A stretch of DNA of 64,000 bases from Geothrix sp. GTDB lineage: Bacteria > Acidobacteriota > Holophagae > Holophagales > Holophagaceae. How positions within the stretch are numbered: the stretch's first letter is position 1; every line of letters begins with the position of its first letter. Below, in pieces: positions 1 to 64,000 of this stretch. The notes beneath the pieces were generated by a model. That model made no database searches. It was given only the letters and a program-made list of their open reading frames with translations, and had not been told where the DNA came from. Where the stretch lies: assembly GCF_030219325.1 (NCBI RefSeq), contig NZ_CP126625.1, positions 558,001 through 622,000 on the forward strand, in the 5' to 3' direction. The position numbers and the translations under genes were made by a program.

Positions 1-381
<381 letters not shown>

Positions 382-448
382 CCGCCCGATGTGACGGAAT
401 CTCGCTTGACCCGCTGCCATACTGGAACCCTTGATCTTTGGAGGCCCC

Positions 449-1576
449 ATGCCCGTCCCGATGCTTGAACTCGCGCCGCAGAATGCCGCCGTCAAGACCA
501 AGGTGCTGGAGGGGCTTTCGGGCCTCATCGACCGCTCCGCCTTCATCCTGGGCGAGAACGTGAAGGGGCTGGAGGCCGAGATCTCCGCCTACGCCGGCGC
601 CGCCCATGCCGTGGCCATGTCCAGCGGCACGGACGCCCAGCTGGCGGCCCTCATGGCCCTCGGCATCGGCCACGGCGACGAGGTCATCGTGCCCAGCTTC
701 ACCTTCTTCGCCACCGCGGGCGTGGTCTCGCGCCTGGGCGCCAAGCCGGTCTTCATCGATCTGGAGCCCGCCACCTTCAACGCCACCGGCGCCCTGGTGG
801 AAGCGGCCATCACGCCCCGCACCAAGGCCATCATGCCCGTGCACCTCTTCGGCCAGCTGGCGGACATGCCCGGCATCATGGCGGTGGCCGCGAAGCACGG
901 CATCCCGGTCATCGAAGATGCCTGTCAGAGCCTGGGCGCCAAGGGCTGGGGCAAGTCCGCCGGCCAGTTTGGCGACATGACCGCCTACAGCTTCTACCCC
1001 ACCAAGAACCTCGGGGCCTTCGGCGATGCCGGCATGACCGCGATCCGGGATGATGCGACGCTGGCGGCCCGCGTCCGCCGCATCCGCGTGCATGGCATGG
1101 AGCCGGTCTACATGCACCACGAGGTGGGCATGAACGGACGCATGGACGAGTTCCAGGCCCTGGTGCTGCGGGCCAAGCTGCCCATGCTGGACGGCTGGCA
1201 CGAAGGGCGCCGCAAGCACGCCGCCTGGTACCTGGAGCGCATGAAGGGACTGACGGCGGAGGAGGCGGTGCTGCCCCTGGAAGTGGTGCCGGATGGCCGC
1301 CACATCTACAACCAGTTCACCATCCGCGTGAAGGGCGGCAAGCGGGATGCCCTCCAGGCCCACCTGAAGGAGCGCGGCATCGGCAGCGCCATCTACTACC
1401 CCATCTGCCTCCACGAGCAGCCCTGTTTCAAGGACCTTGGGTACAAGGTGGGCCAGCTGCCGGAATCCGAGCGCGCAGCCAAGGAAGTGCTCAGCCTGCC
1501 CGTCTATCCCGAGATGACCGAAGCCATGCGGGAAGAGGTGGCCACGGCCATCCTCGGCTTTTTCGGCCAGAAGTAG
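449..1576 (+). CDS. DegT/DnrJ/EryC1/StrS-family PLP aminotransferase
   Basis: A 375-residue PLP enzyme of the family that transaminates keto-sugars or related compounds, usually for surface polysaccharide or antibiotic sugars. The PLP-binding aspartate and glutamine sit in VIEDACQSLGA and the Schiff-base lysine in YSFYPTKNLGAFGD. A GGAGG four bases before the ATG at 449 sets the start; an in-frame TTG at 431 has no comparable site. No sugar nucleotide genes lie nearby, so the substrate cannot be read from context. Length is normal for the family. Confidence 0.88.
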   Translation: MPVPMLELAPQNAAVKTKVLEGLSGLIDRSAFILGENVKGLEAEISAYAGAAHAVAMSSGTDAQLAALMALGIGHGDEVIVPSFTFFATAGVVSRLGAKPVFIDLEPATFNATGALVEAAITPRTKAIMPVHLFGQLADMPGIMAVAAKHGIPVIEDACQSLGAKGWGKSAGQFGDMTAYSFYPTKNLGAFGDAGMTAIRDDATLAARVRRIRVHGMEPVYMHHEVGMNGRMDEFQALVLRAKLPMLDGWHEGRRKHAAWYLERMKGLTAEEAVLPLEVVPDGRHIYNQFTIRVKGGKRDALQAHLKERGIGSAIYYPICLHEQPCFKDLGYKVGQLPESERAAKEVLSLPVYPEMTEAMREEVATAILGFFGQK

Positions 1577-1592
1577 GTCCCTCCGGACAGGA

Positions 1593-1970
1593 CTACTGCT
1601 GCGACGCCGTGGAGGCGTCCACCCAGACATTCAGGGCCCCCTGGGCGGCATCCTCGACGCCCAGGAACTGGATGCCGATGCCGACCATTTCCATGGGATC
1701 AGCCCCCGGACGGCCGCCCAGCACGTAGGACACGGCCGCGATGATGGGGGCCTTGGGTAGTTCGGGGTGCAACAGCACCAGGTTCTCCAGGACGGCGCCC
1801 CGCTCGAAGAGCCGGGCATCCCGGGCGCCCACAAGGGCGAAACACCCCCCGGGGCTCAGATTGGTGATGCGGACGTCCCTGTAGTCGTGCCCCTTCAGCA
1901 GGAAGGAGATGCTGAACTCCGGGCCGACGATGATGCGTCGTGTATCGCGTCGATCGGCGTAGGTGCTCAT
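1593..1970 (-). CDS. PilZ-domain protein (putative c-di-GMP receptor)
   Basis: A 125-residue, single-domain soluble protein. Both halves of the PilZ c-di-GMP signature can be seen: an arginine-rich RRDTRR near the N-terminus and NLSPGG about 30 residues later (family pattern RxxxR then D/NxSxxG). PilZ proteins bind cyclic di-GMP and change motility, adhesion or polysaccharide output. The ATG at 1970 places the arginine motif at residues 6-11, as expected; an in-frame extension to 2054 lacks support. It is divergent from ribosomal protein L9 and stands alone, so the controlled process is unknown. Confidence 0.78.
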   Translation of the reverse strand: MSTYADRRDTRRIIVGPEFSISFLLKGHDYRDVRITNLSPGGCFALVGARDARLFERGAVLENLVLLHPELPKAPIIAAVSYVLGGRPGADPMEMVGIGIQFLGVEDAAQGALNVWVDASTASQQ

Positions 1971-2181
1971 CCAGGCTCCACGGAACGGGAAATCCTTGCT
2001 TGGGTATCGTCTGGTCCCAGGATAGACTGGATTTTCTGATCGGCCTGAACCCATCGGGGGACAGGGCGGGTTCCCAAGGACCCGGCCCTGACGGCGCAGG
2101 ACGCCGTCTCACCCACGCGGGGACAACGCGAGCCTCATGCGCTGGCCGTGCCCAACCCCATCCTTCCACCTGGGAGAACCC

Positions 2182-2634
2182 ATGGAAATCCTTCTGATCG
2201 AAAACGTTCCGCACTTGGGCGTCCGCGGCGATGTCGTGAACGTCAAAGACGGCTACGCCCGCAACTTCCTGCTGCCCCGCAAGATGGCCCTGCCCGTCAC
2301 CGCCGGCAACAAGCGCCAGATCGAGCTCGAGAAGGTCCGCGCCGAGAAGCTCCGCGCCAAGGAACTGGCCGACGCCAAGAGCCTGGCCGAGAAGCTCGAA
2401 GCCATCAGCCTCGCCGTGACCAAGAAGGCCGGCGAGAACGGCCACCTCTTCGGTTCCGTCACCAACGCCGACGTGGCCGAGCTCTTCAAGGCCAAGGGCT
2501 TCACGCTCGATCGCCGCGACATCACCGTGCCCCACATCAAGGATGCGGGCACCTACGTGGTCGACGTCCGCCTCTACAGCGGCGTCCACGCCAAGGTCAA
2601 CCTCGAGGTCAGCGCCGCCGCGGCTGCTGAGTAA
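2182..2634 (+). CDS. rplI: 50S ribosomal protein L9
   Basis: A 150-residue protein of normal L9 length. The N-terminal domain begins MEILLIENVPHLGVRGDVV and has the L9 signature around GYARNFLLP. A long charged helix (about residues 45-80) links it to the C-terminal rRNA-binding domain. A GGGAG precedes the ATG at 2182. L9 usually ends an rpsF-(ssb)-rpsR-rplI operon. Here the upstream neighbour is a divergent PilZ gene, so rplI is probably transcribed from its own promoter in 1971-2181. A TTGGGT/TAGACT pair at 2000-2028 is a weak candidate. Confidence 0.97.
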   Translation: MEILLIENVPHLGVRGDVVNVKDGYARNFLLPRKMALPVTAGNKRQIELEKVRAEKLRAKELADAKSLAEKLEAISLAVTKKAGENGHLFGSVTNADVAELFKAKGFTLDRRDITVPHIKDAGTYVVDVRLYSGVHAKVNLEVSAAAAAE

Positions 2635-2744
2635 CCCACCGTCCACCCCATCCCATCGGTGGCCGGCCCCCGCGGGGGAGCCGGTCATCCAGGCCTTTCC
2701 GCGCCGTCGGGAACCCTGACCAACCCATTCCAAGGAGTCCATCC

Positions 2745-3044
2745 ATGGCCAAGAGCACCTCCAAGCCCGATACCCTCGGCATCGCTGAACTCGCCGCCAA
2801 CCTCGCCGAAGCCCAGGACCTGTCCAAGGCCCGCGCCAAGTCCATCCTGGACGGCGTCCGCGACCACATCGTCGAAACCCTCCTCAGCGGCAACCGCGTC
2901 AACCTCTTCGGCCTCGGCACCTTCGAAGTGCGCGCCACCAAGGAGAAGATGGGCCGCAACCCCAAGACTGGCGAGAGCATCAAGATCCCCGCCGGCCGCA
3001 AGGTGGTCTTCAAGACTGCGAAGGGGCTGAAGGATCAGATGTAG
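2745..3044 (+). CDS. HU-family nucleoid DNA-binding protein
   Basis: A 99-residue basic protein of the HU/IHF family, which bends and compacts DNA as a dimer. The DNA-binding arm signature is seen as GRNPKTGESIKIPAGRKVVFK, and the LFGLGTFEVR segment precedes it. The N-terminal 9 residues (MAKSTSKPD) are a short extension relative to E. coli HU. An AAGGAG lies 11 bases before the ATG. It is 110 bases downstream of rplI and is followed by a double hairpin, so it may be expressed with L9 or alone. Confidence 0.95.
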   Translation: MAKSTSKPDTLGIAELAANLAEAQDLSKARAKSILDGVRDHIVETLLSGNRVNLFGLGTFEVRATKEKMGRNPKTGESIKIPAGRKVVFKTAKGLKDQM

Positions 3045-3055
3045 GTTCATCGCTG

Positions 3056-3108
3056 CTCCCCGCCTGCGGCGGGGAGTCAACATCAGGCCGCCGAAAGGCG
3101 GCCTGATG
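3056..3108. repeat. Tandem hairpin element A (possible terminator of the HU gene)
   Basis: Two perfect hairpins in a row: a 9-bp stem with TGC loop at 3056-3076, then TCAA, then a 12-bp stem with GAAA loop at 3081-3108. No run of T follows, so it is not a textbook intrinsic terminator. The same layout (GCTxCCCGC stem, TCAAC, second stem) recurs at 4427, which suggests a dispersed repeat family. Confidence 0.7.
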
Positions 3109-3228
3109 CGTTCCGGGGTTGATAAGCCGTTCCATCTAAAGAGGTGTGCGTGATTTGAATCCCAGGGGTTGCGGGTTCATGCCGGGCCTGTCAGCTACCG
3201 AAACGCCTCATGTGCCTGGAGGTTTTCC

Positions 3229-3666
3229 ATGACCCGTTTCCTGTTCGGCCAAATCCTCATCCTATTCCTGGTGATCCTCACCATCGCCATGATCGGGGGG
3301 CGTGCGGTCATCTGGCTTCATCCGGCTCCCTGGGCCTTCCTGCTCGTACTGGTGGTGCCCCTCGTGGCGGTCCTTTCGGCTCACCCTTGGAGTGCCTTCA
3401 GGCAGGCGCTCCGGGATGCGCTGCACCCGTCGGCCTCCTTGTCGAACGGGACCTCCGCCAAGGTCTGGAAACTCGCGGAGTCCTGCCTTTATTTCGGCGC
3501 GACCATCGCCTTCTTCATGGGATTGATGATCACTTTCTCCCTGTTGAGCGGCGACCTCCATAACCTGGGCGCCAAATTGGCCGCTTGTCTGGCACCCCCC
3601 TTCTTCAGCGTGGTTCTGGGGCTGTCGTGCCGGATCCTCAGGGCCCGGGTCGAGGCCGTCGCCTGA
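3229..3666 (+). CDS. Small integral membrane protein, MotA/TolQ/ExbB-like (tentative)
   Basis: A 145-residue protein with four hydrophobic segments (about residues 4-24, 33-50, 82-104 and 112-132). The layout of a glycine-rich first helix, a second helix ending in a short amphipathic PWSAFRQALRDAL, and a third and fourth helix rich in small residues is reminiscent of MotA/TolQ proton-channel subunits. The cytoplasmic loop is much shorter, however, and no MotB/ExbD partner is adjacent. GGAGG eight bases before the ATG at 3229 supports the start. The assignment is a resemblance only; it is otherwise an unknown membrane protein. Confidence 0.5.
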   Translation: MTRFLFGQILILFLVILTIAMIGGRAVIWLHPAPWAFLLVLVVPLVAVLSAHPWSAFRQALRDALHPSASLSNGTSAKVWKLAESCLYFGATIAFFMGLMITFSLLSGDLHNLGAKLAACLAPPFFSVVLGLSCRILRARVEAVA

Positions 3667-3763
3667 TCGCCGTGGGAGCGGAAGCAGCTCTCCGAGGCTC
3701 CAGATCGGACGGCTGGTCACATGTTCGTTTCCCGCACCGTTGGAAGGAGAGCCTGGATCCCTC

Positions 3764-4396
3764 ATGACCGCCCTCGTCTACCTCCACGGCTTCTCCTCGT
3801 CCCCCGGGGGCAACAAGGGAACCTTCGTTCGGCGCTGGGCCCAGACGCACGGCATCCCCTTCCATGCGCCGGACCTGAATCTGCCCACCTTCGAAAGGCT
3901 CACGCTCACGGCCCAGGTCGAAGCGGTGGAGGCCCTGCTGCAAGGCCTGGCGGAGCGGCCAGTAATGGTGGGCAGTTCTCTCGGCGGTTTTGTCGCCACG
4001 GCGGTGGCCCATCGTGGCGCTGCCATCCGATCCATGCTCCTGCTGGCCCCCGCCATCCACTTCGCCCGGCGCCGCATGACCAGCTCCGCCTGGGCCGCCT
4101 ACCGGGAGCGAGGGGAGATGGAGGTCTTCCATTACGGTGCCGATCGGCCGCTGCGCCTGGGGCCCGAGCTGCTGCGCGACCTGCCCGCCTGGGCCGACGA
4201 CGCGGACTGGCGCATGGCCGTGCCCACGGTGATCCTCCACGGCCGCTTCGACGAGGCGGTGCCCCTTGCGGAGAGTGAGGCCTACCGAGATCGGAACCCA
4301 GGCACCGCGCTGCACGTCCTGGAGGATGACCACGGTCTGCTGACCTCGGCCGCGCTGGAATGCCTGCGGAATGAGTTGGAAGCTGCCTTCCGTTGA
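3764..4396 (+). CDS. YqiA-type alpha/beta-hydrolase esterase
   Basis: A 210-residue cytoplasmic alpha/beta hydrolase. The oxyanion-hole motif YLHGFSSSP is at residues 5-13 and the nucleophile elbow is GSSLGG. The acid and histidine of the triad are likely in LHGRFDEAVP and EDDHGLL. Size and motif order match the YqiA/UPF0227 esterases, which hydrolyse short acyl or palmitoyl-CoA esters in vitro. The ATG at 3764 puts the first strand at the N-terminus as in the family; a TTG at 3740 is possible. It stands alone, 97 bases after the small membrane protein. Confidence 0.8.
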   Translation: MTALVYLHGFSSSPGGNKGTFVRRWAQTHGIPFHAPDLNLPTFERLTLTAQVEAVEALLQGLAERPVMVGSSLGGFVATAVAHRGAAIRSMLLLAPAIHFARRRMTSSAWAAYRERGEMEVFHYGADRPLRLGPELLRDLPAWADDADWRMAVPTVILHGRFDEAVPLAESEAYRDRNPGTALHVLEDDHGLLTSAALECLRNELEAAFR

Positions 4397-4426
4397 GGCG
4401 TGGTTCCAATAGCAGGCCCGTTCCGG

Positions 4427-4498
4427 CTGCCCGCTTACGGCGGGCAGTCAACTCCAGGCCGGAGGCCTGGAGCCTGTCGAGGTGCGGGTGGGAACCTC
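4427..4498. repeat. Tandem hairpin element B
   Basis: Three consecutive stems between two convergent genes: 8 bp at 4427-4447, then TCAAC, 9 bp with GGA loop at 4452-4472, and a weak GAGGT/ACCTC stem at 4479-4498. The first stem and the TCAAC linker match element A at 3056. The GGAGCCTGTC tail of the second stem matches the hairpin at 9088. There is no T run. Confidence 0.65.
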
Positions 4499-4504
4499 GA
4501 CCAC

Positions 4505-5410
4505 CTACGACCCGAATTCCTCCGGGCTCAACCCCTGCAGGTACCGCGTGAGCAGCTTCTGCTTCTCGTGGTTGGCCTTCACCTTCTTCTGGTAGATGGA
4601 GAAGCGGTCCTCGGCGGGGCGGATGGCGGGGAAGAGGGCCACGAGATCGCCCCGCTGGAGCTCGCCCAGCACGCTGTAGCGGGGCACCAGCAGGGCGCCC
4701 ATGCCTTCGACGGCGGCATGGATCATGGCGCGGATGTGATCCACGGCGATGATCCGGTCCAGCTGCGGCTGCTCATGGTCCGGCACGGCCATGAGGAAGC
4801 GGTTCCACCAGGCGCCGGCCTTGTCCAGGGAGAGGACGGGCCCACGGGAAAGGTCTGCCGGCACGCGCAGCCGGTGCGCCTTCCGGAAGGCCTTCGAGCA
4901 GGCCACCACGTAGGTCTCCCGGAACAGAGGCGACTTCTTCAGCGCGGGAAGGGGGTGTTCCTGGCAGTCGATGATCAGGTCGAGGTCGTCCCGCAGCAGC
5001 GGCCCCAGCAGATCGTGACTCAGGGTGAAGTCGATCTCCAGGCCCGGGTTCGCGGCCAGGAACGGCTGCATGTGCTTCATGAGGATGCTGCTGCCGAACT
5101 CCACGGTGGTGCCCACGCGGAGGCGCCCCATGGCGAGGGACTGGTGCCGGCGCAGGTCGTCCGCGGCCGCATCCAGGGTGGCGAAGACCTGCTCGCAGGC
5201 GAGGTAGAGCCGGCGGCCCTCTTCGGTCAGACCCAGCTCCCGGCCCCGGCGGGCCAGGAGGGGAACTCCCGCCAGGTCCTCCAGCTTGGCCATGGCGTGG
5301 CTGACGGCCGACTGGGTGCGGTGGAGTTTCCGGGCACAGGCCGTGAAGCCACCCGTCTGGGCCAGGGTGTAGAAGGTGCGCAGCTGGGGCAGATCGAGCA
5401 GGGCGTCCAT
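4505..5410 (-). CDS. LysR-family transcriptional regulator
   Basis: A 301-residue regulator. The N-terminal winged helix-turn-helix reads LPQLRTFYTLAQTGGFTACA followed by LHRTQSAVSHAMAKLED. The rest is the periplasmic-binding-protein-like effector domain. It is divergent from the ALDH7-type aldehyde dehydrogenase at 5500 with an 89-base gap holding a palindrome, so it probably controls that gene in response to a pathway intermediate. ATG codons at 5410 and 5416 are both possible; 5410 leaves the palindrome free of coding sequence. Confidence 0.9.
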   Translation of the reverse strand: MDALLDLPQLRTFYTLAQTGGFTACARKLHRTQSAVSHAMAKLEDLAGVPLLARRGRELGLTEEGRRLYLACEQVFATLDAAADDLRRHQSLAMGRLRVGTTVEFGSSILMKHMQPFLAANPGLEIDFTLSHDLLGPLLRDDLDLIIDCQEHPLPALKKSPLFRETYVVACSKAFRKAHRLRVPADLSRGPVLSLDKAGAWWNRFLMAVPDHEQPQLDRIIAVDHIRAMIHAAVEGMGALLVPRYSVLGELQRGDLVALFPAIRPAEDRFSIYQKKVKANHEKQKLLTRYLQGLSPEEFGS

Positions 5411-5414
5411 GATC

Positions 5415-5442
5415 ATGAATCATATTCATGTTGATCGTGAAT
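5415..5442. promoter_or_regulatory. Candidate LysR operator between regulator and aldehyde dehydrogenase
   Basis: A perfect 15-bp palindrome (ATGAAT-CAT-ATTCAT, 5415-5429) overlaps an ATTCA-N9-TGAAT inverted repeat at 5424-5442. The latter fits the T-N11-A half-site pattern of LysR-type regulators. It lies in an AT-rich gap between two divergent genes of a GC-rich genome. Binding is inferred. Confidence 0.55.
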
Positions 5443-5499
5443 CGAATGAATTTCTTAATTGAAACGAAATTAGTTACAAATGGAACCAGGAGGATGGCC

Positions 5500-7014
5500 A
5501 TGCAGAAGATCCTGAAGTCCCTGGGCATTTCGGACGTGAATCCCGGCGGGTTCGCCGGCGAGTGGGTGGGTGGGGGCAAGGCCCAGACCGTGGTTTCCCC
5601 CATCAACGGCGAGGTCCTGGCCACGGTCGCCAACGTCACGCCCGCCGAGTTCGACGCCATCCTGGCGAAGTCCCACGCGGCCTTCGCCAGCTGGAAGCTG
5701 GTGCCGGCCCCCAAGCGCGGCGAGGTGGTGAAGGCCATCGGCGACGAGCTGCGCCGGAACAATGCGGCCCTGGCCGAGCTGGTCACCCTGGAGATGGGCA
5801 AGACGCTGCGCGAGGGGCTGGGCGAGGTCCAGGAGATGATCGACATCTGCGACTTCGCGGTGGGGCTCTCCCGGCAGCTCTACGGCCTCACCATGCCCAG
5901 CGAGCGGCGGGGCCACCGGCTGCAGGAGCAGTGGCATCCCCTCGGCGTGGTGGGCGTCATCACCGCCTTCAACTTTCCCGTGGCCGTGTGGAGCTGGAAC
6001 ACCGCCATCGCCCTGGTCTGCGGTGACACCATCCTGTGGAAGCCCTCCTCCAAGACGCCACTGACCGCCATCGCCTGCACCAAGATCGCCGAGAAGGTGC
6101 TCCGCGACTTCGGCTTCGATCCCGCCATCTGCAGCCTGGCCATCGGCCGGGGCAGCGACATCGGCGACCTCATCAACACCGACCCGCGGGTGGCGCTGGT
6201 GTCCTACACCGGCTCGGTGCCCGGCGGCCGGCACGTGGGCAAGCTGGTGCAGGAGCGCTTCGGCAAGCACATCCTCGAACTGGGCGGGAACAACGCGGTC
6301 ATCGTGAGCGAGAGGGGGGATCTGGAGATCGCGCTGCGTGCCATCTACTTCGGCGCCATCGGCACCTCGGGGCAGCGTTGCACGTCCACCCGCCGCGTCA
6401 TCATCCACGAGTCCGTCTATCCGGCCTTCACGGAGCGGCTCCTGGCCCTCTATCGGCAGACGCGCATCGGCGATCCCAGGCTCAACGAGAACCTCATGGG
6501 GCCCCTGGTGGACGCCCAGGCCGTGGCCACCATGCTGGAGGCCATCGGCAAGGTGGCGGCCGAGGGCGGCAAGGTGCTGACGGGCGGCGAGCGCCTCCCC
6601 CATGCTGGCGGCTGCTACGTCACGCCGTGCATCGTGGAAGTTCCCGGCAACATCCCGATGGTGCAGGAGGAGACCTTCGCGCCGGTGCTCTACCTCATGA
6701 AGTACCGCAGCTTCGAGGAGGCCATTGCCCTCCAGAATGGTGTGCCCCAGGGCCTCTCCAGCGCCGTCATCACCAACGACCAGCGGGAGAGTGAGCTGTT
6801 CCTCTCCGCGGCGGGCAGCGACTGCGGCATCGCCAACGTGAACACGGGCACCAGCGGCGCGGAGATCGGCGGCGCCTTCGGCGGCGAGAAGGAGACGGGC
6901 GGCGGTCGCGAGAGCGGGTCGGATGCCTGGAAGGTCTACATGCGCCGCCAGACCAACGCCATCAACTTCAGCGGCCAGGTCGAGCTGGCCCAGGGCATCA
7001 CCCTGGAGCTCTGA
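5500..7014 (+). CDS. ALDH7-family aldehyde dehydrogenase (probable aminoadipate-semialdehyde/piperideine-6-carboxylate dehydrogenase)
   Basis: A 504-residue NAD(P)-dependent aldehyde dehydrogenase. The general base glutamate is in LELGGNNAVI and the catalytic cysteine in TSGQRCTSTRR. The ending NTGTSGAEIGGAFGGEKETG plus SDAWKVYMRRQT is distinctive of ALDH7A1/AmaB, which oxidises 2-aminoadipate-6-semialdehyde to 2-aminoadipate in lysine catabolism. AGGAGG five bases before the ATG at 5500 fixes the start over the ATG at 5494. It is divergent from a LysR regulator and followed by a strong terminator. No lysine 6-aminotransferase is in the window, so the substrate rests on family resemblance. 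Confidence 0.88.
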   Translation: MQKILKSLGISDVNPGGFAGEWVGGGKAQTVVSPINGEVLATVANVTPAEFDAILAKSHAAFASWKLVPAPKRGEVVKAIGDELRRNNAALAELVTLEMGKTLREGLGEVQEMIDICDFAVGLSRQLYGLTMPSERRGHRLQEQWHPLGVVGVITAFNFPVAVWSWNTAIALVCGDTILWKPSSKTPLTAIACTKIAEKVLRDFGFDPAICSLAIGRGSDIGDLINTDPRVALVSYTGSVPGGRHVGKLVQERFGKHILELGGNNAVIVSERGDLEIALRAIYFGAIGTSGQRCTSTRRVIIHESVYPAFTERLLALYRQTRIGDPRLNENLMGPLVDAQAVATMLEAIGKVAAEGGKVLTGGERLPHAGGCYVTPCIVEVPGNIPMVQEETFAPVLYLMKYRSFEEAIALQNGVPQGLSSAVITNDQRESELFLSAAGSDCGIANVNTGTSGAEIGGAFGGEKETGGGRESGSDAWKVYMRRQTNAINFSGQVELAQGITLEL

Positions 7015-7029
7015 GTCGAGGGCGGCCGG

Positions 7030-7065
7030 ACGGGACGGGGGGCACTCGCCCCCCTTCCCGTTTTT
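7030..7065 (+). terminator. Intrinsic terminator after the ALDH7 gene
   Basis: A GC-rich stem (ACGGGA-CGGGGGGC paired with GCCCCCC-TTCCCGT around an ACTC loop) ends in TTTTT at 7061-7065, 15 bases after the stop codon. Confidence 0.85.
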
Positions 7066-7124
7066 AAGGAGACTCGGCAGCAGAGCCGCTAAGCTCAATG
7101 CCACCTTCTTGATGAGGCCCTTCC

Positions 7125-8891
7125 TTGACCGGGCCCGCCCACCCCCAGGATCCCCCCCCGGCCACGAGCCCCCGGCCCGAGGAGCAGGCCCTGGCTGCTG
7201 GCTGGACGTGGTGGGGCCGCGTCGCGCTGATGGGAGCCTGGGTCGGGGTGGCGGTGGTCCACCTGGTGTCTGCTCCAGAGCGGCGGAGCCTCGTCTGGAA
7301 CCTCGGCTATCTGCTCATCGAGGCGCTGGCCTGCGCGAGCCTGGGCTACCGGGCCTGGCGGTCCGACCGCAAGGAACGGCTTGCGTGGCAATTGCTCTGG
7401 GCCTCGACCCTCCTGGACGTCATCAACCTCTCGCTCTGGATCCCGCCCTCCCTTGGCCATCCTCTCGCCTGGGCCTCCGACCTGCCCAAGCTCTTGAGTC
7501 TGGGCACCGGTCTCCTGGTGTTGGCCGCCGTCCTGAGCTTTCCGAGAGGAAGCTCCCGGGGGGGCGGAGGCCGCCGCCGGGTGCTGGATGGCCTGCTCTT
7601 CGCCGCGTCCGTCCTCTTCCTCCTCTGGGTGGTGGGAGTCCACGGGGCCTTGCGCACGGCCAACCCGGATCTGAGCCTGCGCGTCCTGGTGGCCTATCTG
7701 AATGCGGCGCTGATGGGGGGTGGCCTGGTCTACATGACCTCCAGCCGGCCGCATCAGTTCCGGGGTCCCCTGGGCTGGCTTGGGGCCTCGGCCCTGGCCT
7801 GGCTGGTGGTGCTCTCCGGCTGGGCCATGGCGGGCCTGCCCCCGGTCCCCCAGACCCAGTGGTGGTGGCCCCTGGTGGGCGGCATTCCCCTGTTCCAGGG
7901 GCTTGCCGCCTGGTCCCCGACCCCGGAGGAGGTCCCCGCCGCGGAGGAAACGAGGGGGATGTTCACGCGTCTGATCCCCTACCTCCCCGTGGTCGGGGCG
8001 CTGGCGGTCATGGCTGTGCTCATCCTCCGAGCGCCGCTCTACCTCGTGCGGGGGGCTTCGGGCATCTTCCTTGTCATGGTCGCCCTCCTCCTGCTCCGGC
8101 AAGTCCAGGCTGTGGAGGACCTCGAGTCGGCCCGGCGGACCCTTGAGGACCGGGTTCATGACCGGACTCGGGTCCTGGAGCAGGCCCAGCACACCCTGAT
8201 CCGCACAGAGCGCATGAACGCCCTGGCCATGATGGGTGCCGGACTCGCCCACGACCTCAACAACCTGCTGGGAGCGGTGAAGAGCTCGGCCGATCTGGCG
8301 GTCATGAACCTGGAGGAGGGTGTGGCGCCCGGCCCCTCGGAGCTCAACCGCATCGCCATGGCCGCGGACCGCGCGGCCCTCCTCACCCGGAGGCTCATGG
8401 AATTCGCCCGGCGGGAGGAGGAGGCGCTGCAGCCCGTGGACCTGGGCCGGGAGCTGCGCAGCATGGAGGTGACCCTCCGCCTGCTCATTCCCCGCGCCGT
8501 GAACCTGGTCATCGACGTCCCCCTGGAGGATGCCCTGATCGTGAAGAGCTCCACCCTCCGGCTGGAGCAGATGATGGTGAACCTGGTGGCCAATGCCCGG
8601 GATGCCATGCCCACGGGCGGCCATCTCGGCATCCAGGTCACCCGGGGCGGAGCTGGCAGGGCGCACGCCCTGATCGAAGTGATCGATTCCGGCACCGGCA
8701 TGACGCCCGAGGTCCTGGCCCGGATCTTCGATCCTTTCTACACCACCAAGGAGCCAGGCAAGGGCACCGGTTTGGGGCTCTCCTCGCTCAAGGCCATGGT
8801 GGAAGAGAGTGGCGGCAGCCTCGGCGTGGAGAGCGAACCCGGCTTGGGCACGCGGTTCCGCATCCTTCTGCCGCTCGTCAGCCCCCGCTGA
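7125..8891 (+). CDS. Membrane sensor histidine kinase
   Basis: A 588-residue kinase. About the first 340 residues hold roughly eight hydrophobic segments with no recognised extracellular sensor, so it probably senses a membrane-embedded or redox signal. A short coiled coil follows, then the HisKA H-box GLAHDLNNLLG with the phospho-histidine. The ATP-binding domain has the N-box VNLVANARDAM, the G1 box DSGTGMTPE and the G2 box GTGLGLSSLK. The start is a TTG at 7125, seven bases after a GAGG. No response regulator gene is adjacent. Its 3' end overlaps that of the convergent MoaD-like gene by 14 bases. Confidence 0.85.
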   Translation: MTGPAHPQDPPPATSPRPEEQALAAGWTWWGRVALMGAWVGVAVVHLVSAPERRSLVWNLGYLLIEALACASLGYRAWRSDRKERLAWQLLWASTLLDVINLSLWIPPSLGHPLAWASDLPKLLSLGTGLLVLAAVLSFPRGSSRGGGGRRRVLDGLLFAASVLFLLWVVGVHGALRTANPDLSLRVLVAYLNAALMGGGLVYMTSSRPHQFRGPLGWLGASALAWLVVLSGWAMAGLPPVPQTQWWWPLVGGIPLFQGLAAWSPTPEEVPAAEETRGMFTRLIPYLPVVGALAVMAVLILRAPLYLVRGASGIFLVMVALLLLRQVQAVEDLESARRTLEDRVHDRTRVLEQAQHTLIRTERMNALAMMGAGLAHDLNNLLGAVKSSADLAVMNLEEGVAPGPSELNRIAMAADRAALLTRRLMEFARREEEALQPVDLGRELRSMEVTLRLLIPRAVNLVIDVPLEDALIVKSSTLRLEQMMVNLVANARDAMPTGGHLGIQVTRGGAGRAHALIEVIDSGTGMTPEVLARIFDPFYTTKEPGKGTGLGLSSLKAMVEESGGSLGVESEPGLGTRFRILLPLVSPR

Positions 8892-9075
8892 TGAGGTGGA
8901 TGACCTTCACCACCGCCCCGTCCGGGATGGTGGTGGTGTCGTAGTCCTTCTTTGGCACCAGCGTGTCGCCGATGTGGATGACCAGCATGGGGAAGCGGTA
9001 GTTCCGCGCCTTCAGGACATCGCGGACGGTCAGGCCCTCGTGCCAGTCGAGCGGTTCCTCGTTGACGAGAATCAT
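8878..9075 (-). CDS. MoaD/ThiS-like sulfur-carrier protein of the AOR operon
   Basis: A 65-residue ubiquitin-fold protein ending in the diagnostic Gly-Gly (LISGG) that becomes thiocarboxylated in MoaD and ThiS. It lies 39 bases downstream of the aldehyde oxidoreductase. Such small proteins (AorD type) accompany tungsten AORs and probably supply sulfur for the pterin dithiolene. The ATG at 9075 has AGGA six bases upstream; the in-frame ATG at 9093 has none and would start inside a hairpin. A thiamine role is less likely because no thi genes are nearby. Confidence 0.8.
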   Translation of the reverse strand: MILVNEEPLDWHEGLTVRDVLKARNYRFPMLVIHIGDTLVPKKDYDTTTIPDGAVVKVIHLISGG

Positions 9076-9087
9076 GTCGGTTCCTAT

Positions 9088-9110
9088 CTCCATTCGCGCG
9101 GCGAATGGAG
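9088..9110. repeat. Hairpin in the AOR/MoaD-like intergenic space
   Basis: A perfect 10-bp stem with a 3-base loop between the oxidoreductase stop and the MoaD-like start. Its CTCC...GGAGCCTGTC flank matches the second stem of element B at 4452. Within an operon it could stabilise or attenuate the transcript. Confidence 0.6.
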
Positions 9111-9114
9111 CCTG

Positions 9115-11343
9115 TCAGGAAAGATGCTGTTTGACGACTTCCACCACTTCCGGGAAGGCATCCAGGCCCAGCTCCTTCAGCCGTTCCAGGGTCGGAACGC
9201 CGTCCAGGGTCCAGCCCCGGCGGGTGTAGACGCTGTCCATGAGCTGGGAGAACCGGCCGGTGCGCCATTTCCGGTGCAGGGCCATCTTCTCTTCGGTGGT
9301 CTTGCCCTTGGGATCGAGGCCCATCTCGGTGACGATCTGCTGGTCATAGCGCTCGGCGCGGGATTCGTACTCTTCCTTCGTCACGGGGCCGAGAGAACGG
9401 TAGGGTGCGGCATCGTGCAGGCGCAGGCCCTTGCCCATGCGGATGTTGAACACGCGCTGGAAGTTGTAGACCTTCGCGGACTGCACGATGAGGTCTTCCT
9501 TGGTGATCCTGATCCCCGTGGTGGCGGTGAAGAGATCCACGTAGTTCTGCACATGCTCGGGCACCTTGTGGGCCTCGGGCTGCTCGGAGTTGTTGGCGGG
9601 CACCACGTCGTTCCAGGGCAGCTTGCAGAAACCGTTCAGGCCGAACCAGGTGCGGAACAGGGGGAAGTAGTAGAGCGCTTCGGCCTTGTCCTCGAAGGTG
9701 GGCAGCTGCTTGTTCACCATGTCCATGAAGATCAGCCAGGCCTCGTCATGCTGCGGGCCCTTGTTGGTGAGCGCGTAGCCGCCCTGCTGGGCCAGCGATT
9801 CCTTCGACATGTACTGGGAGTACTCGAGGCCCTTGTTCTCCATGCCGATGTCATTGATGAGCTGGGGGTCGCCCCAGCCATTCTTGATGAAGTGTTCCTT
9901 CATCTTCTTCACGCCCATGCCGGCGATCTTGCCGAAGCCTTCGCCACGGGCCATCTGGTGCATCATCTCGAGGTCGGCCTCGGCGTTGCCCCAGACCATC
10001 TCCAGGCCGCCGGTGCGCTCCTTGTTCAGGATGCCGCGCTGGTAGCACTCCATCACGAAGGCCGTGAGCGTGCCGTAAGTGATGGTGCAGATGCCGTAGG
10101 TGTCGCAGTAGAAGTTCAGCTCGAGCAGGTAGTCGGGATCGAACACGCCGCAGTTGGAACCCAGACCCGCCGCGTTTTCGTACTCGGGGCCGTCCACCGT
10201 GACCATGTCGCCCTGGTAGGGGCCGGTCTTGAGGACGAGGCCATCAGCACCCTTGGCACAGGCCATGGAGCAGCCGTACCAGCAGCCGTCGACGGTGTGC
10301 TGCGTGCAGCGCTGCTGCCAGTAGCTGCTGTCGATCTTGTGGACATCGGGGTGCGAGCCGAACTGGAAGTTGTGGACGGGCAGCAGGTCGTAGGCGTCCA
10401 TGATCTCGACGATGTGCGCGGTGCCATTGCGGCGCATCATGCACTGGGTGCCGTCGTTCTCGCGGATTTCCTTGTGGTATTTCACGCCGGTCTTGGCGAT
10501 GGTCTCGGGATCCACGGGATGGTTGAGGTCGCCGGCCACCTTGGGCCCACGCACCACCAGGGCGCGGATGCGCTTGTTCCGGAACACGGTGCCGATGCCG
10601 CCCCGGCCCGCCTGCTTGAAGCGGACGCACTTGCGGCGGCGGTCGTAGAACGAGAAGTTCAGCATGCCGATGAGGCTGTGCTCGGCGGCGGCGCCCGTGG
10701 ACACCACGGAGATGTTGGGCAGGTCCGCCTCGTTCTCGGCGTACATGTGGGTGAGAATTTCCGCCAGGACATGGCTGTCCACGGGGTCCGTGGGAGCTTC
10801 CTCGATGCGGATGATGCCCTTCTGGCCATCGATGAACAGGATGATGTCCTTGTCGGACTTGCCCTGCAGCTCCAGCGCGTCGAAGCCCGAGAACTTGAGC
10901 AGGGGACCGTAGAAGCCGCCCACGTTGGAATCGATGGGGATGTCCGTCTGGGGCGAGAGGCTCACCACCAGCGACTTGCCGGTGCCCGCGTACTGGGTCA
11001 TGCCCGACACAGGCCCGGGGCTGATGATGATCTCGTTCTCGGGATCGTTCCACCGGGTGGTGGGCTTCACCGCGTTCCAGAGGTGGTAGAGGCCGAAGCC
11101 GCGGCCGCCGATGAAGACGTCCTTCATCTGCTGGGTGACGGGCTTCTCCTTGATCTCAAGGGTGTCCACGTTCACGTACAGCGTGCGGTTGGTGTAGCCC
11201 TTGTCCGGCAGGCTGGGCGTGTAGGTGATCTCCTTCAGCACCTTGTGCGCGGCCTTGATGGCCTCGAGCCCGTCGAGGTACTCGGTGCGCTTGGTGTAGT
11301 CGATGTTCATCACCTTGCTGGGATCGAAAACGAGCTGGCTCAT
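9115..11343 (-). CDS. Tungsten-dependent aldehyde:ferredoxin oxidoreductase family protein
   Basis: A 742-residue AOR-family enzyme, expected to carry a bis-pterin tungsten site and one [4Fe-4S] cluster and to interconvert aldehydes and carboxylic acids. The N-terminal AOR domain contains GGRGFGLYHLW and SPGPVSGMTQYAGTGKS, typical pterin-contacting segments. Cluster cysteines are in DGCWYGCSMAC (C-x3-C-x3-C, where the archetype has C-x2-C-x3-C), with a late cysteine in NGFCKLPWND. It is longer than typical AORs of about 610 residues and nearer the size of YdhV-like members. It sits between a four-cluster ferredoxin and a MoaD-like protein, downstream of tungstate transporter genes. Natural substrate and electron acceptor are unknown. 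Confidence 0.92.
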   Translation of the reverse strand: MSQLVFDPSKVMNIDYTKRTEYLDGLEAIKAAHKVLKEITYTPSLPDKGYTNRTLYVNVDTLEIKEKPVTQQMKDVFIGGRGFGLYHLWNAVKPTTRWNDPENEIIISPGPVSGMTQYAGTGKSLVVSLSPQTDIPIDSNVGGFYGPLLKFSGFDALELQGKSDKDIILFIDGQKGIIRIEEAPTDPVDSHVLAEILTHMYAENEADLPNISVVSTGAAAEHSLIGMLNFSFYDRRRKCVRFKQAGRGGIGTVFRNKRIRALVVRGPKVAGDLNHPVDPETIAKTGVKYHKEIRENDGTQCMMRRNGTAHIVEIMDAYDLLPVHNFQFGSHPDVHKIDSSYWQQRCTQHTVDGCWYGCSMACAKGADGLVLKTGPYQGDMVTVDGPEYENAAGLGSNCGVFDPDYLLELNFYCDTYGICTITYGTLTAFVMECYQRGILNKERTGGLEMVWGNAEADLEMMHQMARGEGFGKIAGMGVKKMKEHFIKNGWGDPQLINDIGMENKGLEYSQYMSKESLAQQGGYALTNKGPQHDEAWLIFMDMVNKQLPTFEDKAEALYYFPLFRTWFGLNGFCKLPWNDVVPANNSEQPEAHKVPEHVQNYVDLFTATTGIRITKEDLIVQSAKVYNFQRVFNIRMGKGLRLHDAAPYRSLGPVTKEEYESRAERYDQQIVTEMGLDPKGKTTEEKMALHRKWRTGRFSQLMDSVYTRRGWTLDGVPTLERLKELGLDAFPEVVEVVKQHLS

Positions 11344-11357
11344 GGGGTTCCCTTTTC

Positions 11358-11780
11358 TCAGATGATCCGGACCGGCGGCTCGGGGACGTCCACGATGGAG
11401 AGCGCGCCGTGGGGGCAGACCTTCACGCAGACGCCGCAGGACGTGCACTTGTGGGGCGTGATCCAGTCGGAGTTCCGCATGAAGGCGTCCTTCTCGCAGA
11501 ATCCGATGCACATGTAGCAGCCCACGCAGATCTTCTTGTCGATCATCACGACGCCGAGCTTGTTGCGCTTGAGGGCCTCGGTGGGACAGACCACCACGCA
11601 GTCGCCGCACTGGTCGCAGAGGATGGCGTGGCCGCCGCCCTCTTCGTAGGCCTTGATCTGAAGGGCGGCCTGGGCGGGATCGTCCACCTTGAAGACCTTG
11701 ATGGCGCACTCCAGCTCGCACTCGTGATTGCAGTTGCGCCCTGCATCACACTTCTGGAAATCGATGACCAGCTGTTTCAT
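11358..11780 (-). CDS. Ferredoxin with four [4Fe-4S] cluster motifs (AorA-like)
   Basis: A 140-residue iron-sulfur protein with 16 cysteines in four groups: an N-terminal set (CDAGRNCNHECELEC), CDQCGDCVVVCP, CVGCYMCIGFC and CTSCGVCVKVCP. Each can ligate one [4Fe-4S] cluster. This matches the AorA subunit that carries electrons for the tungsten AOR of Aromatoleum and the HycB/YdhY-type proteins. The stop is 14 bases before the oxidoreductase start, so the two are co-translated and probably form a complex. The ATG at 11780 gives the family's MKQLVID-type N-terminus. Confidence 0.88.
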   Translation of the reverse strand: MKQLVIDFQKCDAGRNCNHECELECAIKVFKVDDPAQAALQIKAYEEGGGHAILCDQCGDCVVVCPTEALKRNKLGVVMIDKKICVGCYMCIGFCEKDAFMRNSDWITPHKCTSCGVCVKVCPHGALSIVDVPEPPVRII

Positions 11781-11824
11781 GGCGCTCGCGTCTCCGGACG
11801 GTTCGGGGGGACAAAAACCAACGA

Positions 11825-11844
11825 GGGATGGCATGGCCATCCCC
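11825..11844 (-). terminator. Weak hairpin between tupC and the AOR genes
   Basis: A perfect 8-bp stem with an ATG loop (11825-11843). On the minus strand it is followed, after a few bases, by GTTGGTTTTTG. It could be a leaky terminator that lowers or separates AOR expression from the upstream tup genes. Confidence 0.4.
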
Positions 11845-11889
11845 TTGTCGAGGCTAGTCCTGGGCCGTTATCCGGGCAATGGATACCGG

Positions 11890-13008
11890 TCACACTTCGG
11901 GGCCGAGACCTTCCTTGCGTATGAGGTGCACGGAGGTGGCCTTGAAGGAGGCCACCACGGGGCGGCCCGGCCGAAGCTCCAGTTCCGACAGGGATTGGGC
12001 CGTGACGAAGGCCGTGAGGAAGAACCCGCAATCCAGCTCGATCTTGAAGAAGGGACCCCGGGGTATGACCTTGGTCACAGCCCCCGGAAAGGCGTTCCGG
12101 GCGCTGCTGGCGTTGTCGGAGTGTAAAGACAGGGCCACGTGCTCGGGGCGGACCCCCACCAGGACGGTCTGGCCGGGCTCGGCCTCCCCCAGGGCCACGA
12201 CCTCGCCGCTGCCGGTCCCCTTCCGGATCCGCAGGGTGAGCAGGCCTTCCCGGCAGTCGGCCACCTGCCCCTTGAGCAGGGTCTCCATGCCGACGAAGGC
12301 GGCGACGAAGGGATCCTCCGGGTGGTTCGTGACCTTCCGGAGCCCTCCCCGCTGGATGATCCGGCCGTCCCTCATGACCGCCAGCCGGTGCGCCAGGCGG
12401 GCGGCCTCGCCCTGGTCGTGGGTGGCGATCACGGCGGTGGTGCCAGTCTCGGCCAGCAGGTGGCCCAGGTCCCCGATGAGCTCCTCGCGGGCCTGGGGAT
12501 CCAGGGCCGCGAAGGGCTCGTCCAGGAAGAGGATCTCCGGATTCAGGACGAAGGCCCGGGCCAGGGCCGTGCGCTGGGCCTCGCCCCCGGAGAGCTGGTG
12601 GGCAGGGCGATCCAGCAGGGCGCCCAGGCCCAGCTGTTCGGCCCAGGCCACCACCCGGGGCTTCCACTCAACGGCGGAGAGGCCACGCAGCTTCAGTCCG
12701 GAGGCGATGTTCTGGGCCACGGTGGCGTCGAAGAGGAGCGGGTCCTGGAACACCATGGTCGTGCGGCGGCGGAAGGCCTCCCGGTCGCCCTTCCCCTGGA
12801 GGGTCGAGCCCTTGAATTGCACCGCCCCGGCCGAGGGGGCCAGGAGGCCCGCCAACGTGAGCATCAGGGTGGTCTTCCCCGCGCCGTTGGGTCCCATGAG
12901 GGCCAGTACTTCGCCGGTCCGGAGGTCCAGCTCCGGGATCTCCAGCACTTTCACGGCGCCGCGGTGGACCGTGAGGTCTCGCGCCTCGAGGATGCGTTCC
13001 CGGCTCAT
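11890..13008 (-). CDS. tupC: Tungstate ABC transporter, ATP-binding protein
   Basis: A 372-residue ABC ATPase. It has Walker A GPNGAGKTT, signature LSGGEAQRTALARA, Walker B ILFLDEPFAALD and the switch histidine in ATHDQGEA. About 130 C-terminal residues form a TOBE/MOP-like region, common in molybdate and tungstate importers and possibly oxyanion-sensing. Its start overlaps tupB by four bases (ATGA), showing translational coupling. With TupA and TupB it would import tungstate, which suits the AOR genes 110 bases downstream. Confidence 0.9.
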   Translation of the reverse strand: MSRERILEARDLTVHRGAVKVLEIPELDLRTGEVLALMGPNGAGKTTLMLTLAGLLAPSAGAVQFKGSTLQGKGDREAFRRRTTMVFQDPLLFDATVAQNIASGLKLRGLSAVEWKPRVVAWAEQLGLGALLDRPAHQLSGGEAQRTALARAFVLNPEILFLDEPFAALDPQAREELIGDLGHLLAETGTTAVIATHDQGEAARLAHRLAVMRDGRIIQRGGLRKVTNHPEDPFVAAFVGMETLLKGQVADCREGLLTLRIRKGTGSGEVVALGEAEPGQTVLVGVRPEHVALSLHSDNASSARNAFPGAVTKVIPRGPFFKIELDCGFFLTAFVTAQSLSELELRPGRPVVASFKATSVHLIRKEGLGPEV

Positions 13009-13703
13009 GACCGCCGCCCGCGCTGCTGGAGGTGGGTGAGCAGGGCGTTCACGGAGAAGGCCAACACCAGCAGGATGAGGCTGAGGGCGATGGCCACGTC
13101 GAAGTTGCCCTTGCCGGTCTCCATCACCGTGGCGGTGGTCAGCACCCGCGTCTGGCCCTTGATGTTGCCGCCCACCATGATCGAGGCGCCCACCTCCGAG
13201 ATCACGCCGCCGAAGCCGGCCATGACCGCGGCCAGGAGCGGAAGCCGCGCCTCCTTGAGCAGCAGCCACACCATCTGCGGGCGGGAGGCGCCCAGGGCCA
13301 GGATCTGCAGGCGGAGCCCCGGGGGCAGGTGCTGCAGGGCGGCGAGGCTGATGCCCGCGATGATGGGTGAGGCGATGACGGCCTGAGCCAGGATCATGGC
13401 CGAGGGCGTGTAGAGGATGCCGAGCGAGCCCAGCGGGCCGTTGCGCCAGAGCAGCACAGTCACGAAGAGGCCCACCACCACGGGCGGCAGGCCCATGCCG
13501 GTGTTCAGCAGTGCGATGACCAGCCGCTTGCCGGGAAACTCGTTCAGGGCCACGGCCACGGCCACCGTCAGGCCGAGGACCAGGCTGATGAGGGTGGCGA
13601 CCCCGGAGACCTGCAGGGACAGCCAGGTGATCCGGAGGACCTCGGGATCCAGCGTGAGCAGAAGCTCCAGCGCTTTCCGGAGGCCCTCCCAGATCAGGTC
13701 CAA
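13005..13703 (-). CDS. tupB: Tungstate ABC transporter, permease
   Basis: A 232-residue inner-membrane permease with five to six hydrophobic helices. The EAA-type cytoplasmic loop that docks to the ATPase is around ALGASRPQMVWLLLKEARLP. The GGVISEVGASIMVGGNIKGQTR segment is characteristic of TupB/WtpB-like permeases. It overlaps tupC and follows pruA by only eight bases, so it is expressed from the same transcript. Confidence 0.9.
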   Translation of the reverse strand: MDLIWEGLRKALELLLTLDPEVLRITWLSLQVSGVATLISLVLGLTVAVAVALNEFPGKRLVIALLNTGMGLPPVVVGLFVTVLLWRNGPLGSLGILYTPSAMILAQAVIASPIIAGISLAALQHLPPGLRLQILALGASRPQMVWLLLKEARLPLLAAVMAGFGGVISEVGASIMVGGNIKGQTRVLTTATVMETGKGNFDVAIALSLILLVLAFSVNALLTHLQQRGRRS

Positions 13704-13711
13704 AGCCGCTC

Positions 13712-15343
13712 CTACTCAGCTTCCATGAACGGGAACTTGATGTCCCGGGGAGGCGTGAAGCTCTCCTTGATGGTGCGCGGGGAGGTCCAGCGGATCAGGT
13801 TCAGGAAGCTGCCGGCCTTGTCGTTGGTGCCCGAGGCCCGGGCGCCGCCGAAGGGCTGGTGGCCCACCACGGCCCCGGTGCACTTGTCGTTGATGTAGAA
13901 GTTGCCCGCGGTGTTGGCCAGGGCCTCCGTGAGCTGGTTGATGACGTAGCGATCCCGGGCGAAGATGGCGCCGGTGAGGGCGTAGGGCGAGGTCCCGTCC
14001 AGCACCTTCAGCGTCTCGGCGAGCTGGGCGTCGTCGTAGACGTAGATGGTGACCACCGGGGCGAAGATCTCCTCCTCCATGGTCACGAACTTGGGATCCG
14101 TGGTGAGGATGACCGTGGGCTCAATGAAGTAGCCCTTCGACTTGTCGCCCTTGCCGCCGGCGATGATCTTGGCGTCCTTGGCGTTCCGGGCCAGCTCGAT
14201 GTACTTCATCGTGCTGTCGAAGGCGGCCTCGTCGATGACGGCGTTGAAGAAATTCCGGAAGTCGCGCACGTCGCCCATCTTCACCTCGGCCAGCAGGCCC
14301 AGGATGAGCCCCTGCATCTCGGTCCAGCGGGAGGCGGGGATGTAGACGCGGGAACAGGCCGAGCACTTCTGGCCCTGGTACTCGAAGCCGGCGCGGACGA
14401 TGGCGGCGGCGGTCTCCACCGCATCGGCGGAGGCGTGCATGAAGATGTAGTCCTTGCCGCCGGTCTCACCCACCAGCCGGGGATAGCTTTTGTAGCGGGG
14501 CAGGTTGTCGGAGATGGTCTTCCACATGCTGTTGAAGACCCCCGTGGAGCCCGTGAAGTGGAGGCCCGCGAAGTCGCGGTGCTCCAGGGCGATCCTGCCG
14601 ATCATGGAGCCGCGGCCGGGGATGAAGTTGATGACGCCATCCGGCAGACCCGCTTCCTTGAAGAGCTGCATCAGGTAGTAGTTCGACAGGATGGAGGTGG
14701 AGGCCGGCTTCCAGACCACCGTGTTGCCCATGATGGCCGGGGCCGTGGCGAGGTTGGCGCCGATGGCCGTGAAGTTGAAGGGCGTCACCGCCAGGACGAA
14801 GCCTTCCAGGGCCCGGTAGTGGACCCGGTTCCACACGTGGGGATCCGAGATGGGCTGCTGCTGGTAGATCTGCTCCATGAACTTCGCGTTGAAGCGGAAG
14901 AAGTCCGCCGTTTCGCAGGTGCTGTCGATCTCCGCCTGGTAGGCGCTCTTCGACTGGTTGAGCATGGTGGCGGCGTTGAGGATGTAGCGGTACTTCGAGG
15001 AGATGAGGCTGCCCATCTTGTGGAAGATGGCGGCGCGGTCCTCCCAGGGCGTGGCCTCCCAGTCCTTCTTGGCGGCCAGGGCCGCGTCGATGGCCAGGCG
15101 CACCTCGGCCTCGCCGGCCTCATGGTAGGTGGCCAGCACGTGCTGGTGGTCGTGGGGGCAGACGGCCTTCTGCGTCTTTCCGGTGCGCACTTCCCGGCCG
15201 CCGATGATGAGCGGGATGTCGAGCTGCTGGTTGAACTGCCGGTCCAGCTCGGCCTTCAGGAGGGCGCGCTCTCTGGATCCGGGGGCGTAGGGGAGGATGG
15301 GCTCGCTGTGGGAATCGGGCAGGCTGAAGATGGCGTTCGACAT
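13712..15343 (-). CDS. pruA: L-glutamate gamma-semialdehyde (1-pyrroline-5-carboxylate) dehydrogenase
   Basis: A 543-residue ALDH4-family enzyme that oxidises glutamate-5-semialdehyde to glutamate with NAD+, the second step of proline catabolism. The family features are the general base in VGETGGKDYIF, the catalytic cysteine in EYQGQKCSACSR and the C-terminal NDKCTGAVVGHQPFGGARASGTNDKAG. Length agrees with mitochondrial-type P5C dehydrogenases rather than the bifunctional PutA. It is inserted between tupA (23 bases upstream) and tupB (8 bases downstream), an odd place for a proline gene. No proline dehydrogenase is in the window. Confidence 0.94.
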   Translation of the reverse strand: MSNAIFSLPDSHSEPILPYAPGSRERALLKAELDRQFNQQLDIPLIIGGREVRTGKTQKAVCPHDHQHVLATYHEAGEAEVRLAIDAALAAKKDWEATPWEDRAAIFHKMGSLISSKYRYILNAATMLNQSKSAYQAEIDSTCETADFFRFNAKFMEQIYQQQPISDPHVWNRVHYRALEGFVLAVTPFNFTAIGANLATAPAIMGNTVVWKPASTSILSNYYLMQLFKEAGLPDGVINFIPGRGSMIGRIALEHRDFAGLHFTGSTGVFNSMWKTISDNLPRYKSYPRLVGETGGKDYIFMHASADAVETAAAIVRAGFEYQGQKCSACSRVYIPASRWTEMQGLILGLLAEVKMGDVRDFRNFFNAVIDEAAFDSTMKYIELARNAKDAKIIAGGKGDKSKGYFIEPTVILTTDPKFVTMEEEIFAPVVTIYVYDDAQLAETLKVLDGTSPYALTGAIFARDRYVINQLTEALANTAGNFYINDKCTGAVVGHQPFGGARASGTNDKAGSFLNLIRWTSPRTIKESFTPPRDIKFPFMEAE

Positions 15344-15366
15344 GGGTGCTTTCTCCTTCCGGCGTC

Positions 15367-16203
15367 CTATTCCTGGATGCCGGCATCAGGGAAGAATAGC
15401 GGTGAGCCAAAGGTTGCGATTCCGAATTCTTTGATGCGTGCCTGGACATCTTTCGACACCAGGAAGTCAGCAAAGGCGCGGGCTCCGGCCGCATTCACCT
15501 TGGGAAACCGCGCGGGATTTACCTCGATGACGTGGTAGACATTCCGGAGGGACGGATCGCCTTCGTGGAGGATGGCGAGCCCCAGTTTTTTCTGCAGGGC
15601 TAGGTACGTGCCCCGGTCTGACAATGTGTAAGCCCGCTTCTCGGCGGCGATGGCCAGTGTCTGGCCCATGCCCTGGCCGGTCTGCTGGTACCAGGCCTGG
15701 CCTTCGGCGGTGACGCCCGCGGCCTTCCACAGCTTCAGCTCCATGGCATGGGTGCCGGAGTTGTCGCCCCGGGAGAGGAACGTCGCCTTCGCAGCGGCGA
15801 TCCGCTGGAGACTTTCCAGGGCCGTGCGCTTCGTGATGCCGGCGGGATCGGCGGGGGGCCCTAGCAGCACGAAGTCGTTGTGCATGACGATGCGCCGGTT
15901 CACGCCGGATCCATCGGCCACGAGGGTCTTTTCGGCCTCGGGGGAGTGGACCAGCAGCACGTCGGCCTCGCCGCGCTTGCCCATGGCGATGGCCTGGCCC
16001 GAACCCACGGCGATGGTCTTCACCACATAGCCTGTCTGCCTTTCGAAGCGGGGGATGAGGTCGTCCAGCAGGCCGGAGTCCTGGGTGCTGGTGGTGGTGG
16101 CGAGGATCAGGGTCCTTTCGGCGGGCGGCGCGGCCGCCAGGCAGGCGGAGGAGAGCGCCGTGGCCAGCGCCAGGCCCCATCGCAGGATCGTGGATCGGTT
16201 CAT
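15367..16203 (-). CDS. tupA: Tungstate ABC transporter, periplasmic binding protein
   Basis: A 278-residue exported solute-binding protein. An N-terminal signal peptide ends near residue 24 (SSACLAAAPPAERT). The TupA oxyanion signature follows as LATTTSTQDSGLLDDLIP, and the second binding loop is FLSRGDNSGTHAMELKLW. Both are typical of TupA rather than ModA. GGAGG five bases before the ATG supports the start. It is the first gene of the tup-pruA-tup-AOR run, and a ModE-box-like palindrome lies at 16216-16243. Confidence 0.93.
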   Translation of the reverse strand: MNRSTILRWGLALATALSSACLAAAPPAERTLILATTTSTQDSGLLDDLIPRFERQTGYVVKTIAVGSGQAIAMGKRGEADVLLVHSPEAEKTLVADGSGVNRRIVMHNDFVLLGPPADPAGITKRTALESLQRIAAAKATFLSRGDNSGTHAMELKLWKAAGVTAEGQAWYQQTGQGMGQTLAIAAEKRAYTLSDRGTYLALQKKLGLAILHEGDPSLRNVYHVIEVNPARFPKVNAAGARAFADFLVSKDVQARIKEFGIATFGSPLFFPDAGIQE

Positions 16204-16215
16204 GTCAGCCTCCGG

Positions 16216-16243
16216 TTCGCTAGTTTCGCAGGGATATAACGGT
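16216..16243 (-). promoter_or_regulatory. ModE-box-like operator upstream of tupA
   Basis: Two 11-base half-sites, TTCGCTAGTTT (16216-16226) and GATATAACGGT (16233-16243), are separated by exactly six bases. By my alignment to the E. coli ModE consensus (ATCGCTATATA-N6-TATATAACGAT) they match at 7 of 11 and 9 of 11 positions. The site sits directly above the tupA ribosome-binding site, next to a gene for a ModE-type protein, so metal-dependent repression is plausible. Confidence 0.55.
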
Positions 16244-16283
16244 CGGAACAGCCAGGCGTGTGCTTGTTTTGCGGATCGTCACA

Positions 16284-16643
16284 TCAGTCCAGCAGGCGCT
16301 TCCGGAATTCCCGGACATCCTCCTCGATGGCCTTGAAGGCCTTGGCCTGGATCCGGCGGAAGCGGGTGAGGGCCTCCTGGCCCAGCTCGGTCACCACCGC
16401 GCCGCCGCCCCGCAGGCCACCCTTGGCGGCGGTCACCACGGGGCTGGGGAAGCACTGGTTCATCTCATCCACCAGCATCCAGGCCTTGCGGTAGCTCATG
16501 TCCAGCTCCCGCGCCGCCGCGGAGATGGAGCCGGTGCGGCCGATGGCCTCCAGCAGATCGGCCTTGCCCTGCCCGATGGCGATGTTCTCGCCCACCGCGA
16601 TGCGGATGCGGATGGTGACGGCCGAAGGGGCGGGCTTGGTCAT
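16284..16643 (-). CDS. ModE-type winged-helix regulator without an effector domain
   Basis: A 119-residue protein corresponding to the N-terminal DNA-binding half of ModE. The helix-turn-helix region GRTGSISAAARELDMSYRKAW is the LysR-like ModE signature and VVTAAKGGLRGGGAVVTELG is the wing. The molybdate-binding MOP/TOBE domains of full-length ModE are missing, so metal sensing must occur by another route. AAGGA lies seven bases before the ATG at 16643. It sits upstream of tupA on the same strand, with the operator-like site between them. Confidence 0.85.
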   Translation of the reverse strand: MTKPAPSAVTIRIRIAVGENIAIGQGKADLLEAIGRTGSISAAARELDMSYRKAWMLVDEMNQCFPSPVVTAAKGGLRGGGAVVTELGQEALTRFRRIQAKAFKAIEEDVREFRKRLLD

Positions 16644-16715
16644 GGCGGATTCCTTGAGTCCGACCATTTCAGCACAGAGCCGGATGCCGGGGCTGGATTC
16701 TGCTAGAACAAAGGC

Positions 16716-17159
16716 ATGGATCCCACGGGTGCGGACAGGTCGGCGCGCAGCAACCTCATGGCCCTGCTCTTTCCGGAAGCGCCCCGGCACTTCCCCTGGG
16801 CCCGGCCGGCCCAGCTGGTGCTGCGCAGCCTCCACATCGCCGCCATGGCCATGGTGGTGGGGGCCCTCCCCTTCGGCGCCCCCTTCGAGGCGCTGCGGCT
16901 TCCCATCCTCCTCACGCTGGCCAGCGGCGTGCTGCTCTTCGCCATCGACCTCGCCCGGGACCTGGCCATCCTCAGCCAGGGCAGCGGCGTGGCCGTGCTG
17001 CTGAAGCTGGGCCTCCTGGGCCTGGGCGCCCTGCAGCCCGCGGACCGGCTGCCCTGGTACCTGGCCGCCACCCTGGTGGCCTCCGTGGGCTCCCACATGC
17101 CCGGTTCCTGGCGGCATTTCTCCTTCCTCAGCTGGAAGGTGATGAGGTATCCCGACTGA
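16716..17159 (+). CDS. Four-helix membrane protein coupled to moeA
   Basis: A 147-residue protein with about four hydrophobic segments (roughly residues 40-55, 60-78, 84-104 and 112-126). Histidines fall in the first helix (RSLHIAAMAMVVG) and near the C-terminus (GSHMPGSWRH). I do not recognise the family. The stop codon overlaps the moeA start (TGATG), so both are translated together, and the gene is divergent from the ModE-like regulator. That links it to molybdenum or tungsten use, but a direct role is only inferred. Confidence 0.6.
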   Translation: MDPTGADRSARSNLMALLFPEAPRHFPWARPAQLVLRSLHIAAMAMVVGALPFGAPFEALRLPILLTLASGVLLFAIDLARDLAILSQGSGVAVLLKLGLLGLGALQPADRLPWYLAATLVASVGSHMPGSWRHFSFLSWKVMRYPD

Positions 17160-18382
17160 TGCCCACGCCCGCCGAAGCCCTCGCACTCATCCTGGATCGG
17201 GTCGCGCCCCGGTCCCCCCGGCGCCTGCCGCTGGAAGCCATCCTCGGCATGGCCGCGGCAGAGGACCTGGTCTCCACGGCCACGGTGCCGCCCTTCACGA
17301 ACTCCGCCATGGACGGCTACGCCGTGCGGGCCATGGATCTGGCGGACGCTTCGCCGGAGCAGCCCGTCCGCCTGCGCGTGCTGGGTGATCTGGCCGCGGG
17401 GGGCGTTCCGCTCAGCGCCGTGGGGCCGGGCGAGGCCCTGCGCATCATGACCGGCGCGCCCATGCCCGAGGGCGCCGACTCGGTGGTGCCCGTGGAGGAC
17501 ACGACCCGGGGCGAGGATTGGGTGGAGACCGCCAAGTCCCTGCGGCCGGGCATCCACATCCGTCTGGCGGGTGAGGACCTGCGTGCGGGGCAGCTGCTCG
17601 TGAAGGCGGGGCAGGGGCTGCGGCCCGGCGACCTGGGCGTGCTGGCGGCGGCGGGAATCCCCACGGTGTCCGTCCATCCCCGCGTCCGCGTCGCCGTGCT
17701 CACCACAGGCGACGAGCTGGTGGACGTTTCGGAGGAGCCAGGCCCCGGCCGCATCCGGGATGCCAACATCCACGCAGTGTGTGCCCAGGTGTCCGCCTGC
17801 GGGGCGATTCCCGCCCCTTTTCCGAGGGTGCCGGACGACCGCGCCACGCTGATGGGCGTGCTGCGCCAGGCCCTGGAGGCCGACGTGGTCCTCACCACGG
17901 GGGGCATCTCCGTGGGCGACTACGACTTCATGAAGGCCATGCTCGAGGAGCTGGGCGCCGAGCGGATCTTCTGGAAGGTGGCGCAGAAACCCGGCGGCCC
18001 GCTGGGCTTCTGGATGCTGGGCAGCAGGCCCATCTTCGGCATCCCCGGCAATCCCGTGGCCGCCATGCTCATGGTCGAGGAGTATGTCCGCCCCGCGCTG
18101 CGCAAGCTCATGGGCTTCGCGAAGCTCCACCGCCCCGTGGCCCAGGCCCGCCTGGAGGACGGCTGGACCGGTCGCACGGACCAGCGCACCACCTTCCTGC
18201 GCGTCGTGGCGCGGCGGGAGGCGGACGGCCTCCACGCTCGCACCACCGGGCCCCAGGGCTCGGCCATCCTGTCCTCCATGCTCAGCGTCAACGCCCTGGC
18301 GGTGATCCCCGAGGGCGTGGCCCGCGTGGAACCGGGCGGCACCGTGCAGCTGCACCTCACGGAAGAGGCCGAGGATCACTGA
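17159..18382 (+). CDS. moeA: Molybdopterin molybdenumtransferase
   Basis: A 407-residue MoeA. It inserts the metal into adenylylated molybdopterin in the last step of cofactor assembly. The motifs seen are PPFTNSAMDGYAVR at the N-terminus, IMTGAPMPEGADSVVPVE, TTGDELVD and TTGGISVGDYDF, then GIPGNPVAAM. All four MoeA domains fit, including the C-terminal beta-barrel. In this setting, close to tup and AOR genes, it may insert tungsten. Its last bases overlap the convergent amidohydrolase pseudogene by seven bases. Confidence 0.95.
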   Translation: MPTPAEALALILDRVAPRSPRRLPLEAILGMAAAEDLVSTATVPPFTNSAMDGYAVRAMDLADASPEQPVRLRVLGDLAAGGVPLSAVGPGEALRIMTGAPMPEGADSVVPVEDTTRGEDWVETAKSLRPGIHIRLAGEDLRAGQLLVKAGQGLRPGDLGVLAAAGIPTVSVHPRVRVAVLTTGDELVDVSEEPGPGRIRDANIHAVCAQVSACGAIPAPFPRVPDDRATLMGVLRQALEADVVLTTGGISVGDYDFMKAMLEELGAERIFWKVAQKPGGPLGFWMLGSRPIFGIPGNPVAAMLMVEEYVRPALRKLMGFAKLHRPVAQARLEDGWTGRTDQRTTFLRVVARREADGLHARTTGPQGSAILSSMLSVNALAVIPEGVARVEPGGTVQLHLTEEAEDH

Positions 18383-19592
18383 GCCGGCAGGCTCTCCGGG
18401 CTGCGCTGGAAGAGCTCGGCGGGCCACCGCCGCCCGGTCCCCGGGTCCTTCAGGGTGCGCTTGAGCACGAAGTCGAAGAGCAGCGGGTTGTGCTTCCAGA
18501 CCTCGTTGAGGGCCTTCCGCTCGGCGGCGCTGATCAGCCTCAGCTCCACCAGGCGGCGGGTCCAGATGACGAGGTCTACGCCGGGCAGCGGATAGTCGCT
18601 GCCGTTCAGCAGGCGGCCGTCGAAGTCCGGCCGGGCGAGCAGGGTCTGCAGCGGCGCCGGCAGGCGGTTGATCTGGGTGATGGCCGAGAGGTCACCGAAG
18701 AGCCGCCCGCGGTAATTTGGATCCTCCATCAGGCGCAGGAAGAGGTCAAAGTTGCGGGCCACCTTGCCGGGATGGTCAAGGTCCGCGTTCTTCCCCAGGC
18801 TGGCGCAGTGGGCCACGATCACCGTGACGTCCAGGTCCAGGGGCCGGCGCAGCTTCAGGGGATTGCCCAGGGCCTGGGCATCCTTCACGGCCACGGCCTT
18901 CTCCTCGCCGGCATGGGTCAGCAGCACCACGCCGAGCTCCCGCATGCGGCGGTAGAAGGCGTCGAAGCGCGGATCGGCGGGATCGATGGCCTGGGCATTG
19001 GGCAGCCACTTGAGCAGGCGGCCCCCCCTGGCGGCGCAGGCCTCCAGCTCCTGGATGGCGTCCTTCCGCGCGGGGTGGATGGACATCACCGGCACGAACA
19101 GGTCGGGGGGCTGGGCCGCCGCGGCGAACACATAGGCGTTGGGCACGTGGAACTCGGTGCGGGCCGCATCCGGCGTGCCATCGGCCCGGTAGGCCTGGTC
19201 CATGGCCAGCAGGTGGAGCCGCACCGGATGGGGAAGGCACGGGCCCGGGCCGCCAGCACCTCGAGGTAGTCGTGGTCGAAGTGAGCGAGGCCCTTCACGC
19301 CCGTGGCCTTGAGGTAGAGGTTCGTTTCGAAGCGCTTGAAGGGATGCCTGGGACTGAGCTTCTCGGGGTTCACGGAGGTGCCGTCACCCTCCTGGCCCAG
19401 GCCGATGGCGTGGACATGGACGTCGATCACGGGGCGGGCCGGATCCAGGTCAGCGAAGGCCCGGTCGATGAGGGCCTGCCCGGCGGGGGAATAAGGCTTG
19501 GCTTCCCGGGTCCTTCCGGCCCACGCCGAGGGTCCTGAGCCGAAGGCAAGGCACAGGGCGAGCCATAGGCGAACGGAGCGGGAAGGGGCCAT
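18376..19592 (-). pseudogene. Secreted amidohydrolase, frameshifted
   Basis: Two overlapping minus-strand frames together make one amidohydrolase of about 405 residues. The first (19592 down to about 19230) has a signal peptide and the metal motif VIDVHVHAIGLG. The second (from about 19230 to 18376) carries AHCASLG, RLLNGSDYPLPG and the rest of the barrel. The frames would join smoothly if one extra C were present in the CCCC run read on the minus strand (GGGG at 19230-19233). This is either a recent single-base deletion or a sequencing error in a homopolymer. The downstream half could start at GTG 19224, but it lacks the first metal motif. Confidence 0.75.
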
Positions 19593-19625
19593 CGCTCCGT
19601 TCTACCAGAGTCGGCTCCGGTTGCG

Positions 19626-21113
19626 TCAGGGCGTCACGACCACCTGCACGGTGCGGGTGGCGCTGCCGTAGGGGCCCTGGGCTTCCAGGGTGTAGGTGGT
19701 GGTCCTGGTGGGGCGCACGGTCACGCTGGTGCCCGTCACCCAGCCGATCTCCGGGGTGATGAAGGTGCGGGTGGTGTTTGTGGCGGTCCAGGTGAGCTGG
19801 CTGCTGGTGCCGTTGGCGATGCTGGCGGGATTTGCGCCGAGGGTGGGGATGGCCGGCGCGGCGCCCGTGGGGACCGTGGTGTACACGGTGCCCATCTGCA
19901 CCACCTCCAGGTCGGAGCCCTTGATGCCGGAGAGGCTGGCGAGCTGATTGTTGTCCCAGCGGTCGTCCGGCGCACCGCTGATGTACCAGGCACTGCCGTT
20001 GTCGGCCAGGATCATGCCGTAGCGCTTGAGGGCGGTGAGGACCACGCGGGCCTGGGCGGGATAGGCGCTGATGTCCACGCCGGCCTTCAGCCGCACCCGC
20101 AGGCCCATGGGCGGGGCGCTGGTGCTGGTGTTGCTGGAGGCCCAGTGGGTGGCGGGGAGGACATAGGCGCGCCGGGATACGGGCACCGTAAAGCGCAGGG
20201 CGTGGGTGATGGCCCCGGCGGCCACCTCGTCGTAGCGGGCCAGGCCGGGGAAGATGGGCAGCCCCGCCGCATCGGCACTGGTCCAGCCGTGGGGTCGCAG
20301 GGTGTTGCTCTTGAGATCCCAGGTGGAGGCCGCATCGGCGGTCCAGCTGCCGTCGCCCTGGAGGAAGGCTCGGTACAGCTCGTAGAGCACACAGGCGTCG
20401 CGGTCCATCACCAGCACGTGGCGATCGCCGGTGGACCCGCTGCCGCCTTCGACGGGGGCGGTGGCAGGGATGGGCATGGGTCCGGGGTCGCTCTCATCGG
20501 CGTAGCCGGTCGCAGCGATGGTGACGGCCACCTTGGGCTGCGCGCCGGAGGCCACCACGGCGTAGGGGATCCCGATGGGACTGCCGGCGTAGAGGCCCGC
20601 GCCGAAATCCGGGTGCAGGCCAGTGCCAGTGCCGATGAAGGCGATGATGGCGGCGCTGTTGGGATCCACCGGATCGCTGGACACGTCGCGGTTCCAGGCG
20701 TTGTCGGCCGGGAAGGGGAGGAAGCCCTGGAGGGCGGCGCCGTTGCCCAGGGCGGCGCCATTGCAGGCGCCCGCGGGCGGCTGGACCGACACGGTCACGG
20801 GGGCCTGGGCGGACTTGGTGGCATCCGCCGCGCTGACGGCCTTCACGTGGAAACTCCCGGCGGTGCCAGGTGCCGTGTAGAGCCCCGCCGCGCTGATGGT
20901 GCCACCGGAGGCCTCCACCACGCTCCAGGTCACGGTCTGGTTCGTGCTGCCGGCCACGATGGCCTGGAAGGCTTGGGTACCGCCGGTCCAGACGCTGGCC
21001 CCCGCGGGAGAGATGGTGAGGCTGACGGGCTGGGGCGCCGGTGAGGAAGACCCGCCCCCGCAGGCGAGGGTCAGAACCAGGGCCGTCCCGCTGACCAGGG
21101 CCCGTGCACGCAT
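19626..21113 (-). CDS. Secreted lipoprotein with Ig-like domains and a conserved central domain
   Basis: A 495-residue lipoprotein; the lipobox is LTLAC at about residues 14-18, followed by a GGGSSSPAP linker. An Ig-like domain (about residues 28-110, VSLTISPAG onward) is followed by a central domain of about 290 residues and a C-terminal Ig-like domain (ASIANGTSSQLTWTATN). The central domain contains PMPIPATAPVEGG, GDRHVLVMDRDACVLYELY, RPHGWTSADAAGLPIFPGL and YISGAPDDRWDN. I recall this pattern from uncharacterised exported proteins but know no function. Some parts look carbohydrate-enzyme-like, but no catalytic motif is clear. Confidence 0.75.
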   Translation of the reverse strand: MRARALVSGTALVLTLACGGGSSSPAPQPVSLTISPAGASVWTGGTQAFQAIVAGSTNQTVTWSVVEASGGTISAAGLYTAPGTAGSFHVKAVSAADATKSAQAPVTVSVQPPAGACNGAALGNGAALQGFLPFPADNAWNRDVSSDPVDPNSAAIIAFIGTGTGLHPDFGAGLYAGSPIGIPYAVVASGAQPKVAVTIAATGYADESDPGPMPIPATAPVEGGSGSTGDRHVLVMDRDACVLYELYRAFLQGDGSWTADAASTWDLKSNTLRPHGWTSADAAGLPIFPGLARYDEVAAGAITHALRFTVPVSRRAYVLPATHWASSNTSTSAPPMGLRVRLKAGVDISAYPAQARVVLTALKRYGMILADNGSAWYISGAPDDRWDNNQLASLSGIKGSDLEVVQMGTVYTTVPTGAAPAIPTLGANPASIANGTSSQLTWTATNTTRTFITPEIGWVTGTSVTVRPTRTTTYTLEAQGPYGSATRTVQVVVTP

Positions 21114-21232
21114 GGTTCCTCCCCAGGATGCTGCCTGAATCCATGAGTGTTGTCGCCTCGCGGGGAAAGTCAACCGCGCGCCGACCGGGTCTGGGACGGC
21201 CCATGGCACACTAAGCGGACCCCGAGGTATCC

Positions 21233-22627
21233 ATGAGCTCAGAGCCCACGTTCCGCGAGAAGTACGCCTTCCCCTCCACGTTCTGGAGCGCGAACGTCAT
21301 CGAGTTGTTCGAGCGGGCAGCCTTCTACGCCATGGCGAGCTTTGTGGTGATCTACCTGGGGCAACTTGGATTCGGTGCCACGTGGCCAGGTGTCATCAAT
21401 GGGCCCCTGCTCTGGGGCACGCTCTACCTCATGCCCATTTTCTCGGGGACCATGGCCGATCGCATCGGTTTTAAAAAGGCCCTTCTTCTTGCCTTCGGCG
21501 TGCTGGCCATCGGGTACTTCCTGATGGGCTCGCCGGTCTGGTTCGGGGGGCATCGGCTTCAGAACGCCATGACGGATCGGGTGACCGTGGGGTGGCAGCT
21601 GTGGATCACCGTGATCATGGGCATCCAGCTGATCGGGCTCGGTGGTTCCTTCGTGAAGCCCTGCATTGCGGGCACCGTCCAGAAGACCGCCGGGGCCAGG
21701 AAGACGCTCGGGTTCGCCATCTTCTACATGGTCATCAACATCGGGAGCGTGGTGGGGCGGGTGGTGGCCTATTTCGTGCGCAGCCGGCCTGGCTTCGATC
21801 TCAGCATCATCTTCGGTGTCAGCATGGCTGCCGCTCTGGTCGCCTTCGTCATGGTGCTGTTCTTCTACAAGGATCCCGACCTGGAAATGGGCGTGACCGA
21901 AAAGGCGCCCTCCCGCTCCCTCCGGGACATCTTCATGGGGATCTTCACCGCCCTCGGGAATGGACGCTTCGCCCTCTTCATCGTGGTGGCCAGCGGGTTC
22001 TACTTCATCTACAACCAGGTCTACACGCTGTTGCCGCTCTACGTGAAGCGGACTGTGGAACTGAGCCCCAGGATGGACCTCTACACCGCGGCCAACCCGG
22101 TCGTGATCGTGGCCTTCCAGCTCCTGATCACGAAGCTCTTCGGCAAGCTCCCACCCATCAAATCGATCGTCATCGGGACGGTGATCATCGGGCTGTCGAT
22201 GCTCATCAACATCGTGCCGGTGTACCTCTCCGGTGGCGTCGAGGAGGGTACGAGATTCCTCTTCTGGGTGCTTCCGCTGGGATCGGTGTTCATCATCCTG
22301 ACGGTCGCACTCATCGCCTTCGGCGAATTGTTTGCATCGAGTCGCCTCTACGAGTACATCGGGTCCCTTTCGCCCAAGGGACAGGAGGGCCTGTTTCTCG
22401 GGTACGCCCAGCTGCCCATGGGAATTGGGGCCATCGTGGGTGGCCCTGTGGGCACGGTGTTCTTCAACTACTTCATGTGCCGCCACGCGGAGAGACTGCC
22501 GAACGGCCTGCTCAAGTTGGATCCGACCTACGCCATGCTCGGCTGGGTCATCCTCGGTTCGTTTGGTCTGCTAAGCGCCCTCAGCATGCTGATCTACAAC
22601 CGCTGGCTGCAGAGGCAGCCCGCCTAG
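21233..22627 (+). CDS. POT/PTR2-family proton-dependent oligopeptide transporter
   Basis: A 464-residue inner-membrane protein with 12 or more hydrophobic helices. The first helix has the POT-type ELFERAAFYAMASF motif with the conserved glutamate and arginine. SFVKPCIAGTVQ matches the family segment around helix 4/5, and a long central loop follows DPDLEMG. POT proteins import di- and tripeptides with protons. It lies beside exported hydrolases, which suits peptide use. It ends three bases before the convergent hybrid kinase. Confidence 0.85.
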   Translation: MSSEPTFREKYAFPSTFWSANVIELFERAAFYAMASFVVIYLGQLGFGATWPGVINGPLLWGTLYLMPIFSGTMADRIGFKKALLLAFGVLAIGYFLMGSPVWFGGHRLQNAMTDRVTVGWQLWITVIMGIQLIGLGGSFVKPCIAGTVQKTAGARKTLGFAIFYMVINIGSVVGRVVAYFVRSRPGFDLSIIFGVSMAAALVAFVMVLFFYKDPDLEMGVTEKAPSRSLRDIFMGIFTALGNGRFALFIVVASGFYFIYNQVYTLLPLYVKRTVELSPRMDLYTAANPVVIVAFQLLITKLFGKLPPIKSIVIGTVIIGLSMLINIVPVYLSGGVEEGTRFLFWVLPLGSVFIILTVALIAFGELFASSRLYEYIGSLSPKGQEGLFLGYAQLPMGIGAIVGGPVGTVFFNYFMCRHAERLPNGLLKLDPTYAMLGWVILGSFGLLSALSMLIYNRWLQRQPA

Positions 22628-22630
22628 GGA

Positions 22631-24994
22631 TCACCGCTTCGGCAGGATGGCCGCGAAGGTGGCCTGGAGCTCCCGGAAGCTGAAGGGCTTGGCCAGGATG
22701 GTCACGCCCTGGATGGCGCGGGCCAGGTCCAGGGCCCGCTGATCGGCCCGGCCCGTGGACAGCAGGATGGGTACCTCCGGCAGGGCGGCCCGGAGCCGCG
22801 GCAGGGTGCGGGCCCCGCCCCAGCCAGGCATGTTCATGTCGAGGATGACCACGTCCGGCCGGAAGCCCTGGTTCACCAGCTCCATGGCCTGCTCGCCGCT
22901 GGAGGTGACGGTGGCCTCGTGCCCCATGGCCTCGAGCTGCGCCGCGACCGAGCTCTGGATCAACTCGTCGTCGTCCACCAGCAGGATGCGGCAGGAGGCG
23001 CCCGACTGGGTGGCCTCATCCTCCTCCCGGGTGGCCGGTTCCACCTGGGTGGGGACCGACTGGAAGCGCATCTCGACGGTGGTTCCCAGGCCCAGCCGGC
23101 TCTGGATGCTCAGGTCGCCGTGGTGGGCCTTCACGGTACTGTAGGCCAGGGACAGTCCCAGGCCGGTTCCCTTCCCCTGGGCCTTGGTCGTGTAGAAGGG
23201 TTCGACGGCGTGCTCGAGCGTCTCCGGGGACATGCCGCTGCCCGTATCCGCCACGGTGAGGAGGACCCGGCCGTCCGTCAGATTCCGGGTGCCCAGCGTG
23301 AGGTTGCCCCCCTCCGGCATCGCATCCACGGCGTTCACGCAGAGGTTCATGAGGACGAGGCTCAGGGCATCGGGATCACCGAGGATGGTCCCCACCTGGG
23401 GGTCGAGATCCAGCCGGATGGCGACGTTCGCGGGGATGGTCCGCTCCAGCAGACGGGCTTCTTCCTGGACGAGGCCGTTGAGGGACACCGAGCGTTCGCC
23501 GGTCATGTCCTTCCGGGCGAAATCCAGCAGGCTCTTCACCATGTTCCGGCCCCGCAGGCAGGCCTTCGTGATGGTCTGGAAGGTGCTGTGAAGCCGGGTC
23601 CCCTCCGGCTGCAGGTCCAGGTTCGTGGTGGCGAGGCCGAGGATCGCCCCCAGCACATTGTTCATGTCGTGGGCCAGGCCGCCCGCCAGGTTGCCCAGGC
23701 TTTCCATTTTTTGGGCAAGACGGAGGGCCTCCTGGGTCTGGATCTCGTCGGTGATGTCGCGGAAGACGGCGAGGCTGCCCGTGACCTGGCCCGCCGCGTC
23801 CCGGCGGGGGGTGGCGGTCAGCTGCAGGGTGCGTCGCGTGCCGTCGGCCCTGCGGATGTGGGTCTGGTAGGAGTCGGTCTGCCCATCCACGCGGCGCGTC
23901 GTCTGGGCCCTCGCCTGGTGCCAGTCGACGTCGTCCATGAAGGTACGGAGGTTCTGGCCGATCAGCGGATTGGACCCCACCCCGAAAATGCGGGCCGCCT
24001 CCGGGTTGGCCATGATGATCGTCTCGTGGAGGTCCGTGGCGGCCACGCCCTCCCCGAGGATCTCGATCAGCTCCCGGTGGTGCGCCTCGCTCTCCCGCAG
24101 GGAGCTCTCCGCTTCCGCCTTCTCGGTGAGGTCCCGGATGAAGCCGATGATCATGTCCCGGCTCGGGATGTGGGTGGTGGACACCTCCACGGGGAAGGAG
24201 GAGCCATCCTTCCGCTTGTGCCGGGACTGGAAGCGGTCCATGCCCTCGGCCTTCATCTTCTCGGTGTGCTGGTCGGTCTCGGTGCGGGTCTCATTGGCCT
24301 CCAGGGCGGAAACGTGCAGGGTCCGCAGTTCCTCGATGGAATAGCCGGTCATCCGTGCATAGGCCTCGTTGGCATCGAGGAGATCGCCGCGGCCGTTCAC
24401 CAGGACGAAGCCGTCCAGGTTCGTCCGGAGCAGAGCCCGGTACTCCTCGGCCTGGGCGACGACCTTCTCCTCCTGGGACTCGAAGTGGAGGGCGTTGCGC
24501 AGGATCAGGGCGAACACCGGTGACAGCACGTCCAGCATGTGGATGACGTCGTCCGTGCGCTGGAGGTCCAGGTGGTCGAGGGCGATGAGGGTGCCCACCC
24601 GCAGGCCGCCCACGCGGAGCGGCGTCAGGCTGAGGGACTTGATCTCCAGGCTGCCCAGGGCCTCGCCGATGGCCTTCGGCACCAGGGGCTGGAAGTAGAT
24701 GGTTGCGTTCTTCGGGTCGGGATCGGCCTTGATGACCTGGCCCAGCCCCGCGAGCAGGTTCCCGTTCCTCGCCCGCTCGGGCTCGAGCGCCACGATCCGG
24801 ATGGGATTGCGCTGGAGGTCGGACCCGTGCTGGAGCATTGCCACGGCCCGGACGCCGAGCACCTCCCGGAGCTTGCGCGTCAGGAACCGGCCCATTTCGG
24901 CGGGGCTCTCCGAGAACCGCAGGATCTCGGCGAGCAGGTCCACGATCATGAACTGGACGGCAGCGGCGTCGGTCCTCTGGTTGCGCTCAGTCAT
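22631..24994 (-). CDS. GAF-PAS-PAS hybrid histidine kinase, last gene of the corrinoid operon
   Basis: A 787-residue soluble kinase with no membrane segment. A GAF-like region (about residues 15-170) is followed by two PAS domains (about 180-300 and 305-420). The HisKA box is GGLAHDMNNVLG and the ATPase domain has LMNLCVNAVDAM, DTGSGMSPE and GTGLGLSLA. The receiver domain (about 670-785) has its phospho-aspartate in VVILDMNMP. No DNA-binding output is present. Its start overlaps the DUF1638 gene by eight bases, so it is translated with the corrinoid genes and may report on methyl-group or corrinoid status. The 3' end abuts the convergent peptide transporter. Confidence 0.9.
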   Translation of the reverse strand: MTERNQRTDAAAVQFMIVDLLAEILRFSESPAEMGRFLTRKLREVLGVRAVAMLQHGSDLQRNPIRIVALEPERARNGNLLAGLGQVIKADPDPKNATIYFQPLVPKAIGEALGSLEIKSLSLTPLRVGGLRVGTLIALDHLDLQRTDDVIHMLDVLSPVFALILRNALHFESQEEKVVAQAEEYRALLRTNLDGFVLVNGRGDLLDANEAYARMTGYSIEELRTLHVSALEANETRTETDQHTEKMKAEGMDRFQSRHKRKDGSSFPVEVSTTHIPSRDMIIGFIRDLTEKAEAESSLRESEAHHRELIEILGEGVAATDLHETIIMANPEAARIFGVGSNPLIGQNLRTFMDDVDWHQARAQTTRRVDGQTDSYQTHIRRADGTRRTLQLTATPRRDAAGQVTGSLAVFRDITDEIQTQEALRLAQKMESLGNLAGGLAHDMNNVLGAILGLATTNLDLQPEGTRLHSTFQTITKACLRGRNMVKSLLDFARKDMTGERSVSLNGLVQEEARLLERTIPANVAIRLDLDPQVGTILGDPDALSLVLMNLCVNAVDAMPEGGNLTLGTRNLTDGRVLLTVADTGSGMSPETLEHAVEPFYTTKAQGKGTGLGLSLAYSTVKAHHGDLSIQSRLGLGTTVEMRFQSVPTQVEPATREEDEATQSGASCRILLVDDDELIQSSVAAQLEAMGHEATVTSSGEQAMELVNQGFRPDVVILDMNMPGWGGARTLPRLRAALPEVPILLSTGRADQRALDLARAIQGVTILAKPFSFRELQATFAAILPKR

Positions 24995-25592
24995 GGTGGC
25001 CTGCGGTCTGGATGGCCTGTCTCAGGTTGGCGAGCAGGGGATCGAGGGAGACGGGGAGGATTTCCACGGGGAGGCCCAGGAATTCGCTGGCCCCGGCGAG
25101 CTCTTCATGGGGCACGGGCAGGATGCCAGTATCAAGGTAGATCAGCCGCGTGTGCAGTTCCTGCATGAAGGTCTTCGCGCAGGGGCCCAGGAGGCCCAGC
25201 TGCCCCACGAAGACCTGCCGCCAGGAGCGGGCCCATTCCGGCATGAGGAAGAAGGCGCCCTCCCGGCGGAGCTTCCGGTAGGTCTCGCGGCCGAGGACGA
25301 TTTCGCAGCAGTTGATCCCCTGGGTCCGGGTGGTCCCGGGCTCCGCTTCGAAGTCCTCCATGTGCCCGCAGCAGTCGCCGTAGGCGATGACCACATCCCG
25401 GTCCGGGTCCTGCCTGCGGGCCGCCTCGAGAGCCTCCTGGAGCCGCACCTCGAGTTTCGCCGGGACCATGTGCAGCATTGAATTCAGGTACTCCACGGGC
25501 AGGTCGAGCCTGCCCGAGGCCTGCAGGGCCTCGAGCTCCTTCCGGAAGATCGAACAGGCGATGCACCGCACGCGACGGGGATCCTGGTTCAT
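24987..25592 (-). CDS. DUF1638-domain protein
   Basis: A 201-residue protein of the DUF1638 family. It is cysteine-rich near the start (RCIACSIFRKEL) and has the family segment YGDCCGHMEDF followed by GINCCEIVLG, plausible metal or cluster ligands. DUF1638 genes commonly neighbour corrinoid proteins and MtbA/UroD-type methyltransferases in anaerobes, but no activity is established that I know of. It overlaps the methyltransferase gene upstream by four bases and the kinase downstream by eight, so all are translationally coupled. Confidence 0.85.
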   Translation of the reverse strand: MNQDPRRVRCIACSIFRKELEALQASGRLDLPVEYLNSMLHMVPAKLEVRLQEALEAARRQDPDRDVVIAYGDCCGHMEDFEAEPGTTRTQGINCCEIVLGRETYRKLRREGAFFLMPEWARSWRQVFVGQLGLLGPCAKTFMQELHTRLIYLDTGILPVPHEELAGASEFLGLPVEILPVSLDPLLANLRQAIQTAGHHD

Positions 25593-26614
25593 GCGGGGAC
25601 CCGCCCGGCCCGGCACACGGCGTCGGTGAGCGCCTCGATGCACTCCGGAGGGGTGTCCAGGGGGATGTCGGCGCAGCAGGTCGCCAGGGCGAATTGCTGA
25701 TCCGGGCCACGCTGCGCCAGGGCCCGGTCGCACAGGACCCCGACCTCGTCCGGGCGAAGTCCCGCCAGGTCGGGGCCGCTGAGGTTCCCCAGCAGGAGCG
25801 GGCCTGCGCCCAGCACCCTCCGGGCCTCGCCAAGGTCTTCGCCGGCATCGAGGACATAGCCCACGACGTTCGGGTGGCCCATGAAATCGCCGAGGTGGGG
25901 GAGCAGGGGGCAGCCTCCGTGGTGCAGGATGACGGGGCCGGGGATCTCGGCCAGGGCCTCTCTGAGCGCGGGTCGGCCCAGGGTTTCCACCACCCGTTCG
26001 GGGACGATGAAGCGGTTGGTCAGGTTGGCGGTCAGGGCCAGCGCAGTGGCGCCGTCGCCCAGCATGGCCTTGCCGAGGGCGGCGAAGAAGGGCGTCAGGC
26101 GGTCGAGGAGGGCCCGGGCGACCTCCGGCTGGAACAGGAGGGCATCCAGCCAGGCCTCGAGGCCGATGATGAGCGGCGGCAGGTCGAGGGGACTGACCAG
26201 GAGCCCGATGACGGGGACCCGGCCCGCGTACCTCCCGGCGAGCAGGCGGATGCTCTCCCGCAGGTAGAGGATGCCCGGGTGGCTGTCCACGTCGGGCAGC
26301 GGCAGCCTGAGCGCCGCCTCGGCGGATTCCGCCGCGAAGGCGGCCACATTGGGCGGCTGGCGGAGACTGGAGGTCACCCGGCTGCCGAAGGCCTCGCCGA
26401 GGCCGGCCAGGACGAAGGGGCTGATGAGGAAGTCGGGGCTGAAGGTCTCGAGGATGGCGACCTGGCCCTCGACGTAGACCGCGGGATCCCGGTAGTGATC
26501 CTTGAGGGAGGCGCCCGTGAGCTTCGCTCCGTAGAGCCCGGCGTTGAGGAGCAGGAGGGGCCGGTCGGCCGGCTGGTCCTGGAGGGCGGCCATCAACCGC
26601 TCGAGGCTGTTCAT
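25589..26614 (-). CDS. MtbA/UroD-family corrinoid methyltransferase
   Basis: A 341-residue TIM-barrel protein of the uroporphyrinogen decarboxylase superfamily. The neighbours make it a methylcobamide:acceptor methyltransferase rather than a heme enzyme. Probable zinc ligands are HHGGC (about residues 235-239) and a CC pair in LATCCADIPLDTP near the C-terminus. The canonical MtaA/MtbA motif is HxC, so the spacing here is unusual. NLSGPDLAGL fits the family segment before the last strand. It overlaps both neighbours by four bases. The methyl acceptor, such as coenzyme M, tetrahydrofolate or another thiol, cannot be read from the sequence. Confidence 0.85.
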   Translation of the reverse strand: MNSLERLMAALQDQPADRPLLLLNAGLYGAKLTGASLKDHYRDPAVYVEGQVAILETFSPDFLISPFVLAGLGEAFGSRVTSSLRQPPNVAAFAAESAEAALRLPLPDVDSHPGILYLRESIRLLAGRYAGRVPVIGLLVSPLDLPPLIIGLEAWLDALLFQPEVARALLDRLTPFFAALGKAMLGDGATALALTANLTNRFIVPERVVETLGRPALREALAEIPGPVILHHGGCPLLPHLGDFMGHPNVVGYVLDAGEDLGEARRVLGAGPLLLGNLSGPDLAGLRPDEVGVLCDRALAQRGPDQQFALATCCADIPLDTPPECIEALTDAVCRAGRVPA

Positions 26615-27309
26615 GGCAGGGCACGCAGGGGGGTGGGGTCCAGGTTCAGGGAGCGCTGCCAGAGCCGCTCGAACAGGGCCGAGGCCTCCAGGGCGCTGGT
26701 GGCGGTGCCATCCCCGCCCAGGTCCGACACCAGCTCGGGTCGCAGCTTGAAGACGGCGCCCCCCACGGCGAGCTGGACCTTGCCGGTCAGTCCGCGCCGG
26801 TCGATCTCCGCCCGGATCCGGGCCACGTTCTTGGCGGTGGTGTACATCATGGCCGAGGCGCCGATCACCCGCGCCCCGGTCTCTTCGGCCTGATCCACGA
26901 ACTGGGCCGGCGGGACATCCACGCCCAGGTCGCGCACGTCCCAGCCGGCGGTCCGGAGGAAGGCCACGACCATGTTCCGGCCGAGAGGATGGAAATCATC
27001 CTCGACGTTGCCCAGGAGCACCGGCCCCTTGGAGGGGAGGATCGGGCCGCCATCGGGGCTGGATTCACGCAGCAGCCTGGACAGGACATCTTCCGCGACC
27101 TTCGAGGCCACGTAGCCGGTGGCGAGGGAGACGCCGCCATGGCCCTGGGACCAGAGCGTCCCGAAGGACTCCAGGGTGGGGGACAGCAGCTCCGGGACCA
27201 CCTGGCTGAAGGAACGGCCGACGGCCCAGGCGTCGACCACGGCCGCCGCGCCGGCACGGTCGGCCCGCTCGATGGCGTCGAGCAGTTCCTGGCAGTAGTT
27301 CCGATCCAT
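26611..27309 (-). CDS. Corrinoid (B12-binding) methyl-carrier protein
   Basis: A 232-residue protein of the MtaC/MtbC type. The N-terminal helical cap domain covers about residues 1-90. The Rossmann-like B12 domain has the base-off ligand motif as DDFHPLG (DxHxxG), the serine segment IGASAMMYTT and the glycine turn LAVGGAVF. It carries a methyl group on cobalt between two methyltransferases. It is the first gene of a four-gene overlapping operon. No substrate-specific methyltransferase (MttB, MtaB or MtbB type) and no RamA-type activator is in the window. Confidence 0.92.
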   Translation of the reverse strand: MDRNYCQELLDAIERADRAGAAAVVDAWAVGRSFSQVVPELLSPTLESFGTLWSQGHGGVSLATGYVASKVAEDVLSRLLRESSPDGGPILPSKGPVLLGNVEDDFHPLGRNMVVAFLRTAGWDVRDLGVDVPPAQFVDQAEETGARVIGASAMMYTTAKNVARIRAEIDRRGLTGKVQLAVGGAVFKLRPELVSDLGGDGTATSALEASALFERLWQRSLNLDPTPLRALP

Positions 27310-27550
27310 GATGCCTCCACCCCGAGGGCGGGAACCCGCGCGCAGGCCTCAGCGACCTGACTGGAATATGACCCGGTTGACCCACTGGATGTATCGGTAA
27401 GAAATGGTCATGGGGAAAATTTGGGGCCGGGGGTGGGCGGCGCAGGCAGTCCATCTCCCTGCAACCGGGTCTATTCCCTGCCGTTCCGCGAATTGACGAT
27501 GCCTGTGCTCACAGATTCCCGCGATAATGGGGAACTCCTCCGAGGTTGTG

Positions 27551-28693
27551 ATGTCCAAGAAGGAAACGCCGCTGTTCCCCCTCCGCAAGGGCCTGCACAC
27601 GCGGCAGGCGCACGTGGACCTGCCCGCGGGCACCTTCGAGGAGGAGCACGCCCGGCAGGGCTTCTTCGGCCGCACCACGCACCTCTACCGCCTGCATCCG
27701 GTGACGGACTGGACCCGCATCGAGGGGCCCCTGCGGCCCCACAGCTACGACCTGAACGGCCTGCAGCCCTCTGGGGATGAGGCCATCCGGGCCTCGATGT
27801 TCGGTTCCACCGAGGCGGCTTTCGCCCCCATCTGCCTGCTGCACAACCACGATGTCGCCCTGCACTGGGTGGCGCCCGCCGCCATGGACTTCTTCTACCG
27901 CAATGCGGATGGCGACGATGTCTACTACATTCATGCGGGCAGCGGAAAGCTGGAGACTTCCTTCGGCGCACTGGTCTACGCCACCGGGGACTACCTGGTG
28001 ATCCCCCGGGGCACCACCTACCGCTTCCTGCCCGACTCGGCTGACCAGCGCTACCTGCTCATCGAGAGCTTCAGCGAGGTCACCATCCCCGATCGCAACC
28101 AGCTGGGCCCCAACGCCATCTTCGACCCTGCCATGGTGGACACGCCGGAGCTGGAGCCCTACGACGCGACGCCGAGGGAATGGGCCGTCCACATCAAGCG
28201 CGAGAACGAGATCACCAAGGTTTTCTACCCCTTCAATCCGCTGGACGTGGTGGGCTGGAAGGGCGACCTCACCGTGTGGCGCATCAACGTGAAGGACATC
28301 CGGCCCGTCCTCAGCGCCCGCTACCACCTGCCGCCCAGCGCGCACTCCACCTTCATCGCGAACAACTTCGTCATCTGCTCCTTCCTGCCGCGGCCCTTCG
28401 AGGAGGAGGAGGGCGCCATGCGCGTGCCCTTCTACCACTCCAACATCGACTACGACGAGGTGCTGTTCTACTCCGCGGGCCACTTCTTCAGCCGAGATGG
28501 CATCGGCGCGGGCATGGTGACCTGGCATCCCCAGGGCATCCACCACGGGCCGCACCCCAAGGCCATCCCCCTCAGCAAGACCAAGGAGCGTACCGACGAG
28601 GTGGCCGTCATGGTGGATACCTTCCGTCCCCTGAAGGCCACGCCTGCCGCAGGGCTGGTGGAGAACGTCAACTACTGGGCGAGCTGGAAGTAG
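27551..28693 (+). CDS. hmgA: Homogentisate 1,2-dioxygenase
   Basis: A 380-residue enzyme that opens the ring of homogentisate to maleylacetoacetate with Fe(II) and O2, in tyrosine and phenylalanine catabolism. The iron ligands are expected in FYHSNIDYDEVLF (His and Glu) and HHGPHP. LYRLHPVTDW and PRGTTYRFLPD are typical of the shorter bacterial forms (human enzyme about 445 residues). GAGG five bases before the ATG at 27551 supports the start. It is monocistronic here. A fumarylacetoacetase-family gene lies 7 kb away on the other strand. It implies at least micro-oxic growth. Confidence 0.9.
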   Translation: MSKKETPLFPLRKGLHTRQAHVDLPAGTFEEEHARQGFFGRTTHLYRLHPVTDWTRIEGPLRPHSYDLNGLQPSGDEAIRASMFGSTEAAFAPICLLHNHDVALHWVAPAAMDFFYRNADGDDVYYIHAGSGKLETSFGALVYATGDYLVIPRGTTYRFLPDSADQRYLLIESFSEVTIPDRNQLGPNAIFDPAMVDTPELEPYDATPREWAVHIKRENEITKVFYPFNPLDVVGWKGDLTVWRINVKDIRPVLSARYHLPPSAHSTFIANNFVICSFLPRPFEEEEGAMRVPFYHSNIDYDEVLFYSAGHFFSRDGIGAGMVTWHPQGIHHGPHPKAIPLSKTKERTDEVAVMVDTFRPLKATPAAGLVENVNYWASWK

Positions 28694-28989
28694 GACGAGG
28701 TGCTGGCGGAAGCCTAGCCCGCGCCCAGGAACCGCTCCACGATCCGCCTCAGGGGCATGTACAGGAACCGGAAGGGGCCGTGGTGTTGCCGGCGGTCCAG
28801 CAGGTTTCGCGCTCGCATGGGGCACCCAATTGGAGGATTGATGAGAATTTCCATCATCTGCTTTGGCGACGCAAGTGAATAAGTAGGAAACCGGCAAAAA
28901 TCGTAAATCGAAGATCTATCGATCATCTAAGCCCTCCTTCCATCCCGCCAGTCCGAGGCGGTTTGCTAGGCTGGATCGGGAGACGCGGC
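28694..28989. other. Intergenic stretch between hmgA and the MscS gene
   Basis: About 296 bases without a convincing gene. The first half is GC-rich. The second half (about 28830-28925) is AT-rich, with CGATCTATCGATC-like short palindromic sequence at 28910-28926. I see no clear terminator for hmgA. Confidence 0.5.
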
Positions 28990-29907
28990 ATGGAACCACG
29001 AACGGCGATGATGGCGATGCTCATGGGCCCGGAGTGGGTGAAGGGGCTGCTGGGCTGGATGGGGCGCAGCGGCTGGTCGCGCCTGGGCCACCTGCTCCTG
29101 GTGGCGGTCGCCTGCGTCGGGCTCCTCCTGGCCGTGAAGCTGGTCACCCGCGCCGTGCGCCGGGCCGTGGACGATGGGAACGACGACGTGACCTCGGACT
29201 CCGAGCGGCGGGCCGAGACCCTGGGTTCCGTGCTCACCAATGCGGCCCGCGTGTTGGTGGTGGCCTTCTTCCTGCTGATGACGCTGCAGGAATTCGGCGT
29301 GAACATCGGCCCCCTGGTGGCCGGTGCGGGCGTGGCGGGCGTGGCCCTGGGTTTCGGCGCCCAGAGCCTGGTGAAGGACGTCATCAGCGGGTTCTTCCTG
29401 CTCATGGAGAACCAGTTCGGCGTGGGCGACATCATCAGCGTGGACGACAAGCACACGGGCACCGTGGAGCGCATGACCCTGCGCATCACCCAGCTGCGGG
29501 ATGCGGAAGGCCGCGCCCACTTCGTGCCGAACGGCTCCATCATCCGCGTGGTGGTGCTCTCCAAGGATTTCGCCCGCGCCCTGGTGGACGTGGAGGTGGA
29601 CTACGGCACCGATCCCGACCGGGCCTTCGAGGTGCTCCGGCAGGCCGGCGCGAAGCTGCATGCGGACTGGCCCGACCAGGTCATGGAACCCCTCGAGGTC
29701 AAAGGCATCGAGACCCTCAGCCCCAGCGGCTTCATCATCCGCACTTTCACCAAGACCGCGCCCGGGGCCCAGTGGGAAGTCGCGCGGGAGCTGCGCCGGC
29801 GGATCCTGCTGGCCTTCCGCGCGGCCGGCATCGAGATTCCCTACCCGCAGCGGGTGGTCCATCACCGGGGCGCCACCCCCGGGACCGGGGCGGAATCGGA
29901 CGACTGA
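28990..29907 (+). CDS. MscS-family mechanosensitive channel
   Basis: A 305-residue inner-membrane channel that opens under membrane tension to release solutes on hypo-osmotic shock. The pore-lining helix is unmistakable in GAGVAGVALGFGAQSLVKD, followed by ISGFFLLMENQFGVGD. A first helix is near residues 35-52 and another near 85-100. The cytoplasmic beta and alpha/beta domains follow (VPNGSIIRVV). GGGAG seven bases before the ATG supports the start. It is a compact one, similar to E. coli MscS (286 residues). Confidence 0.92.
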   Translation: MEPRTAMMAMLMGPEWVKGLLGWMGRSGWSRLGHLLLVAVACVGLLLAVKLVTRAVRRAVDDGNDDVTSDSERRAETLGSVLTNAARVLVVAFFLLMTLQEFGVNIGPLVAGAGVAGVALGFGAQSLVKDVISGFFLLMENQFGVGDIISVDDKHTGTVERMTLRITQLRDAEGRAHFVPNGSIIRVVVLSKDFARALVDVEVDYGTDPDRAFEVLRQAGAKLHADWPDQVMEPLEVKGIETLSPSGFIIRTFTKTAPGAQWEVARELRRRILLAFRAAGIEIPYPQRVVHHRGATPGTGAESDD

Positions 29908-29943
29908 GCGGACCTGTGGGAACCAGCCGCCCGCGGACGGGGG

Positions 29944-30342
29944 TCAGCGTACCAGCCAGGCCCGCGCGATCCTGCCGTCCTTGACTTCGTAGATCACGAC
30001 CGCCGTGAGCGGAGGACGCTCCGCCCCGCCCGGTACGAGGAGCACGCCGGTGATGCGCTCCTGATCGAGCACGAAGGGGGTCTGAAGGACGCGGTGGAGG
30101 ACCTCTGCATGGAGCGTCGGATTGGCCTGGAACCGGGCCGCATAGAAGGCGCGGATGGCCGCCGTGCCCTTGGCCAGGAGGGCACCGGTGGCGAGTTCGA
30201 CGATCTCGGCATCGGCGGCATAGGTGGCGGCGAAGGCCTCCGCATCGTGGCGGTTGTAGGCGTCGAGCTGGGCCTGGATGACGGGCTGAGGGGCCAGGTC
30301 CGTCACCGGCGTCAGGATGGGAGGAGGGAGGGGTGGCAGCAT
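29944..30342 (-). CDS. SnoaL-like/NTF2-fold protein
   Basis: A 132-residue single-domain protein of the NTF2-like fold. VIQAQLDAYNRHDAEAFAATYAADAEIVEL is the usual opening helix and strand (shown in part: AQLDAYNRHDAEAF). Members act as small isomerases, hydrolases or binding proteins; no catalytic residues are clear. The ATG at 30342 follows a GAGG. It is ten bases downstream of an amidohydrolase gene and probably the last gene of that operon. Confidence 0.75.
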   Translation of the reverse strand: MLPPLPPPILTPVTDLAPQPVIQAQLDAYNRHDAEAFAATYAADAEIVELATGALLAKGTAAIRAFYAARFQANPTLHAEVLHRVLQTPFVLDQERITGVLLVPGGAERPPLTAVVIYEVKDGRIARAWLVR

Positions 30343-30352
30343 GGACGGGTCC

Positions 30353-31822
30353 TCAGCGGATGCCCACGTGGCCGCGCACCGATTCGATGAGCCGGGCGGA
30401 GTCGTAGCCCAGGCCATCCTTGAAGACCGTCACCACGTTCTCGACGTCAGCGATGTTCCGGGAGGGGTCGCCCTTCACCACCACCAGGTCCGCCTGCTTG
30501 CCGGGGGCCAGGGTGCCGATGCGGTCGAGGCGGCCCAGGAAGGCGGCGCCGTTGGCGCTGTAGATGCGGATGGCCTCCACGGGGGTGAAGCCCGCTTCGA
30601 CCAGCAGCTCCAGTTCCCGCTGATCGCCGAAGCCCGGCAGCACGCCACCCGCGCCCGTGGGGTCGGGACCGGCCAGCAGCAGGCCACCGGCCTTGACGAA
30701 GGCCAGCTCGAAGGCCATCTCCTTCTTGAGGAGCTGCTCGGCCATGCCGTTGGCGACCACCTTCACCCGGCCCCGGGCCGCGAGGTAGCTGGCCTTGGAC
30801 TCGGCGGACATGGCCGCGAGCATGCGCGCCTGCAGGGGCGGGCGCCCGGGGACGCCCAGCTCGAACACCGGCAGGGTGGAGGTGACGGCCACCCGCTTCG
30901 CCACCAGGTCCCGGATCAGTTTCTGCACCTCGGGTCCGCCCACGTCCACCTTCAGCCAGGAGCCCCAGGAGGCCGACACCGGCGGGCCCACGTCCGGCTT
31001 CTTGTCCGGCGCGAACTCCGTGTCCGTGTACACGGGGCCGTGCTCGAAGTCATCGATGCCCAGGGCCATGGCCTCGGGCCAGGTCACGGAGCCCAGGTGC
31101 CCGGTCACCTTGAGCCCCCGGGCGTGGGCGGCCTGGATGGCCGCGCCGAGGTCGGCCCGGCGGATGTTCATGTAGGCCTTGAAGGAGGTGACGCCCGCAT
31201 CGGCCCAGAAGTCCACGAAGCGCCGGGCCTCCTCGGGGCTCTGCAGGGCGTGCATCTGGGGCGTCATGGGCTCCAGGCCCTCGAGGTAGGGGCCCGTCAC
31301 GTCCATCTTCGGACCGGGCATGAGGCCCGCGTCGATCTGCCGCTTGATGTTGAGGTCCGTGTAGGGCTCCAGGCTGCCGGTGGTGCGGATGGTGGTGATG
31401 CCGCAGGCCAGGTAGAGGCGCGGGGCCGAGTAGGCGATCTCGGCGAAGAGCCGCCCGGGCGGCACCGCCGCGCCTTTCTCATCGCTGTGGATCGAGTGGG
31501 TGTAGAAGAGGTGGTTGTGCATGCCCACCAGGCCCGGCAGTACGGTGTGGCCGGTGAGGTCGATCACCTGGGCGTCCTTGGGGGGCGTCAGGGCGGCGGC
31601 GGGCCCCATGGCTTCGATGCAGCCTCCGCGGAGGATCAGCACCTGGTCCTCGCGGGCGGGCGCCCCTGTGCCATCCACCACCCGGGCATGCACCAGGGCC
31701 ACCACCGGCGCGTCGACCTTGAGGAACTGACGGACTTCGGTGGAGGGCGCGGCCACCGTCTGGGCGCCCAGCCGGACTGCCAGGACCACGGCCAGGACAG
31801 TGATGCGTCTGCAGGGGGACAT
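30353..31822 (-). CDS. Secreted amidohydrolase (prolidase/imidazolonepropionase-like)
   Basis: A 489-residue exported metal-dependent hydrolase. A signal peptide covers about residues 1-20. The HxH motif is GMHNHLFY. The bridging lysine is probably in GVTSFKAYM, and the later metal histidines are in GHLGS and DFEHG. The catalytic aspartate is in AGPDPTG. The C-terminal GTLAPGKQADLVVV closes the composite beta-sandwich. The type is common among exported dipeptidases and Xaa-Pro dipeptidase-like enzymes, but the substrate is uncertain. It lies with a second amidohydrolase and an S33 hydrolase. Confidence 0.85.
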   Translation of the reverse strand: MSPCRRITVLAVVLAVRLGAQTVAAPSTEVRQFLKVDAPVVALVHARVVDGTGAPAREDQVLILRGGCIEAMGPAAALTPPKDAQVIDLTGHTVLPGLVGMHNHLFYTHSIHSDEKGAAVPPGRLFAEIAYSAPRLYLACGITTIRTTGSLEPYTDLNIKRQIDAGLMPGPKMDVTGPYLEGLEPMTPQMHALQSPEEARRFVDFWADAGVTSFKAYMNIRRADLGAAIQAAHARGLKVTGHLGSVTWPEAMALGIDDFEHGPVYTDTEFAPDKKPDVGPPVSASWGSWLKVDVGGPEVQKLIRDLVAKRVAVTSTLPVFELGVPGRPPLQARMLAAMSAESKASYLAARGRVKVVANGMAEQLLKKEMAFELAFVKAGGLLLAGPDPTGAGGVLPGFGDQRELELLVEAGFTPVEAIRIYSANGAAFLGRLDRIGTLAPGKQADLVVVKGDPSRNIADVENVVTVFKDGLGYDSARLIESVRGHVGIR

Positions 31823-31891
31823 GCAACCTCCCGTGATCGTGAGTGCCAAGCTACCAGGGAATCCGGCAGGGGGCCGGCAAGGACCTGCCCA

Positions 31892-32749
31892 TCAGACCTG
31901 CAGCCGCAGGCCCGCCAGGCGCCAGGCTTCGGCCAGGTCGCCGGTGGCGAGGGCCTGGTGGATGGCATGGTCGAGGCCCGCGGGGGCGATGGGATCGCCG
32001 GGCTTCCGCCTTGCCGCCGAAAGATCTGGCAGGACCGGGCTGTTCGCCAGCTGCCCCAGGTCGTTGCCGGTGAGGACGCGGCTCGCCTTCAGGGGGGCGG
32101 GCAGGGCATCGTAGCCGATGGGTCGGCTGGCCGGCTTGGGCACTTCGAACACCGCGGCGCCGCTGGCCCGGGTGTAGAAGGCACCGCCGTTTCGGCCCAC
32201 CAGGTCGAGGGCATCGGGATGGAGGATGCCATCCACGAAGCAGTCCTCGCGCACGTGGAAGGCCAGCACCTCGCCGATGAGCATCAAGCCCGAGCCCGGA
32301 CCTGCGCCCAGTTCCACGACCTGCTTCAGCCGGCACTCCATCTGGAAAGGGCTTTCGCCCACCAGCGCGGGTTCCACGAAGCGCGCGGGGACCGGCGTCA
32401 GCCCGCACTTGGGGAACTCGTCCACGCCATCGGGCCACTCGGCGCTGGCCACGTTCATCGGGTGCAGCATGGCGTGGCTCACGGCGGCGATGACGAACTC
32501 CCCCGTGGCCACGGCGTTCAGGTAGGTGTGCTTCACCGTGCCATCGCGGCCGCGGCGGTTGGGCGCGAAGGCCACCGTGGGCGGGTTCGAGCCGAAGGCG
32601 TTGAAGAAGCTGAAGGGGGAGAGGTTCCGCACGCCCTTGGCGCTGATGGTGCTGGCCAGCGCGATGGGGCGCGGCGCCACGCCGCCGCAGAGCAGGGCGT
32701 TGGTTTCGATGGGACTGAGGTCCCCGGGGAGGATGGTGCGGTGGCTCAC
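31892..32749 (-). CDS. Flavin reductase-like/FMN-binding split-barrel protein
   Basis: A 285-residue cytoplasmic protein of the flavin reductase (DIM6/NTAB) family. The segments GVAPRPIALASTIS, NLSPFSFFNAFGSNPP and EFVIAAVSHAM are the FMN-binding split barrel. About 90 extra C-terminal residues have no recognised domain. The start is GTG at 32749, overlapping the stop of the upstream hydrolase (GTGA), so the two are coupled. Homologues reduce or bind FMN; a partner oxygenase is not visible nearby. Confidence 0.82.
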   Translation of the reverse strand: MSHRTILPGDLSPIETNALLCGGVAPRPIALASTISAKGVRNLSPFSFFNAFGSNPPTVAFAPNRRGRDGTVKHTYLNAVATGEFVIAAVSHAMLHPMNVASAEWPDGVDEFPKCGLTPVPARFVEPALVGESPFQMECRLKQVVELGAGPGSGLMLIGEVLAFHVREDCFVDGILHPDALDLVGRNGGAFYTRASGAAVFEVPKPASRPIGYDALPAPLKASRVLTGNDLGQLANSPVLPDLSAARRKPGDPIAPAGLDHAIHQALATGDLAEAWRLAGLRLQV

Positions 32750-33786
32750 GGCTTTCCGAAGGACACGGTCTTGCGGCCCGCGTCCGTCTCCTTCAGGAAG
32801 CGGATGAGACCCCGGTTGTAGGTGGCCTGGTCGTCCCACATGGCCATGTGGCTGCCTCCGGGGCAGAGCAGGAAGCTGCCGTGCTGCACCTGGCCTGCGA
32901 CCCACTTCATGTGGGCGGGATCCATGGTGTCGTGGGTGCCGCCGATGACCAGGGTGGGCATGGCGAGCTTCGGCAGGTCTGCCTTGCGGTCCCATTTCTC
33001 CAGGCGGCCCGAGGCGCCGAACTCGCTGGGCCCCTGCATGAGCACGTAGATCTCCTTGTTGGCCCGGGCGGCGGCGCGGTTGAAGGCATCGGGCCACTCC
33101 GGCAGGCGGCAGAGGTGCTTGGCGTAGAAGTGCGGGATGAGCAGCTCCATGTAGCGGGGGCTTTCATACTGGCCCTGGGCCTCCAGCTCCTTCACCTCCT
33201 TCACCACGGCTGGATCCATGCCCTTGGCCAGCACGTCCTCCGCATAGCGGTTGTAGTCGGGGATGCTCATCATCATGTTCGAGATGACCAGGCCCTTGAG
33301 GTTCACGCCGTACTTCAGCGCGTATTCCACGGCGAGGATGCCGCCCCAGGAGTGGCCCAGCAGGTAGAAGTCGTCCTTGTTCAGGCCCAGGGCCAGGCGC
33401 ACCTGCTCGACCTCTTCCACGAAGCGCTCCGTGGTCCAGAGGTCCTTGTCCTTGGGCTGGTCCGAGAAGGCGCTGCCCAGCTGGTCGTAGTAGATGAACT
33501 CGATGCCCTCGGCGGGCAGATAGCCCTCCAGCGATTCGAAGTATTCATGCGTGAAGCCCGGGCCGCCATGGAGCAGCAGCAGCTTGATGCGCGGGTTGTG
33601 GCCGAAGCGCTTGGTCCACACCTTGAACTCGCCCTTGGGCGTCTTGATGGGAATGAGCTTCACGCCGCCCTCGCGGACCTTCGAGGCGTCCGCAAAGTAG
33701 GACTTGAGCGTCGGTGCGGCCTTCTGCGCGGCGGCCGGGATGGCGCCGAAGAGCGACGCGAGGACGAAACACAGGACTCGGCGCAT
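32746..33786 (-). CDS. Secreted proline iminopeptidase-like hydrolase (S33)
   Basis: A 346-residue alpha/beta hydrolase with an N-terminal signal peptide (about residues 1-21, ending AAAQ). LLLLHGGPGFTHEYF is the oxyanion-hole motif of prolyl aminopeptidases and GHSWGG is the nucleophile elbow. The acid and histidine lie in GGTHDTMDP and GGSHMAMWD. Such enzymes release N-terminal proline or cleave small amides. It is coupled to the flavin reductase gene downstream. Confidence 0.88.
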   Translation of the reverse strand: MRRVLCFVLASLFGAIPAAAQKAAPTLKSYFADASKVREGGVKLIPIKTPKGEFKVWTKRFGHNPRIKLLLLHGGPGFTHEYFESLEGYLPAEGIEFIYYDQLGSAFSDQPKDKDLWTTERFVEEVEQVRLALGLNKDDFYLLGHSWGGILAVEYALKYGVNLKGLVISNMMMSIPDYNRYAEDVLAKGMDPAVVKEVKELEAQGQYESPRYMELLIPHFYAKHLCRLPEWPDAFNRAAARANKEIYVLMQGPSEFGASGRLEKWDRKADLPKLAMPTLVIGGTHDTMDPAHMKWVAGQVQHGSFLLCPGGSHMAMWDDQATYNRGLIRFLKETDAGRKTVSFGKP

Positions 33787-33812
33787 GGATACCTCGGGAT
33801 GGGAAGGCAGTC

Positions 33813-35120
33813 TTACCGGGAAGGTGCCGCTGCGGCAAGGGGCGCCGTGCGCACCACCACGCCGCCCTTCACGACGGTCTGGAGGCGCTGCAGCGCCGTG
33901 ATGTCCTTCAGCGGGTTTTCCGGCAGCGCCACGAGGTCGGCGTGGGCGCCAGCCCCCAGGTGGCCCAGCTCCTTCACGCCCAGCAGGTCGGCGGCCACGA
34001 CCGTGGCGGACTGGATGGCCTGCAGGGGCGTCATGCCGCGTTCCACCATGAGGGCCAGCTCCCGGGCGGGATTCTCGGTCCAGGGGAAGGCGCCGATGTC
34101 GCTGCCGAGGGCGATCTTCACGCCTTTGGCCAAGCCTTTCCGGAAGGCCGCGGCGAGGATCTCCGGATATTTCTTCCCGAGCGGGCCGCGCCCTTCGGCG
34201 ACCCAGATCCCGGCGTAGATCGTGGGGCACCAGAACGTGCCCTGCTTCACGGCGCGGTCGAGCAGCTCCTCGGTGAAGCCATCGGCGTGTTCCAGGGTGT
34301 CGAAGCCCGCGGTGAGGGCCGCGTCGATGCCGTCCCAGCCCTTCACGTGGGCCGAGGTGCGCTTGCCCAGCCGATGCGCTTCGTCCACGAAGGCCTTCAG
34401 CTCCTCGGGCCGATAGTTGGTGAGGGAGCGCAGGCGGCCATCGGCACCCTGGGTGATGGCGCGATCCACGTAGACCTTCACCCAGTCGGCGCCGCGCCGG
34501 ACCTCGTCCCGCACGGCCACGCGGATGGCCTCCACGCCATCGACCACGCGCACGCCCGAGGGCAGGTCCAGCTCCCAGGCGTAGTTCTGCAGCGGGTAGG
34601 TGCCCGTGGCGGAGAAGGCCTTCCCCGCCACGAACAGCCGGGGACCGGGTACCACGCCGGCCTCGATGGCCCGCTTGAGGTCCACATCGGCGTAGCCCGC
34701 GCCTTCGCTGCCCAGGTCGCGCATGGCGGTGAAACCCCACATCAGGGCCGCTCGCGCGGAGGCCGCCGCGCGCAGGGTCCGGTAGGGCACGCTCTCCTTG
34801 AGGATCTGATCGGCGTAGTCCTGGCTGAAGCGGTTGCCCTGCAGCAGCACGTGGGTGTGGGCCTCGATGAGGCCCGGCAGCACGAACTGGTCCGAGAGAT
34901 CCAGGATCGTCGTCCCCTTCGGCGCACTGGCCGAGACCTGGCCCCAGGGTCCGCTGGCGGTGATGCGGCCCTCCTGCACCAGCAGGCCCTGATCGGTGAG
35001 GAGCTGGCCGGTCCGGACATCCAGCAGGCGGCCCGCGCGGACCAGCGAGGGCGACTGGGCGGCCAAGGCGACGCCCACGAGGAGGCCAAGCAGGTGACGA
35101 AGGGCGGGGATCCGGTTCAT
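33813..35120 (-). CDS. Secreted amidohydrolase (Xaa-Pro dipeptidase-like)
   Basis: A 435-residue exported amidohydrolase. The signal peptide is about residues 1-21. Metal motifs are GLIEAHTHVLLQG, the carboxylated lysine in WVKVYVD, SAHVKG, DTLEHADG and the aspartate in GSDIGAFP. The order and spacing match the subfamily of exported dipeptidases that cleave Xaa-Pro or similar dipeptides. It precedes the S33 hydrolase by 26 bases and is probably in the same operon. A cytosolic location is unlikely. Confidence 0.87.
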   Translation of the reverse strand: MNRIPALRHLLGLLVGVALAAQSPSLVRAGRLLDVRTGQLLTDQGLLVQEGRITASGPWGQVSASAPKGTTILDLSDQFVLPGLIEAHTHVLLQGNRFSQDYADQILKESVPYRTLRAAASARAALMWGFTAMRDLGSEGAGYADVDLKRAIEAGVVPGPRLFVAGKAFSATGTYPLQNYAWELDLPSGVRVVDGVEAIRVAVRDEVRRGADWVKVYVDRAITQGADGRLRSLTNYRPEELKAFVDEAHRLGKRTSAHVKGWDGIDAALTAGFDTLEHADGFTEELLDRAVKQGTFWCPTIYAGIWVAEGRGPLGKKYPEILAAAFRKGLAKGVKIALGSDIGAFPWTENPARELALMVERGMTPLQAIQSATVVAADLLGVKELGHLGAGAHADLVALPENPLKDITALQRLQTVVKGGVVVRTAPLAAAAPSR

Positions 35121-35175
35121 GCGGCCATGATGGTCCCGGAACGGGTCCGCAGGCAATGATCCTTGTGGGGCGGGG

Positions 35176-36195
35176 TCAGTCCCCGGCTTCCCCCGCGGGC
35201 GTGCCTGCATAGAGGTCGGGCAGCACGCCACCCACCAGGTGCGGCGGCATGCCCTCCAACCGCTCGGGGGCATGGACGATGGTGTTCACCAGGCGGCCCA
35301 GCCCCTCGATGTCCATGACCACTTCGTCCCCGGCCTTGAGCCAGAGGTTGTCCGTGACCTTCGAGCCGTTCAGCTCCAGCAGGCAGCCCGTCCCCACGGT
35401 GCCGCTGCCGATGACTTCGCCGGCCTGCATCTGGATGCCGTAGCTGGTGCGCTGGAGGATCTGGGCGAAGGTCCAGTTCATGCTGTCGGCATTCCCATTC
35501 GACAGTCGGTGTCCATTCACGTCGCAGGTCATGGCGGCGTGGAGGATCTCGCCCTTTGGCGTCCGCTCCAGCTTCAGCTCGTCCTTGGTGACCAGCCACG
35601 GACCCAGGCTGGTGGCGAAGTCCTTGCCCTTGCAGGGGCCCAGGGACAGCTTCATCTCCTCCATCTGGAGCATGCGGGCGCTCCAGTCGTTCATCACCAT
35701 GTAGCCGAAGATGGCGGCGTCGGCCTCCTCCAGGGTGGCGTTCTTCAAGGGCCGCCCGGTGACGATGGCGACCTCCAGCTCGAAGTCGAGGCGCGTGAGG
35801 TGGTGGTCCTGCACCAGCACTTCGCCGGGCCCAGTGACGGCCAGGTGATTGGTGAAGTAGGTGACGGGGAAGAGGTCGAACTCGGGGATCATCTCCAGCC
35901 CGCGGTTGCGCCGCGCCGTGGCCACGTGCTGGCGGAAGGCGTAGCCATCGCGCATGGAGACGGGGCGGGGGATGGGTGCCAGCAGGTGGATCCTGGCGGG
36001 GTCGACCAGGGCCGTCGCAGGGGGGGCGGACGCCAGGGCCCGGACGTGGGGCATCAGCTCGTCCTGCCGCCGGATGAGGGTGAGCATGTCCACGGCCAGG
36101 CGGGGCTCGGCGGCGGCGAAATCGAGGATGCGGCCATCCGCCACCACGGCACCGATCTTCTCCGTGCCAGCCTGCAGAAAGGTCACCAGCTTCAT
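35176..36195 (-). CDS. Fumarylacetoacetate hydrolase-family protein
   Basis: A 339-residue FAH-fold enzyme. Metal ligands are expected in DFELEVAIVTG, and MNDWSARMLQ plus GKDFATSLGPWLVT are family hallmarks. GSGTVGTGCLLELNG lies near the end. FAH splits fumarylacetoacetate into fumarate and acetoacetate, the final step after homogentisate dioxygenase. Other family members hydrate or decarboxylate related acids, so the name stays at family level. GGAG six bases before the ATG at 36195 sets the start. Confidence 0.85.
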   Translation of the reverse strand: MKLVTFLQAGTEKIGAVVADGRILDFAAAEPRLAVDMLTLIRRQDELMPHVRALASAPPATALVDPARIHLLAPIPRPVSMRDGYAFRQHVATARRNRGLEMIPEFDLFPVTYFTNHLAVTGPGEVLVQDHHLTRLDFELEVAIVTGRPLKNATLEEADAAIFGYMVMNDWSARMLQMEEMKLSLGPCKGKDFATSLGPWLVTKDELKLERTPKGEILHAAMTCDVNGHRLSNGNADSMNWTFAQILQRTSYGIQMQAGEVIGSGTVGTGCLLELNGSKVTDNLWLKAGDEVVMDIEGLGRLVNTIVHAPERLEGMPPHLVGGVLPDLYAGTPAGEAGD

Positions 36196-36303
36196 CGCGT
36201 GCTCCAGGGCAAAAACCCAGTGTAAGCCTGGAAAAAACATGACTCAGGCATCGTGATTCATGGGCCGGAAACCCGTGCTTTCACCCCCGGGGTACACTTG
36301 CCG

Positions 36304-37215
36304 ATGCGCACCCGCTCCCTCCTCATCAGCCTCCTTCTTCCCCTGGCCGCCATGACCCAATCCGCCACGGAACCCGCACGGATGAAGCCCTCCCACGTGG
36401 CGCACCTGCGATTGGGGCAGATGCAGGTCTGGGTTCTCCAGGACGGGCGGCTTTCCCTGGAGGCCTCCCTGCTCAAGGACATCGGTCCCGCCGAGGCGCG
36501 CCGGATGCTGGGCGGGCAGGAGGCTGCGGTGACGCCCGTGAACGCCTTCCTGGTGCGGCTGTCCGGGAAGACCGTGCTCGTGGACACGGGCATGGGAAAG
36601 GACCCTGACGAGGACTCGGGCCACCTGGCGGAGCAGCTGGAGGCCGCAGGCGTGCAGCCCGGCGAGATCGATCTGATCCTCATCACGCACTACCACTTCG
36701 ACCACATCGGGGGCCTGCTGAAGACCGATGGGACGCGGGCCTTCCCCCACGCGCAGCTGTGCGTGCCCCGGAGCGAACACGACTTCTGGCTCCAGGAACC
36801 CTCCAGGCTGCCCGAGCGGCTGCGGGGCCGGATCCCGAAACTCAAGGCCCTCTTTGCCGTCTACGAAGGGGCCCGCGCTCTCCGCGCCTTCGAGGACGGC
36901 GTGGAACTGGCGCCGGGCCTCCGCGCCATGGCGGCCCACGGCCACGCGGGCGGCCACACGGCCTACGCCTTCACGTCTGAAGGACACGAACTCTGGTGCA
37001 TCGGCGACCTCATCCACTTCGGCGCGGTGCAGTTCGAAAGGCCGGAGGTGGGAATCTCCTACGACCTGGAGGGCCGCAAGGCCGTGGAAACCCGTCGGAG
37101 CTTCTTCCAGCGGGCCGCGCACTCCAAGGTGGTGCTGGCGGGCGCCCACCTGCCGCGGCTGGTGGGGATCGAAGCGAAGGGCGCCGGATACGTGGCCGTG
37201 CCTGTTCTCCAGTAA
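36304..37215 (+). CDS. Secreted metallo-beta-lactamase-fold hydrolase
   Basis: A 303-residue MBL-fold protein with a signal peptide of about 20 residues. The zinc motif is THYHFDHIGG (HxHxDH), with further ligands in AHGHAGGHT, CIGDLIHFG and GAHLPR. The layout resembles quorum-quenching lactonases and related exported hydrolases (FLVRLSGKTVLVDTGMGK at the first strands), but substrate is open. It is divergent from the FAH-family gene by 108 bases. Confidence 0.87.
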   Translation: MRTRSLLISLLLPLAAMTQSATEPARMKPSHVAHLRLGQMQVWVLQDGRLSLEASLLKDIGPAEARRMLGGQEAAVTPVNAFLVRLSGKTVLVDTGMGKDPDEDSGHLAEQLEAAGVQPGEIDLILITHYHFDHIGGLLKTDGTRAFPHAQLCVPRSEHDFWLQEPSRLPERLRGRIPKLKALFAVYEGARALRAFEDGVELAPGLRAMAAHGHAGGHTAYAFTSEGHELWCIGDLIHFGAVQFERPEVGISYDLEGRKAVETRRSFFQRAAHSKVVLAGAHLPRLVGIEAKGAGYVAVPVLQ

Positions 37216-37227
37216 AGGGTCTGGACC

Positions 37228-38592
37228 TCAGCGGGACAGCAGGTCCGCCAGGGTTTCCGCGGCTTCCCGGATCCTCGCAGGCGGCGTGTTCAGCGGCGGC
37301 ATCAGGTACAGGCAGTCGCCGATGGGCCGCACCAGCAGGCCGTGGTCGAGGGCTTGGCGGTGCAGGCGCCAGCCGAAGCGGGCCTCGGGATCGTGGGGCT
37401 TGCCCGTGGCGGGATCCACCAGACGGCAGGCCCCGATGGTGCCCAGCACCCGCGCCTGCCGCACGGCTGGATGGGTGGACAGGGTCGTGAAGGCATCCGT
37501 CATCGCGGTGTGAAGGGTCGCGGCGCTGGCCATCACCGGCTCGTCGTCGAAGAGCGCCAGGCTGGCGCAGGCCACGGCGCAGGCCGTGGGATTGGCGGTG
37601 TAGCTGTGGCCGTGGAGGAAAGCGCGGCCCGAGGCGGGCTCGCCCCAGAACTGCCCGTAGAGGGCCTCCGTGGCCCAGGTCATGGAGAGCGGCAGCGTGC
37701 CACCCGTGAGGCCCTTGGAGAGGCAGAGGAGATCCGGCGCGACGGTTGCCTGTTCGCAGGCCAGGAAGGTGCCGGTGCGGCCGAAGCCCGTGGCCACCTC
37801 GTCGAGGATGAGGTAGACGCCATGGGCATCGCACTGGGCGCGCAGCTCCTGCAGCAGCTCTGGCGGCCACATGCGCATGCCCCCGGCGCACTGGATGAGC
37901 GGCTCCGCGATGAAGGCGGCGAGACGTCCGCCATGCAAATGGAAGAAGGCCTGGATTTCTTCCCGTGCGGCGTCCAGCCGCGCGGGCCAGCCCGCGAGAT
38001 CGGGGTGGATGTCCCGCCGGGGATCCTCCGGCACCTCCAGCCGGTCGCAAGCCAGCAGCAGCGGGCTGAACAGCCCCGTCATAAAGTTCTCCAGCTCGCC
38101 CACGCCCACGGCGCCCAGGGTGTCGCCGTGGTAGCCGCCGCGCAGGGCGCCGAAGCGGGCGCGGCCCTGCTCGCCCCGCTGCAGCTGGGCCTGGAAGGCC
38201 ATCTTCAGGGCCACCTCCACGGCAGTGCTGCCGTCGTCTGAGAAAAAGGCCCGGGTGAGGTTCGCGGGCAGCTTGGGGCGCAGCCGGGCCACCAGCTCCA
38301 GGGCGGGCTTGTGGGTGAAGCCCGCGAACATCGCGTGGTCGAGCTTCGCGGCCTGGCGCTCCAGCGCGCTCACCAGCCGGGGATGGCCGTGCCCATGCAG
38401 GCAGGTCCACCAGCTGGAGATGCCGTCCAGCACGCGCTCGCCGTTGGCCAGCAGGAGGTCGCAGCCCTCGCCGCCGACGACGGGAATAGGCGGATCTGCC
38501 TCGTGGACCTTCATCTGCGTGAAGGGATGCCAGACATGGGCGCGGTCCAGGATCAGGCGGTCGGACCAGTCGGGGGGCAGGGGCGTGGGCAT
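37228..38592 (-). CDS. bioA: Adenosylmethionine-8-amino-7-oxononanoate aminotransferase
   Basis: A 454-residue PLP aminotransferase. It converts KAPA to DAPA with S-adenosylmethionine as amino donor in biotin synthesis. The N-terminal HVWHPFTQM and the SSWWTCLHGHGHP motif are specific to BioA. The PLP aspartate is in LILDEVATGFGRTG and the lysine in CLSKGLTGGTLP. It starts four bases after the bioD stop. TPR-bioD-bioA appear to be one operon. Confidence 0.96.
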   Translation of the reverse strand: MPTPLPPDWSDRLILDRAHVWHPFTQMKVHEADPPIPVVGGEGCDLLLANGERVLDGISSWWTCLHGHGHPRLVSALERQAAKLDHAMFAGFTHKPALELVARLRPKLPANLTRAFFSDDGSTAVEVALKMAFQAQLQRGEQGRARFGALRGGYHGDTLGAVGVGELENFMTGLFSPLLLACDRLEVPEDPRRDIHPDLAGWPARLDAAREEIQAFFHLHGGRLAAFIAEPLIQCAGGMRMWPPELLQELRAQCDAHGVYLILDEVATGFGRTGTFLACEQATVAPDLLCLSKGLTGGTLPLSMTWATEALYGQFWGEPASGRAFLHGHSYTANPTACAVACASLALFDDEPVMASAATLHTAMTDAFTTLSTHPAVRQARVLGTIGACRLVDPATGKPHDPEARFGWRLHRQALDHGLLVRPIGDCLYLMPPLNTPPARIREAAETLADLLSR

Positions 38593-38596
38593 GCCC

Positions 38597-39205
38597 TCAG
38601 TCTAGGACGTGGACCGGCACCGGCAGGAACCCCCGCAGCGCCGCGGCGTTTGCTTCCGCCACCTCGGGCGCCGTTCCATCGGCGCCGGGATTGAGCAGCA
38701 CCGCCTCGATGCGCCAGCCCCGCAGCATGAGGGCCTCGGCCGAGAGCAGGGTGTGGTTGAGGGTGCCAAGGCCGCCCAGGGCCACCAGCAGGCAGGGGGT
38801 CTTCTGGTCCGTGGCCCAGGCCAGGAAGTGGGTGGATGGGGCCAGGGGCACCATGAGGCCGCCCACGCCCTCCAGCAGCACGCGGCCGGCGAAGGGCCGC
38901 TGGCACCACCGGGCTGCGGCCTCGAGGTCGAGGCTGCGGCCTTCCAGCTGGGCCGCGGCCAGGGGCGCGAGAGGGGCCTTCAGCACGAGGTGGCTTTCGG
39001 TGATGATCCCGGGTCCACCCACGGCGGAGGCATCGGCCTCCGGGTGGTCGGCCCGGTCCACACCGGTCTGGAAGGGCTTGCGGTAGGCCACGGGGCCGAG
39101 CCCTGCCCAGGCCCGGGCCAGCCGGGCGGCGACATGGGTCTTCCCCACCCCCGTGCCGGTGCCGAGCACCCACAGGGGACTGGGGAGGGCGTCCGGGCTT
39201 AGCAT
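38597..39205 (-). CDS. bioD: Dethiobiotin synthetase
   Basis: A 202-residue P-loop enzyme that closes the ureido ring of dethiobiotin from DAPA, CO2 and ATP. The Walker A motif is GTGTGVGKTHVAA, and YRKPFQTGV and LEGVGGLMVPL are BioD segments. Length is slightly below the E. coli enzyme (225 residues). It is sandwiched between the TPR gene (26 bases) and bioA (4 bases). Confidence 0.94.
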   Translation of the reverse strand: MLSPDALPSPLWVLGTGTGVGKTHVAARLARAWAGLGPVAYRKPFQTGVDRADHPEADASAVGGPGIITESHLVLKAPLAPLAAAQLEGRSLDLEAAARWCQRPFAGRVLLEGVGGLMVPLAPSTHFLAWATDQKTPCLLVALGGLGTLNHTLLSAEALMLRGWRIEAVLLNPGADGTAPEVAEANAAALRGFLPVPVHVLD

Positions 39206-39231
39206 GGCGGGGCCTGCGTTTCGGCGTCCGG

Positions 39232-39858
39232 CTACTTCTTCAGCTGGCTGAGCATCTGGCGGGCCTGGGCGGCCTGCTCGCTGCCCGGGGCGAGGGCGAT
39301 GACCTTGTTCCAGGCCTTCGTGGCCTCATCCGGCTTGTGGAGGTCGGCGGAGTACACCACGCCCATGTTGAAGAGGCTCTGGACATGGTTCGGGTCCAGC
39401 TTGTTCGCCTTCTGGAAGTTCGCCAGCGCCTTGTCGAACTGGCCGAGGTCACGGTACATCACGCCCTGGTCGGTGAGGACGTTCGGCTCGTCGGGCTTGA
39501 GGGCCAGGCCCTTGGCGTAGGCATCCACGGCCTTCTGGTGCTGGTGGGCGTCGAAGTACTCGTTGCCGAGGGAGAACCAGGCCGCGACGTTCTTGGGTTC
39601 GGCCAGGACCGTCGCCTCGAGGCGCGTGATGCGGGCCTGCACCTCGGCGCTGGGGAGGACCGGGCCCGCGGGCATGGCGCCCGGCGCCGCCCCGGGTGCC
39701 GTGCCGCCGCCCAGGGAGGGCGCGGGCATGATGGGACCGGTCGGGGCCGCCACGACGGGGCGGGCGCCGTCATGGGATTCGCCACCGAAGACGAAGTACC
39801 CTGCGAGGAATCCTGCGGCAAGGCCTCCAGCCAGGGCGAACATGATGTTGCGATTCAA
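39232..39858 (-). CDS. Membrane-anchored TPR protein
   Basis: A 208-residue protein with one N-terminal membrane helix (about residues 6-25, rich in Gly/Ala), a Pro/Ala/Gly linker, and about three tetratricopeptide repeats from residue 95 on (AWFSLGNEYFDAHQHQKAVDAY and following). TPRs mediate protein contacts; the partner is unknown. The start is a TTG at 39858, six bases after a perfect AGGAGG; an ATG five codons later is too far from it. It precedes bioD and may be co-transcribed with the biotin genes by position only. Confidence 0.8.
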   Translation of the reverse strand: MNRNIMFALAGGLAAGFLAGYFVFGGESHDGARPVVAAPTGPIMPAPSLGGGTAPGAAPGAMPAGPVLPSAEVQARITRLEATVLAEPKNVAAWFSLGNEYFDAHQHQKAVDAYAKGLALKPDEPNVLTDQGVMYRDLGQFDKALANFQKANKLDPNHVQSLFNMGVVYSADLHKPDEATKAWNKVIALAPGSEQAAQARQMLSQLKK

Positions 39859-39923
39859 GCGGCACCTCCTGATGACCCTGCGGTCCACTGGAATTCTCCC
39901 ACAGGTAAGGCCCGAGGGCTCCC

Positions 39924-42614
39924 GTGTCGATGAAATGGGATCCCGCGCTTCCCCCTGGGAACTCCACGGTTCGCACCGCGCGCCGCGCACCCAGGGCCGT
40001 CCCGAGGCATCTGTTGACCACACCCCCATCCCACCTCCCGTTTCGGGGCCGCCTGGGCATCCTGGGGGTGCTCCTGGTCGGGATCGCCCTCTCCACCCTG
40101 GGCTTCTTCTCCGCCCAGGAGGCGAACCGCCGGCAGGTGGAGGCGGCGTTCCACGCCGCGGCCCGGGACCGCACCGAGAGCGTGATCCAGGGCCTGCAGC
40201 ATGGCTTCGAGGATGTCGCGGTCCTCCGCAGCTTCTTCCAGGCCAGCGATGAGGTCACGCGGAAGGACTTCGACGACTTCCTGGCCCCCCTGCTGGCCCG
40301 TCACCCCTACATCCAAGCTTTCCAATGGCTGCCGAAGGTGACCCCGCAGAACCGGGCCGCCCTGGAGGCCGAGGCCCGCCGCCTCCACCCCGGGTTCCGG
40401 TTCTTCGAGCGGGATGCCGCCGGCAACAGCATGGAACTGCCATCGGGGGCCTCGTTTTACGGCATCCACTTCGTAGCCCCCTTCCGGGGCAACGAGGTCA
40501 CCCTCGGCTATGTGGCCCAGGCCCTGGCCACGCGCCAGGAGGCCCTGGCCCGGGCCCTCCGCACGGACTCCCTTGCCGCCAGTGGCCGGATCCGGCTCAT
40601 CCAGGAGACGGGCGACCAGTCCGGCGTCCTGGTGATGATCCCCGTGCGCGGCAAGGATGGCCAGCCACTGGGGGTGGTCCAGGGCGTCTTCCGCATGGGG
40701 GACCTGGTCCAGAAATCCATGACCTTCCTCGAGCCCCAGGGGGTCGCCCTCAGGCTGTTCGATGCCAGCGCCCCGGCCCCGGAGTCCCTCCTGCACGAGG
40801 AGACCTCCCCGCTGCCGCCGGTTGGGCCGACCCGGGAGGATGGGCTGCGACTCTCCAGGGCCTTCTCCCTGGCTGGCCGCAACTGGCTGGTGACCGTCAC
40901 TCCGGTTGGTGGGCACTTCGCCCTGGGCACGTCCTGGCGCGCCTGGGCGGTCCTGGTGGCCGGCCTGGCCTTCTCGTCCCTGCTGGCGGGTTACGTGCGG
41001 ACGCTCCTGGCCAGCGAGGCGGACATCCGCACCCAGGTGGAGTCCCGCACCCAGGAACTGGCCCAGGAGATGGAAAGCCACCGCCTCGATGCCCAGGCCC
41101 TGCGCGAAAGCGAGGCGCGGTTCCGGCACCTCATCGAGGTCATGGGCGAGGGGCTGTGGGTCCTGGATGGCCAGGGCCTGACCACCTTCGTGAATCGCCG
41201 GATGGCCGAGATGCTGGGCTACGCCCCCGCCGACATGGTGGGCCGGTCCCTGTTCGAGTTCATGACGGAGGTCGATGTCGCCCAGGCGAAACGGAACCTG
41301 ACGGATCGCCGGGACGGGCACGGCATCCAGCACGACTTCCGGTTCCGCCGCCAGGATGGGGGGGAACTCTGGACCATCGTGACGGGCACCCCCGTGATGG
41401 ATGAGGATGGCCAGCTGCTGAGCGTGCTCGGCGTGATCACGGACATCACGGAGCGGCGGCGCCAGGAGCAGGCGCAGCTGCAGAGCCAGAAGCTGGAGAG
41501 CCTCGGCATCCTGGCCGGCGGCATCGCCCATGACTTCAACAACCTGCTCACGGCGATCCTGGGGAACATCAGCCTGGCCCAGCTCTGCATGCCGAAGGTC
41601 GCCCCGGCCTGGCCCTACCTGGAGAACATGGAGCGGGCCGTGCAGCGGGCCACCAACCTCACCCGCCAGATGCTGGCCTATTCCGGCAAGGGGCGCTTCG
41701 TGGTGGGCCCCCTGGACCTGAACCAGGCGGTGCAGGAGCTCTCGCACCTGCTGAGCGTCTCCACCTCGAAGAAAGTGGCGATCCGCTTCCAGCTGCAGGA
41801 GAACCTGCCCACCGTCATCGGGGAGGCCTCCCAGATCCAGCAGGTGGTGATGAACCTGGTCACCAATGCGGCGGAGGCCATCGGGGAGGCGGAAGGCATC
41901 GTGTCCATCCGGACCGGGCTGCAGACTTATGGCGGACCGGACCTGGAACGGGATTTCCCCGGGCAGCCCATGGAGCCCGGCCCGTTCCTCACCCTCGAAG
42001 TCTCGGACACGGGCCAGGGCATGACCCCGGAAGTCCAGGCGAGGATCTTCGAGCCCTTCTTCACCACCAAGTTCACGGGTCGCGGCCTGGGTCTCTCCGC
42101 CATGCAGGGCATCGTGCGCGGGCACCGCGGCGGGATCCGCGTCTACAGCGAGGTGGGGAAGGGCACCACCTTCAAGGTGATCTTCCCGGCGGGGGATGGG
42201 CTCGTCCGCGAGACCGGGAATGACGCCGAAGGAGAGGCCTGGACGGGCAGCGGGACCATCCTGGTGGTGGACGATGAGGAGGCCGTGCGCCTCGTGGCCA
42301 GGGACATGGTCCGCTCCATGGGATTCGAGGTGGTCACCGCGGAGGACGGGGTCCAGGCCCTGGCCCGCTTCCGGGAGGCGTCCGGGCGGATCTGCGCCGT
42401 CCTCATGGACCTGACCATGCCCCACATGGATGGCCTGGAGACCTTCCGCGAGCTGCGCCGCCTGGACCCCGGCTGCCGGGTGGTGCTCACCAGCGGCTAC
42501 AACGAGCAGGAGGCCATCCAGGACTTCCTGGGCAAGGGGCTGGCGGCCTTCGTCCAGAAGCCCTTCCTCCGGGATGACCTCCTGAAGGCGCTGCGGCGGG
42601 CGCTGGAGGCCTAG
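39924..42614 (+). CDS. CHASE-PAS hybrid histidine kinase
   Basis: An 896-residue membrane kinase. A first membrane helix is near residues 45-62. A periplasmic CHASE domain follows (about 70-285, with FRFFERDAAGNSMELPSGASF in part). A second helix is near 330-350. A PAS domain (about 385-500) precedes HisKA (GGIAHDFNNLLT), the ATPase domain (VMNLVTNAAEAI, DTGQGMTPE, GRGLGLSA) and a receiver (phospho-Asp in VLMDLTMPH). The start is taken as GTG 39924 after GAGG; ATG 39930 is possible. It runs against the biotin genes on both sides and overlaps the bioF end by four bases. Confidence 0.9.
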   Translation: MSMKWDPALPPGNSTVRTARRAPRAVPRHLLTTPPSHLPFRGRLGILGVLLVGIALSTLGFFSAQEANRRQVEAAFHAAARDRTESVIQGLQHGFEDVAVLRSFFQASDEVTRKDFDDFLAPLLARHPYIQAFQWLPKVTPQNRAALEAEARRLHPGFRFFERDAAGNSMELPSGASFYGIHFVAPFRGNEVTLGYVAQALATRQEALARALRTDSLAASGRIRLIQETGDQSGVLVMIPVRGKDGQPLGVVQGVFRMGDLVQKSMTFLEPQGVALRLFDASAPAPESLLHEETSPLPPVGPTREDGLRLSRAFSLAGRNWLVTVTPVGGHFALGTSWRAWAVLVAGLAFSSLLAGYVRTLLASEADIRTQVESRTQELAQEMESHRLDAQALRESEARFRHLIEVMGEGLWVLDGQGLTTFVNRRMAEMLGYAPADMVGRSLFEFMTEVDVAQAKRNLTDRRDGHGIQHDFRFRRQDGGELWTIVTGTPVMDEDGQLLSVLGVITDITERRRQEQAQLQSQKLESLGILAGGIAHDFNNLLTAILGNISLAQLCMPKVAPAWPYLENMERAVQRATNLTRQMLAYSGKGRFVVGPLDLNQAVQELSHLLSVSTSKKVAIRFQLQENLPTVIGEASQIQQVVMNLVTNAAEAIGEAEGIVSIRTGLQTYGGPDLERDFPGQPMEPGPFLTLEVSDTGQGMTPEVQARIFEPFFTTKFTGRGLGLSAMQGIVRGHRGGIRVYSEVGKGTTFKVIFPAGDGLVRETGNDAEGEAWTGSGTILVVDDEEAVRLVARDMVRSMGFEVVTAEDGVQALARFREASGRICAVLMDLTMPHMDGLETFRELRRLDPGCRVVLTSGYNEQEAIQDFLGKGLAAFVQKPFLRDDLLKALRRALEA

Positions 42615-43753
42615 GCCCTTTTTACCTTCTCCTGCAGGGCTGCGGCCAGGGCGGCCACCTCCGCGTCGGACAGGTGCGCCCCGGTGGTGATGCGCAGACG
42701 GGCCGAGCCCTCCGGGACCGTGGGGGGCCGCACGGCCCGCACGTCGAAACCCTGGTCCTGCAGGGCCTGGGCCAGGCGGACGGCGTCGGCGTCGGCACCC
42801 ACCGGAACGGGAACGATGGCCGAGGGCTGGCGGGGCTGCCCCAGGGCTTCCCGCAGGCGGTCCGCCAGGGCCAGGGCGCGCTCCCGTCGCCACGGTTCGG
42901 CCCGGGCCAGGCGAATCCCCTCCAGGGCCGCGCCCACAACCGGGGGCGGCAGGGCGGTCGAGAAAATGAAGCCCCGCGCACCGTTCAGCAGGTGGTCCCG
43001 GAGCGCCGAGTCGCAGCAGACGAAGGCGCCGAAGCTCCCGAGGGCCTTCCCGAGGGTCCCCATCACCAGGGGCACCCGCCCGTGGACCCCCTGCAGCTGG
43101 GCCAGGCCGGCGCCATCGGCACCCAGCAGGCCCGTGGCGTGGGCCTCGTCGATGAGCAGCAGGGCCCCATGCCGTTCGCACAAGGTGAGCAGGGCCGGCA
43201 GGTCAGCGGCATCGCCATCCATGCTGAACACCGCATCCGTGACCACCAGGGCCAGGGCCTCGGCCGGGGCCCCGGCCCGCCAGGCCGCCAGCTGCGAGGC
43301 CAGGTCCCCGAGGTCGAGGTGCCGGTAGATGCCGACCTGGGCCCCGTTCGCTCGGGCCATGCGGCAGCCGTCCACCAGGGAGGCGTGGTTGAGGGCATCG
43401 GAGAACACTGCGTCACCCTGGCCCACCAGGGCGGGGATGAGGGTGGCGTTGGCCTGGTAGCCCGTGTTGAAGAGCAGGCAGGCCCCGGTGCCCTTCCATC
43501 GGGCCAGGGTCGCCTCGAGCTCGTCGTGGAGGCCGCAGGTGCCCCGCAGGAGCCGGGCCGCCCCGGCCCCGGCCCCATGCTCCCGGGCGGCCCGGGCGGC
43601 GGCCTCGGCCAGGCGGGGATCCCGCCGCAGGCCCAGGTAGTCGTTTGAGCAGACATCCACCCCGGCGGCCGGGTGGATGGCCCGGTCCCGGCCCAGGGCC
43701 CGCCGGGCCTCGGCCGACTGCTGCAGGCGGGCTTGCCAGGACGGGGGGATCAC
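42611..43753 (-). CDS. bioF: 8-amino-7-oxononanoate synthase
   Basis: A 380-residue PLP enzyme that condenses pimeloyl-ACP/CoA with alanine to KAPA. DVCSNDYLGLRRDPRL is the family opening, DEAHATGLLG the PLP aspartate region and GTLGKALGSFGAF the lysine region. GTG 43753 follows a GAGG by four bases. It is separated from bioDA by the opposite-strand hybrid kinase, so it needs its own promoter. A glycine C-acetyltransferase (kbl) is a possible alternative, but the bioD/bioA neighbours favour bioF. Confidence 0.92.
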   Translation of the reverse strand: MIPPSWQARLQQSAEARRALGRDRAIHPAAGVDVCSNDYLGLRRDPRLAEAAARAAREHGAGAGAARLLRGTCGLHDELEATLARWKGTGACLLFNTGYQANATLIPALVGQGDAVFSDALNHASLVDGCRMARANGAQVGIYRHLDLGDLASQLAAWRAGAPAEALALVVTDAVFSMDGDAADLPALLTLCERHGALLLIDEAHATGLLGADGAGLAQLQGVHGRVPLVMGTLGKALGSFGAFVCCDSALRDHLLNGARGFIFSTALPPPVVGAALEGIRLARAEPWRRERALALADRLREALGQPRQPSAIVPVPVGADADAVRLAQALQDQGFDVRAVRPPTVPEGSARLRITTGAHLSDAEVAALAAALQEKVKRA

Positions 43754-43843
43754 GGAACCTCGGGGTGGCTCACGGCAGGGATAGGGTGGGGGAATGTTAG
43801 GATCTGAGGGGGATCCGCGTCCGGATCTCCCTTGGAGCGTGGC

Positions 43844-44524
43844 ATGGAATTCCAGCGGTCGTGGCAGGGAGCTTCCGAAGGGACCAGGTCCCGGGTCGAT
43901 TTTGTCCGAAGCGTCTACCTGTGGCTCATGGGCGGATTCGCCGTGGCGGCCCTGGGGGCCGTCAGTGCCCCATTCGTGGCCCGGGCCCTCGTGCCGGTGG
44001 TGGGTCAATACCTGGGTTGGGTCCTGTTTGGTGCCCAGTTCGGAACCTTGATGTTTGCCTCCTCGGTTCGTCGTCGGGCGCCGCTGAACAAGCTTGCCTA
44101 TGGCCTGTTCACCTTCACCTCCGGTGTCATCGCGGGCATCGTGGCCCTGGTGATCGCCTCGGGCGCTGGCTTCACCCCGGTGTTTCTGGCCTTTGGCCTC
44201 ACGGGAGTGGTGTTCATGACCCTGACCATTACGGCCTTCGTTACGAAGAAGGACTTCAGCTTCCTCCGTAACTTCGTCATCGTCGGCATCGCGGTCATGT
44301 TCTTTGGCAGCCTTGCCGCCATGATCTTCCACCTGCAGACCTTCAGCCTCGTCATCTCCGGCGTGGCCGTCATCGCCTGCTCGGCGAAGCTGCTCTGGGA
44401 CACCTCGGCCATGCTCCGCACCAATGACTTCGGCGATCCCGCCGGCTTTGCCCTGTCCCTCTTCGTGAGCCTCTACAACATCTTCATCTCGCTGATGAAC
44501 CTTCTCGGCGGACGGCGCCGCTAG
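43844..44524 (+). CDS. Bax inhibitor-1/YccA-family membrane protein
   Basis: A 226-residue protein with seven hydrophobic helices from about residue 25. The family hallmarks are KLAYGLFTFTSGV and the C-terminal ALSLFVSLYNIFISLMNLLGG. Bacterial members are putative pH- or calcium-linked membrane proteins that interact with FtsH in E. coli. GGAG six bases before the ATG at 43844 fixes the start. It is 21 bases upstream of the first parvulin and may belong to that operon. Confidence 0.9.
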   Translation: MEFQRSWQGASEGTRSRVDFVRSVYLWLMGGFAVAALGAVSAPFVARALVPVVGQYLGWVLFGAQFGTLMFASSVRRRAPLNKLAYGLFTFTSGVIAGIVALVIASGAGFTPVFLAFGLTGVVFMTLTITAFVTKKDFSFLRNFVIVGIAVMFFGSLAAMIFHLQTFSLVISGVAVIACSAKLLWDTSAMLRTNDFGDPAGFALSLFVSLYNIFISLMNLLGGRRR

Positions 44525-44545
44525 CGCCCCGCATCAAGGAAATCC

Positions 44546-45535
44546 ATGCTCCGTGCCTCCCTGATCTCCCTTCTCGCCCTCGGTGTCGTCGCCCAGGAAC
44601 CCGCCAAGGTCCCCGCCCCGGCACCGGCCCCTGCGCCCGTCGTGGCGCCGGCTCCCGCCCCCAAGCCCGAGGAGGTCGTGCTCGCCAGGGTGGGGGGCGA
44701 GGCCATCACCGAGGCGGACTTCCAGGCCGCCTTCCGCCTGCTGGGCCAGCAGGAGCAGATGCAGATCCTCATGATCCAGGGCGGCAAGGAGGAGTTCGTC
44801 AAGCGCATGGCCGAGAGCAAGCTGCTCTCCGTGAAGGCCAAGCGGATGGAGCTGGACAAGACGCCCGGCTACCTGCGGGCCCTGGACCGCACCAAGGACG
44901 ACCTGCTGGCCCGTGAGTACCTGGCCAAGGAGGGCGAGGCCCTGCAGAAGAAGCTGGTCGTGGCCGAGGCCGACGTGAAGACCTACTACGACAAGCACCC
45001 GGAGCGCTTCAAGCAGCCGGACCTGGTCTCGGTGCGCCACATCCTGGTGTCCGTGAAGCAGGGCGAGGACCAGCCGGGCCTGAGCGACGCGGACGCGAAG
45101 AAGCGCATCGCGAAGATCCAGGCTGAGCTCAAGAAGGGCGCCAAGTTCGAGGACCTGGCCAGGAAGTACACGGACGATCCCGGCAGCAAGGAGAGCGGCG
45201 GGCTCTACGCCGACGCGGATCCCTCGGCCTGGGTGCCCGAGTTCGGCGCCGCCGCCCGCACTCAGCCCGTTGGCAAGGTGGGCGCTCCGGTGAAGACCCA
45301 GTACGGCTACCACCTGGTCAAGGTCGAGGCGCGGAAGCCCGCCCGCCAGGTCCCCTTCGAAGAGGCCAAGCAGCCCGCGGAGAAGATGGCCCAGCAGGAG
45401 CGCCAGGCCACCGTCTGGAACGAGCTGATGGATAGCCTGCGCAAGGAGATCCCCTTCGAGGTGGTCAAGTCGGCCGCGCCCAAGGCGCCCGAGGCGCCGA
45501 AGGCCGTCGAAGCCGGCAAGGCAGGTGCCCAGTGA
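44546..45535 (+). CDS. Periplasmic parvulin-type peptidyl-prolyl isomerase (PpiC/SurA-like), first copy
   Basis: A 329-residue exported folding factor. A short signal peptide is followed by an Ala/Pro linker, a SurA-like helical chaperone part (about 50-160) and a parvulin domain (about 165-265: VRHILVSVK, GAKFEDLARKYTDD, GGLYADADP, KTQYGYHLVKVE). The C-terminal tail is Ala/Pro/Lys-rich. Its stop overlaps the start of a second parvulin (GTGA), so they are coupled and may work as a pair in outer-membrane protein folding. Confidence 0.9.
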   Translation: MLRASLISLLALGVVAQEPAKVPAPAPAPAPVVAPAPAPKPEEVVLARVGGEAITEADFQAAFRLLGQQEQMQILMIQGGKEEFVKRMAESKLLSVKAKRMELDKTPGYLRALDRTKDDLLAREYLAKEGEALQKKLVVAEADVKTYYDKHPERFKQPDLVSVRHILVSVKQGEDQPGLSDADAKKRIAKIQAELKKGAKFEDLARKYTDDPGSKESGGLYADADPSAWVPEFGAAARTQPVGKVGAPVKTQYGYHLVKVEARKPARQVPFEEAKQPAEKMAQQERQATVWNELMDSLRKEIPFEVVKSAAPKAPEAPKAVEAGKAGAQ

Positions 45536-46524
45536 AGGCGGTCGCGTCCGCGCTGGCGCTCCTCCTGGCCGCCCCCATGCTGGTGGCCGAGACCAAGCCC
45601 GATGTCCGCGAGGAGATCCTCGTGGTCGTGAACAAGCACATCATCACGCGGCGCGGCCTGACCCAGGCCGTGGAGCAGCAGCACGCCGCGCTCTACCGCC
45701 AGTTCTCCGGCAAGGAGCTGGACGAGAAGCTGGCCGACGCCCGGGAAAAGACCCTCCAGGGCCTGGTGGATGCCTTCCTGCTGGAGGACAAGGGTGCCGA
45801 GCTGGGTTCCCCGGTCTCCGACGAATACGTCCGGGCCAGCATCGACGGCATCAAGAAGGAGAACAACTTCGCCACGGACGCCGACCTGGAGCGGGCCCTC
45901 AAGGGCAGCCTCGGCATCGGGCTCCCGGAGTTCATGAAGCGCCAGAAGCAGCAGGCCATCCAGCAGTTCGTGCTCCAGCGCGAGGTGTTCTCCAAGGTCG
46001 CCGTGGAGGACAACGAGCTGCGGGCCTACTACGAGGACCACAAGGACGAGTACCGGATGCCCAGCCGCTTCCGCATCCGCGAGCTGGTGCTCGCCAAGGG
46101 CGCCACCGTCGAGGAGCAGACCGAGGCCCGGAAGAAGCTGGAGGCCATCCAGGCCGAACTCAAGGGCGGCAAGGCCTTCGAGGAACTGGCCCGCCTGCAC
46201 TCCACCAGCCCCAGCAAGGCCACGGGCGGCGATCTGGGCTGGATGAACAAGGGCTTCCTCCGCGCCAGCATCGAGGAGGCGGCCGTGAAGCTCAAGCCGG
46301 AGCAGGTCTCGGCGCCCATCGAGACGGACAAGGACCTCTACCTGATCCAGCTCATCGCCCTGGAGGACGCCCCGGTGAAGGCCTTCGCCGAGGTGAAGCC
46401 CAAGATCCTGGAGAAGCTCCAGGAGCCCAAGGCCCAGAACGCCATGGAACAGTACCTGGCCAACCTCCGGATGCGCGCCAACATCCGCTACCTGGTGCCC
46501 AAGGAACAGATCCTGAAGGGGTGA
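45532..46524 (+). CDS. Periplasmic parvulin-type peptidyl-prolyl isomerase, second copy
   Basis: A 330-residue exported protein starting with GTG. A signal peptide (about 1-19) is followed by a SurA_N-like helical region starting EEILVVVNKHIITRRGL, and a parvulin domain with RFRIRELVLAKG, KAFEELARLHSTSP and GGDLGWMNKGFL. It is more SurA-like than the first copy, although the parvulin active-site residues look weaker, so it may act mainly as a chaperone. It overlaps the first parvulin by four bases and is followed by an S4-domain gene. Confidence 0.88.
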   Translation: MKAVASALALLLAAPMLVAETKPDVREEILVVVNKHIITRRGLTQAVEQQHAALYRQFSGKELDEKLADAREKTLQGLVDAFLLEDKGAELGSPVSDEYVRASIDGIKKENNFATDADLERALKGSLGIGLPEFMKRQKQQAIQQFVLQREVFSKVAVEDNELRAYYEDHKDEYRMPSRFRIRELVLAKGATVEEQTEARKKLEAIQAELKGGKAFEELARLHSTSPSKATGGDLGWMNKGFLRASIEEAAVKLKPEQVSAPIETDKDLYLIQLIALEDAPVKAFAEVKPKILEKLQEPKAQNAMEQYLANLRMRANIRYLVPKEQILKG

Positions 46525-46528
46525 TGCC

Positions 46529-46852
46529 GTGCGTCTCGACGCCTTCCTCAAGAAGAGCCTGCTCATCAAGCGGCGGGAGCTGGCCAACCAGCTCTGCGAC
46601 GAGGGGATGGTGCGGGTGAACGGGGTGCCCCGGAAGGCCAGCCAGGACGTGAAGGCCGAGGACGAGCTGGAGTTCCCGCTCTACAACCGCGTGCTCAAGG
46701 TCCGCGTGCTCTCCCTGCCCGAGGGCAACGTGAAGAAGGCGGATCAGTGGTCGCTCTTCGAGGTACTGGAAGACAAGCGGATTCCCCTGGACCTGGGTTT
46801 CGGCGACGAGGATCCCTTCGCGGCTCCGCCCAAGGCGCCCCGGAATCACTAG
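46529..46852 (+). CDS. S4-domain RNA-binding protein (RqcP/HslR-like)
   Basis: A 107-residue protein. The S4 motif is at the N-terminus (MRLDAFLKKSLLIKRRELA, then GMVRVNGVPRKASQDVK). Small S4 proteins of this type bind 50S-peptidyl-tRNA complexes in ribosome quality control (RqcP, Hsp15). The C-terminal 25 residues are acidic and proline-rich. Start is GTG 46529, preceded by GAAGGGG. It lies five bases after the second parvulin, linking protein quality control in two compartments. Confidence 0.85.
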   Translation: MRLDAFLKKSLLIKRRELANQLCDEGMVRVNGVPRKASQDVKAEDELEFPLYNRVLKVRVLSLPEGNVKKADQWSLFEVLEDKRIPLDLGFGDEDPFAAPPKAPRNH

Positions 46853-46904
46853 ACAATCGTTGTCGCACCCCAGGGCCCATCCTGGCGCGACGCATGGAGC
46901 CCTG

Positions 46905-47885
46905 ATGCCCGACCAGCCCCCCATCCGCAGCCTGAAGGAGGGCGACTCGTTCCAGGGCTTCCTCCTGGCCCAGGAGGCCGCCTACAAGGTCAGCACCAAG
47001 GGCAGCGAGTACCTGGAGCTGAAGCTGGCCGACGCCTCCGGCGACCTGAAGGCTTTCCTCTGGGACGTCCGGGCCATCGAGGGCGACATGGAGGCCATTC
47101 GGGCCGATGCCTTCCTGCGGGTGAAGGGCACGGTCACGAGCTACAACGGACGCCTCCAGATGAAGCTGGACAAGGCCCGGTTCGCCGCGGACGCGGAGGT
47201 GGGCGACTTCTCGGCCTTCTTCCCCGTGAGCGCCCGGCCCGTGCCCGAGATGCTGGCGGAGCTGGACGGGGTCATCGCCTCGGTCCGCGATCCCTGGATC
47301 CGACAGCTGCTGACGGCGCTGTTCGTGGAGGATGGCGACCTCCGCGCTGCCTTCGCCCTGGCGCCCGCGGCCAAGTCCATGCACCACGCCTACCTCGGGG
47401 GGCTGCTGGAGCACACCCTCTCGATCCTGGGCATGGCGGAACGGGCCTGCGCCCACTACCGGGCGCTGAACCGCGACCTGGTGGTGGCCGGCGTCTTCCT
47501 CCATGACGTGGGGAAGACGGCCGAGCTGAGCTATCAGCGCAGCTTCGGGTACACCGATGCCGGCAACCTGCTGGGCCACATTGCCCTGGAGGCCGACTGG
47601 ATCAGCCGCGCAGTGGGCAAGATCCCCGGGTTTCCCGAAGAGCTGCGGATGCAGATCCTGCACATCGTCCTGAGCCACCACGGGCGCCTGGAGTTCGGCT
47701 CACCGGTGCTGCCGAAGACCCCCGAGGCCCTCCTGGTCCACTATCTGGACGACCTGGACGGAAAGCTGGAAGCCATGTTCCGGGCGGTGCAGGATGAGGC
47801 TGGCGGCGGTTCCTGGAGCCCCTACAGCCGGGCGCTGGAGCGCATGATCTACCGCAAACGGTGGCCCGAGGCGAACCGGGCCTGA
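46905..47885 (+). CDS. OB-fold/HD-domain 3'-5' exoribonuclease, YhaM-like
   Basis: A 326-residue protein: an OB-fold nucleic-acid-binding domain (about residues 5-95), then an HD phosphohydrolase domain with HHAYLGGLLEHT, VFLHDVGK and LSHHGRLEFGSP (metal ligands H, HD, H, D). This is the YhaM arrangement, which degrades RNA or DNA from the 3' end. GGAG five bases before the ATG supports the start. It follows the S4 gene by 52 bases. Confidence 0.88.
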   Translation: MPDQPPIRSLKEGDSFQGFLLAQEAAYKVSTKGSEYLELKLADASGDLKAFLWDVRAIEGDMEAIRADAFLRVKGTVTSYNGRLQMKLDKARFAADAEVGDFSAFFPVSARPVPEMLAELDGVIASVRDPWIRQLLTALFVEDGDLRAAFALAPAAKSMHHAYLGGLLEHTLSILGMAERACAHYRALNRDLVVAGVFLHDVGKTAELSYQRSFGYTDAGNLLGHIALEADWISRAVGKIPGFPEELRMQILHIVLSHHGRLEFGSPVLPKTPEALLVHYLDDLDGKLEAMFRAVQDEAGGGSWSPYSRALERMIYRKRWPEANRA

Positions 47886-47909
47886 AGCCTGTTCGGATTC
47901 GAACAGGCT
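47886..47909. terminator. Hairpin after the YhaM-like gene
   Basis: A perfect 10-bp stem with a GATT loop directly at the stop codon; no T run follows. A further CCTGCCC/GGGCAGG pair (47916-47922 with 47963-47969) lies just beyond. It may protect the mRNA end. Confidence 0.45.
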
Positions 47910-48091
47910 CGATCCTGCCCGACCATTACTGGACAGGAAGGTACCGCCGAGTCGGGGGCTCTGGGCAGGACCCGCTGGGCAAGCCCAGGGGGGAAGTGCT
48001 GGTAATTCAAGAGCTGTGCCTTTTCGACCAGGGTAGAAAATTCCTGGCACGGCTCTGGCTCTGAGAGATTCAGCCCTTCCTGAGGTGGTCC

Positions 48092-48577
48092 ATGAAGCTC
48101 TCCCGCAAAGCCAAGCGCTACGACGACTCGGTTCTCCCCGGGGAGTTCCAGGGTTTCGAGACCTTCCATCAGACGGACATCGAACTGGACGGGACGCTGG
48201 ATGGCTTCCTGCGCCGGGCCGAAGGCGGGGTGCAGCTGGGCGAGATGGTGCTCGAGCGCCACGTGCCCAAGAAGCTCAGCTTCGCCAAGCTGAAGACCAA
48301 GGCGGAAAAGCTCTCCGAGCAGGTGGACTACCTGAAGGAGCGCCTCGAGATCGTGGACCACGACCGGCGGGGGATGTACATCCAGCTCCGCAGCCTGCCG
48401 CCCTACAAGGACGACACCCAGATCCAGTTCAACGAGATCAGCATCGGCAAGAACAAGATCGTGGTGAAGCGCATCGCCTTCTACCGCAAGGACGAGGTCA
48501 AGCAGCAGGTGCCCCTCCAGCTGTCCGAGCTGGAGCTCAAGCGTCTCCTGTTCGATATTCGACAGGCCATTGCGTAG
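48092..48577 (+). CDS. Conserved hypothetical protein (161 residues)
   Basis: A 161-residue soluble, charged protein I do not recognise. A predicted helical/coiled-coil stretch (about residues 82-112, AKLKTKAEKLSEQVDYLKER and beyond) separates two short beta-rich parts (MYIQLRSLPPY, IQFNEISIGKNKIVVKRIAFYR). There is no signal peptide or membrane segment. GAGG is seven bases before the ATG. A strong terminator follows at 48613. Codon use is like the neighbours, so it is a resident gene. Confidence 0.7.
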   Translation: MKLSRKAKRYDDSVLPGEFQGFETFHQTDIELDGTLDGFLRRAEGGVQLGEMVLERHVPKKLSFAKLKTKAEKLSEQVDYLKERLEIVDHDRRGMYIQLRSLPPYKDDTQIQFNEISIGKNKIVVKRIAFYRKDEVKQQVPLQLSELELKRLLFDIRQAIA

Positions 48578-48612
48578 CGTTTCATGCCATTTGTTAATTG
48601 AGTCATAACTGC

Positions 48613-48639
48613 AAAAAGGGCGCCATGGGCGCCCTTTTT
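48613..48639. terminator. Bidirectional intrinsic terminator
   Basis: A 12-bp stem (AAAAAGGGCGCC / GGCGCCCTTTTT) with an ATG loop; it has A runs on one side and T runs on the other, so it can end transcripts from both convergent genes. Confidence 0.9.
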
Positions 48640-48670
48640 GATGATCCAGGATGGTGGCCAACCTCGTTGT

Positions 48671-48740
48671 GATGCTCTGCTCGACGGGTGCCCAAACATG
48701 ACGCTGCATCGCAGCGCCATGTTTGACCCGTCAGAGCATC
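48671..48740. repeat. Long imperfect inverted repeat overlapping the lapB-like stop codon
   Basis: Paired arms: GATGCTCTG-CT-CGACGGGT (48671-48689) with ACCCGTCAGAGCATC (48726-48740), AAACATG (48694-48700) with CATGTTT (48718-48724), and CGCTG/CAGCG around CATC. The stop codon of the minus-strand gene (48731-48733) lies in the right arm. Confidence 0.6.
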
Positions 48741-50095
48741 GCCATCCACGAGCCACTCTCATTCCGGATGGGGCCTTCGGGCAGGTCGCTTTCCTTGAAC
48801 ATGAAGTGGTTGCTGTTCCAGCTTCCGCAATTCTCGCAGCGATCGGCGAAGTCCTGGGTGCGCTGGTTGCACACCGCGCACTCGTAGCGCAGCTTGAGGA
48901 TCCCCAGGTTGCGGAGCAGCTGGCGGTACTCGTTCAGGGCCGCGTCCAGGCGGGCCCGGCGGCTGTGGATCTTGGCCATGAAGAAGAAGAGGATGGGGCT
49001 GTAGACCACCTGGCTGCGGACCTCCTGGAACAGGTCCAGGGCCTCGTCCAGGATCTCCAGGCGGTAGAGCATCTTGCCCAGGAAGAACTTGGCGGTGGTG
49101 GCGTGCTTGGAGGTGGCCGCGAGTCGCCGCATCAGGGCGAGGCCGTCCTCGGGGCGGCCCAGCTGGATGAAGTAGTCCTCGAGCTCCTGCAGGAAGGTGC
49201 CCTCCCCGGTCTTGCGGAAGCCCTCGATGAGGATCTCCAGGCCCTGGGCCTCCTGGTCCTGGAGGATCATGCAGCGGCCCAGGCTGAGGTAGGCCGGCAC
49301 GAAGTCGGGCTCATCCTTGATCACCTGCTGGAAGATCTGGGCGGCATCCTTGAACTGATCCGCGTCGACCTTGGCCATGCCGATCTGGTAGGCCAGGGCC
49401 GAACCCTGAGCCTTCTCGGCCTGGGTGAGCTCGGCGGCGAAGTGGGACAGCAGCTTCTTGTGGGCCTCGGCCGCCTCCTCCCAGCGCTGGGCCTCCATGT
49501 GGATGGCCCGCAGGCGTCGCCAGGCGCGGAGCGCCTTCTTGGGGTGGTCGGCGGCCAGCTTCTTGAGCACGGCCACGGAGGCCTCGGGGTTCCGGACCGC
49601 CATGAGGGCCTCGGCCAGCTGGTAGCGGCCCTCGACCTGGTCGGGCACCTCGTCGCAGAGGGTCTGGAAGAGCTTCACGGCCTCATCGGCACTGCCGGTC
49701 TTGATGAGGATCTCTCCCAGCAGGATCCGCGCGGGGATGTGCTCCTTGCGCTGCTCGAGGATGGTCTCCAGGATCTCCTTGGCCTCGCGGGGCAGCCCGT
49801 GGGCCACGAGGTCACGGGCGTCCTGCATGCGCTCCGAGATGCGCTTCACCAGGCGCGTGTCGGCGGAATCGTTGAGCCCGCGCACCAGGCGGATGACTTC
49901 CATGATGCCGGTGTAGAGGACGTTGAGCAGGAATCCGAGCAGGAACGTGATGAGGATGACGCTCTGCAGCTTGATGCTTTCGCCGAAGACGACCACCTCG
50001 CGCACCAGCAGCTCGTGGTTCGTGAGGTACAGGTTGCCCAGCACCATCAGGACCAGCAGCAGCAGCACGATGAAGAACACATTGACCAGACGCAT
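48731..50095 (-). CDS. LapA-LapB fusion: membrane-anchored TPR protein with zinc ribbon
   Basis: A 454-residue inner-membrane protein. Two N-terminal hydrophobic helices (about 4-24 and 43-63) with a VREVVVFGESIKLQSVIL-like linker resemble LapA (DUF1049). A long array of TPR repeats fills about residues 85-410. A C-terminal rubredoxin-like metal site, YECAVCN with DRCENCGSW, is the LapB/YciM hallmark. In E. coli LapA and LapB are separate and LapB controls LpxC turnover and thus lipopolysaccharide amount. Here both parts appear in one chain. The ATG at 50095 begins the first helix. Confidence 0.85.
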   Translation of the reverse strand: MRLVNVFFIVLLLLVLMVLGNLYLTNHELLVREVVVFGESIKLQSVILITFLLGFLLNVLYTGIMEVIRLVRGLNDSADTRLVKRISERMQDARDLVAHGLPREAKEILETILEQRKEHIPARILLGEILIKTGSADEAVKLFQTLCDEVPDQVEGRYQLAEALMAVRNPEASVAVLKKLAADHPKKALRAWRRLRAIHMEAQRWEEAAEAHKKLLSHFAAELTQAEKAQGSALAYQIGMAKVDADQFKDAAQIFQQVIKDEPDFVPAYLSLGRCMILQDQEAQGLEILIEGFRKTGEGTFLQELEDYFIQLGRPEDGLALMRRLAATSKHATTAKFFLGKMLYRLEILDEALDLFQEVRSQVVYSPILFFFMAKIHSRRARLDAALNEYRQLLRNLGILKLRYECAVCNQRTQDFADRCENCGSWNSNHFMFKESDLPEGPIRNESGSWMAML

Positions 50096-50140
50096 GGGCG
50101 GCCCTCGAAAACCTGCGCCTAGCATGACACAGGTCGGCGA

Positions 50141-50944
50141 TCAGCCTTCCTGGGCCTTGTCCACCCACTCCTTCGCCGCCTTGAGGTCCTCCCACACGGC
50201 GCGTCGCACGTCCTGCGTGTACTGGCGCAGCACGTAGGCCGGATGGAAGGTGGGCATGACGGGGATCTCGCGATTGCCGACCACCACGCGCTTCCACTGG
50301 CCGCGCACCCGCGTGATGCCCTCGCTGACACCCACCAGCTCGCGCAGCGGGGTGGCGCCCAGGGTGACGATCACGGTCGGCCGGATCAGCTCGATCTGGC
50401 GGTGCAGGTAGCCCAGGCAGGCACGGGCCTCCTCAGGGGTCGGGGTGCGGTTGTCGGGGGGTCTGCATTTCACGATATTTCCGATGTAGACGTCTTCCCG
50501 CTTCAGGCCGATGGCGCCGATCATCTTGTCCAGCAGCTCCCCGGCCTTGCCCACGAAGGGCCGGCCCTGGAGGTCCTCGTCCCGGCCGGGGCCCTCGCCC
50601 ACGAACATGAGCCGGGCCAGGGGATCCCCTTCGCCGAAGACGAACTTCAGGCGGCCCGGACCCAGGGGGCAGGCCAGGCAGCCCTGGATGGCAAGCTGCA
50701 GCTCCTGGAGGCTGGTGGCGCCGGCCACGGCCTGGGCGGTCGGACAACCGATGGGGTCCGTGGGGGGGGCATAGGCCGCGGCGGGGCGGGGTGCGGGGGC
50801 CGGTGCGGGGCGAACTGCAGGTTGGCGCGTCGGGGGCGGATCGGTGGCGACGACGGGGGCGACCTGGACGGGCTCGCGCACCAAGCCCATCACCCCCAAT
50901 TCCTCGAGGGTGTCGCGCCAGGCTTGAAGCGGATGGTCCGTCAC
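50141..50944 (-). CDS. Type-4 uracil-DNA glycosylase
   Basis: A 267-residue iron-sulfur DNA repair enzyme that removes uracil from DNA. The N-terminal 80 residues are a Pro/Ala-rich linker. The catalytic domain has CLACPLGPGR, FVGEGPGRDEDLQGRPFVG, VKCRPPDNR and TFHPAYVLR, with four cysteines for a [4Fe-4S] cluster. GTG 50944 is used because it leaves 62 bases to the divergent sigma factor; an ATG at 51004 would add 20 residues and overlap the promoter area. The Pro-rich extension is longer than in the family's usual 200-residue forms. Confidence 0.9.
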   Translation of the reverse strand: MTDHPLQAWRDTLEELGVMGLVREPVQVAPVVATDPPPTRQPAVRPAPAPAPRPAAAYAPPTDPIGCPTAQAVAGATSLQELQLAIQGCLACPLGPGRLKFVFGEGDPLARLMFVGEGPGRDEDLQGRPFVGKAGELLDKMIGAIGLKREDVYIGNIVKCRPPDNRTPTPEEARACLGYLHRQIELIRPTVIVTLGATPLRELVGVSEGITRVRGQWKRVVVGNREIPVMPTFHPAYVLRQYTQDVRRAVWEDLKAAKEWVDKAQEG

Positions 50945-51006
50945 CTTTCCAGCGTAGCCGGAACCTACCAGAGGTTCCTGGCATCCTAAGGCGTCGGAGC
51001 TCATGC

Positions 51007-51522
51007 ATGTCGCAGTCCCCCATGGAAACCCCGTTCGGCACGCAGGAGGCCTTTCATGCCGCCTTCGCCGAGCTTTATCCAAGGCTCGTGAGCTACTCAC
51101 GCCGTTACGGGGCCACCTTCCCGGAGGACATTGCCCAGGAGGCCTTCGTCATCCTCATGCAGCGCGAGGAGCGGGTGGAACATCCCACTGCCTTCCTGTA
51201 TGGCACCGTGCGAACCCTGTCCCTCACCGAGCGCCGCCCCATGAAGAACCAGAACCTCAGCCTGGAATCCGTCACCGAGCCCGGCCTCGCCGGGGGGGCC
51301 GACGACCAGGTGCTCAACCAGGAGGTGCGGGAGCGCATGCGAGCGCTCTCGCCGACCTTCCGCGAGGCCCTGTGGCTCTTCGTGGTGGAAGGTCTCTCCA
51401 TCCGGGAGATCGCGGACATCCTCGGCATCCCCGAGGCCACCGTGAAGACCCGCATCCACCGGGCCAAGGCCCAGCTCAAAGATCAGCTCAATCCTTCAGG
51501 AGGCCTGCATGCCCTGGTCTGA
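51007..51522 (+). CDS. ECF-type RNA polymerase sigma factor
   Basis: A 171-residue sigma-70-family factor. Region 2 is around LYPRLVSYSRRYGATFPEDIAQEAF (the DIAQEAF core motif). Region 4 is LSIREIADILGIPEATVKTRIHRAKAQL in part (helix-turn-helix IREIADILGIPEATVKTRI). GGAG seven bases before the ATG supports the start. Its 3' end overlaps the next gene by 14 bases, a common sigma/anti-sigma layout. No target promoter motif is evident here. Confidence 0.9.
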   Translation: MSQSPMETPFGTQEAFHAAFAELYPRLVSYSRRYGATFPEDIAQEAFVILMQREERVEHPTAFLYGTVRTLSLTERRPMKNQNLSLESVTEPGLAGGADDQVLNQEVRERMRALSPTFREALWLFVVEGLSIREIADILGIPEATVKTRIHRAKAQLKDQLNPSGGLHALV

Positions 51523-52027
51523 TCCCGCCCGGCGGTTCGAACCCGCAGAGGATGTCCAGCTTCGAGCCGAGCTCCGCGACCTGCTGGGTCTGGGGCCCGT
51601 GACGGCCCTCCGGCCCTCGGAGCCGACGGCGGAACTCACTGCCCTGGCCGATGATCTGCGGCGGGAGGCCCAGCGCCGCAGCCGCACCCAGCGCAAACGC
51701 CCCACCTGGGGACTCCTGGCCGCCGCGGCCCTGCCCCTGCTGGCGGCCCTGGCCGGACTGGGGACCTGGGGTTTCCAGCAGAAGCACCGGGCCGATGACC
51801 TCGCTGCCCACGCCCAGCGGCAGGAACAGGAACTGACCCAGCTCGCCGCCGTCCATGCCTCCGAAGTGGCCAAGGAACGCCAGGCCAAGGAGCAAGTTCA
51901 GCAGGAGTTGCAGTTGGCTTCACGGAAGGGAGGCCGGAAGGCAGAACCCTACCTGGTGATCCCCGTGGAGAAGCCCCTCAAGGTGATGGGCGACGACTAC
52001 CAGCGGGTGAAACAGAAGCCCCAGTAG
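51509..52027 (+). CDS. Membrane protein coupled to the sigma factor (candidate anti-sigma factor)
   Basis: A 172-residue protein with a cytoplasmic N-terminal part (about 1-65), a single membrane helix (about 68-87) and a coiled-coil C-terminus rich in Gln/Glu/Lys (about 90-140). No zinc-binding anti-sigma (ZAS) motif is visible. The overlap with the sigma gene and the topology make it a plausible sigma regulator; sequence alone does not prove it. Confidence 0.6.
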   Translation: MPWSDPARRFEPAEDVQLRAELRDLLGLGPVTALRPSEPTAELTALADDLRREAQRRSRTQRKRPTWGLLAAAALPLLAALAGLGTWGFQQKHRADDLAAHAQRQEQELTQLAAVHASEVAKERQAKEQVQQELQLASRKGGRKAEPYLVIPVEKPLKVMGDDYQRVKQKPQ

Positions 52028-52066
52028 TCGGCACGGTCCTGGCAACGTCAGAGGCAAGGTGTGCCC

Positions 52067-52351
52067 ATGGCCAGCAATCCGCTGCTCCTCCTGATCCTCC
52101 TGCTTTCCGCCTTCGCCACGGTGTTGGCCGGGATCGGCGTCTTCGGCAACAGCCGTCCCCCCGATCCCCGGCTGAACTCCCTGCTCAACGACCTGGACGA
52201 CATCAAGGGGATGCTTTCGCAGATCCAGAAGTCCGTCCTCCAGACCGAGCGCAAGCTGGAGAAGGAAGTCCAGATCTCGCGCACCGAGAACCGCGAAGTG
52301 GTCGAGAAACTCGCCGAAGTGCTCGACAAGCGGCTGAAGGAATTGGTCTAG
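52067..52351 (+). CDS. Small membrane-anchored coiled-coil protein
   Basis: A 94-residue protein: one N-terminal membrane helix (about residues 5-25) then a coiled coil of about 60 residues (LLNDLDDIKGMLSQIQKSV and on). AAGG seven bases before the ATG; a GTG two codons earlier is possible. It follows the candidate anti-sigma gene by 39 bases and ends before a perfect terminator. Function unknown. Confidence 0.6.
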   Translation: MASNPLLLLILLLSAFATVLAGIGVFGNSRPPDPRLNSLLNDLDDIKGMLSQIQKSVLQTERKLEKEVQISRTENREVVEKLAEVLDKRLKELV

Positions 52352-52373
52352 TCATCAGTCACAGAAAAGAAAG

Positions 52374-52400
52374 ACAAAGCCCGGCCTGGCCGGGCTTTGT
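52374..52400. terminator. Strong hairpin terminator after the sigma operon
   Basis: A perfect 13-bp stem (ACAAAGCCCGGCC / GGCCGGGCTTTGT) around a single T, between convergent genes; the A/T-rich arms give a short T tract on either strand. Confidence 0.75.
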
Positions 52401-52409
52401 CGCGGGGGC

Positions 52410-52475
52410 CCGGGGGTGTGCGCGCAGCGCGCCCTTAGATCCTCGTAGCGCATGCGCTGCGAGGGGAACCCCCGG
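52410..52475. repeat. Cloverleaf-like multi-stem element
   Basis: An outer 8-bp stem (CCGGGGGT 52410-52417 with ACCCCCGG 52468-52475) encloses two hairpins, GCGCG-CAG-CGCGC (52420-52432) and CCTCGTAGCGC / GCGCTGCGAGG (52441-52464). It ends seven bases before the stop codon of the minus-strand gene. It could be a dispersed palindromic repeat or a 3' end structure. Confidence 0.5.
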
Positions 52476-52481
52476 AGAACA

Positions 52482-54392
52482 TCACCCCGCCTGGCTGTGA
52501 TTCGCCGGGGTCCAGCCCCGCTCGTTCAGCAGCTTCACGCCCTGGATGCGGGTGAGGCGGAAGGCCATCTCCTCCTGGTGGAGGTGGCAGAAGGCCAGCA
52601 GGTGGTCCTCCTGGATGGTGCGGGGGGACACACGCCGCAGCTGGGTGCGGTGGGCCGCCGGGGGCAGGTAGGTGAGCTCCACCATGAGGGTGTGGCCCGC
52701 GGCGTATTCGAGGATGCGCTGCACTTCTTCGGCCAGCTGGTCCTCGCCGCCCAGGTGCAGCATGGGGATGCGCCGCTGCACCTCCTGGTAGAGGGCGGGG
52801 TCCTCGTCGTGCAGCTTCTGGAGGGCCGAGCGCACCATCTGCTGGACGGGCTCCAGGTGGTGGTTCATGCCCTTTTCATCCACGAAGGCCAGGGCCGCCA
52901 GGGCCCAGAGGTAGAGCTTTTCGTCCGAGTCCACGCTGAGGGCCAGGAAGCGGCCGGGCTTGGGCATGAAGCCCGCCTGCTTGAGCAGGGCATGGGCGTT
53001 GCCGTCCCCGCGCACTTCCAGCACTGTGTCCGACAGCGAGCCCAGCTTCAGGGGCGCCAGCTCGGGCCGCAGTTTCAGTTCCTCGGCCAGGTGGGCCGTC
53101 CGGGCCCGCACGAGGCGCACGCCCTGGTGGACCTCCACCTCGCCCACGCGGCGGGAGAGATCCTCCAGCAGCTGGAGCAGGGGCTGGGGCAGGGTCTGGG
53201 TGGTGGCGCCCAGGCGGAGGCCCAGCTCCTCCAGGGGCACGCCCGCGTCCAGGGCCCGCACCAGGGTGGCGTGGCTCACCCGGAAGCTGCCCATGGCATC
53301 CAGCGACTCGACATCCGCCAGCTGGGCCAGCTGCAGCAGCCGGTGGGGGTTCTGCAACAGCGGCGTCAGCAGCTCCAGGGTGGGCTGCATGATCATGGGC
53401 TGGTCCAGTTCCAGCGGCTGCCAGTGGGCGGCCGTGCCCTTGAGGTCGCGCAGCAGGTACTCGTGGGCCAGGGCCTCGCCGTGTTCGGTGAGCCGGAGAT
53501 GGGCGAAGCCCTCGTCGGCCTGGATGATGCCCATGCGGCCCAGGAAGGGGAGGAACACCGTGCGGGTGCGCTCCTCGTCGAGGGGATGCAGGGTCTTGAG
53601 GAAGGCCAGGAAAGGCTGCACCGCCAGGGACTGGCCGCGGCGCTCCAGCAGGTGCTGCATGAGGAAGTGGCGGTCCTCCGCCGGGGGCATGCCCCAGGCC
53701 TTGAGGTCGTGTTCCAGCAGGCTGGCGAAGGCGCGCTCGGCCACCCAGCGGGGCGGATGGCTGGTGACCGCGGGCAGCAGCGTCTCCACGCGGCCGTCAC
53801 GGTTCCACAGCAGGCCCAGGCGATGCAGCAGGGTGAAGAGCAGGGTCGCGTCCTGCTCCTCCTGGAGCATGGCGTTGCGCTGCATGAGCTGGCCCAGCTC
53901 CTTCTTGGCGGGCAGGCCACCCTTGAGCACGCGCAGGCCCGCCACGCAGCGCAGCAGGACGGTGGTGAGGGCCAGGGAGAAGCGGAAGGGCTCGGCCGCC
54001 CTGAACTTCACCTCGGTGGGGGTCTGGAAGCTCAGCGCGCCCTCGTCGAAATCCTCCAGGGCATCGGCCACCCGCTCCGCCACGGCCCAGCCGGCTCCGG
54101 TCGGCAGGATCAGGCCCAGGTCCCGCAGGATCTCGATCACCGCGGGTTCCGGTGGGGTCCCGTCGCTGACGAAGTGCTTCAACGCGACCAGGGAGCCGCT
54201 GCCCAGGTCGGCGAGGCTGTCCGACAGCCGCTTGTGGTCCTCCAGGTGGAAGACCATGGTCTTGAGCAGGCGCATGCGCCCCTCGCCGCAGTCCTCCCAG
54301 CGGATGGGGATGGGGAGGCGCCGTCGCTCGCAGATGGTTCGAAGCTGCTCATCCGAGCAGTTCGAGAGAAGCTGGAAGTGCGTGTGCGGCAT
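52482..54392 (-). CDS. XPB-helicase-associated protein with WYL domain
   Basis: A 636-residue protein. Residues about 355-480 form the domain also found at the N-terminus of bacterial XPB helicases (MIMQPTLELLTPLLQNP..., with FRVSHATLVRALDAGVPLEEL). A WYL domain closes the protein (LMVELTYLPP...TIQEDHLLAFCHL). The first 340 residues are helical and winged-helix-like. In mycobacteria a protein of this type is encoded next to XPB (Rv0862c beside Rv0861c); here XPB lies 3.9 kb away at 58260. It may regulate or bridge the helicase in repair. The start ATG sits six bases from a MITE-like element. Confidence 0.78.
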   Translation of the reverse strand: MPHTHFQLLSNCSDEQLRTICERRRLPIPIRWEDCGEGRMRLLKTMVFHLEDHKRLSDSLADLGSGSLVALKHFVSDGTPPEPAVIEILRDLGLILPTGAGWAVAERVADALEDFDEGALSFQTPTEVKFRAAEPFRFSLALTTVLLRCVAGLRVLKGGLPAKKELGQLMQRNAMLQEEQDATLLFTLLHRLGLLWNRDGRVETLLPAVTSHPPRWVAERAFASLLEHDLKAWGMPPAEDRHFLMQHLLERRGQSLAVQPFLAFLKTLHPLDEERTRTVFLPFLGRMGIIQADEGFAHLRLTEHGEALAHEYLLRDLKGTAAHWQPLELDQPMIMQPTLELLTPLLQNPHRLLQLAQLADVESLDAMGSFRVSHATLVRALDAGVPLEELGLRLGATTQTLPQPLLQLLEDLSRRVGEVEVHQGVRLVRARTAHLAEELKLRPELAPLKLGSLSDTVLEVRGDGNAHALLKQAGFMPKPGRFLALSVDSDEKLYLWALAALAFVDEKGMNHHLEPVQQMVRSALQKLHDEDPALYQEVQRRIPMLHLGGEDQLAEEVQRILEYAAGHTLMVELTYLPPAAHRTQLRRVSPRTIQEDHLLAFCHLHQEEMAFRLTRIQGVKLLNERGWTPANHSQAG

Positions 54393-54398
54393 GAGCAC

Positions 54399-54673
54399 CT
54401 AGGAGCGTGTCCAGGCAATGGGTGGGGGCTGCACAGGGGCGCCAGCCGAGGGAGGCCAGGAAAGCGACGAAGGCCTTGGTGGCCCCAAGGTCGAGGAGCT
54501 TGACGCAGCATCCCGACGGCTGCCGTCCCTGCCCGCAGGGTTGATGGCAAAGGGCCCCCATGCTGCGTCAGCGGGCTTGAACGGTGTACCTGCACCGCCC
54601 TGCGCCCACTTCCTTGCCTGGAAACCCTTTGCCATCAATGCAGCCCCTATCGATTGCCCGGACACGCTCCTAG
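54399..54673. mobile_element. MITE-like element (267 bp) with CTAG target duplications
   Basis: Terminal inverted repeats GAGCGTGTCCAGGCAATGG (from 54403) and, read inverted from 54669, GAGCGTGTCCGGGCAATCG differ at two of 19 positions. Both ends are flanked by CTAG (54399-54402 and 54670-54673), a target duplication of the YTAR type known from IS5-group transposons. Inside are two further inverted pairs, 54501-54511/54560-54570 and 54541-54554/54625-54638, which interlock. No transposase is encoded. It fills most of the gap of about 375 bases between the two neighbouring minus-strand genes. Confidence 0.75.
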
Positions 54674-54769
54674 GTACAGAGGATCTTCCAGTATCCCACA
54701 TTAGTGGAATCCGCTCACGCGCAAAAAACGCCCGGCATGCCGGGCGCTTGGGTGGACAAAACCAGGAGG

Positions 54770-57700
54770 CTAGTTGGCGGGTTCCAGGCGGTGGGTGTGG
54801 CTGACCACCCCGTCGCTGAGCACCAGGTCGAAGCGCTTGCCGGTGGCCGGGATGATCTGACGGCCGCCGGAGAGGATGGCGATGACCTCGCCGGTATCCG
54901 CATCCCGGACCAGGGCGGCCGGGTGGACGGTGGCGTCCCAGGTGAGCTGCAGCTTGTCGGCGGACAGCCGCTGGGCCTCAGGCGTGGCCGCGATCACCCG
55001 CGCATTGGCGGTCACCGAGCGCAGGCTGGCCAGGGTCTGGCCGGCCTTGACGACCTGGAGCCCGGCCAGGGAATCCAGCAGGGCCGCGTCCAGGGGCAGG
55101 GCCATGACGAAGTGGCGGATGTGCTCCTTGGGACCACAGCCGACTTCCATCAGCTCGAGCGGCGTGGAGAATACGGCGGCGCCCTTGGCGTCCAGGCATT
55201 CCAGCGTGAAGTCGCCGGAGGCGGGGAGTTCGGAGGGCAGGGCCCGGGTGCGGAAGGAGGGCAGCAGCTGGACCCTGCCATCCTCGTGGACGATGCCGCG
55301 GACGATGAGGCACTCCCGGGCCGTGGCCTGGGCCTTGGGCAGGGGCGCATCCTCGGCGCCCACCATGAGGAAGCCGCCGGTGCCGCCGCGGAAGTTCAGG
55401 ATCTTCTGGTAGACGTAGTCGCTCACCCAGACATTGGGGCAGTACCCCATGATGTCGTGAATCGTGAGAGGGGAGAGGAGCGCATTGTTCACGCTGTCAT
55501 AACCCCAGACGCCGATCAGACCAGAGGCATAAGGGTAGTTGGGATCGGGACTGCCGGCCCCGTTGCAGGGGCTGTGCTGGCGGCCCATGTTATGGCCCGT
55601 CTCGTGGGCGAAGACCTCGGGGAAGAGGCCGCCGTCGGCGTAGCCGGTGGTCTTGTCCCAGCCGATGGCCGTACGGGTGCTAAATGAACTACTTGGAGTG
55701 TTTGGAACCCAGCCGAGGCCTGCGATTCCGTTGGCATAGCTTACGTTGAGGGCCCCGTAGTAGTAGCGATCACTGGCCCCATCCGCCTGGTGTTTGGTCG
55801 TGAGGTCGTTGAGCGTGCCGCTCCAGCTGCCGTCACTGTCATCGGAGGTCAGGGCCGAGAAAGAACCAGTGAAGGGTGCCCCCACCTGGACGTCCACGCT
55901 GGCGACGGGATACATCTTGGCGAGCCGGGCGGCCCAGGCGTCCTTGTTGGCGGCCGAGATGTTACCGTTGCCGCTGGCAAGCACCACGGGGAAGATGGTG
56001 GTCTTGAAGATGGGGACCGTGGTGCTGGTGAAGGTGACCGTGGTCTGGTTGTTGGTCTCGTCGGCTTCCACCACGGCGTTCGTGGGGTCCACTTCGGCCA
56101 GCACGCTGTAGCCGGCGCCGGTGGGCGTGGTCAGGTCCGTGCCGGGCACCGCCAGGTTCCAGCTGGCGCCCAGGCTGGATTCATTCACCACCAGGGGGAC
56201 GCTGGTCCCGGGGGCGGTCACGGTCTTGGGATAACCGGCCACCACCACGCCGTTGTTCATCAGCGTGATGCGGACCGCGGGCGTGGCCGTGTTGGCCTGG
56301 TTGGCCAGCACGAAGACCCGGATCAACCCACTCTTGCCGGCCACGATGGGCACGGTGTTGGCCAGGGTCTGGCTGCTCTGGGTGAACTGCACCTTGTCCA
56401 CGTGCAGGTCGAAGGTGGTGGTCGCGGAATTGACCGTGAAGGTGCGGGTCTGCACGCCGCCGGGCGTGGTGACCACCAGGTTGCCGGAGGTGGCGCCCGC
56501 GGGCACCGTGAAGGTGAGACGGGTGGTGCTCTGGGTGGCGATGGTGATGGGCGTGCCGTTCAGGGTGATGGTGGTGCCGGTGTAGCCGAGGTAGGTGCCG
56601 TCGATCACCACGATGGTGCCCGCGGGGCCCTGGGTCGGGCTGACCGAGGTGACGGTGGGAACGCCATAGGACACGGTGAAGTTGGTGCTGGACAGGCCGG
56701 TGCCCTGGGCGTTGGAGATGCTGATGGGGGCGGGCCCGTTGGTCGCGCCGGCGGGAATCGGAGCCGAGAGGTTGGTGCCGTCGGTGAGGGTGTAGGCGGC
56801 GCTGGCGCCGCCGATGGTGACGGCCGTGAGGCCGAAGAAGTTCCGGCCCGAGATGGTGACGGTGTCCACGCCGCCCACGCCCGAGGTGGGGGTGAAGCTG
56901 GTGATGACCGGCTTGAGGTCGGCGGCATTCGGGACCGCGATGGTGGCCGTCACGTCATCCAGCAGGAAGCTGGTGGAGGTGATCCCGGGCTGGATGCCTT
57001 TGAAGTCCAGGCGCACCACCTGACCCTTGAAGGGAAGGAGGTCGACGTTGAAGGGTGCGTAGCTGGTCGATGCGTCCAGGTTGGATTTGGTGAGGAGGGT
57101 ACCGCCGGTCAGCAGAACGCCCGAAGTGTTTCGTGCCGAGACGATGAATGTGTCCACTGCTGAAGAACCAGTCTGGTTGGTGAGGATCTTCAGGTAAAAG
57201 GTGACCGTGGCAGCCGTGGCTGTGGCTGGGATGTAGAAGTCTTGGGTGATCTCGTCTGCGAAAGGGGGGGTTCCAGATGCGTATCCTGCGAGCCAGGCGA
57301 ATTGAGTTCCGCTGTGGGGTACCACATTGGCGCCGCTGGCGCCCTGGATGATGGCCGTGTCGCCCTGCCAGATGATCGGGGTGGTCGCCTCGAAGCCCGT
57401 GTTCATCATCACCTGGGCCTGGACCGAGAGATTCACGGTGTAGGCCGCGCTGGTGGCCATGCCGCCGCCACTGGTCACGGTGATGGTGCCTGCCGTCAGA
57501 CCCGCGGGGGCCGTGGCCCGGATCTGGGTGTCACTGTCCACGGTGAAGGTGGTGGCATTGACGCCATTGAACTGCACGGCGGTGGCACCCACGAAGTGGG
57601 AGCCGGTCAGGGTGACGACGGTCCCGATGGAAAGCGCGGAAGGCGCGTAGGTGGTGATGGTCGGGGTCAGCGGGGCATCCACCGTGAAGGAGGGGGAGGT

Positions 57701-58009
57701 GGCCTGGCCGTTCAGCGTCGTGACCTGGATGGTTCCAGTCGTGGCATTGCCGGGCACCACGGCATCGATCTGGGTGCTGCTCGCCACCGAGTAGGAGAAG
57801 GCCGCATGCCCACTGAAGGAAACGGCGGTAACGTTGGTGAAGTTGGTCCCGGTGAGGGTGACCGCGGCGCCTGGACTCGCATGGGTGGGGCTGAGGCCGC
57901 TGACGGTCGGCGTGGGCGGGGGCGGCGGGGTGGAGCCACCTCCTCCTCCACAGGCAAGGAAGGCGATCAGGGCGAAGGCGGACAGGAATTTGTTCAGCGG
58001 CGAGGCCAT
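54770..58009 (-). CDS. Secreted metzincin-type metallopeptidase with IPT/TIG and CARDB domains
   Basis: A 1079-residue lipoprotein. The lipobox is FLACG at about residues 17-21, followed by a Pro/Thr linker. Two IPT/TIG domains (about 34-195), a jelly-roll-like region (about 200-360), two further IPT/TIG domains (about 365-535) and a CARDB-like domain (about 540-655) precede the peptidase. The zinc site is HETGHNMGRQH and the Met-turn is IHDIMGYC, the metzincin pair. A beta-rich tail of about 250 residues follows. It would be anchored at the surface and digest protein. Family assignment within metzincins is not certain. Confidence 0.85.
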   Translation of the reverse strand: MASPLNKFLSAFALIAFLACGGGGGSTPPPPPTPTVSGLSPTHASPGAAVTLTGTNFTNVTAVSFSGHAAFSYSVASSTQIDAVVPGNATTGTIQVTTLNGQATSPSFTVDAPLTPTITTYAPSALSIGTVVTLTGSHFVGATAVQFNGVNATTFTVDSDTQIRATAPAGLTAGTITVTSGGGMATSAAYTVNLSVQAQVMMNTGFEATTPIIWQGDTAIIQGASGANVVPHSGTQFAWLAGYASGTPPFADEITQDFYIPATATAATVTFYLKILTNQTGSSAVDTFIVSARNTSGVLLTGGTLLTKSNLDASTSYAPFNVDLLPFKGQVVRLDFKGIQPGITSTSFLLDDVTATIAVPNAADLKPVITSFTPTSGVGGVDTVTISGRNFFGLTAVTIGGASAAYTLTDGTNLSAPIPAGATNGPAPISISNAQGTGLSSTNFTVSYGVPTVTSVSPTQGPAGTIVVIDGTYLGYTGTTITLNGTPITIATQSTTRLTFTVPAGATSGNLVVTTPGGVQTRTFTVNSATTTFDLHVDKVQFTQSSQTLANTVPIVAGKSGLIRVFVLANQANTATPAVRITLMNNGVVVAGYPKTVTAPGTSVPLVVNESSLGASWNLAVPGTDLTTPTGAGYSVLAEVDPTNAVVEADETNNQTTVTFTSTTVPIFKTTIFPVVLASGNGNISAANKDAWAARLAKMYPVASVDVQVGAPFTGSFSALTSDDSDGSWSGTLNDLTTKHQADGASDRYYYGALNVSYANGIAGLGWVPNTPSSSFSTRTAIGWDKTTGYADGGLFPEVFAHETGHNMGRQHSPCNGAGSPDPNYPYASGLIGVWGYDSVNNALLSPLTIHDIMGYCPNVWVSDYVYQKILNFRGGTGGFLMVGAEDAPLPKAQATARECLIVRGIVHEDGRVQLLPSFRTRALPSELPASGDFTLECLDAKGAAVFSTPLELMEVGCGPKEHIRHFVMALPLDAALLDSLAGLQVVKAGQTLASLRSVTANARVIAATPEAQRLSADKLQLTWDATVHPAALVRDADTGEVIAILSGGRQIIPATGKRFDLVLSDGVVSHTHRLEPAN

Positions 58010-58259
58010 GGCGGCTCCATGCGTGATCCCCTGAGTGACGGTGGAAGAGAGCGGGTCTCAAGGGATGGAAGACTATAATCCCCTTCACACGACAGGAAGC
58101 CTGACCTTTTCTTAACCGACCCGGAGGGTTTCATTAAGCCCGGTCGTTGCGGTGCCCGGACCCCTCCGGAGGCCGCCGGCGGCCCCATGGTCTGACCACC
58201 TTCCGTTGACCCGCCATGGCCCGGCCATCTACGCTCAAAGGTTTGGGTCTCCTGCCACC

Positions 58260-60005
58260 GTGATCGCCCTCCGCCCCGACAACCCCCTGATCGTCCAGAG
58301 CGATCGCACCCTGCTGCTCGAGGTCGCCCACCCGGCGTTCGAGCAGGTGCGGGACGAGCTGGCGCGCTTCGCGGAGCTGGTGAAGAGCCCCGAGCACATC
58401 CACACCTACCGCATCACGCCGCTGAGCCTGTGGAACGCTTCCGCCTCGGGCGTCAGCTGCACGGACATGATCGAGACCCTCAACACCTGGTCGAAGTACC
58501 CGGTGCCGCAGAACCTGCTGCAGGAGATCGAGGACCACGGCACCCGCTACGGCAAGCTGCGCCTGGTGGCCAAGGGCGACCGGCTGGCCCTGGAGATGGA
58601 TGATCGCGGCCTCTTCTGGGAGCTGGAGAACCAGAAATCCCTGCAGGGCCTGCTGGCGGAACCCTACCCCGACGAGAAGGGCATCTACCTCAATACGGGC
58701 ATGCGGGGCGAGGTGAAGCTCCAACTGATCCGCCTGGGCCACCCGGTGCAGGACATGGCCGGCTACAAGCCCGGCGATCCGCTGCCCTTCGAGCTGTCGC
58801 CCACCACGCTCCAGAACGGCAAGCCCTTCGGCCTGCGGCCCTACCAGCAGGCGGCGGCGGACGTCTTCCACGCGGGCGGTGGGCCTGATGGCGGCGCCGG
58901 GGTGCTGGTTCTGCCCTGCGGCGCGGGCAAGACCGTCATCGGCATCGGCTGCATGGCCAGCCTGCAGACGCACACGCTGGTGCTCACCACCAACGGCACC
59001 GCCGTGAAGCAGTGGAAGCAGGAGCTGCTGGACAAGACCACGCTGACGGAAGACCAGGTGGGCCTCTACACGGGCGACACCAAGGAGATCAAGCCGGTCA
59101 CCATCGCCACCTACCAGATCCTCACCTACCGCCGCAGCAAGACCGGTCCCTTCGAGCACTTCAAGCTCTTCGAGGCCGCCAACTGGGGCCTGGTGATCTA
59201 CGACGAAGTGCACATGCTGCCGGCGCCGGTGTTCCGGGCCGTGGCCGAGCTGCAGGCCAAGCGCCGCCTGGGCCTCACGGCCACGTTGGTGCGCGAGGAC
59301 GGCAAGGAGGAGGACGTCTTCAGTCTCATCGGCCCCAAGCGGGTGGACGTGCCCTGGAAGATGCTGGAGAAGGACGGCTTCATCGCCACGGCCCACTGCC
59401 TGGAGATCCGCGTCCCCCTGCCCACGGACGAGCGCATGGAGTACGCCGTGGCCGACCAGCGCCAGCGCTTCCGCATCGCCTCCGAGAACAGCCTGAAGAT
59501 GGTGGTGATGGATGAGCTGCTGGCGGGCCATCCCACCGACAACATCCTCATCATCGGCCAGTACCTCGAGCAGCTCCGCATCATCGGGGAGCGGCTCAAC
59601 GCCCCGGTACTCACGGGGCAGACGCCGGAGAAGGAGCGGGAATCGCTCTTCCGGCAGTTCCGTGAGGGCCAGCTGCGGGTGCTCATCGTGAGCAAGGTGG
59701 CCAACTTCGCCATCGACCTGCCGGACGCCTCCGTAGCCATCCAGGTGAGCGGCACCTTCGGCTCGCGGCAGGAGGAGGCCCAGCGCCTGGGCCGCATCCT
59801 GCGCCCCAAGGGCGAGCGCAACGTGAGCTACTTCTACTCGCTCATCAGCAGCGAGACCACGGAGCAGGAGTTCGCCCGCAACCGCCAGCTCTTCCTCACC
59901 GAGCAGGGCTACCGCTACCTCATCGAAAGCCGCCGCTTCGACGAGCACCGCCGGCTCAGCGAACCCAGCGTGTGGAAGCAGCTGCTGGAGGAAACCAGGA
60001 TCTGA
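58260..60005 (+). CDS. XPB-type DNA repair helicase
   Basis: A 581-residue SF2 helicase. An N-terminal XPB damage-recognition-like domain (PLIVQSDRTLLLEV to about residue 180) is followed by Walker A VLPCGAGKT, the DEVH box IYDEVHMLPAP, the GLTATLVREDG motif, and helicase C-domain motifs VSKVANFAIDLP and QEEAQRLGRILRP. It closely resembles mycobacterial XPB in order and wording of motifs. GTG 58260 matches the homologous N-terminus; longer in-frame starts are not supported. It is divergent from the metzincin gene. Confidence 0.93.
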   Translation: MIALRPDNPLIVQSDRTLLLEVAHPAFEQVRDELARFAELVKSPEHIHTYRITPLSLWNASASGVSCTDMIETLNTWSKYPVPQNLLQEIEDHGTRYGKLRLVAKGDRLALEMDDRGLFWELENQKSLQGLLAEPYPDEKGIYLNTGMRGEVKLQLIRLGHPVQDMAGYKPGDPLPFELSPTTLQNGKPFGLRPYQQAAADVFHAGGGPDGGAGVLVLPCGAGKTVIGIGCMASLQTHTLVLTTNGTAVKQWKQELLDKTTLTEDQVGLYTGDTKEIKPVTIATYQILTYRRSKTGPFEHFKLFEAANWGLVIYDEVHMLPAPVFRAVAELQAKRRLGLTATLVREDGKEEDVFSLIGPKRVDVPWKMLEKDGFIATAHCLEIRVPLPTDERMEYAVADQRQRFRIASENSLKMVVMDELLAGHPTDNILIIGQYLEQLRIIGERLNAPVLTGQTPEKERESLFRQFREGQLRVLIVSKVANFAIDLPDASVAIQVSGTFGSRQEEAQRLGRILRPKGERNVSYFYSLISSETTEQEFARNRQLFLTEQGYRYLIESRRFDEHRRLSEPSVWKQLLEETRI

Positions 60006-60350
60006 ACCCTGGTCACCGGTGCATCTGGGGCCATCCATGGAGCATGACGGTCCGGAGGTCCTCTGATTTGCCCCACCCCTGATGGAAGATGACCCATGCA
60101 ACGGGTGTCCCCGGGGTTGGGAGAACCTCTCCAGGTGCGCAACGGCTGAATGCGGGGGCAGGGTGATAACGATCAGCCGCCAGCTGGAGCCAGTCATATA
60201 GGGCAGATATGATTACCCGTTGATCCCTGATGATCGGGTTGATAGCCTCTAAAAATTCAGGTTTTGCCAGTCATTCATCCGCTAAGCCACATCCAGCGCC
60301 CAGAGTTGAAGCGCGCAGGGTGGTTTTCAATTGTTCGACAGGAGGAACTC
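60006..60350. other. Intergenic stretch upstream of the low-GC lipoprotein
   Basis: About 345 bases with no gene. GC falls along it, and the last 170 bases (from about 60180) are clearly AT-rich. Short inverted pairs occur (CCCGTTGATCCCTGATGATCGGG near 60217, shown as CCCG/CGGG arms), but I recognise no riboswitch or terminator. Confidence 0.5.
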
Positions 60351-62096
60351 ATGGGTCGTGTTAAATCCCTTCTTGGGATCGGGCTTTGTGTCTTCCTCCT
60401 GCTGGGCTGCGGCGGTGGAGGCGGGGGTAATAAAAATTCTGACGACAACAGTTGGCTATCAATTTCTCCTAACAGTGTGGGGGTTACCACCGTGGTTGGA
60501 GTGTCAACGCCCTTCACCATCACCGCCACCTCCTCCAAAACCATTTCCCAGACCCTCTACCCGGTATTCATCGACAATGCTGGTGTCCTTAACCCGTACG
60601 CCACGGTCATCACACCCTTAAGCCAGTTGCAATATAAGGGGGAATTCGCCACTTCCAGCACTTTGGCCCAGGGGTCCTACCAGGGCAATTTCTCGTTGTG
60701 GCTCTACACCGATAGCAACCATACCAACGCCTATCCCGGGTCGCCCTGGACGATTCCCTACCAGATCACGGTGGGCCCGGTGCGAGTCACTCACAAATTG
60801 CTTCCCGACTCCGTGGGGGTTGCATTCTCCTCGACGCCCGCAGGCGATCGTTTGACGAAGTCCATTCTCGTGGCCGACAACCTCGGCAAGACCACCCCTT
60901 GGCAGGCCACCTCGGACAAGTCCTGGCTCACCGTGACCGCTGCAGGGACCACCGGCACTCCCGGCACCACGCTGACCCTGACCGCGGATCCCACCAACCT
61001 TCCTTTGGACGTGATCAGTTATGTGACAGTGACGCTGACCTCGAGCGACACCTCCGTCCAGCCAATCGAAAAAATTCAGGTGGGCCTATGGAAGGGTTCC
61101 GCCAATGTGCAGCGCACGGATGTCGCCACGGGGTTTCCCTCTGCCGACATTAATTTAGTAAATGGTTTGTCCCCAAATATTTGCGTAGATCCCGTACGCC
61201 CCTACGTCTATCTTACCTACAGTTCGAATGTTGTAGATTGCTATAATATTTATACCGCCACCAAAGTCGCATCCATCAAATTGGATAACAACGCTCCTGT
61301 GTTACCGCCTTCGTTTCAAGGGCCTGCGGCTGGTTCAATGGCCATCACCTCCGATGGGTCAAAACTCTATGTTGGGAATGACCTCGGATTTTCAGCCCAA
61401 ATTTTCTCTCTTCCGGAGATGGCTCCAATTGGAGTAATTCCTTATTTTAATTCTACTCTTTCGTATGCGAGGCCGAACGGAGTCGGCGTCATTCTTAGCA
61501 GTAACGGAGACGCCGTGCTGGCTTCGACCAGCACGCGTCTTCCGTATCAAGGCCCAAGGGGTATGGTGGCCACCACGGACAGCGGGGCCTTCTACAATCC
61601 GGTTGATGACGCTGGGCAATCCTTCATCGGTCGATATTCGATGGATTTCAGCGAATTCAAGGGCGGAACCCTGATTACGAAACTGGAGAATCATGCCAGC
61701 GACACCAACGGCCCCTACAGCCGATTCGTGCTGAGTCCCGATGGCGCTCGTCTCTACGAAGCCGCCTTGTCTTCCAAACTGCTGCGCCTCGATCCGGTCA
61801 CGCTTGCCGTTCTAGGCACATTCCAGTGCGACTCGTCGGCGTGGTTTGGCCAGGTAAGGGTTGGCAACGATGGCCGGGTGTATTACGCAACCCAGAGCAG
61901 CAACGATCTTTTCAGTATCGGAATCCTCGGGGCCGATGACCGTCTGATCTCGACCCAGGTTGCCAATCCCCAAACCTTGCCAGCAGGTATCGGAACCTAC
62001 AACGGGTTCAAGGGGGGATTTGTGGTTTCCGCCGATTGCATGGTTCTGGTGGTGAATTCGAACACGGTCGTCCAATTCCTTCCCGTTCTCCCCTGA
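60351..62096 (+). CDS. Secreted lipoprotein with Ig-like and beta-propeller-like regions
   Basis: A 581-residue lipoprotein: lipobox LLLGC at about residues 16-20, then a GGGGGG spacer. Ig/BACON-like beta domains fill about residues 35-270 (WQATSDKSWLTVTAAGTTG is a typical piece). A propeller-like part follows (VRPYVYLTYSSN, ITSDGSKLYVGND, LSPDGARLYEAAL), suggesting NHL/YVTN-type repeats. GGAGG five bases before the ATG. GC and codon use are visibly lower than in neighbours, especially at 61140-61460, which suggests transfer. No enzymatic motif is seen. Confidence 0.8.
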   Translation: MGRVKSLLGIGLCVFLLLGCGGGGGGNKNSDDNSWLSISPNSVGVTTVVGVSTPFTITATSSKTISQTLYPVFIDNAGVLNPYATVITPLSQLQYKGEFATSSTLAQGSYQGNFSLWLYTDSNHTNAYPGSPWTIPYQITVGPVRVTHKLLPDSVGVAFSSTPAGDRLTKSILVADNLGKTTPWQATSDKSWLTVTAAGTTGTPGTTLTLTADPTNLPLDVISYVTVTLTSSDTSVQPIEKIQVGLWKGSANVQRTDVATGFPSADINLVNGLSPNICVDPVRPYVYLTYSSNVVDCYNIYTATKVASIKLDNNAPVLPPSFQGPAAGSMAITSDGSKLYVGNDLGFSAQIFSLPEMAPIGVIPYFNSTLSYARPNGVGVILSSNGDAVLASTSTRLPYQGPRGMVATTDSGAFYNPVDDAGQSFIGRYSMDFSEFKGGTLITKLENHASDTNGPYSRFVLSPDGARLYEAALSSKLLRLDPVTLAVLGTFQCDSSAWFGQVRVGNDGRVYYATQSSNDLFSIGILGADDRLISTQVANPQTLPAGIGTYNGFKGGFVVSADCMVLVVNSNTVVQFLPVLP

Positions 62097-62148
62097 AGGA
62101 GCGCGATTCTGCATTTCGGTGAGACCGCCGGTGGTGCAGTCAGGGGGG

Positions 62149-62742
62149 CTACCGACCCCAGAGGGCCGGATTGAGCAGCGACTGGGCGCCCAGCCAGCGG
62201 TCCAGGGGCCAGACCAGGAGCGCCGCGAGAAGACCGGCCAGCACGTCGTCCATGACCACGCCCCAGCCGCCGGGCAGGCGCTGGGCGGTGTCGACCGCGC
62301 CGGGCTTCCAGATGTCGAAGAGGCGGAAGAGCATGAAGGGTGCCACCAGCCGGGCCATCCAGAGGGACCAGGGCTGCGGCTGCAGGGTGGCCGTGAAGAG
62401 CAGGGGCGTGAGGGCGACCCAGATCCCGGCCCACTCATCGGCCACGATGAAGGAGGGATCCTTCTGGCCGGTCTCCTTCACGACCCGATCCGATGCCCAG
62501 ACCGCCAGGAGGCTCAGCGCCAACGGCGCTGAGAGAAGGAGATAGGGAGTCCCCTTCCAATGGGTGGCCCTCATTCCGAAAACCATCAGCAACCAGGCCA
62601 GCAACCCCGCCAGGCTGCCCCAGGTGCCCGGCGCGGGTTTCAGGTAGCCGCTGCCGAAGCCCGTGGCGAGCCACCAGGCGATCCTCGGCGCCTTCCTTCC
62701 TGAGGCCTGAAGCCCGAAGCCTGAAGCCTGATCCTTAAACAT
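62149..62742 (-). CDS. pgpA: Phosphatidylglycerophosphatase A
   Basis: A 197-residue inner-membrane enzyme that dephosphorylates phosphatidylglycerol phosphate in phospholipid synthesis. TGFGSGYLKPAPGTWGSL, VADEWAGIWVAL and FRLFDIWKPGAVDTAQ are the family motifs, with the DEW and D-x-WKP acidic residues. The first 16 residues are encoded by a GCCTGAA-type tandem repeat and are not part of the family. The start overlaps the upstream ABC permease stop by eight bases. Confidence 0.92.
   Translation of the reverse strand: MFKDQASGFGLQASGRKAPRIAWWLATGFGSGYLKPAPGTWGSLAGLLAWLLMVFGMRATHWKGTPYLLLSAPLALSLLAVWASDRVVKETGQKDPSFIVADEWAGIWVALTPLLFTATLQPQPWSLWMARLVAPFMLFRLFDIWKPGAVDTAQRLPGGWGVVMDDVLAGLLAALLVWPLDRWLGAQSLLNPALWGR
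62700..62732. repeat. Short tandem repeat in the pgpA 5' end
   Basis: Four near-copies of GCCTGAA/GCCCGAA in a row (GGCCTGAAGCCCGAAGCCTG and on). It is read as the N-terminal QASGFGLQASG of PgpA. Confidence 0.7.
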
Positions 62743-63979
62743 GCCGCAGCGCTTCCACGATCCGCAGCCGCGCCGCCTTCAGCCCCGGGAAGAGGGCGCT
62801 CACCTGGATCGTCGCCTGCAGGCCGAGGGCCACGATGGCGTAGACGGCGGGCACGAAGTGGATGTCCAGCTCGTAGCCGTGGCTGGTGCCGGGCGGGGCG
62901 GGCATCTCGATGTGCAGGGCGTTCAGCCCGGCCCTCAGCAGCAATGTGGCCACCAGCCCCAGGGCGCTGCCCATGAGGCCGAGGAAGGCGCCCTCCCACT
63001 GGAGCAGCGCCAGCAGCTGGCCGGGCTGGAGGCCCATGGCCCGTAGCACCCCGAACTCGCGCACCCGCTCCATGACCGACATGAGCAGGGTGTTCGCCGT
63101 GGCCAGCAGCACCACCAGGAACAGCACCAGCCCCATGAAGCCGAAGATGGCGAAGTAGAGCAGCTTCACCTGCCGGTAGAAGGAGGCCAGCTCGAACCAG
63201 GGCTTGACGACCGTTCCCGGAAGCTGGGCCTGCACTCGCGCTTGCGCGCGCGCGATGTCCTGCGGACGCTTGAGCACCACGCTCAGGCGCGACCGCGCCT
63301 GCGCTGATTCCAGCAGCTGGTCCGCGGTGGCCAGGCTCACGGTGAGGAAGCGGTCGTTCAGTTCGCGGAGCCCCAGGTCCTGGAGCCCAGCCACCTCCAC
63401 ATCCACGGCGTTCAGCGCGCCGCCCCGGGTGGTGGACATCAGGGTGAGGGAGCTGCCCACGGTGGCACCCAGGGTGCGGGCCAGGCCCACGCCGAGGATC
63501 ACCTCCCGCACGGCGGGATCGGCGGAGAGCCACCGCGAGCCCGCCCCGGCGGGGGTCTTCGCGCCGTTGTTCAGGGCCTCGGTGCAGGCCATGTGCCGGG
63601 GTTCGAGCACGGGGTCCACGGCGGTGCCCAAGAATGCGACGCTCTTCGCCCCGCTGGCCAGCAGGCCCATGAACTGGATGCGCGGCAGCACCTCGGCCAC
63701 GGCGGGATCCTGGCGCAGCCGGGCCGCCAGCCCTTCGCCATCGGACAGGGACTGTTCCAGGCTCTGGGCCTCATCGCCTTCCATGGCGCCGGGTGGCATC
63801 ACCTGGAGGTGGCCGAGGCCGCCCCGGATGGCCGCATCGGAGAGGCCCTGGAAGGTCTGGGCCATGAAGCCCCCGGCCAGGCTCAGGGCCAGGAACCCGG
63901 CGACGATGACCATGAGCGTCAGCGCCGTGCGCCGCCGCTGGCGCAGCAGGTTCCGGAGGGCGAGGCGGGCAAGGATCAT
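62735..63979 (-). CDS. LolC/E-type ABC transporter permease (FtsX family)
   Basis: A 414-residue inner-membrane permease. One N-terminal helix (about residues 20-42), a large periplasmic domain (about 45-270) and three C-terminal helices (about 275-300, 320-350, 375-400) form the MacB/LolCE layout. FGVLRAMGLQPGQLLALLQWEGAFLG in part is the FtsX coupling-helix region. Such proteins move lipoproteins or drugs out of the inner membrane with a separate ATPase. Its start overlaps the next upstream gene by four bases. Confidence 0.88.
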   Translation of the reverse strand: MILARLALRNLLRQRRRTALTLMVIVAGFLALSLAGGFMAQTFQGLSDAAIRGGLGHLQVMPPGAMEGDEAQSLEQSLSDGEGLAARLRQDPAVAEVLPRIQFMGLLASGAKSVAFLGTAVDPVLEPRHMACTEALNNGAKTPAGAGSRWLSADPAVREVILGVGLARTLGATVGSSLTLMSTTRGGALNAVDVEVAGLQDLGLRELNDRFLTVSLATADQLLESAQARSRLSVVLKRPQDIARAQARVQAQLPGTVVKPWFELASFYRQVKLLYFAIFGFMGLVLFLVVLLATANTLLMSVMERVREFGVLRAMGLQPGQLLALLQWEGAFLGLMGSALGLVATLLLRAGLNALHIEMPAPPGTSHGYELDIHFVPAVYAIVALGLQATIQVSALFPGLKAARLRIVEALRHV

Positions 63980-64000
63980 GGCCGCTCCTCGCCGATGAGC
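63976..64000 (-). CDS. 3' end of an upstream gene (probable ABC ATPase)
   Basis: The last codons (LIGEERP then TGA) read in frame and overlap the permease start as ATGA. LolC/E-type permeases are usually preceded or followed by their LolD ATPase, so this is probably its end; seven residues cannot prove it. Confidence 0.35.

Follow-up and report, generated by a model that had tools for sequence, protein, structure and literature searches.

In signalling, cobalamin is known mainly from riboswitches and light sensors. CarH and AerR carry a B12-binding domain into signalling as AdoCbl light sensors, without methyltransferase subunits. Corrinoid proteins also occur together with DUF1638 proteins in the RACo/RamA systems for glycine betaine demethylation and split methionine synthase, which include RACo and separate methyl-donor and methyl-acceptor enzymes and for which no adjoining kinase is reported (PMC5764234, PMC12478193). 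The mec cassette brings together a corrinoid protein, MTI/MTII methyltransferases and a two-component system whose MecA kinase has a PocR sensor (PMC9768040). In Methanosarcina, the sensor kinases MsmS and RdmS are tied to methyltransferase genes, lack an H-box and, in the case of RdmS, show no autokinase activity (PMC11784639). The methylcobamide:CoM methyltransferases MtaA/MtbA (4ay7) are UroD-type TIM-barrel enzymes that work with a corrinoid protein.

Here we analysed a four-gene locus in a 64,000-nucleotide stretch of a Geothrix sp. genome (the window) that resembles each of these systems in part. It shares a corrinoid protein and DUF1638 with the RACo/RamA systems, but it has a UroD protein, lacks RACo, shares its operon or a polypeptide with a kinase or c-di-GMP enzyme, and belongs to different DUF1638 and corrinoid clades. 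The mec cassette is similar in its combination of parts, whereas the coupling of DUF1638 to a GAF domain lies outside its described make-up. The UroD protein belongs to a family that works with corrinoid proteins, like MtaA/MtbA, yet their zinc motif HxC...C was missing from 69/69 module members. The parallel with MsmS drawn in an earlier note on this DNA holds for a methyltransferase-linked sensor kinase; it is otherwise weak, since the window kinase has a normal H-box (GLAHDMNN) and a receiver and lies behind the corrinoid-UroD-DUF1638 genes. The best explanation of the locus is a self-contained, portable corrinoid-based sensory input module (probability about 0.6). A literature search confined to open-access papers found no published description of such a module.

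Organization of the locus

The ORF listing and Pfam searches of the window confirmed four successive minus-strand ORFs with overlaps of 4, 4 and 8 bp. The first encodes a corrinoid protein and the second a homologue of UroD-fold methyltransferases; DUF1638 and then a soluble kinase of GAF-PAS-PAS-HisKA-HATPase-REC architecture follow. The module had been called translationally fused to the kinase; the window genes are instead translationally coupled by overlap, and true DUF1638-kinase fusions were found in relatives. Wherever a genome of the genus had a close DUF1638 relative, the gene order was the same; it also recurred across phyla, so the arrangement is far beyond chance. A promoter scan gave nothing above chance and an Rfam search of the window gave no match, including no cobalamin riboswitch; there was therefore no riboswitch clue. 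The locus has a divergent homogentisate-dioxygenase neighbour that might have hinted at an aromatic ligand; the idea was discarded, as this gene was missing in L021 and L023.

Corrinoid protein

The corrinoid protein (26611–27309, minus strand; 232 aa) consists of cap and B12-binding domains. The latter was detected by Pfam (PF02310, 5.5e-24), while the cap domain (PF02607) fell below the Pfam cut-off. It reached 85 bits against the 215-bit cut-off of TIGR02370 (NCBIfam, methyltransferase cognate corrinoid protein), although the features of that type, a DxHxxG cobalt ligand and a B12-binding domain, were present. All three corrinoid-binding motifs (DxHxxG, S and GG) were retained, with DxHxxG read as DFHPLG at residues 105–110 (26980–26997, minus strand). 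The DxHxxG motif occurred in 68/69 signalling corrinoid proteins; the remaining one, L185, is truncated where its contig stops. In the cap, signalling proteins had SLAxxY where an FLPE-like motif would be expected for the TIGR02370 type. In the corrinoid-protein tree, one branch with support 100 split 38 signalling proteins from 43 others, and the window protein was placed on the signalling side through its 91%-identical orthologue L027.

Conservation is strongest at the residues that bind the corrinoid, and the window genome encodes several B12-binding proteins; both would suit a sensor of corrinoid availability, reporting the loading of cobamide or of a specific cobamide form. This reading is very improbable, because it leaves the UroD subunit unexplained and neither a cobalamin riboswitch or other Rfam match in the window nor conserved neighbours accompany the module. 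Less credible still is a B12-dependent photoreceptor of the CarH/AerR kind acting through the kinase. The B12-binding and cap domains and a weak match to the CarH model (2.2e-8, 34 bits against a cut-off of 400) point that way; however, the CarH-type cap motif W-x9-EH was found in 0/69 signalling corrinoid proteins, on which test the reading was rejected, and such a mechanism has no place for UroD and DUF1638.

UroD-fold and DUF1638 proteins

The UroD-fold protein (25589–26614, minus strand; 341 aa), a putative receptor or methyl-transfer subunit, belongs to the URO-D superfamily (PF01208, 8e-42; 143.9 bits against a gathering cut-off of 23.9). Its closest solved relative is the methylcobalamin:CoM methyltransferase 4ay7. 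The curated MtaA/MtbA/CmuA models matched far below their cut-offs (TIGR01463, 66 against 235 bits; NF040654, 40 against 400), as did a further MtaA/MtbA-type family model (37 against 600 bits). Alignment to 4ay7 placed the HxC position at ILHHGGC (25910–25930, minus strand), where the cysteine at H+2 is lost. None of 69 signalling triads had the zinc-thiol HxC, the C-terminal Cys of the site was not conserved either, and a thiol-methyltransferase reading was rejected on this motif test (zinc ligands His-x-Cys ... Cys). The earlier statement that the set has no substrate methyltransferase is thus unsafe: the UroD-type protein is without the thiol-methyltransferase zinc site, and recognition of the substrate could fall to this subunit itself.

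The DUF1638 protein (24987–25592, minus strand; 201 aa), the presumed coupler between corrinoid protein and kinase, was a clear family member (PF07796, 1.6e-26; 93.5 bits against a gathering cut-off of 27). Its AlphaFold model had a pLDDT of 95; no solved relative was found by sequence search, and no significant one by PDB fold search (best E 0.011). C13, C74 and C95 were invariant across all DUF1638 classes, catabolic ones included.

These cysteines bear on whether the module instead senses redox or low potential, with the cobalt state, Co(I)/Co(II)/Co(III), and the DUF1638 cysteines reporting reducing conditions to the kinase while UroD only chaperones or gates the corrinoid. Such a sensor would fit the lost UroD zinc-thiol site, the absence of a RACo keeping cobalt reduced, so that its state could float with cell redox, and the many hosts that are, judging by their names, anaerobes or metal reducers. 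We consider it unlikely: equal conservation of the cysteines in catabolic DUF1638 makes them no mark of redox sensing, and a full-length UroD-fold protein was retained in 69 triads with R18, D61, G77 and N89 highly conserved, which points to a role in methyl transfer or in binding a specific ligand.

Kinase and its GAF domain

The soluble kinase (22631–24994, minus strand; 787 aa) contains two PAS domains (residues 194–291 and 306–414; 23753–24415), a core of HisKA (433–496) and HATPase_c (539–645; together 23060–23698) and a receiver (670–779; 22658–22987), all assigned by Pfam. It is a hybrid histidine kinase by its motifs: the H-box in HisKA, DTGSGM, GTGLGLS, and DMNMPG in the receiver, which has its Asp.

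The N-terminal GAF domain (residues 1–185; 24440–24994) matched below the Pfam cut-off (19.6 bits) and was confirmed by an AlphaFold model (pLDDT 89), which resembled the solved GAF structures 3k2n (1.8e-7) and 3cit (1.1e-6). It was common to the downstream signalling proteins across phyla. In 38 relatives, full-length matches of 170–224 bits occurred once per genome and only at DUF1638 loci, and the next-best match reached 28 bits; by these searches, the kinase GAF domain is specific to the corrinoid-UroD-DUF1638 locus. The module GAF model missed the kinases of one subclade (L031/L185/L187/L188), whose N-terminus is GAF-like but of another kind.

Distribution of triads and signalling outputs

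The corrinoid-UroD-DUF1638 set was found as 65 non-duplicate triads in at least 8 phyla; outside Geothrix and Geomonas, the loci came mostly from MAGs. A signalling output lay directly after the triad or was fused at DUF1638 in 52/65 cases, comprising 46 histidine kinases of several types (identified by HMM), four GGDEF proteins, one HD-GYP protein (L207) and one HisKA_2-like kinase (L066). In four further triads a contig end fell inside the GAF-PAS protein, and nine ended in a DUF1638-GAF-like protein with no recognised output, two of these being contig-cut. The earlier note had held that the kinase link would be only local if homologous operons nearly always lacked the kinase; this neighbourhood check found the opposite, and the link is more than local.

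The cross-phylum set was retrieved with a sequence pattern from this clade, and its uniformity is overstated. This retrieval bias is removed in two random draws (247 and 299 genomes) made in two further phyla, that of Geomonas and that of the Clostridiaceae MAG, but they contained few triads. An output followed 4/4 full triads in the former phylum and 3/3 in the latter, compared with 0/106 other DUF1638 loci, one contig-cut triad being left out. Fisher tests gave p values of 1.6e-5 and 1.1e-4 on the raw tables of the two draws, which count L239 as a triad and L209, whose corrinoid gene is off the contig, as a non-triad. L239, counted there as a triad lacking an output, was dropped from the module owing to its weak 42-bit UroD match, different gene order and catabolic-class DUF1638.

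DUF1638 was the part fused to output domains, as DUF1638-GAF-HK-REC (L036, L037), DUF1638-GAF-PAS-HisKA_2 (L057), DUF1638-PAS-GGDEF (L035, L087, L264) and DUF1638-GAF-PAS-PAS-HD-GYP (L207). Genome comparison thus shows that the parts travel together across phyla, with DUF1638 fused to the output and the output type exchangeable.

RACo and metabolic neighbours

RACo/RamA (PF14574) was absent from the window genome and from 43/44 other relatives searched, only G022 having it; the earlier claim that no RamA-type activator is present thus extends genome-wide and, among the 45 related genomes searched, fails in a single one. In the DUF1638 tree (121 rows), the signal/non-signal character took three changes, the proteins adjoining RACo formed a separate clade, and the main RACo clade (32 rows) had no signalling member. 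An all-against-all neighbour search revealed no shared genes beyond the module and no target operon or ligand clue. By comparative genomics, the module stands phylogenetically apart from RACo-linked systems of catabolism, and no metabolic gene is conserved beside it.

These data weigh on the possibility that the trio demethylates a substrate in a catabolic operon and the kinase merely controls its expression. There is precedent for it: related proteins act in catabolic pathways and in making methionine (PMC5764234, PMC12478193), corrinoid methyltransferases occur together with a two-component system in the mec cassette for dichloromethane (PMC9768040), and the genus member L031 has RACo within the operon, so at least one module version may cycle catalytically. 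Nevertheless, this is improbable, given that no methyl-acceptor enzyme, RACo or transporter is conserved beside the module, the window genome lacks RACo, DUF1638 is directly fused to HK, GGDEF and HD-GYP, and the signalling corrinoid and DUF1638 proteins lie apart from catabolic ones.

Discussion

The corrinoid-UroD-DUF1638 set is very probably a signalling input module. When the locus was proposed as a methyl-state sensor rather than a catabolic pathway, "sensor" was the part that proved well supported, because nearly all triads carry a signalling output and RACo is absent from the window genome and all but one relative; "methyl-state" is conjectural. Methylation of the cobalt by a methyl donor is the likeliest signal, at roughly even odds.

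From gene order and fusion we infer that the module proteins interact. Its parts are a corrinoid protein of its own, the UroD-fold protein, DUF1638 and the matching GAF domain, which heads a variable output, here the PAS-PAS histidine kinase with receiver and elsewhere other kinases, GGDEF or HD-GYP. The UroD-type subunit would bind either a small methyl donor or one particular state of the corrinoid protein; the corrinoid protein would be altered when its cobalt receives the methyl group or changes state in some other way; and DUF1638 would read that state and, through the GAF domain, set kinase or cyclase activity. The chances are about equal for and against a class of bacterial chemosensors that is widespread and so far undescribed, with the corrinoid cofactor as methyl acceptor in a signalling reaction. 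In such sensors a UroD receptor would transfer the methyl group of a specific donor to the cobalt, DUF1638 would read the methyl-cobalt state, and histidine kinases, diguanylate cyclases or HD-GYP proteins would receive the signal by way of the GAF domain, with UroD lineages differing in donor.

Proteins of these three kinds ordinarily shift methyl groups on vitamin B12. Fused or genetically coupled to a histidine kinase or cyclic-di-GMP enzyme in many unrelated bacteria, the set looks less like a pathway for digesting food than like an undescribed type of cellular sensor. For much of the DUF1638 family, the module supplies a concrete functional context, and it accounts for kinases that are otherwise orphans. 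It is directly testable in the cultured strains Geothrix fermentans and Geomonas limicola, and it suggests how bacteria may detect methylated compounds such as methoxy-aromatics, methylamines, betaine and methyl sulfides. If true, many phyla would possess a new sensing chemistry, in which a methyl-transfer apparatus serves as a general input to two-component and c-di-GMP signalling.

The corrinoid module and kinase locus

The window (G000:C1:558001-622000; source replicon a single contig of 3.73 Mb) carried four minus-strand ORFs: a corrinoid protein (26611-27309), a UroD-type protein (25589-26614), a DUF1638 protein (24987-25592) and a hybrid kinase (22631-24994). Pfam confirmed the first three families and identified two PAS domains, HisKA, HATPase_c and a receiver in the kinase, whose H-box, ATP-binding motifs and receiver aspartate were visible in the sequence. 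Successive genes overlapped by 4, 4 and 8 bases. Coordinates, overlaps and families thus matched the earlier note, whose title, with "translationally fused", was wrong for this window; here the genes are coupled via overlap. Kinase residues 1-185 fell under the Pfam GAF cut-off, and their AlphaFold model (pLDDT 89) matched GAF structures in the PDB (3k2n, 1.8e-7; 3cit, 1.1e-6), identifying them as a GAF domain by structure. Together with the Pfam domains, this agrees with the proposed GAF-PAS-PAS-HisKA-REC architecture, and the domain make-up predicts a soluble protein.

Two other regions of the window were noted. The segment 60001-62000 had a GC content of 0.554 (approximately 0.68 elsewhere) and few confident genes, and is possibly acquired DNA. 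The segment 9115-18382 is likely a tungsten-enzyme supply cluster, in which Pfam identified an aldehyde:ferredoxin oxidoreductase (9115-11343). Near it lie genes that resemble a tungstate/molybdate ABC transporter, a putative ModE-like regulator (16284-16667) and a putative MoeA-like gene (17159-18382).

A constant input with variable outputs

We scanned approximately 85,000 species genomes with a sequence pattern from this clade and obtained 59 loci, most of them in MAGs and some in Geothrix and Geomonas isolates. The hosts were Acidobacteriota, Planctomycetota, Clostridiaceae, Desulfobacterota and Geobacter relatives, Bacteroidota/Ignavibacteria, Chloroflexota, Spirochaetota, Verrucomicrobiota and others. 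Custom HMMs and neighbour analysis placed a kinase or GGDEF gene behind the corrinoid, UroD and DUF1638 genes, in most cases overlapping by 4 to 14 bases; elsewhere DUF1638 was itself fused to such an output. Once duplicates were removed, 65 triads (corrinoid protein, UroD and DUF1638) remained. Of these, 46 had a histidine kinase, 4 a GGDEF protein, 1 an HD-GYP protein (L207) and 1 a HisKA_2-like kinase that the HMM missed (L066); 4 ran off the contig within the GAF-PAS part, and in 9 the DUF1638 protein bore a GAF-like domain alone (2 of them cut). The proposed kinase link therefore held across genomes and extended to GGDEF and HD-GYP outputs. Pfam-identified outputs included HisKA, HisKA with receiver, HisKA_2, kinase-receiver-Hpt, GGDEF and HD-GYP, and the GGDEF (L055), HisKA_2-fusion (L057) and HD-GYP (L207) forms were interspersed with kinase forms in the DUF1638 tree. 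The input is constant while the output varies, and divergent loci shared no neighbour gene beyond the module.

Since the scan pattern came from this clade, we made two random draws with the Pfam model. The first, in the phylum of Geomonas (247 genomes, 62 with DUF1638; 52 regions examined), gave 4 triads with output, 0 without, 1 non-triad with output and 49 with neither (scripted table; Fisher P = 1.6e-5); the corrinoid gene of the single non-triad with output (L209) lay off the contig. The second, in the phylum of a Clostridiaceae MAG (299 genomes, 82 with DUF1638), covered 20 high-scoring, 20 intermediate and 20 lowest-scoring loci (60 regions) and gave 3, 1, 0 and 57, respectively (P = 1.1e-4). 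The apparent triad without output (L239) was rejected, having a UroD match of only 42 bits and a different gene order. In both draws every full triad has an output behind it, and other kinds of DUF1638 locus have none.

Among 60 relatives searched, PF07796 occurred in 17 genomes, all of the same genus. The order corrinoid-UroD-DUF1638-kinase was found in all 12 loci with a close DUF1638 relative (window locus included) and in a distant thirteenth (L013). Larger regions showed further versions within the genus: in L036 and L037 DUF1638 was fused to GAF-HisKA-HATPase-REC as a single protein of 1,051 residues, in L035 PAS-GGDEF was fused to DUF1638, and in L032-L034 a 220-residue domain lay C-terminal to DUF1638, with no output.

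Several loci carried additional features. Immediately upstream of the module in L022 (G004, 29-8164), and in its orientation, was another hybrid kinase gene (885 aa, 3598-6255); an integrase-like ORF lay nearby, hinting at recent module transfer. A second corrinoid-binding protein (68-72 bits) lay downstream of DUF1638-kinase fusions (L134:4292-4957; L135:11968-12651). Verrucomicrobia DUF1638-GAF proteins (L083:2375-3742; L084:9668-11011) had a cysteine-rich end (ICxxCKKIRxDxGYWxQxExYIxxHSxAxFxHGxCPDC), perhaps an output domain or a metal-binding domain of a kind so far unrecognised.

The module GAF domain

An HMM of the module GAF domain, seeded with Acidobacteriota-type kinases alone, matched the N-terminus of 25/25 other separate-kinase-class proteins tested (52 to 157 bits). 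Among 38 relatives, matches over the whole domain scored 170-224 bits, came once per genome and lay only at the DUF1638 locus, and all others were partial and below 29 bits; in these genomes the domain is specific to the DUF1638 locus. The domain behind DUF1638 in the fused class was homologous to it (hhalign probability 95%, E 4e-8), and kinases of the L031/L185/L187/L188 subclade had a different GAF-like domain at the N-terminus.

Separation from catabolic systems

The DUF1638 tree (121 domains) comprised a main clade associated with the corrinoid reactivase RACo (32 rows, zero signalling members), a solitary clade (21 rows), a fused/GAF-only signalling clade (22 rows) and a signalling clade with separate kinases, whose 46 rows were 45 signalling members and L218, a long-branch RACo row. 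Three changes sufficed for signalling versus non-signalling. In the regions examined, the solitary clade (L189, L191, L193-L202, L204 and relatives) had no directly linked corrinoid protein, UroD, RACo or kinase. Some catabolic-clade DUF1638 domains headed open frames of 955-985 residues (L172:6719-9673; L213:6159-9023). In the corrinoid tree, one branch (support 100) divided triad proteins (38 sampled) from other loci (43), and the cap-domain motif was SLAxxY in the module versus FLPE-like in catabolic proteins.

In the L031 version, found in the same genus, a RACo gene precedes the module and a multi-PAS hybrid kinase follows it, and G022, the genome with RACo in the operon, was the only one with RACo among 45 relatives searched. 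RACo lay within 7 kb of 17/56 non-triad loci versus 1/65 triads, and the RamA-type activator (RACo) reported missing from the window was not found anywhere in its genome.

Predicted signalling mechanism

The cobalt-ligand motif DxHxxG was present in 68/69 module corrinoid proteins (the remaining one was truncated), and all 69 kept the Ser and Gly-Gly positions. Seven B12-binding domains in the window genome suggest that cobamide is probably used there. Module UroD proteins retained many conserved positions, and a role as CoM-type thiol methyltransferases was ruled out because the zinc HxC was missing from 69/69. C13, C74 and C95 of DUF1638, common to the catabolic, solitary and signalling classes, would fit a metal or thiol centre. 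The AlphaFold model of DUF1638 was confident (pLDDT 95) but had no significant PDB match.

In the proposed mechanism, UroD would serve as receptor of a methyl donor, the corrinoid protein would accept the methyl group or carry the state, DUF1638 would be the reader and GAF the transmitter. Four less likely readings compete with it: sensing of cobalt redox state, a catabolic operon under regulation, sensing of corrinoid availability, and photoreception. An action of DUF1638 on corrinoid state is supported by known biology: the split methionine synthase of Phaeobacter inhibens requires DUF1638 together with a RamA-like protein (PMC5764234), and DUF1638 is more abundant in Ruegeria pomeroyi during growth on N-osmolytes (PMC12478193).

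The DUF1638 papers examined from the open-access library searched do not link it to kinases; the nearest described arrangements are the mec cassette (PMC9768040) and Methanosarcina methyltransferase-associated kinases (PMC11784639), both of which differ from the module in make-up. The comparisons show that four conserved parts make up an input unit whose outputs can be exchanged, and that several lineages have DUF1638 and the GAF/output protein joined in one polypeptide. Any novelty lies in the input module, the output half being ordinary.

Follow-up and report, generated by a model that had tools for sequence, protein, structure and literature searches.

A Geothrix MITE with IS1182-type ends, and a folded core found with ends from two families of transposase

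The window considered here (the whole stretch of 64,000 nucleotides that was analysed, from contig NZ_CP126625.1 of Geothrix sp.) contains at 54399-54673 a real MITE, which is ordinary as a single insertion event; the superfamily to which it belongs is unusual, in that a single conserved folded core occurs with ends from two families of transposase. Bacterial MITEs are usually regarded as worn-down insertion sequences (ISs) which are bound to a single parent. The reading which we consider highly probable as a whole is that an IS1182-family transposase would recognize the ends of about 20 bp and move the non-autonomous element in trans, that the element would insert at the TA within a CTAG/TTAA-like palindrome with duplication of the TA, and that it would have arrived at the window site after the species diverged from G018, the closest relative sequenced. 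The interior would then be a conserved, dyad-symmetric four-way-junction core and not a deleted IS, and within the Geothrix superfamily this core would have been combined with ends from two or more transposase families, IS1182 and IS5/IS427 among them. In addition, the core may help the element to move or persist at the DNA level.

The window element, called class A because of its IS1182-type ends, has the short length (275 bp when the outermost C and G of the two flanking CTAGs are counted, with no strand assigned), the non-coding sequence and the terminal inverted repeats of a MITE. Each edge is a CTAG (54399-54402 and 54670-54673), in which the TA (54400-54401 on the left and 54671-54672 on the right) is the putative target duplication. 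The terminal arms P1 (54399-54433) and P1' (54639-54673) are 35 nt each, and the first 12 nt and most of the first 20 nt of P1 are those of the ends of an IS1182-family element in another Geothrix genome (L356, see below). The inverted repeat 54397-54433/54639-54675 is 37 nt long and 89% complementary, so the terminal repeats of the preliminary description are present, but with arms of 35-37 nt instead of the 19 bp claimed. Between them lie inner arm 1 (54434-54531, 98 nt), a folded hairpin with the sub-hairpin CCTTGGtggccCCAAGG, the central mini-hairpin CCCGCAGGG of 9 nt at the dyad centre (54532-54540), and inner arm 2 (54541-54638, 98 nt), which has a conserved sub-hairpin (GAACGgTG...CAcCGCCC) and inverted motifs in common with inner arm 1. 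The folded element is symmetric (35+98+9+98+35 nt) with a four-way junction and has a computed energy of -174.7 kcal/mol (z -9.70), which none of 200 dinucleotide shuffles equalled; the minus-strand fold is also very stable (z -9.22). No credible gene of its own was found in 54399-54673, where the open reading frames listed are short and overlapping. A known structured RNA was rejected as the identity of the element, because its best scores in Rfam were far below the gathering thresholds.

The element lies before the gene of an XPB-associated protein with a Helicase_C_3 domain (52482-54398, minus strand), the longest open reading frame of which begins with GTG at 54398 and the likely start of which is the ATG at 54392-54390. 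A gene for an XPB-type helicase (ERCC3_RAD25_C) is nearby on the plus strand (58152-60005). Seven bases separate the ATG from the TA at the closer edge of the element, as had been noticed before. The flanks, joined without the element, match 44 of the 47 Geothrix genomes, and 30 loci were fetched for comparison, 29 of them from relatives. In all 29 the flanks run uninterrupted and the element is absent, the nearest being G018 with 93% identity over the whole 430-nt joined-flank query. An uninterrupted site with a single CTAG had been predicted; the first part proved right, but the second did not, since the relatives have CCGG (17), CTGG (6), CTGA (3), CCGA (1), CCGT (1) or CCAG (1) there and none of the 29 has CTAG, so that a CTAG at the window site before the insertion can only be presumed.

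On the minus strand the relatives have the conserved pattern GCGTGAG...TGGGA.ACTG...GATC.TCTGTACC.GGTG..CATG, and the element splits it just before GGTG, that is, between the upstream block and GGTG-ATG. In the window this block (GCGTGAG...TGGGATACTG...GATCCTCTGTACC, 54674-54722, minus strand), a possible native promoter or leader, is intact beyond the far side of the element, shifted by 273 bp. Because the block survives there, the native upstream region was displaced rather than replaced, and the proposal that the element replaces the native promoter and leader has to be given up as worded. A scan of 54350-54800 in either direction gave no sigma-70 promoter and no terminator. A 12-bp palindromic hairpin at 54726-54749, with the peptidase gene on one side and the conserved block on the other, is a possible terminator which the scan did not call. 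Standing between the block and the start codon, the element is probably part of the 5' leader of the gene, and the mRNA would carry it as a structured leader if transcription begins at the displaced block. The window element alters the 5' region of the XPB-partner gene in one species only.

Copies of the element were found elsewhere, as a search proposed along with the preliminary description had anticipated. The own genome, a single contig of 3,733,873 bases, gave nine DNA matches to the element, including one full copy of 77% identity and related elements with other ends. The 275-bp query matches in 37 of the 47 Geothrix genomes, the own genome counted, so the element is not a chance structure, and near-full copies of about 90% identity are present in many of them. 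Copies stand at unrelated sites, and recent movement is shown by L059 and L098, which are 99.3% identical at different sites of one genome (G001), and by a further pair (L217 and L228, 98.5% identical). Core copies with record titles (80 of the 120 matched stretches, among the matches listed) belong to Geothrix and Holophagaceae, searches of plasmid and phage records gave no match, and no description of this Geothrix family was found in the open-access literature searched. The identification as a non-coding, MITE-like element is therefore borne out by copies elsewhere, uninterrupted sites in relatives and a parent-type transposase in the genus.

For a wider comparison, 139 distinct sequences with paired ends around the core motif were extracted and one (L230, Haloferax) was dropped as a chance match. 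By regular expressions the remaining 138 were assigned to end types A (38), B (50), C (11), D (30), E (5) and other (4), counts which are biased toward motif-bearing copies since the element finder requires the core motif. Classes A and C have IS1182-type ends and classes B and D have IS5/IS427-type ends, and no parent IS was found for the ends of class E and the others. TA was present at both edges in 86 elements, the finder having failed to recover it in the other 52 of the 138, and their flanks were CTA/TAG in 53, TTA/TAA in 13, CTA/TAA in 7, TTA/TAG in 4 and other in 9, that is, YTA/TAR in 77 of the 86. The 13 cases with TTAG...CTAA flanks cannot arise by a 4-bp direct duplication, and TA duplication in TTAA fits them. 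Hence repeated bases at both edges, as first described, stand, but CTAG as the duplicated unit does not, and the duplicated bases are, from these patterns, best read as a TA at the middle of a palindromic target, CTAG or TTAA. An element which itself starts and ends with these bases, without any duplication, would look alike. Empty sites were found elsewhere in the own genome too, where the sites of L002, L003, L005 and L006 were aligned (that of L004 was left out): relatives show CTAG or CTAA at the junctions of L003 and L006, the junction bases vary among relatives at L002, and at L005 G018 retains a piece resembling one element end. L005 itself (G000:C1:2242690-2242980) is a class C element directly followed by a second left end, with one CTAG common to both.

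The TA target pattern would also suit an IS630/Tc1-type MITE, but this can hardly be what the window element is: DDE_3 occurs in 6 of the 47 genus genomes and is absent from the own genome, no matching ends were seen in the 8 loci inspected out of 15, and the IS1182 ends match exactly. IS630 was accordingly rejected as the parent. IS5/IS427 was likewise rejected as the parent of class A, the ends of which occur in none of 21 PF13340 loci nor in the IS5_3 loci fetched. The first pointer to IS1182 came from viral contigs with class A-like ends, and in L352 such an end adjoins the C-terminal 73 residues of a transposase of the IS1182 family. Autonomous elements sharing the ends were then found in L356 (in G024), an IS1182-family IS of 1545 bp with perfect 21-bp ends CCTAGGAGCCTGTCCAAGTAA and a transposase that scores 382.8 bits (cut-off 270), and in L357 (in G028), the left end of which is the same. 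Of the class A arms, 29 of 58 agree with the IS1182 end at 18 of 19 positions. The ends differ in part from those of L356 (GGAGCG in the element, GGAGCC in L356, CTG-like changes being preferred), so that the exact parent may be another IS1182 variant. The IS1182 element exceeds the cut-off in only 3 of the 77 genomes of the family, and class A copies are present in far more. A parent-type transposase, which the preliminary description had suggested looking for, is thus found in another Geothrix genome but not in the own genome, where profile searches with PF13358, PF13340, NF033580 and NF033551 gave no transposase; the window copy is therefore probably immobile now, and what moved it has to be judged from other genomes. 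On the sequence of its ends, an IS1182-family transposase is the probable mover. A search of the own genome and the genus with the class A end pattern, which is too long to match an IS, gave MITE ends only.

As for the interior, similarity to the IS1182 element ends (by eye) after about 20 bp, and the rest aligns with other MITE classes and not with the IS1182 interior, so that a simple deletion derivative is not what is seen. The IS5/IS427-type ISs (PF13340 in 11 of 47 Geothrix genomes; NF033580 family) carry CTAGGGCCTGTTTTCAAAGTC or GAGTGCCTAACAA at their termini, as MITE classes B and D do: class B ends occur on L271, L272, L274, L282-L289 and L291, and class D ends on L273 and L281. In G065, a Holophagaceae genome (g9), there are at least 29 matches to IS5_3-type transposases. 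Furthermore, some elements are mosaics, such as L057, with class B ends, arm 1 nearest to class A and arm 2 nearest to class D, and L062, in which class D ends accompany a B-like arm 1. The clearest case outside the Holophagaceae is L204, on a contig labelled Proteobacteria (contamination of the genome bin is possible), which has the conserved right hairpin and is weakly similar elsewhere (arm 1 0.50, arm 2 0.63).

Several variants were observed beside these forms. A hairpin module of about 42 bp (TCTCGGTATCGCC...GGCGATACGCGAGAC...) occurs in inverted orientation at mirror-image positions within the element (in L056, L065, L081, L083, L092, L183, L198, L206, L212 and L231). L198, L163 and L178 represent one orthologous insertion, yet only L198 has the module, which must therefore be gained or lost once an element is in place. 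Bigger GC-rich hairpin insertions stand elsewhere in the core in L092, L094 and further elements of 349-483 nt. Apparent minimal forms, pairs of end patterns about 54-57 bp apart with hardly any interior, are found at G015:C30:49521-49574 and G029:C1:51888-51944, and on a phage-like contig (L292:4405-4580) there is an element of 168 bp that has class A/C-type ends and CTAG flanks but a different interior.

The fold of the core was examined in an alignment of 45 non-redundant elements, picked by a similarity cut from 91 module-free ones. The consensus has 75 pairs, 60 of them with two-sided compensatory change; 92.3% of the cells are paired, versus 72.1% in shuffles, and the covariation score is 0.529 versus 0.174, none of 500 shuffles scoring as high. 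When the pairing is slid by 1-3 columns, 35-43% is paired, a control that favours the fold since the structure was derived from the same sequences. Covariation extends beyond the ends to inner helices 2-6, 8, 10 and 11. Two alternative folds had been suggested from the interlocking repeats, but the pairing GACGCAGCAT/ATGCTGCGTC (76.4% versus 76.1% in shuffles) has no excess covariation, and it is the single four-way-junction fold which covaries.

Such covariation could be made by template switching during replication between the arms, which perfects quasi-palindromes without function or selection. This is possible, though on balance not probable, as a full explanation. The process is described for RNA hairpins in PMC8794818, and in the core changes run mainly from one Watson-Crick pair to another with few intermediates (679 two-sided cells). 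On the other hand, the other internal inverted repeat, GACGCAGCAT/ATGCTGCGTC, has not been homogenized, the lengths of the arms and the sequences of the loops are conserved from class to class, and the overall length is constant (266-285 nt in most module-free copies). Template switching can also operate alongside selection. The inner stems have 2329 Watson-Crick, 55 G-T, 36 A-C and 68 other cells, and the ends 50 G-T, 32 A-C and 102 other among 2963, so that wobble pairs are few and G-T is mildly above A-C, which leaves some room for a role as RNA. These mismatch types suggest that the symmetry is kept at the DNA level more than as RNA, and the few wobble pairs would fit DNA-level symmetry through template-switch correction, selection on folded DNA, or both.

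Conversely, the core might be a functional RNA or a 3'-end device (a bidirectional terminator or stabilizer) kept for use by the host, with mobility secondary. The fold is very stable in both orientations and, with genes near elements called by a simple GC3 rule, 102 of 213 element sides have one long open frame, which in 75 is in frame with the edge TAG (p about 2e-16 against an expected one third, sides being treated as independent), the edge G of the element restoring the TAG stop codon. This is nevertheless quite unlikely: selection on RNA predicts a strong excess of G-U, whereas wobble is rare and exceeds its mirror type only modestly, Rfam is without a match, orientation to the neighbouring genes is unbiased (27/27/25/20), and stop codons already make up 42% of 192 non-coding CTAG sites (118 loci) versus 62 of 115 elements (54%, p 0.014). 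The distribution of CTAG sites therefore explains most of the association with stop codons, and stop-codon targeting as a special mechanism was rejected, since elements exceed the available CTAG sites in this respect by no more than a modest margin.

That one conserved, covarying core occurs with ends from two families of transposase opens two questions: can an element without genes change helpers, and does the folding of the DNA play a part in how MITEs move? A bolder and somewhat unlikely view, put forward tentatively, is that the core, a dyad-symmetric four-way-junction DNA, is a genetic entity in itself which survives by swapping terminal repeats, is thereby moved by unrelated transposase families (IS1182 and IS5/IS427), and requires folded DNA (a hairpin or cruciform) for its movement or upkeep.

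Among known systems, the Tn3-derived TIMEs, which have Tn3 ends, are reportedly mosaic non-autonomous elements, to judge by the title of PMC4133298. REP/REPIN elements are short, palindromic, non-coding repeats, and the window element is like them in these respects but has the terminal inverted repeats of a DDE transposon and a TA target. The IS1182-family IS L356 is like the window element in the first 20 bp or so of its ends and in its CTAG flanks, whereas the window element is only 275 bp long, without a transposase gene and with an unrelated folded interior. The IS427-type group of the IS5 family (L271, L273) has its ends on the sister MITE classes B and D, which have a related core; unlike these ISs, the window element has different (class A) ends and no open reading frame. 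According to Table 2 of PMC3281130, most ISs of the IS427 group make a 2-bp TA duplication and are 832-865 bp long. MITEAba12 of Acinetobacter, as described in PMC6382973, is 111-114 bp long with a 9-bp duplication and a single end type, its ends are common to an IS of the same genus, and stop codons and effects on neighbouring genes are discussed for it. Like MITEAba12, the window element is a bacterial MITE with the ends of a same-genus IS; MITEAba12, however, is shorter and has a 9-bp duplication and one end type, while the Geothrix family, with 275 bp in the copy described here, has a putative TA duplication and several end types.
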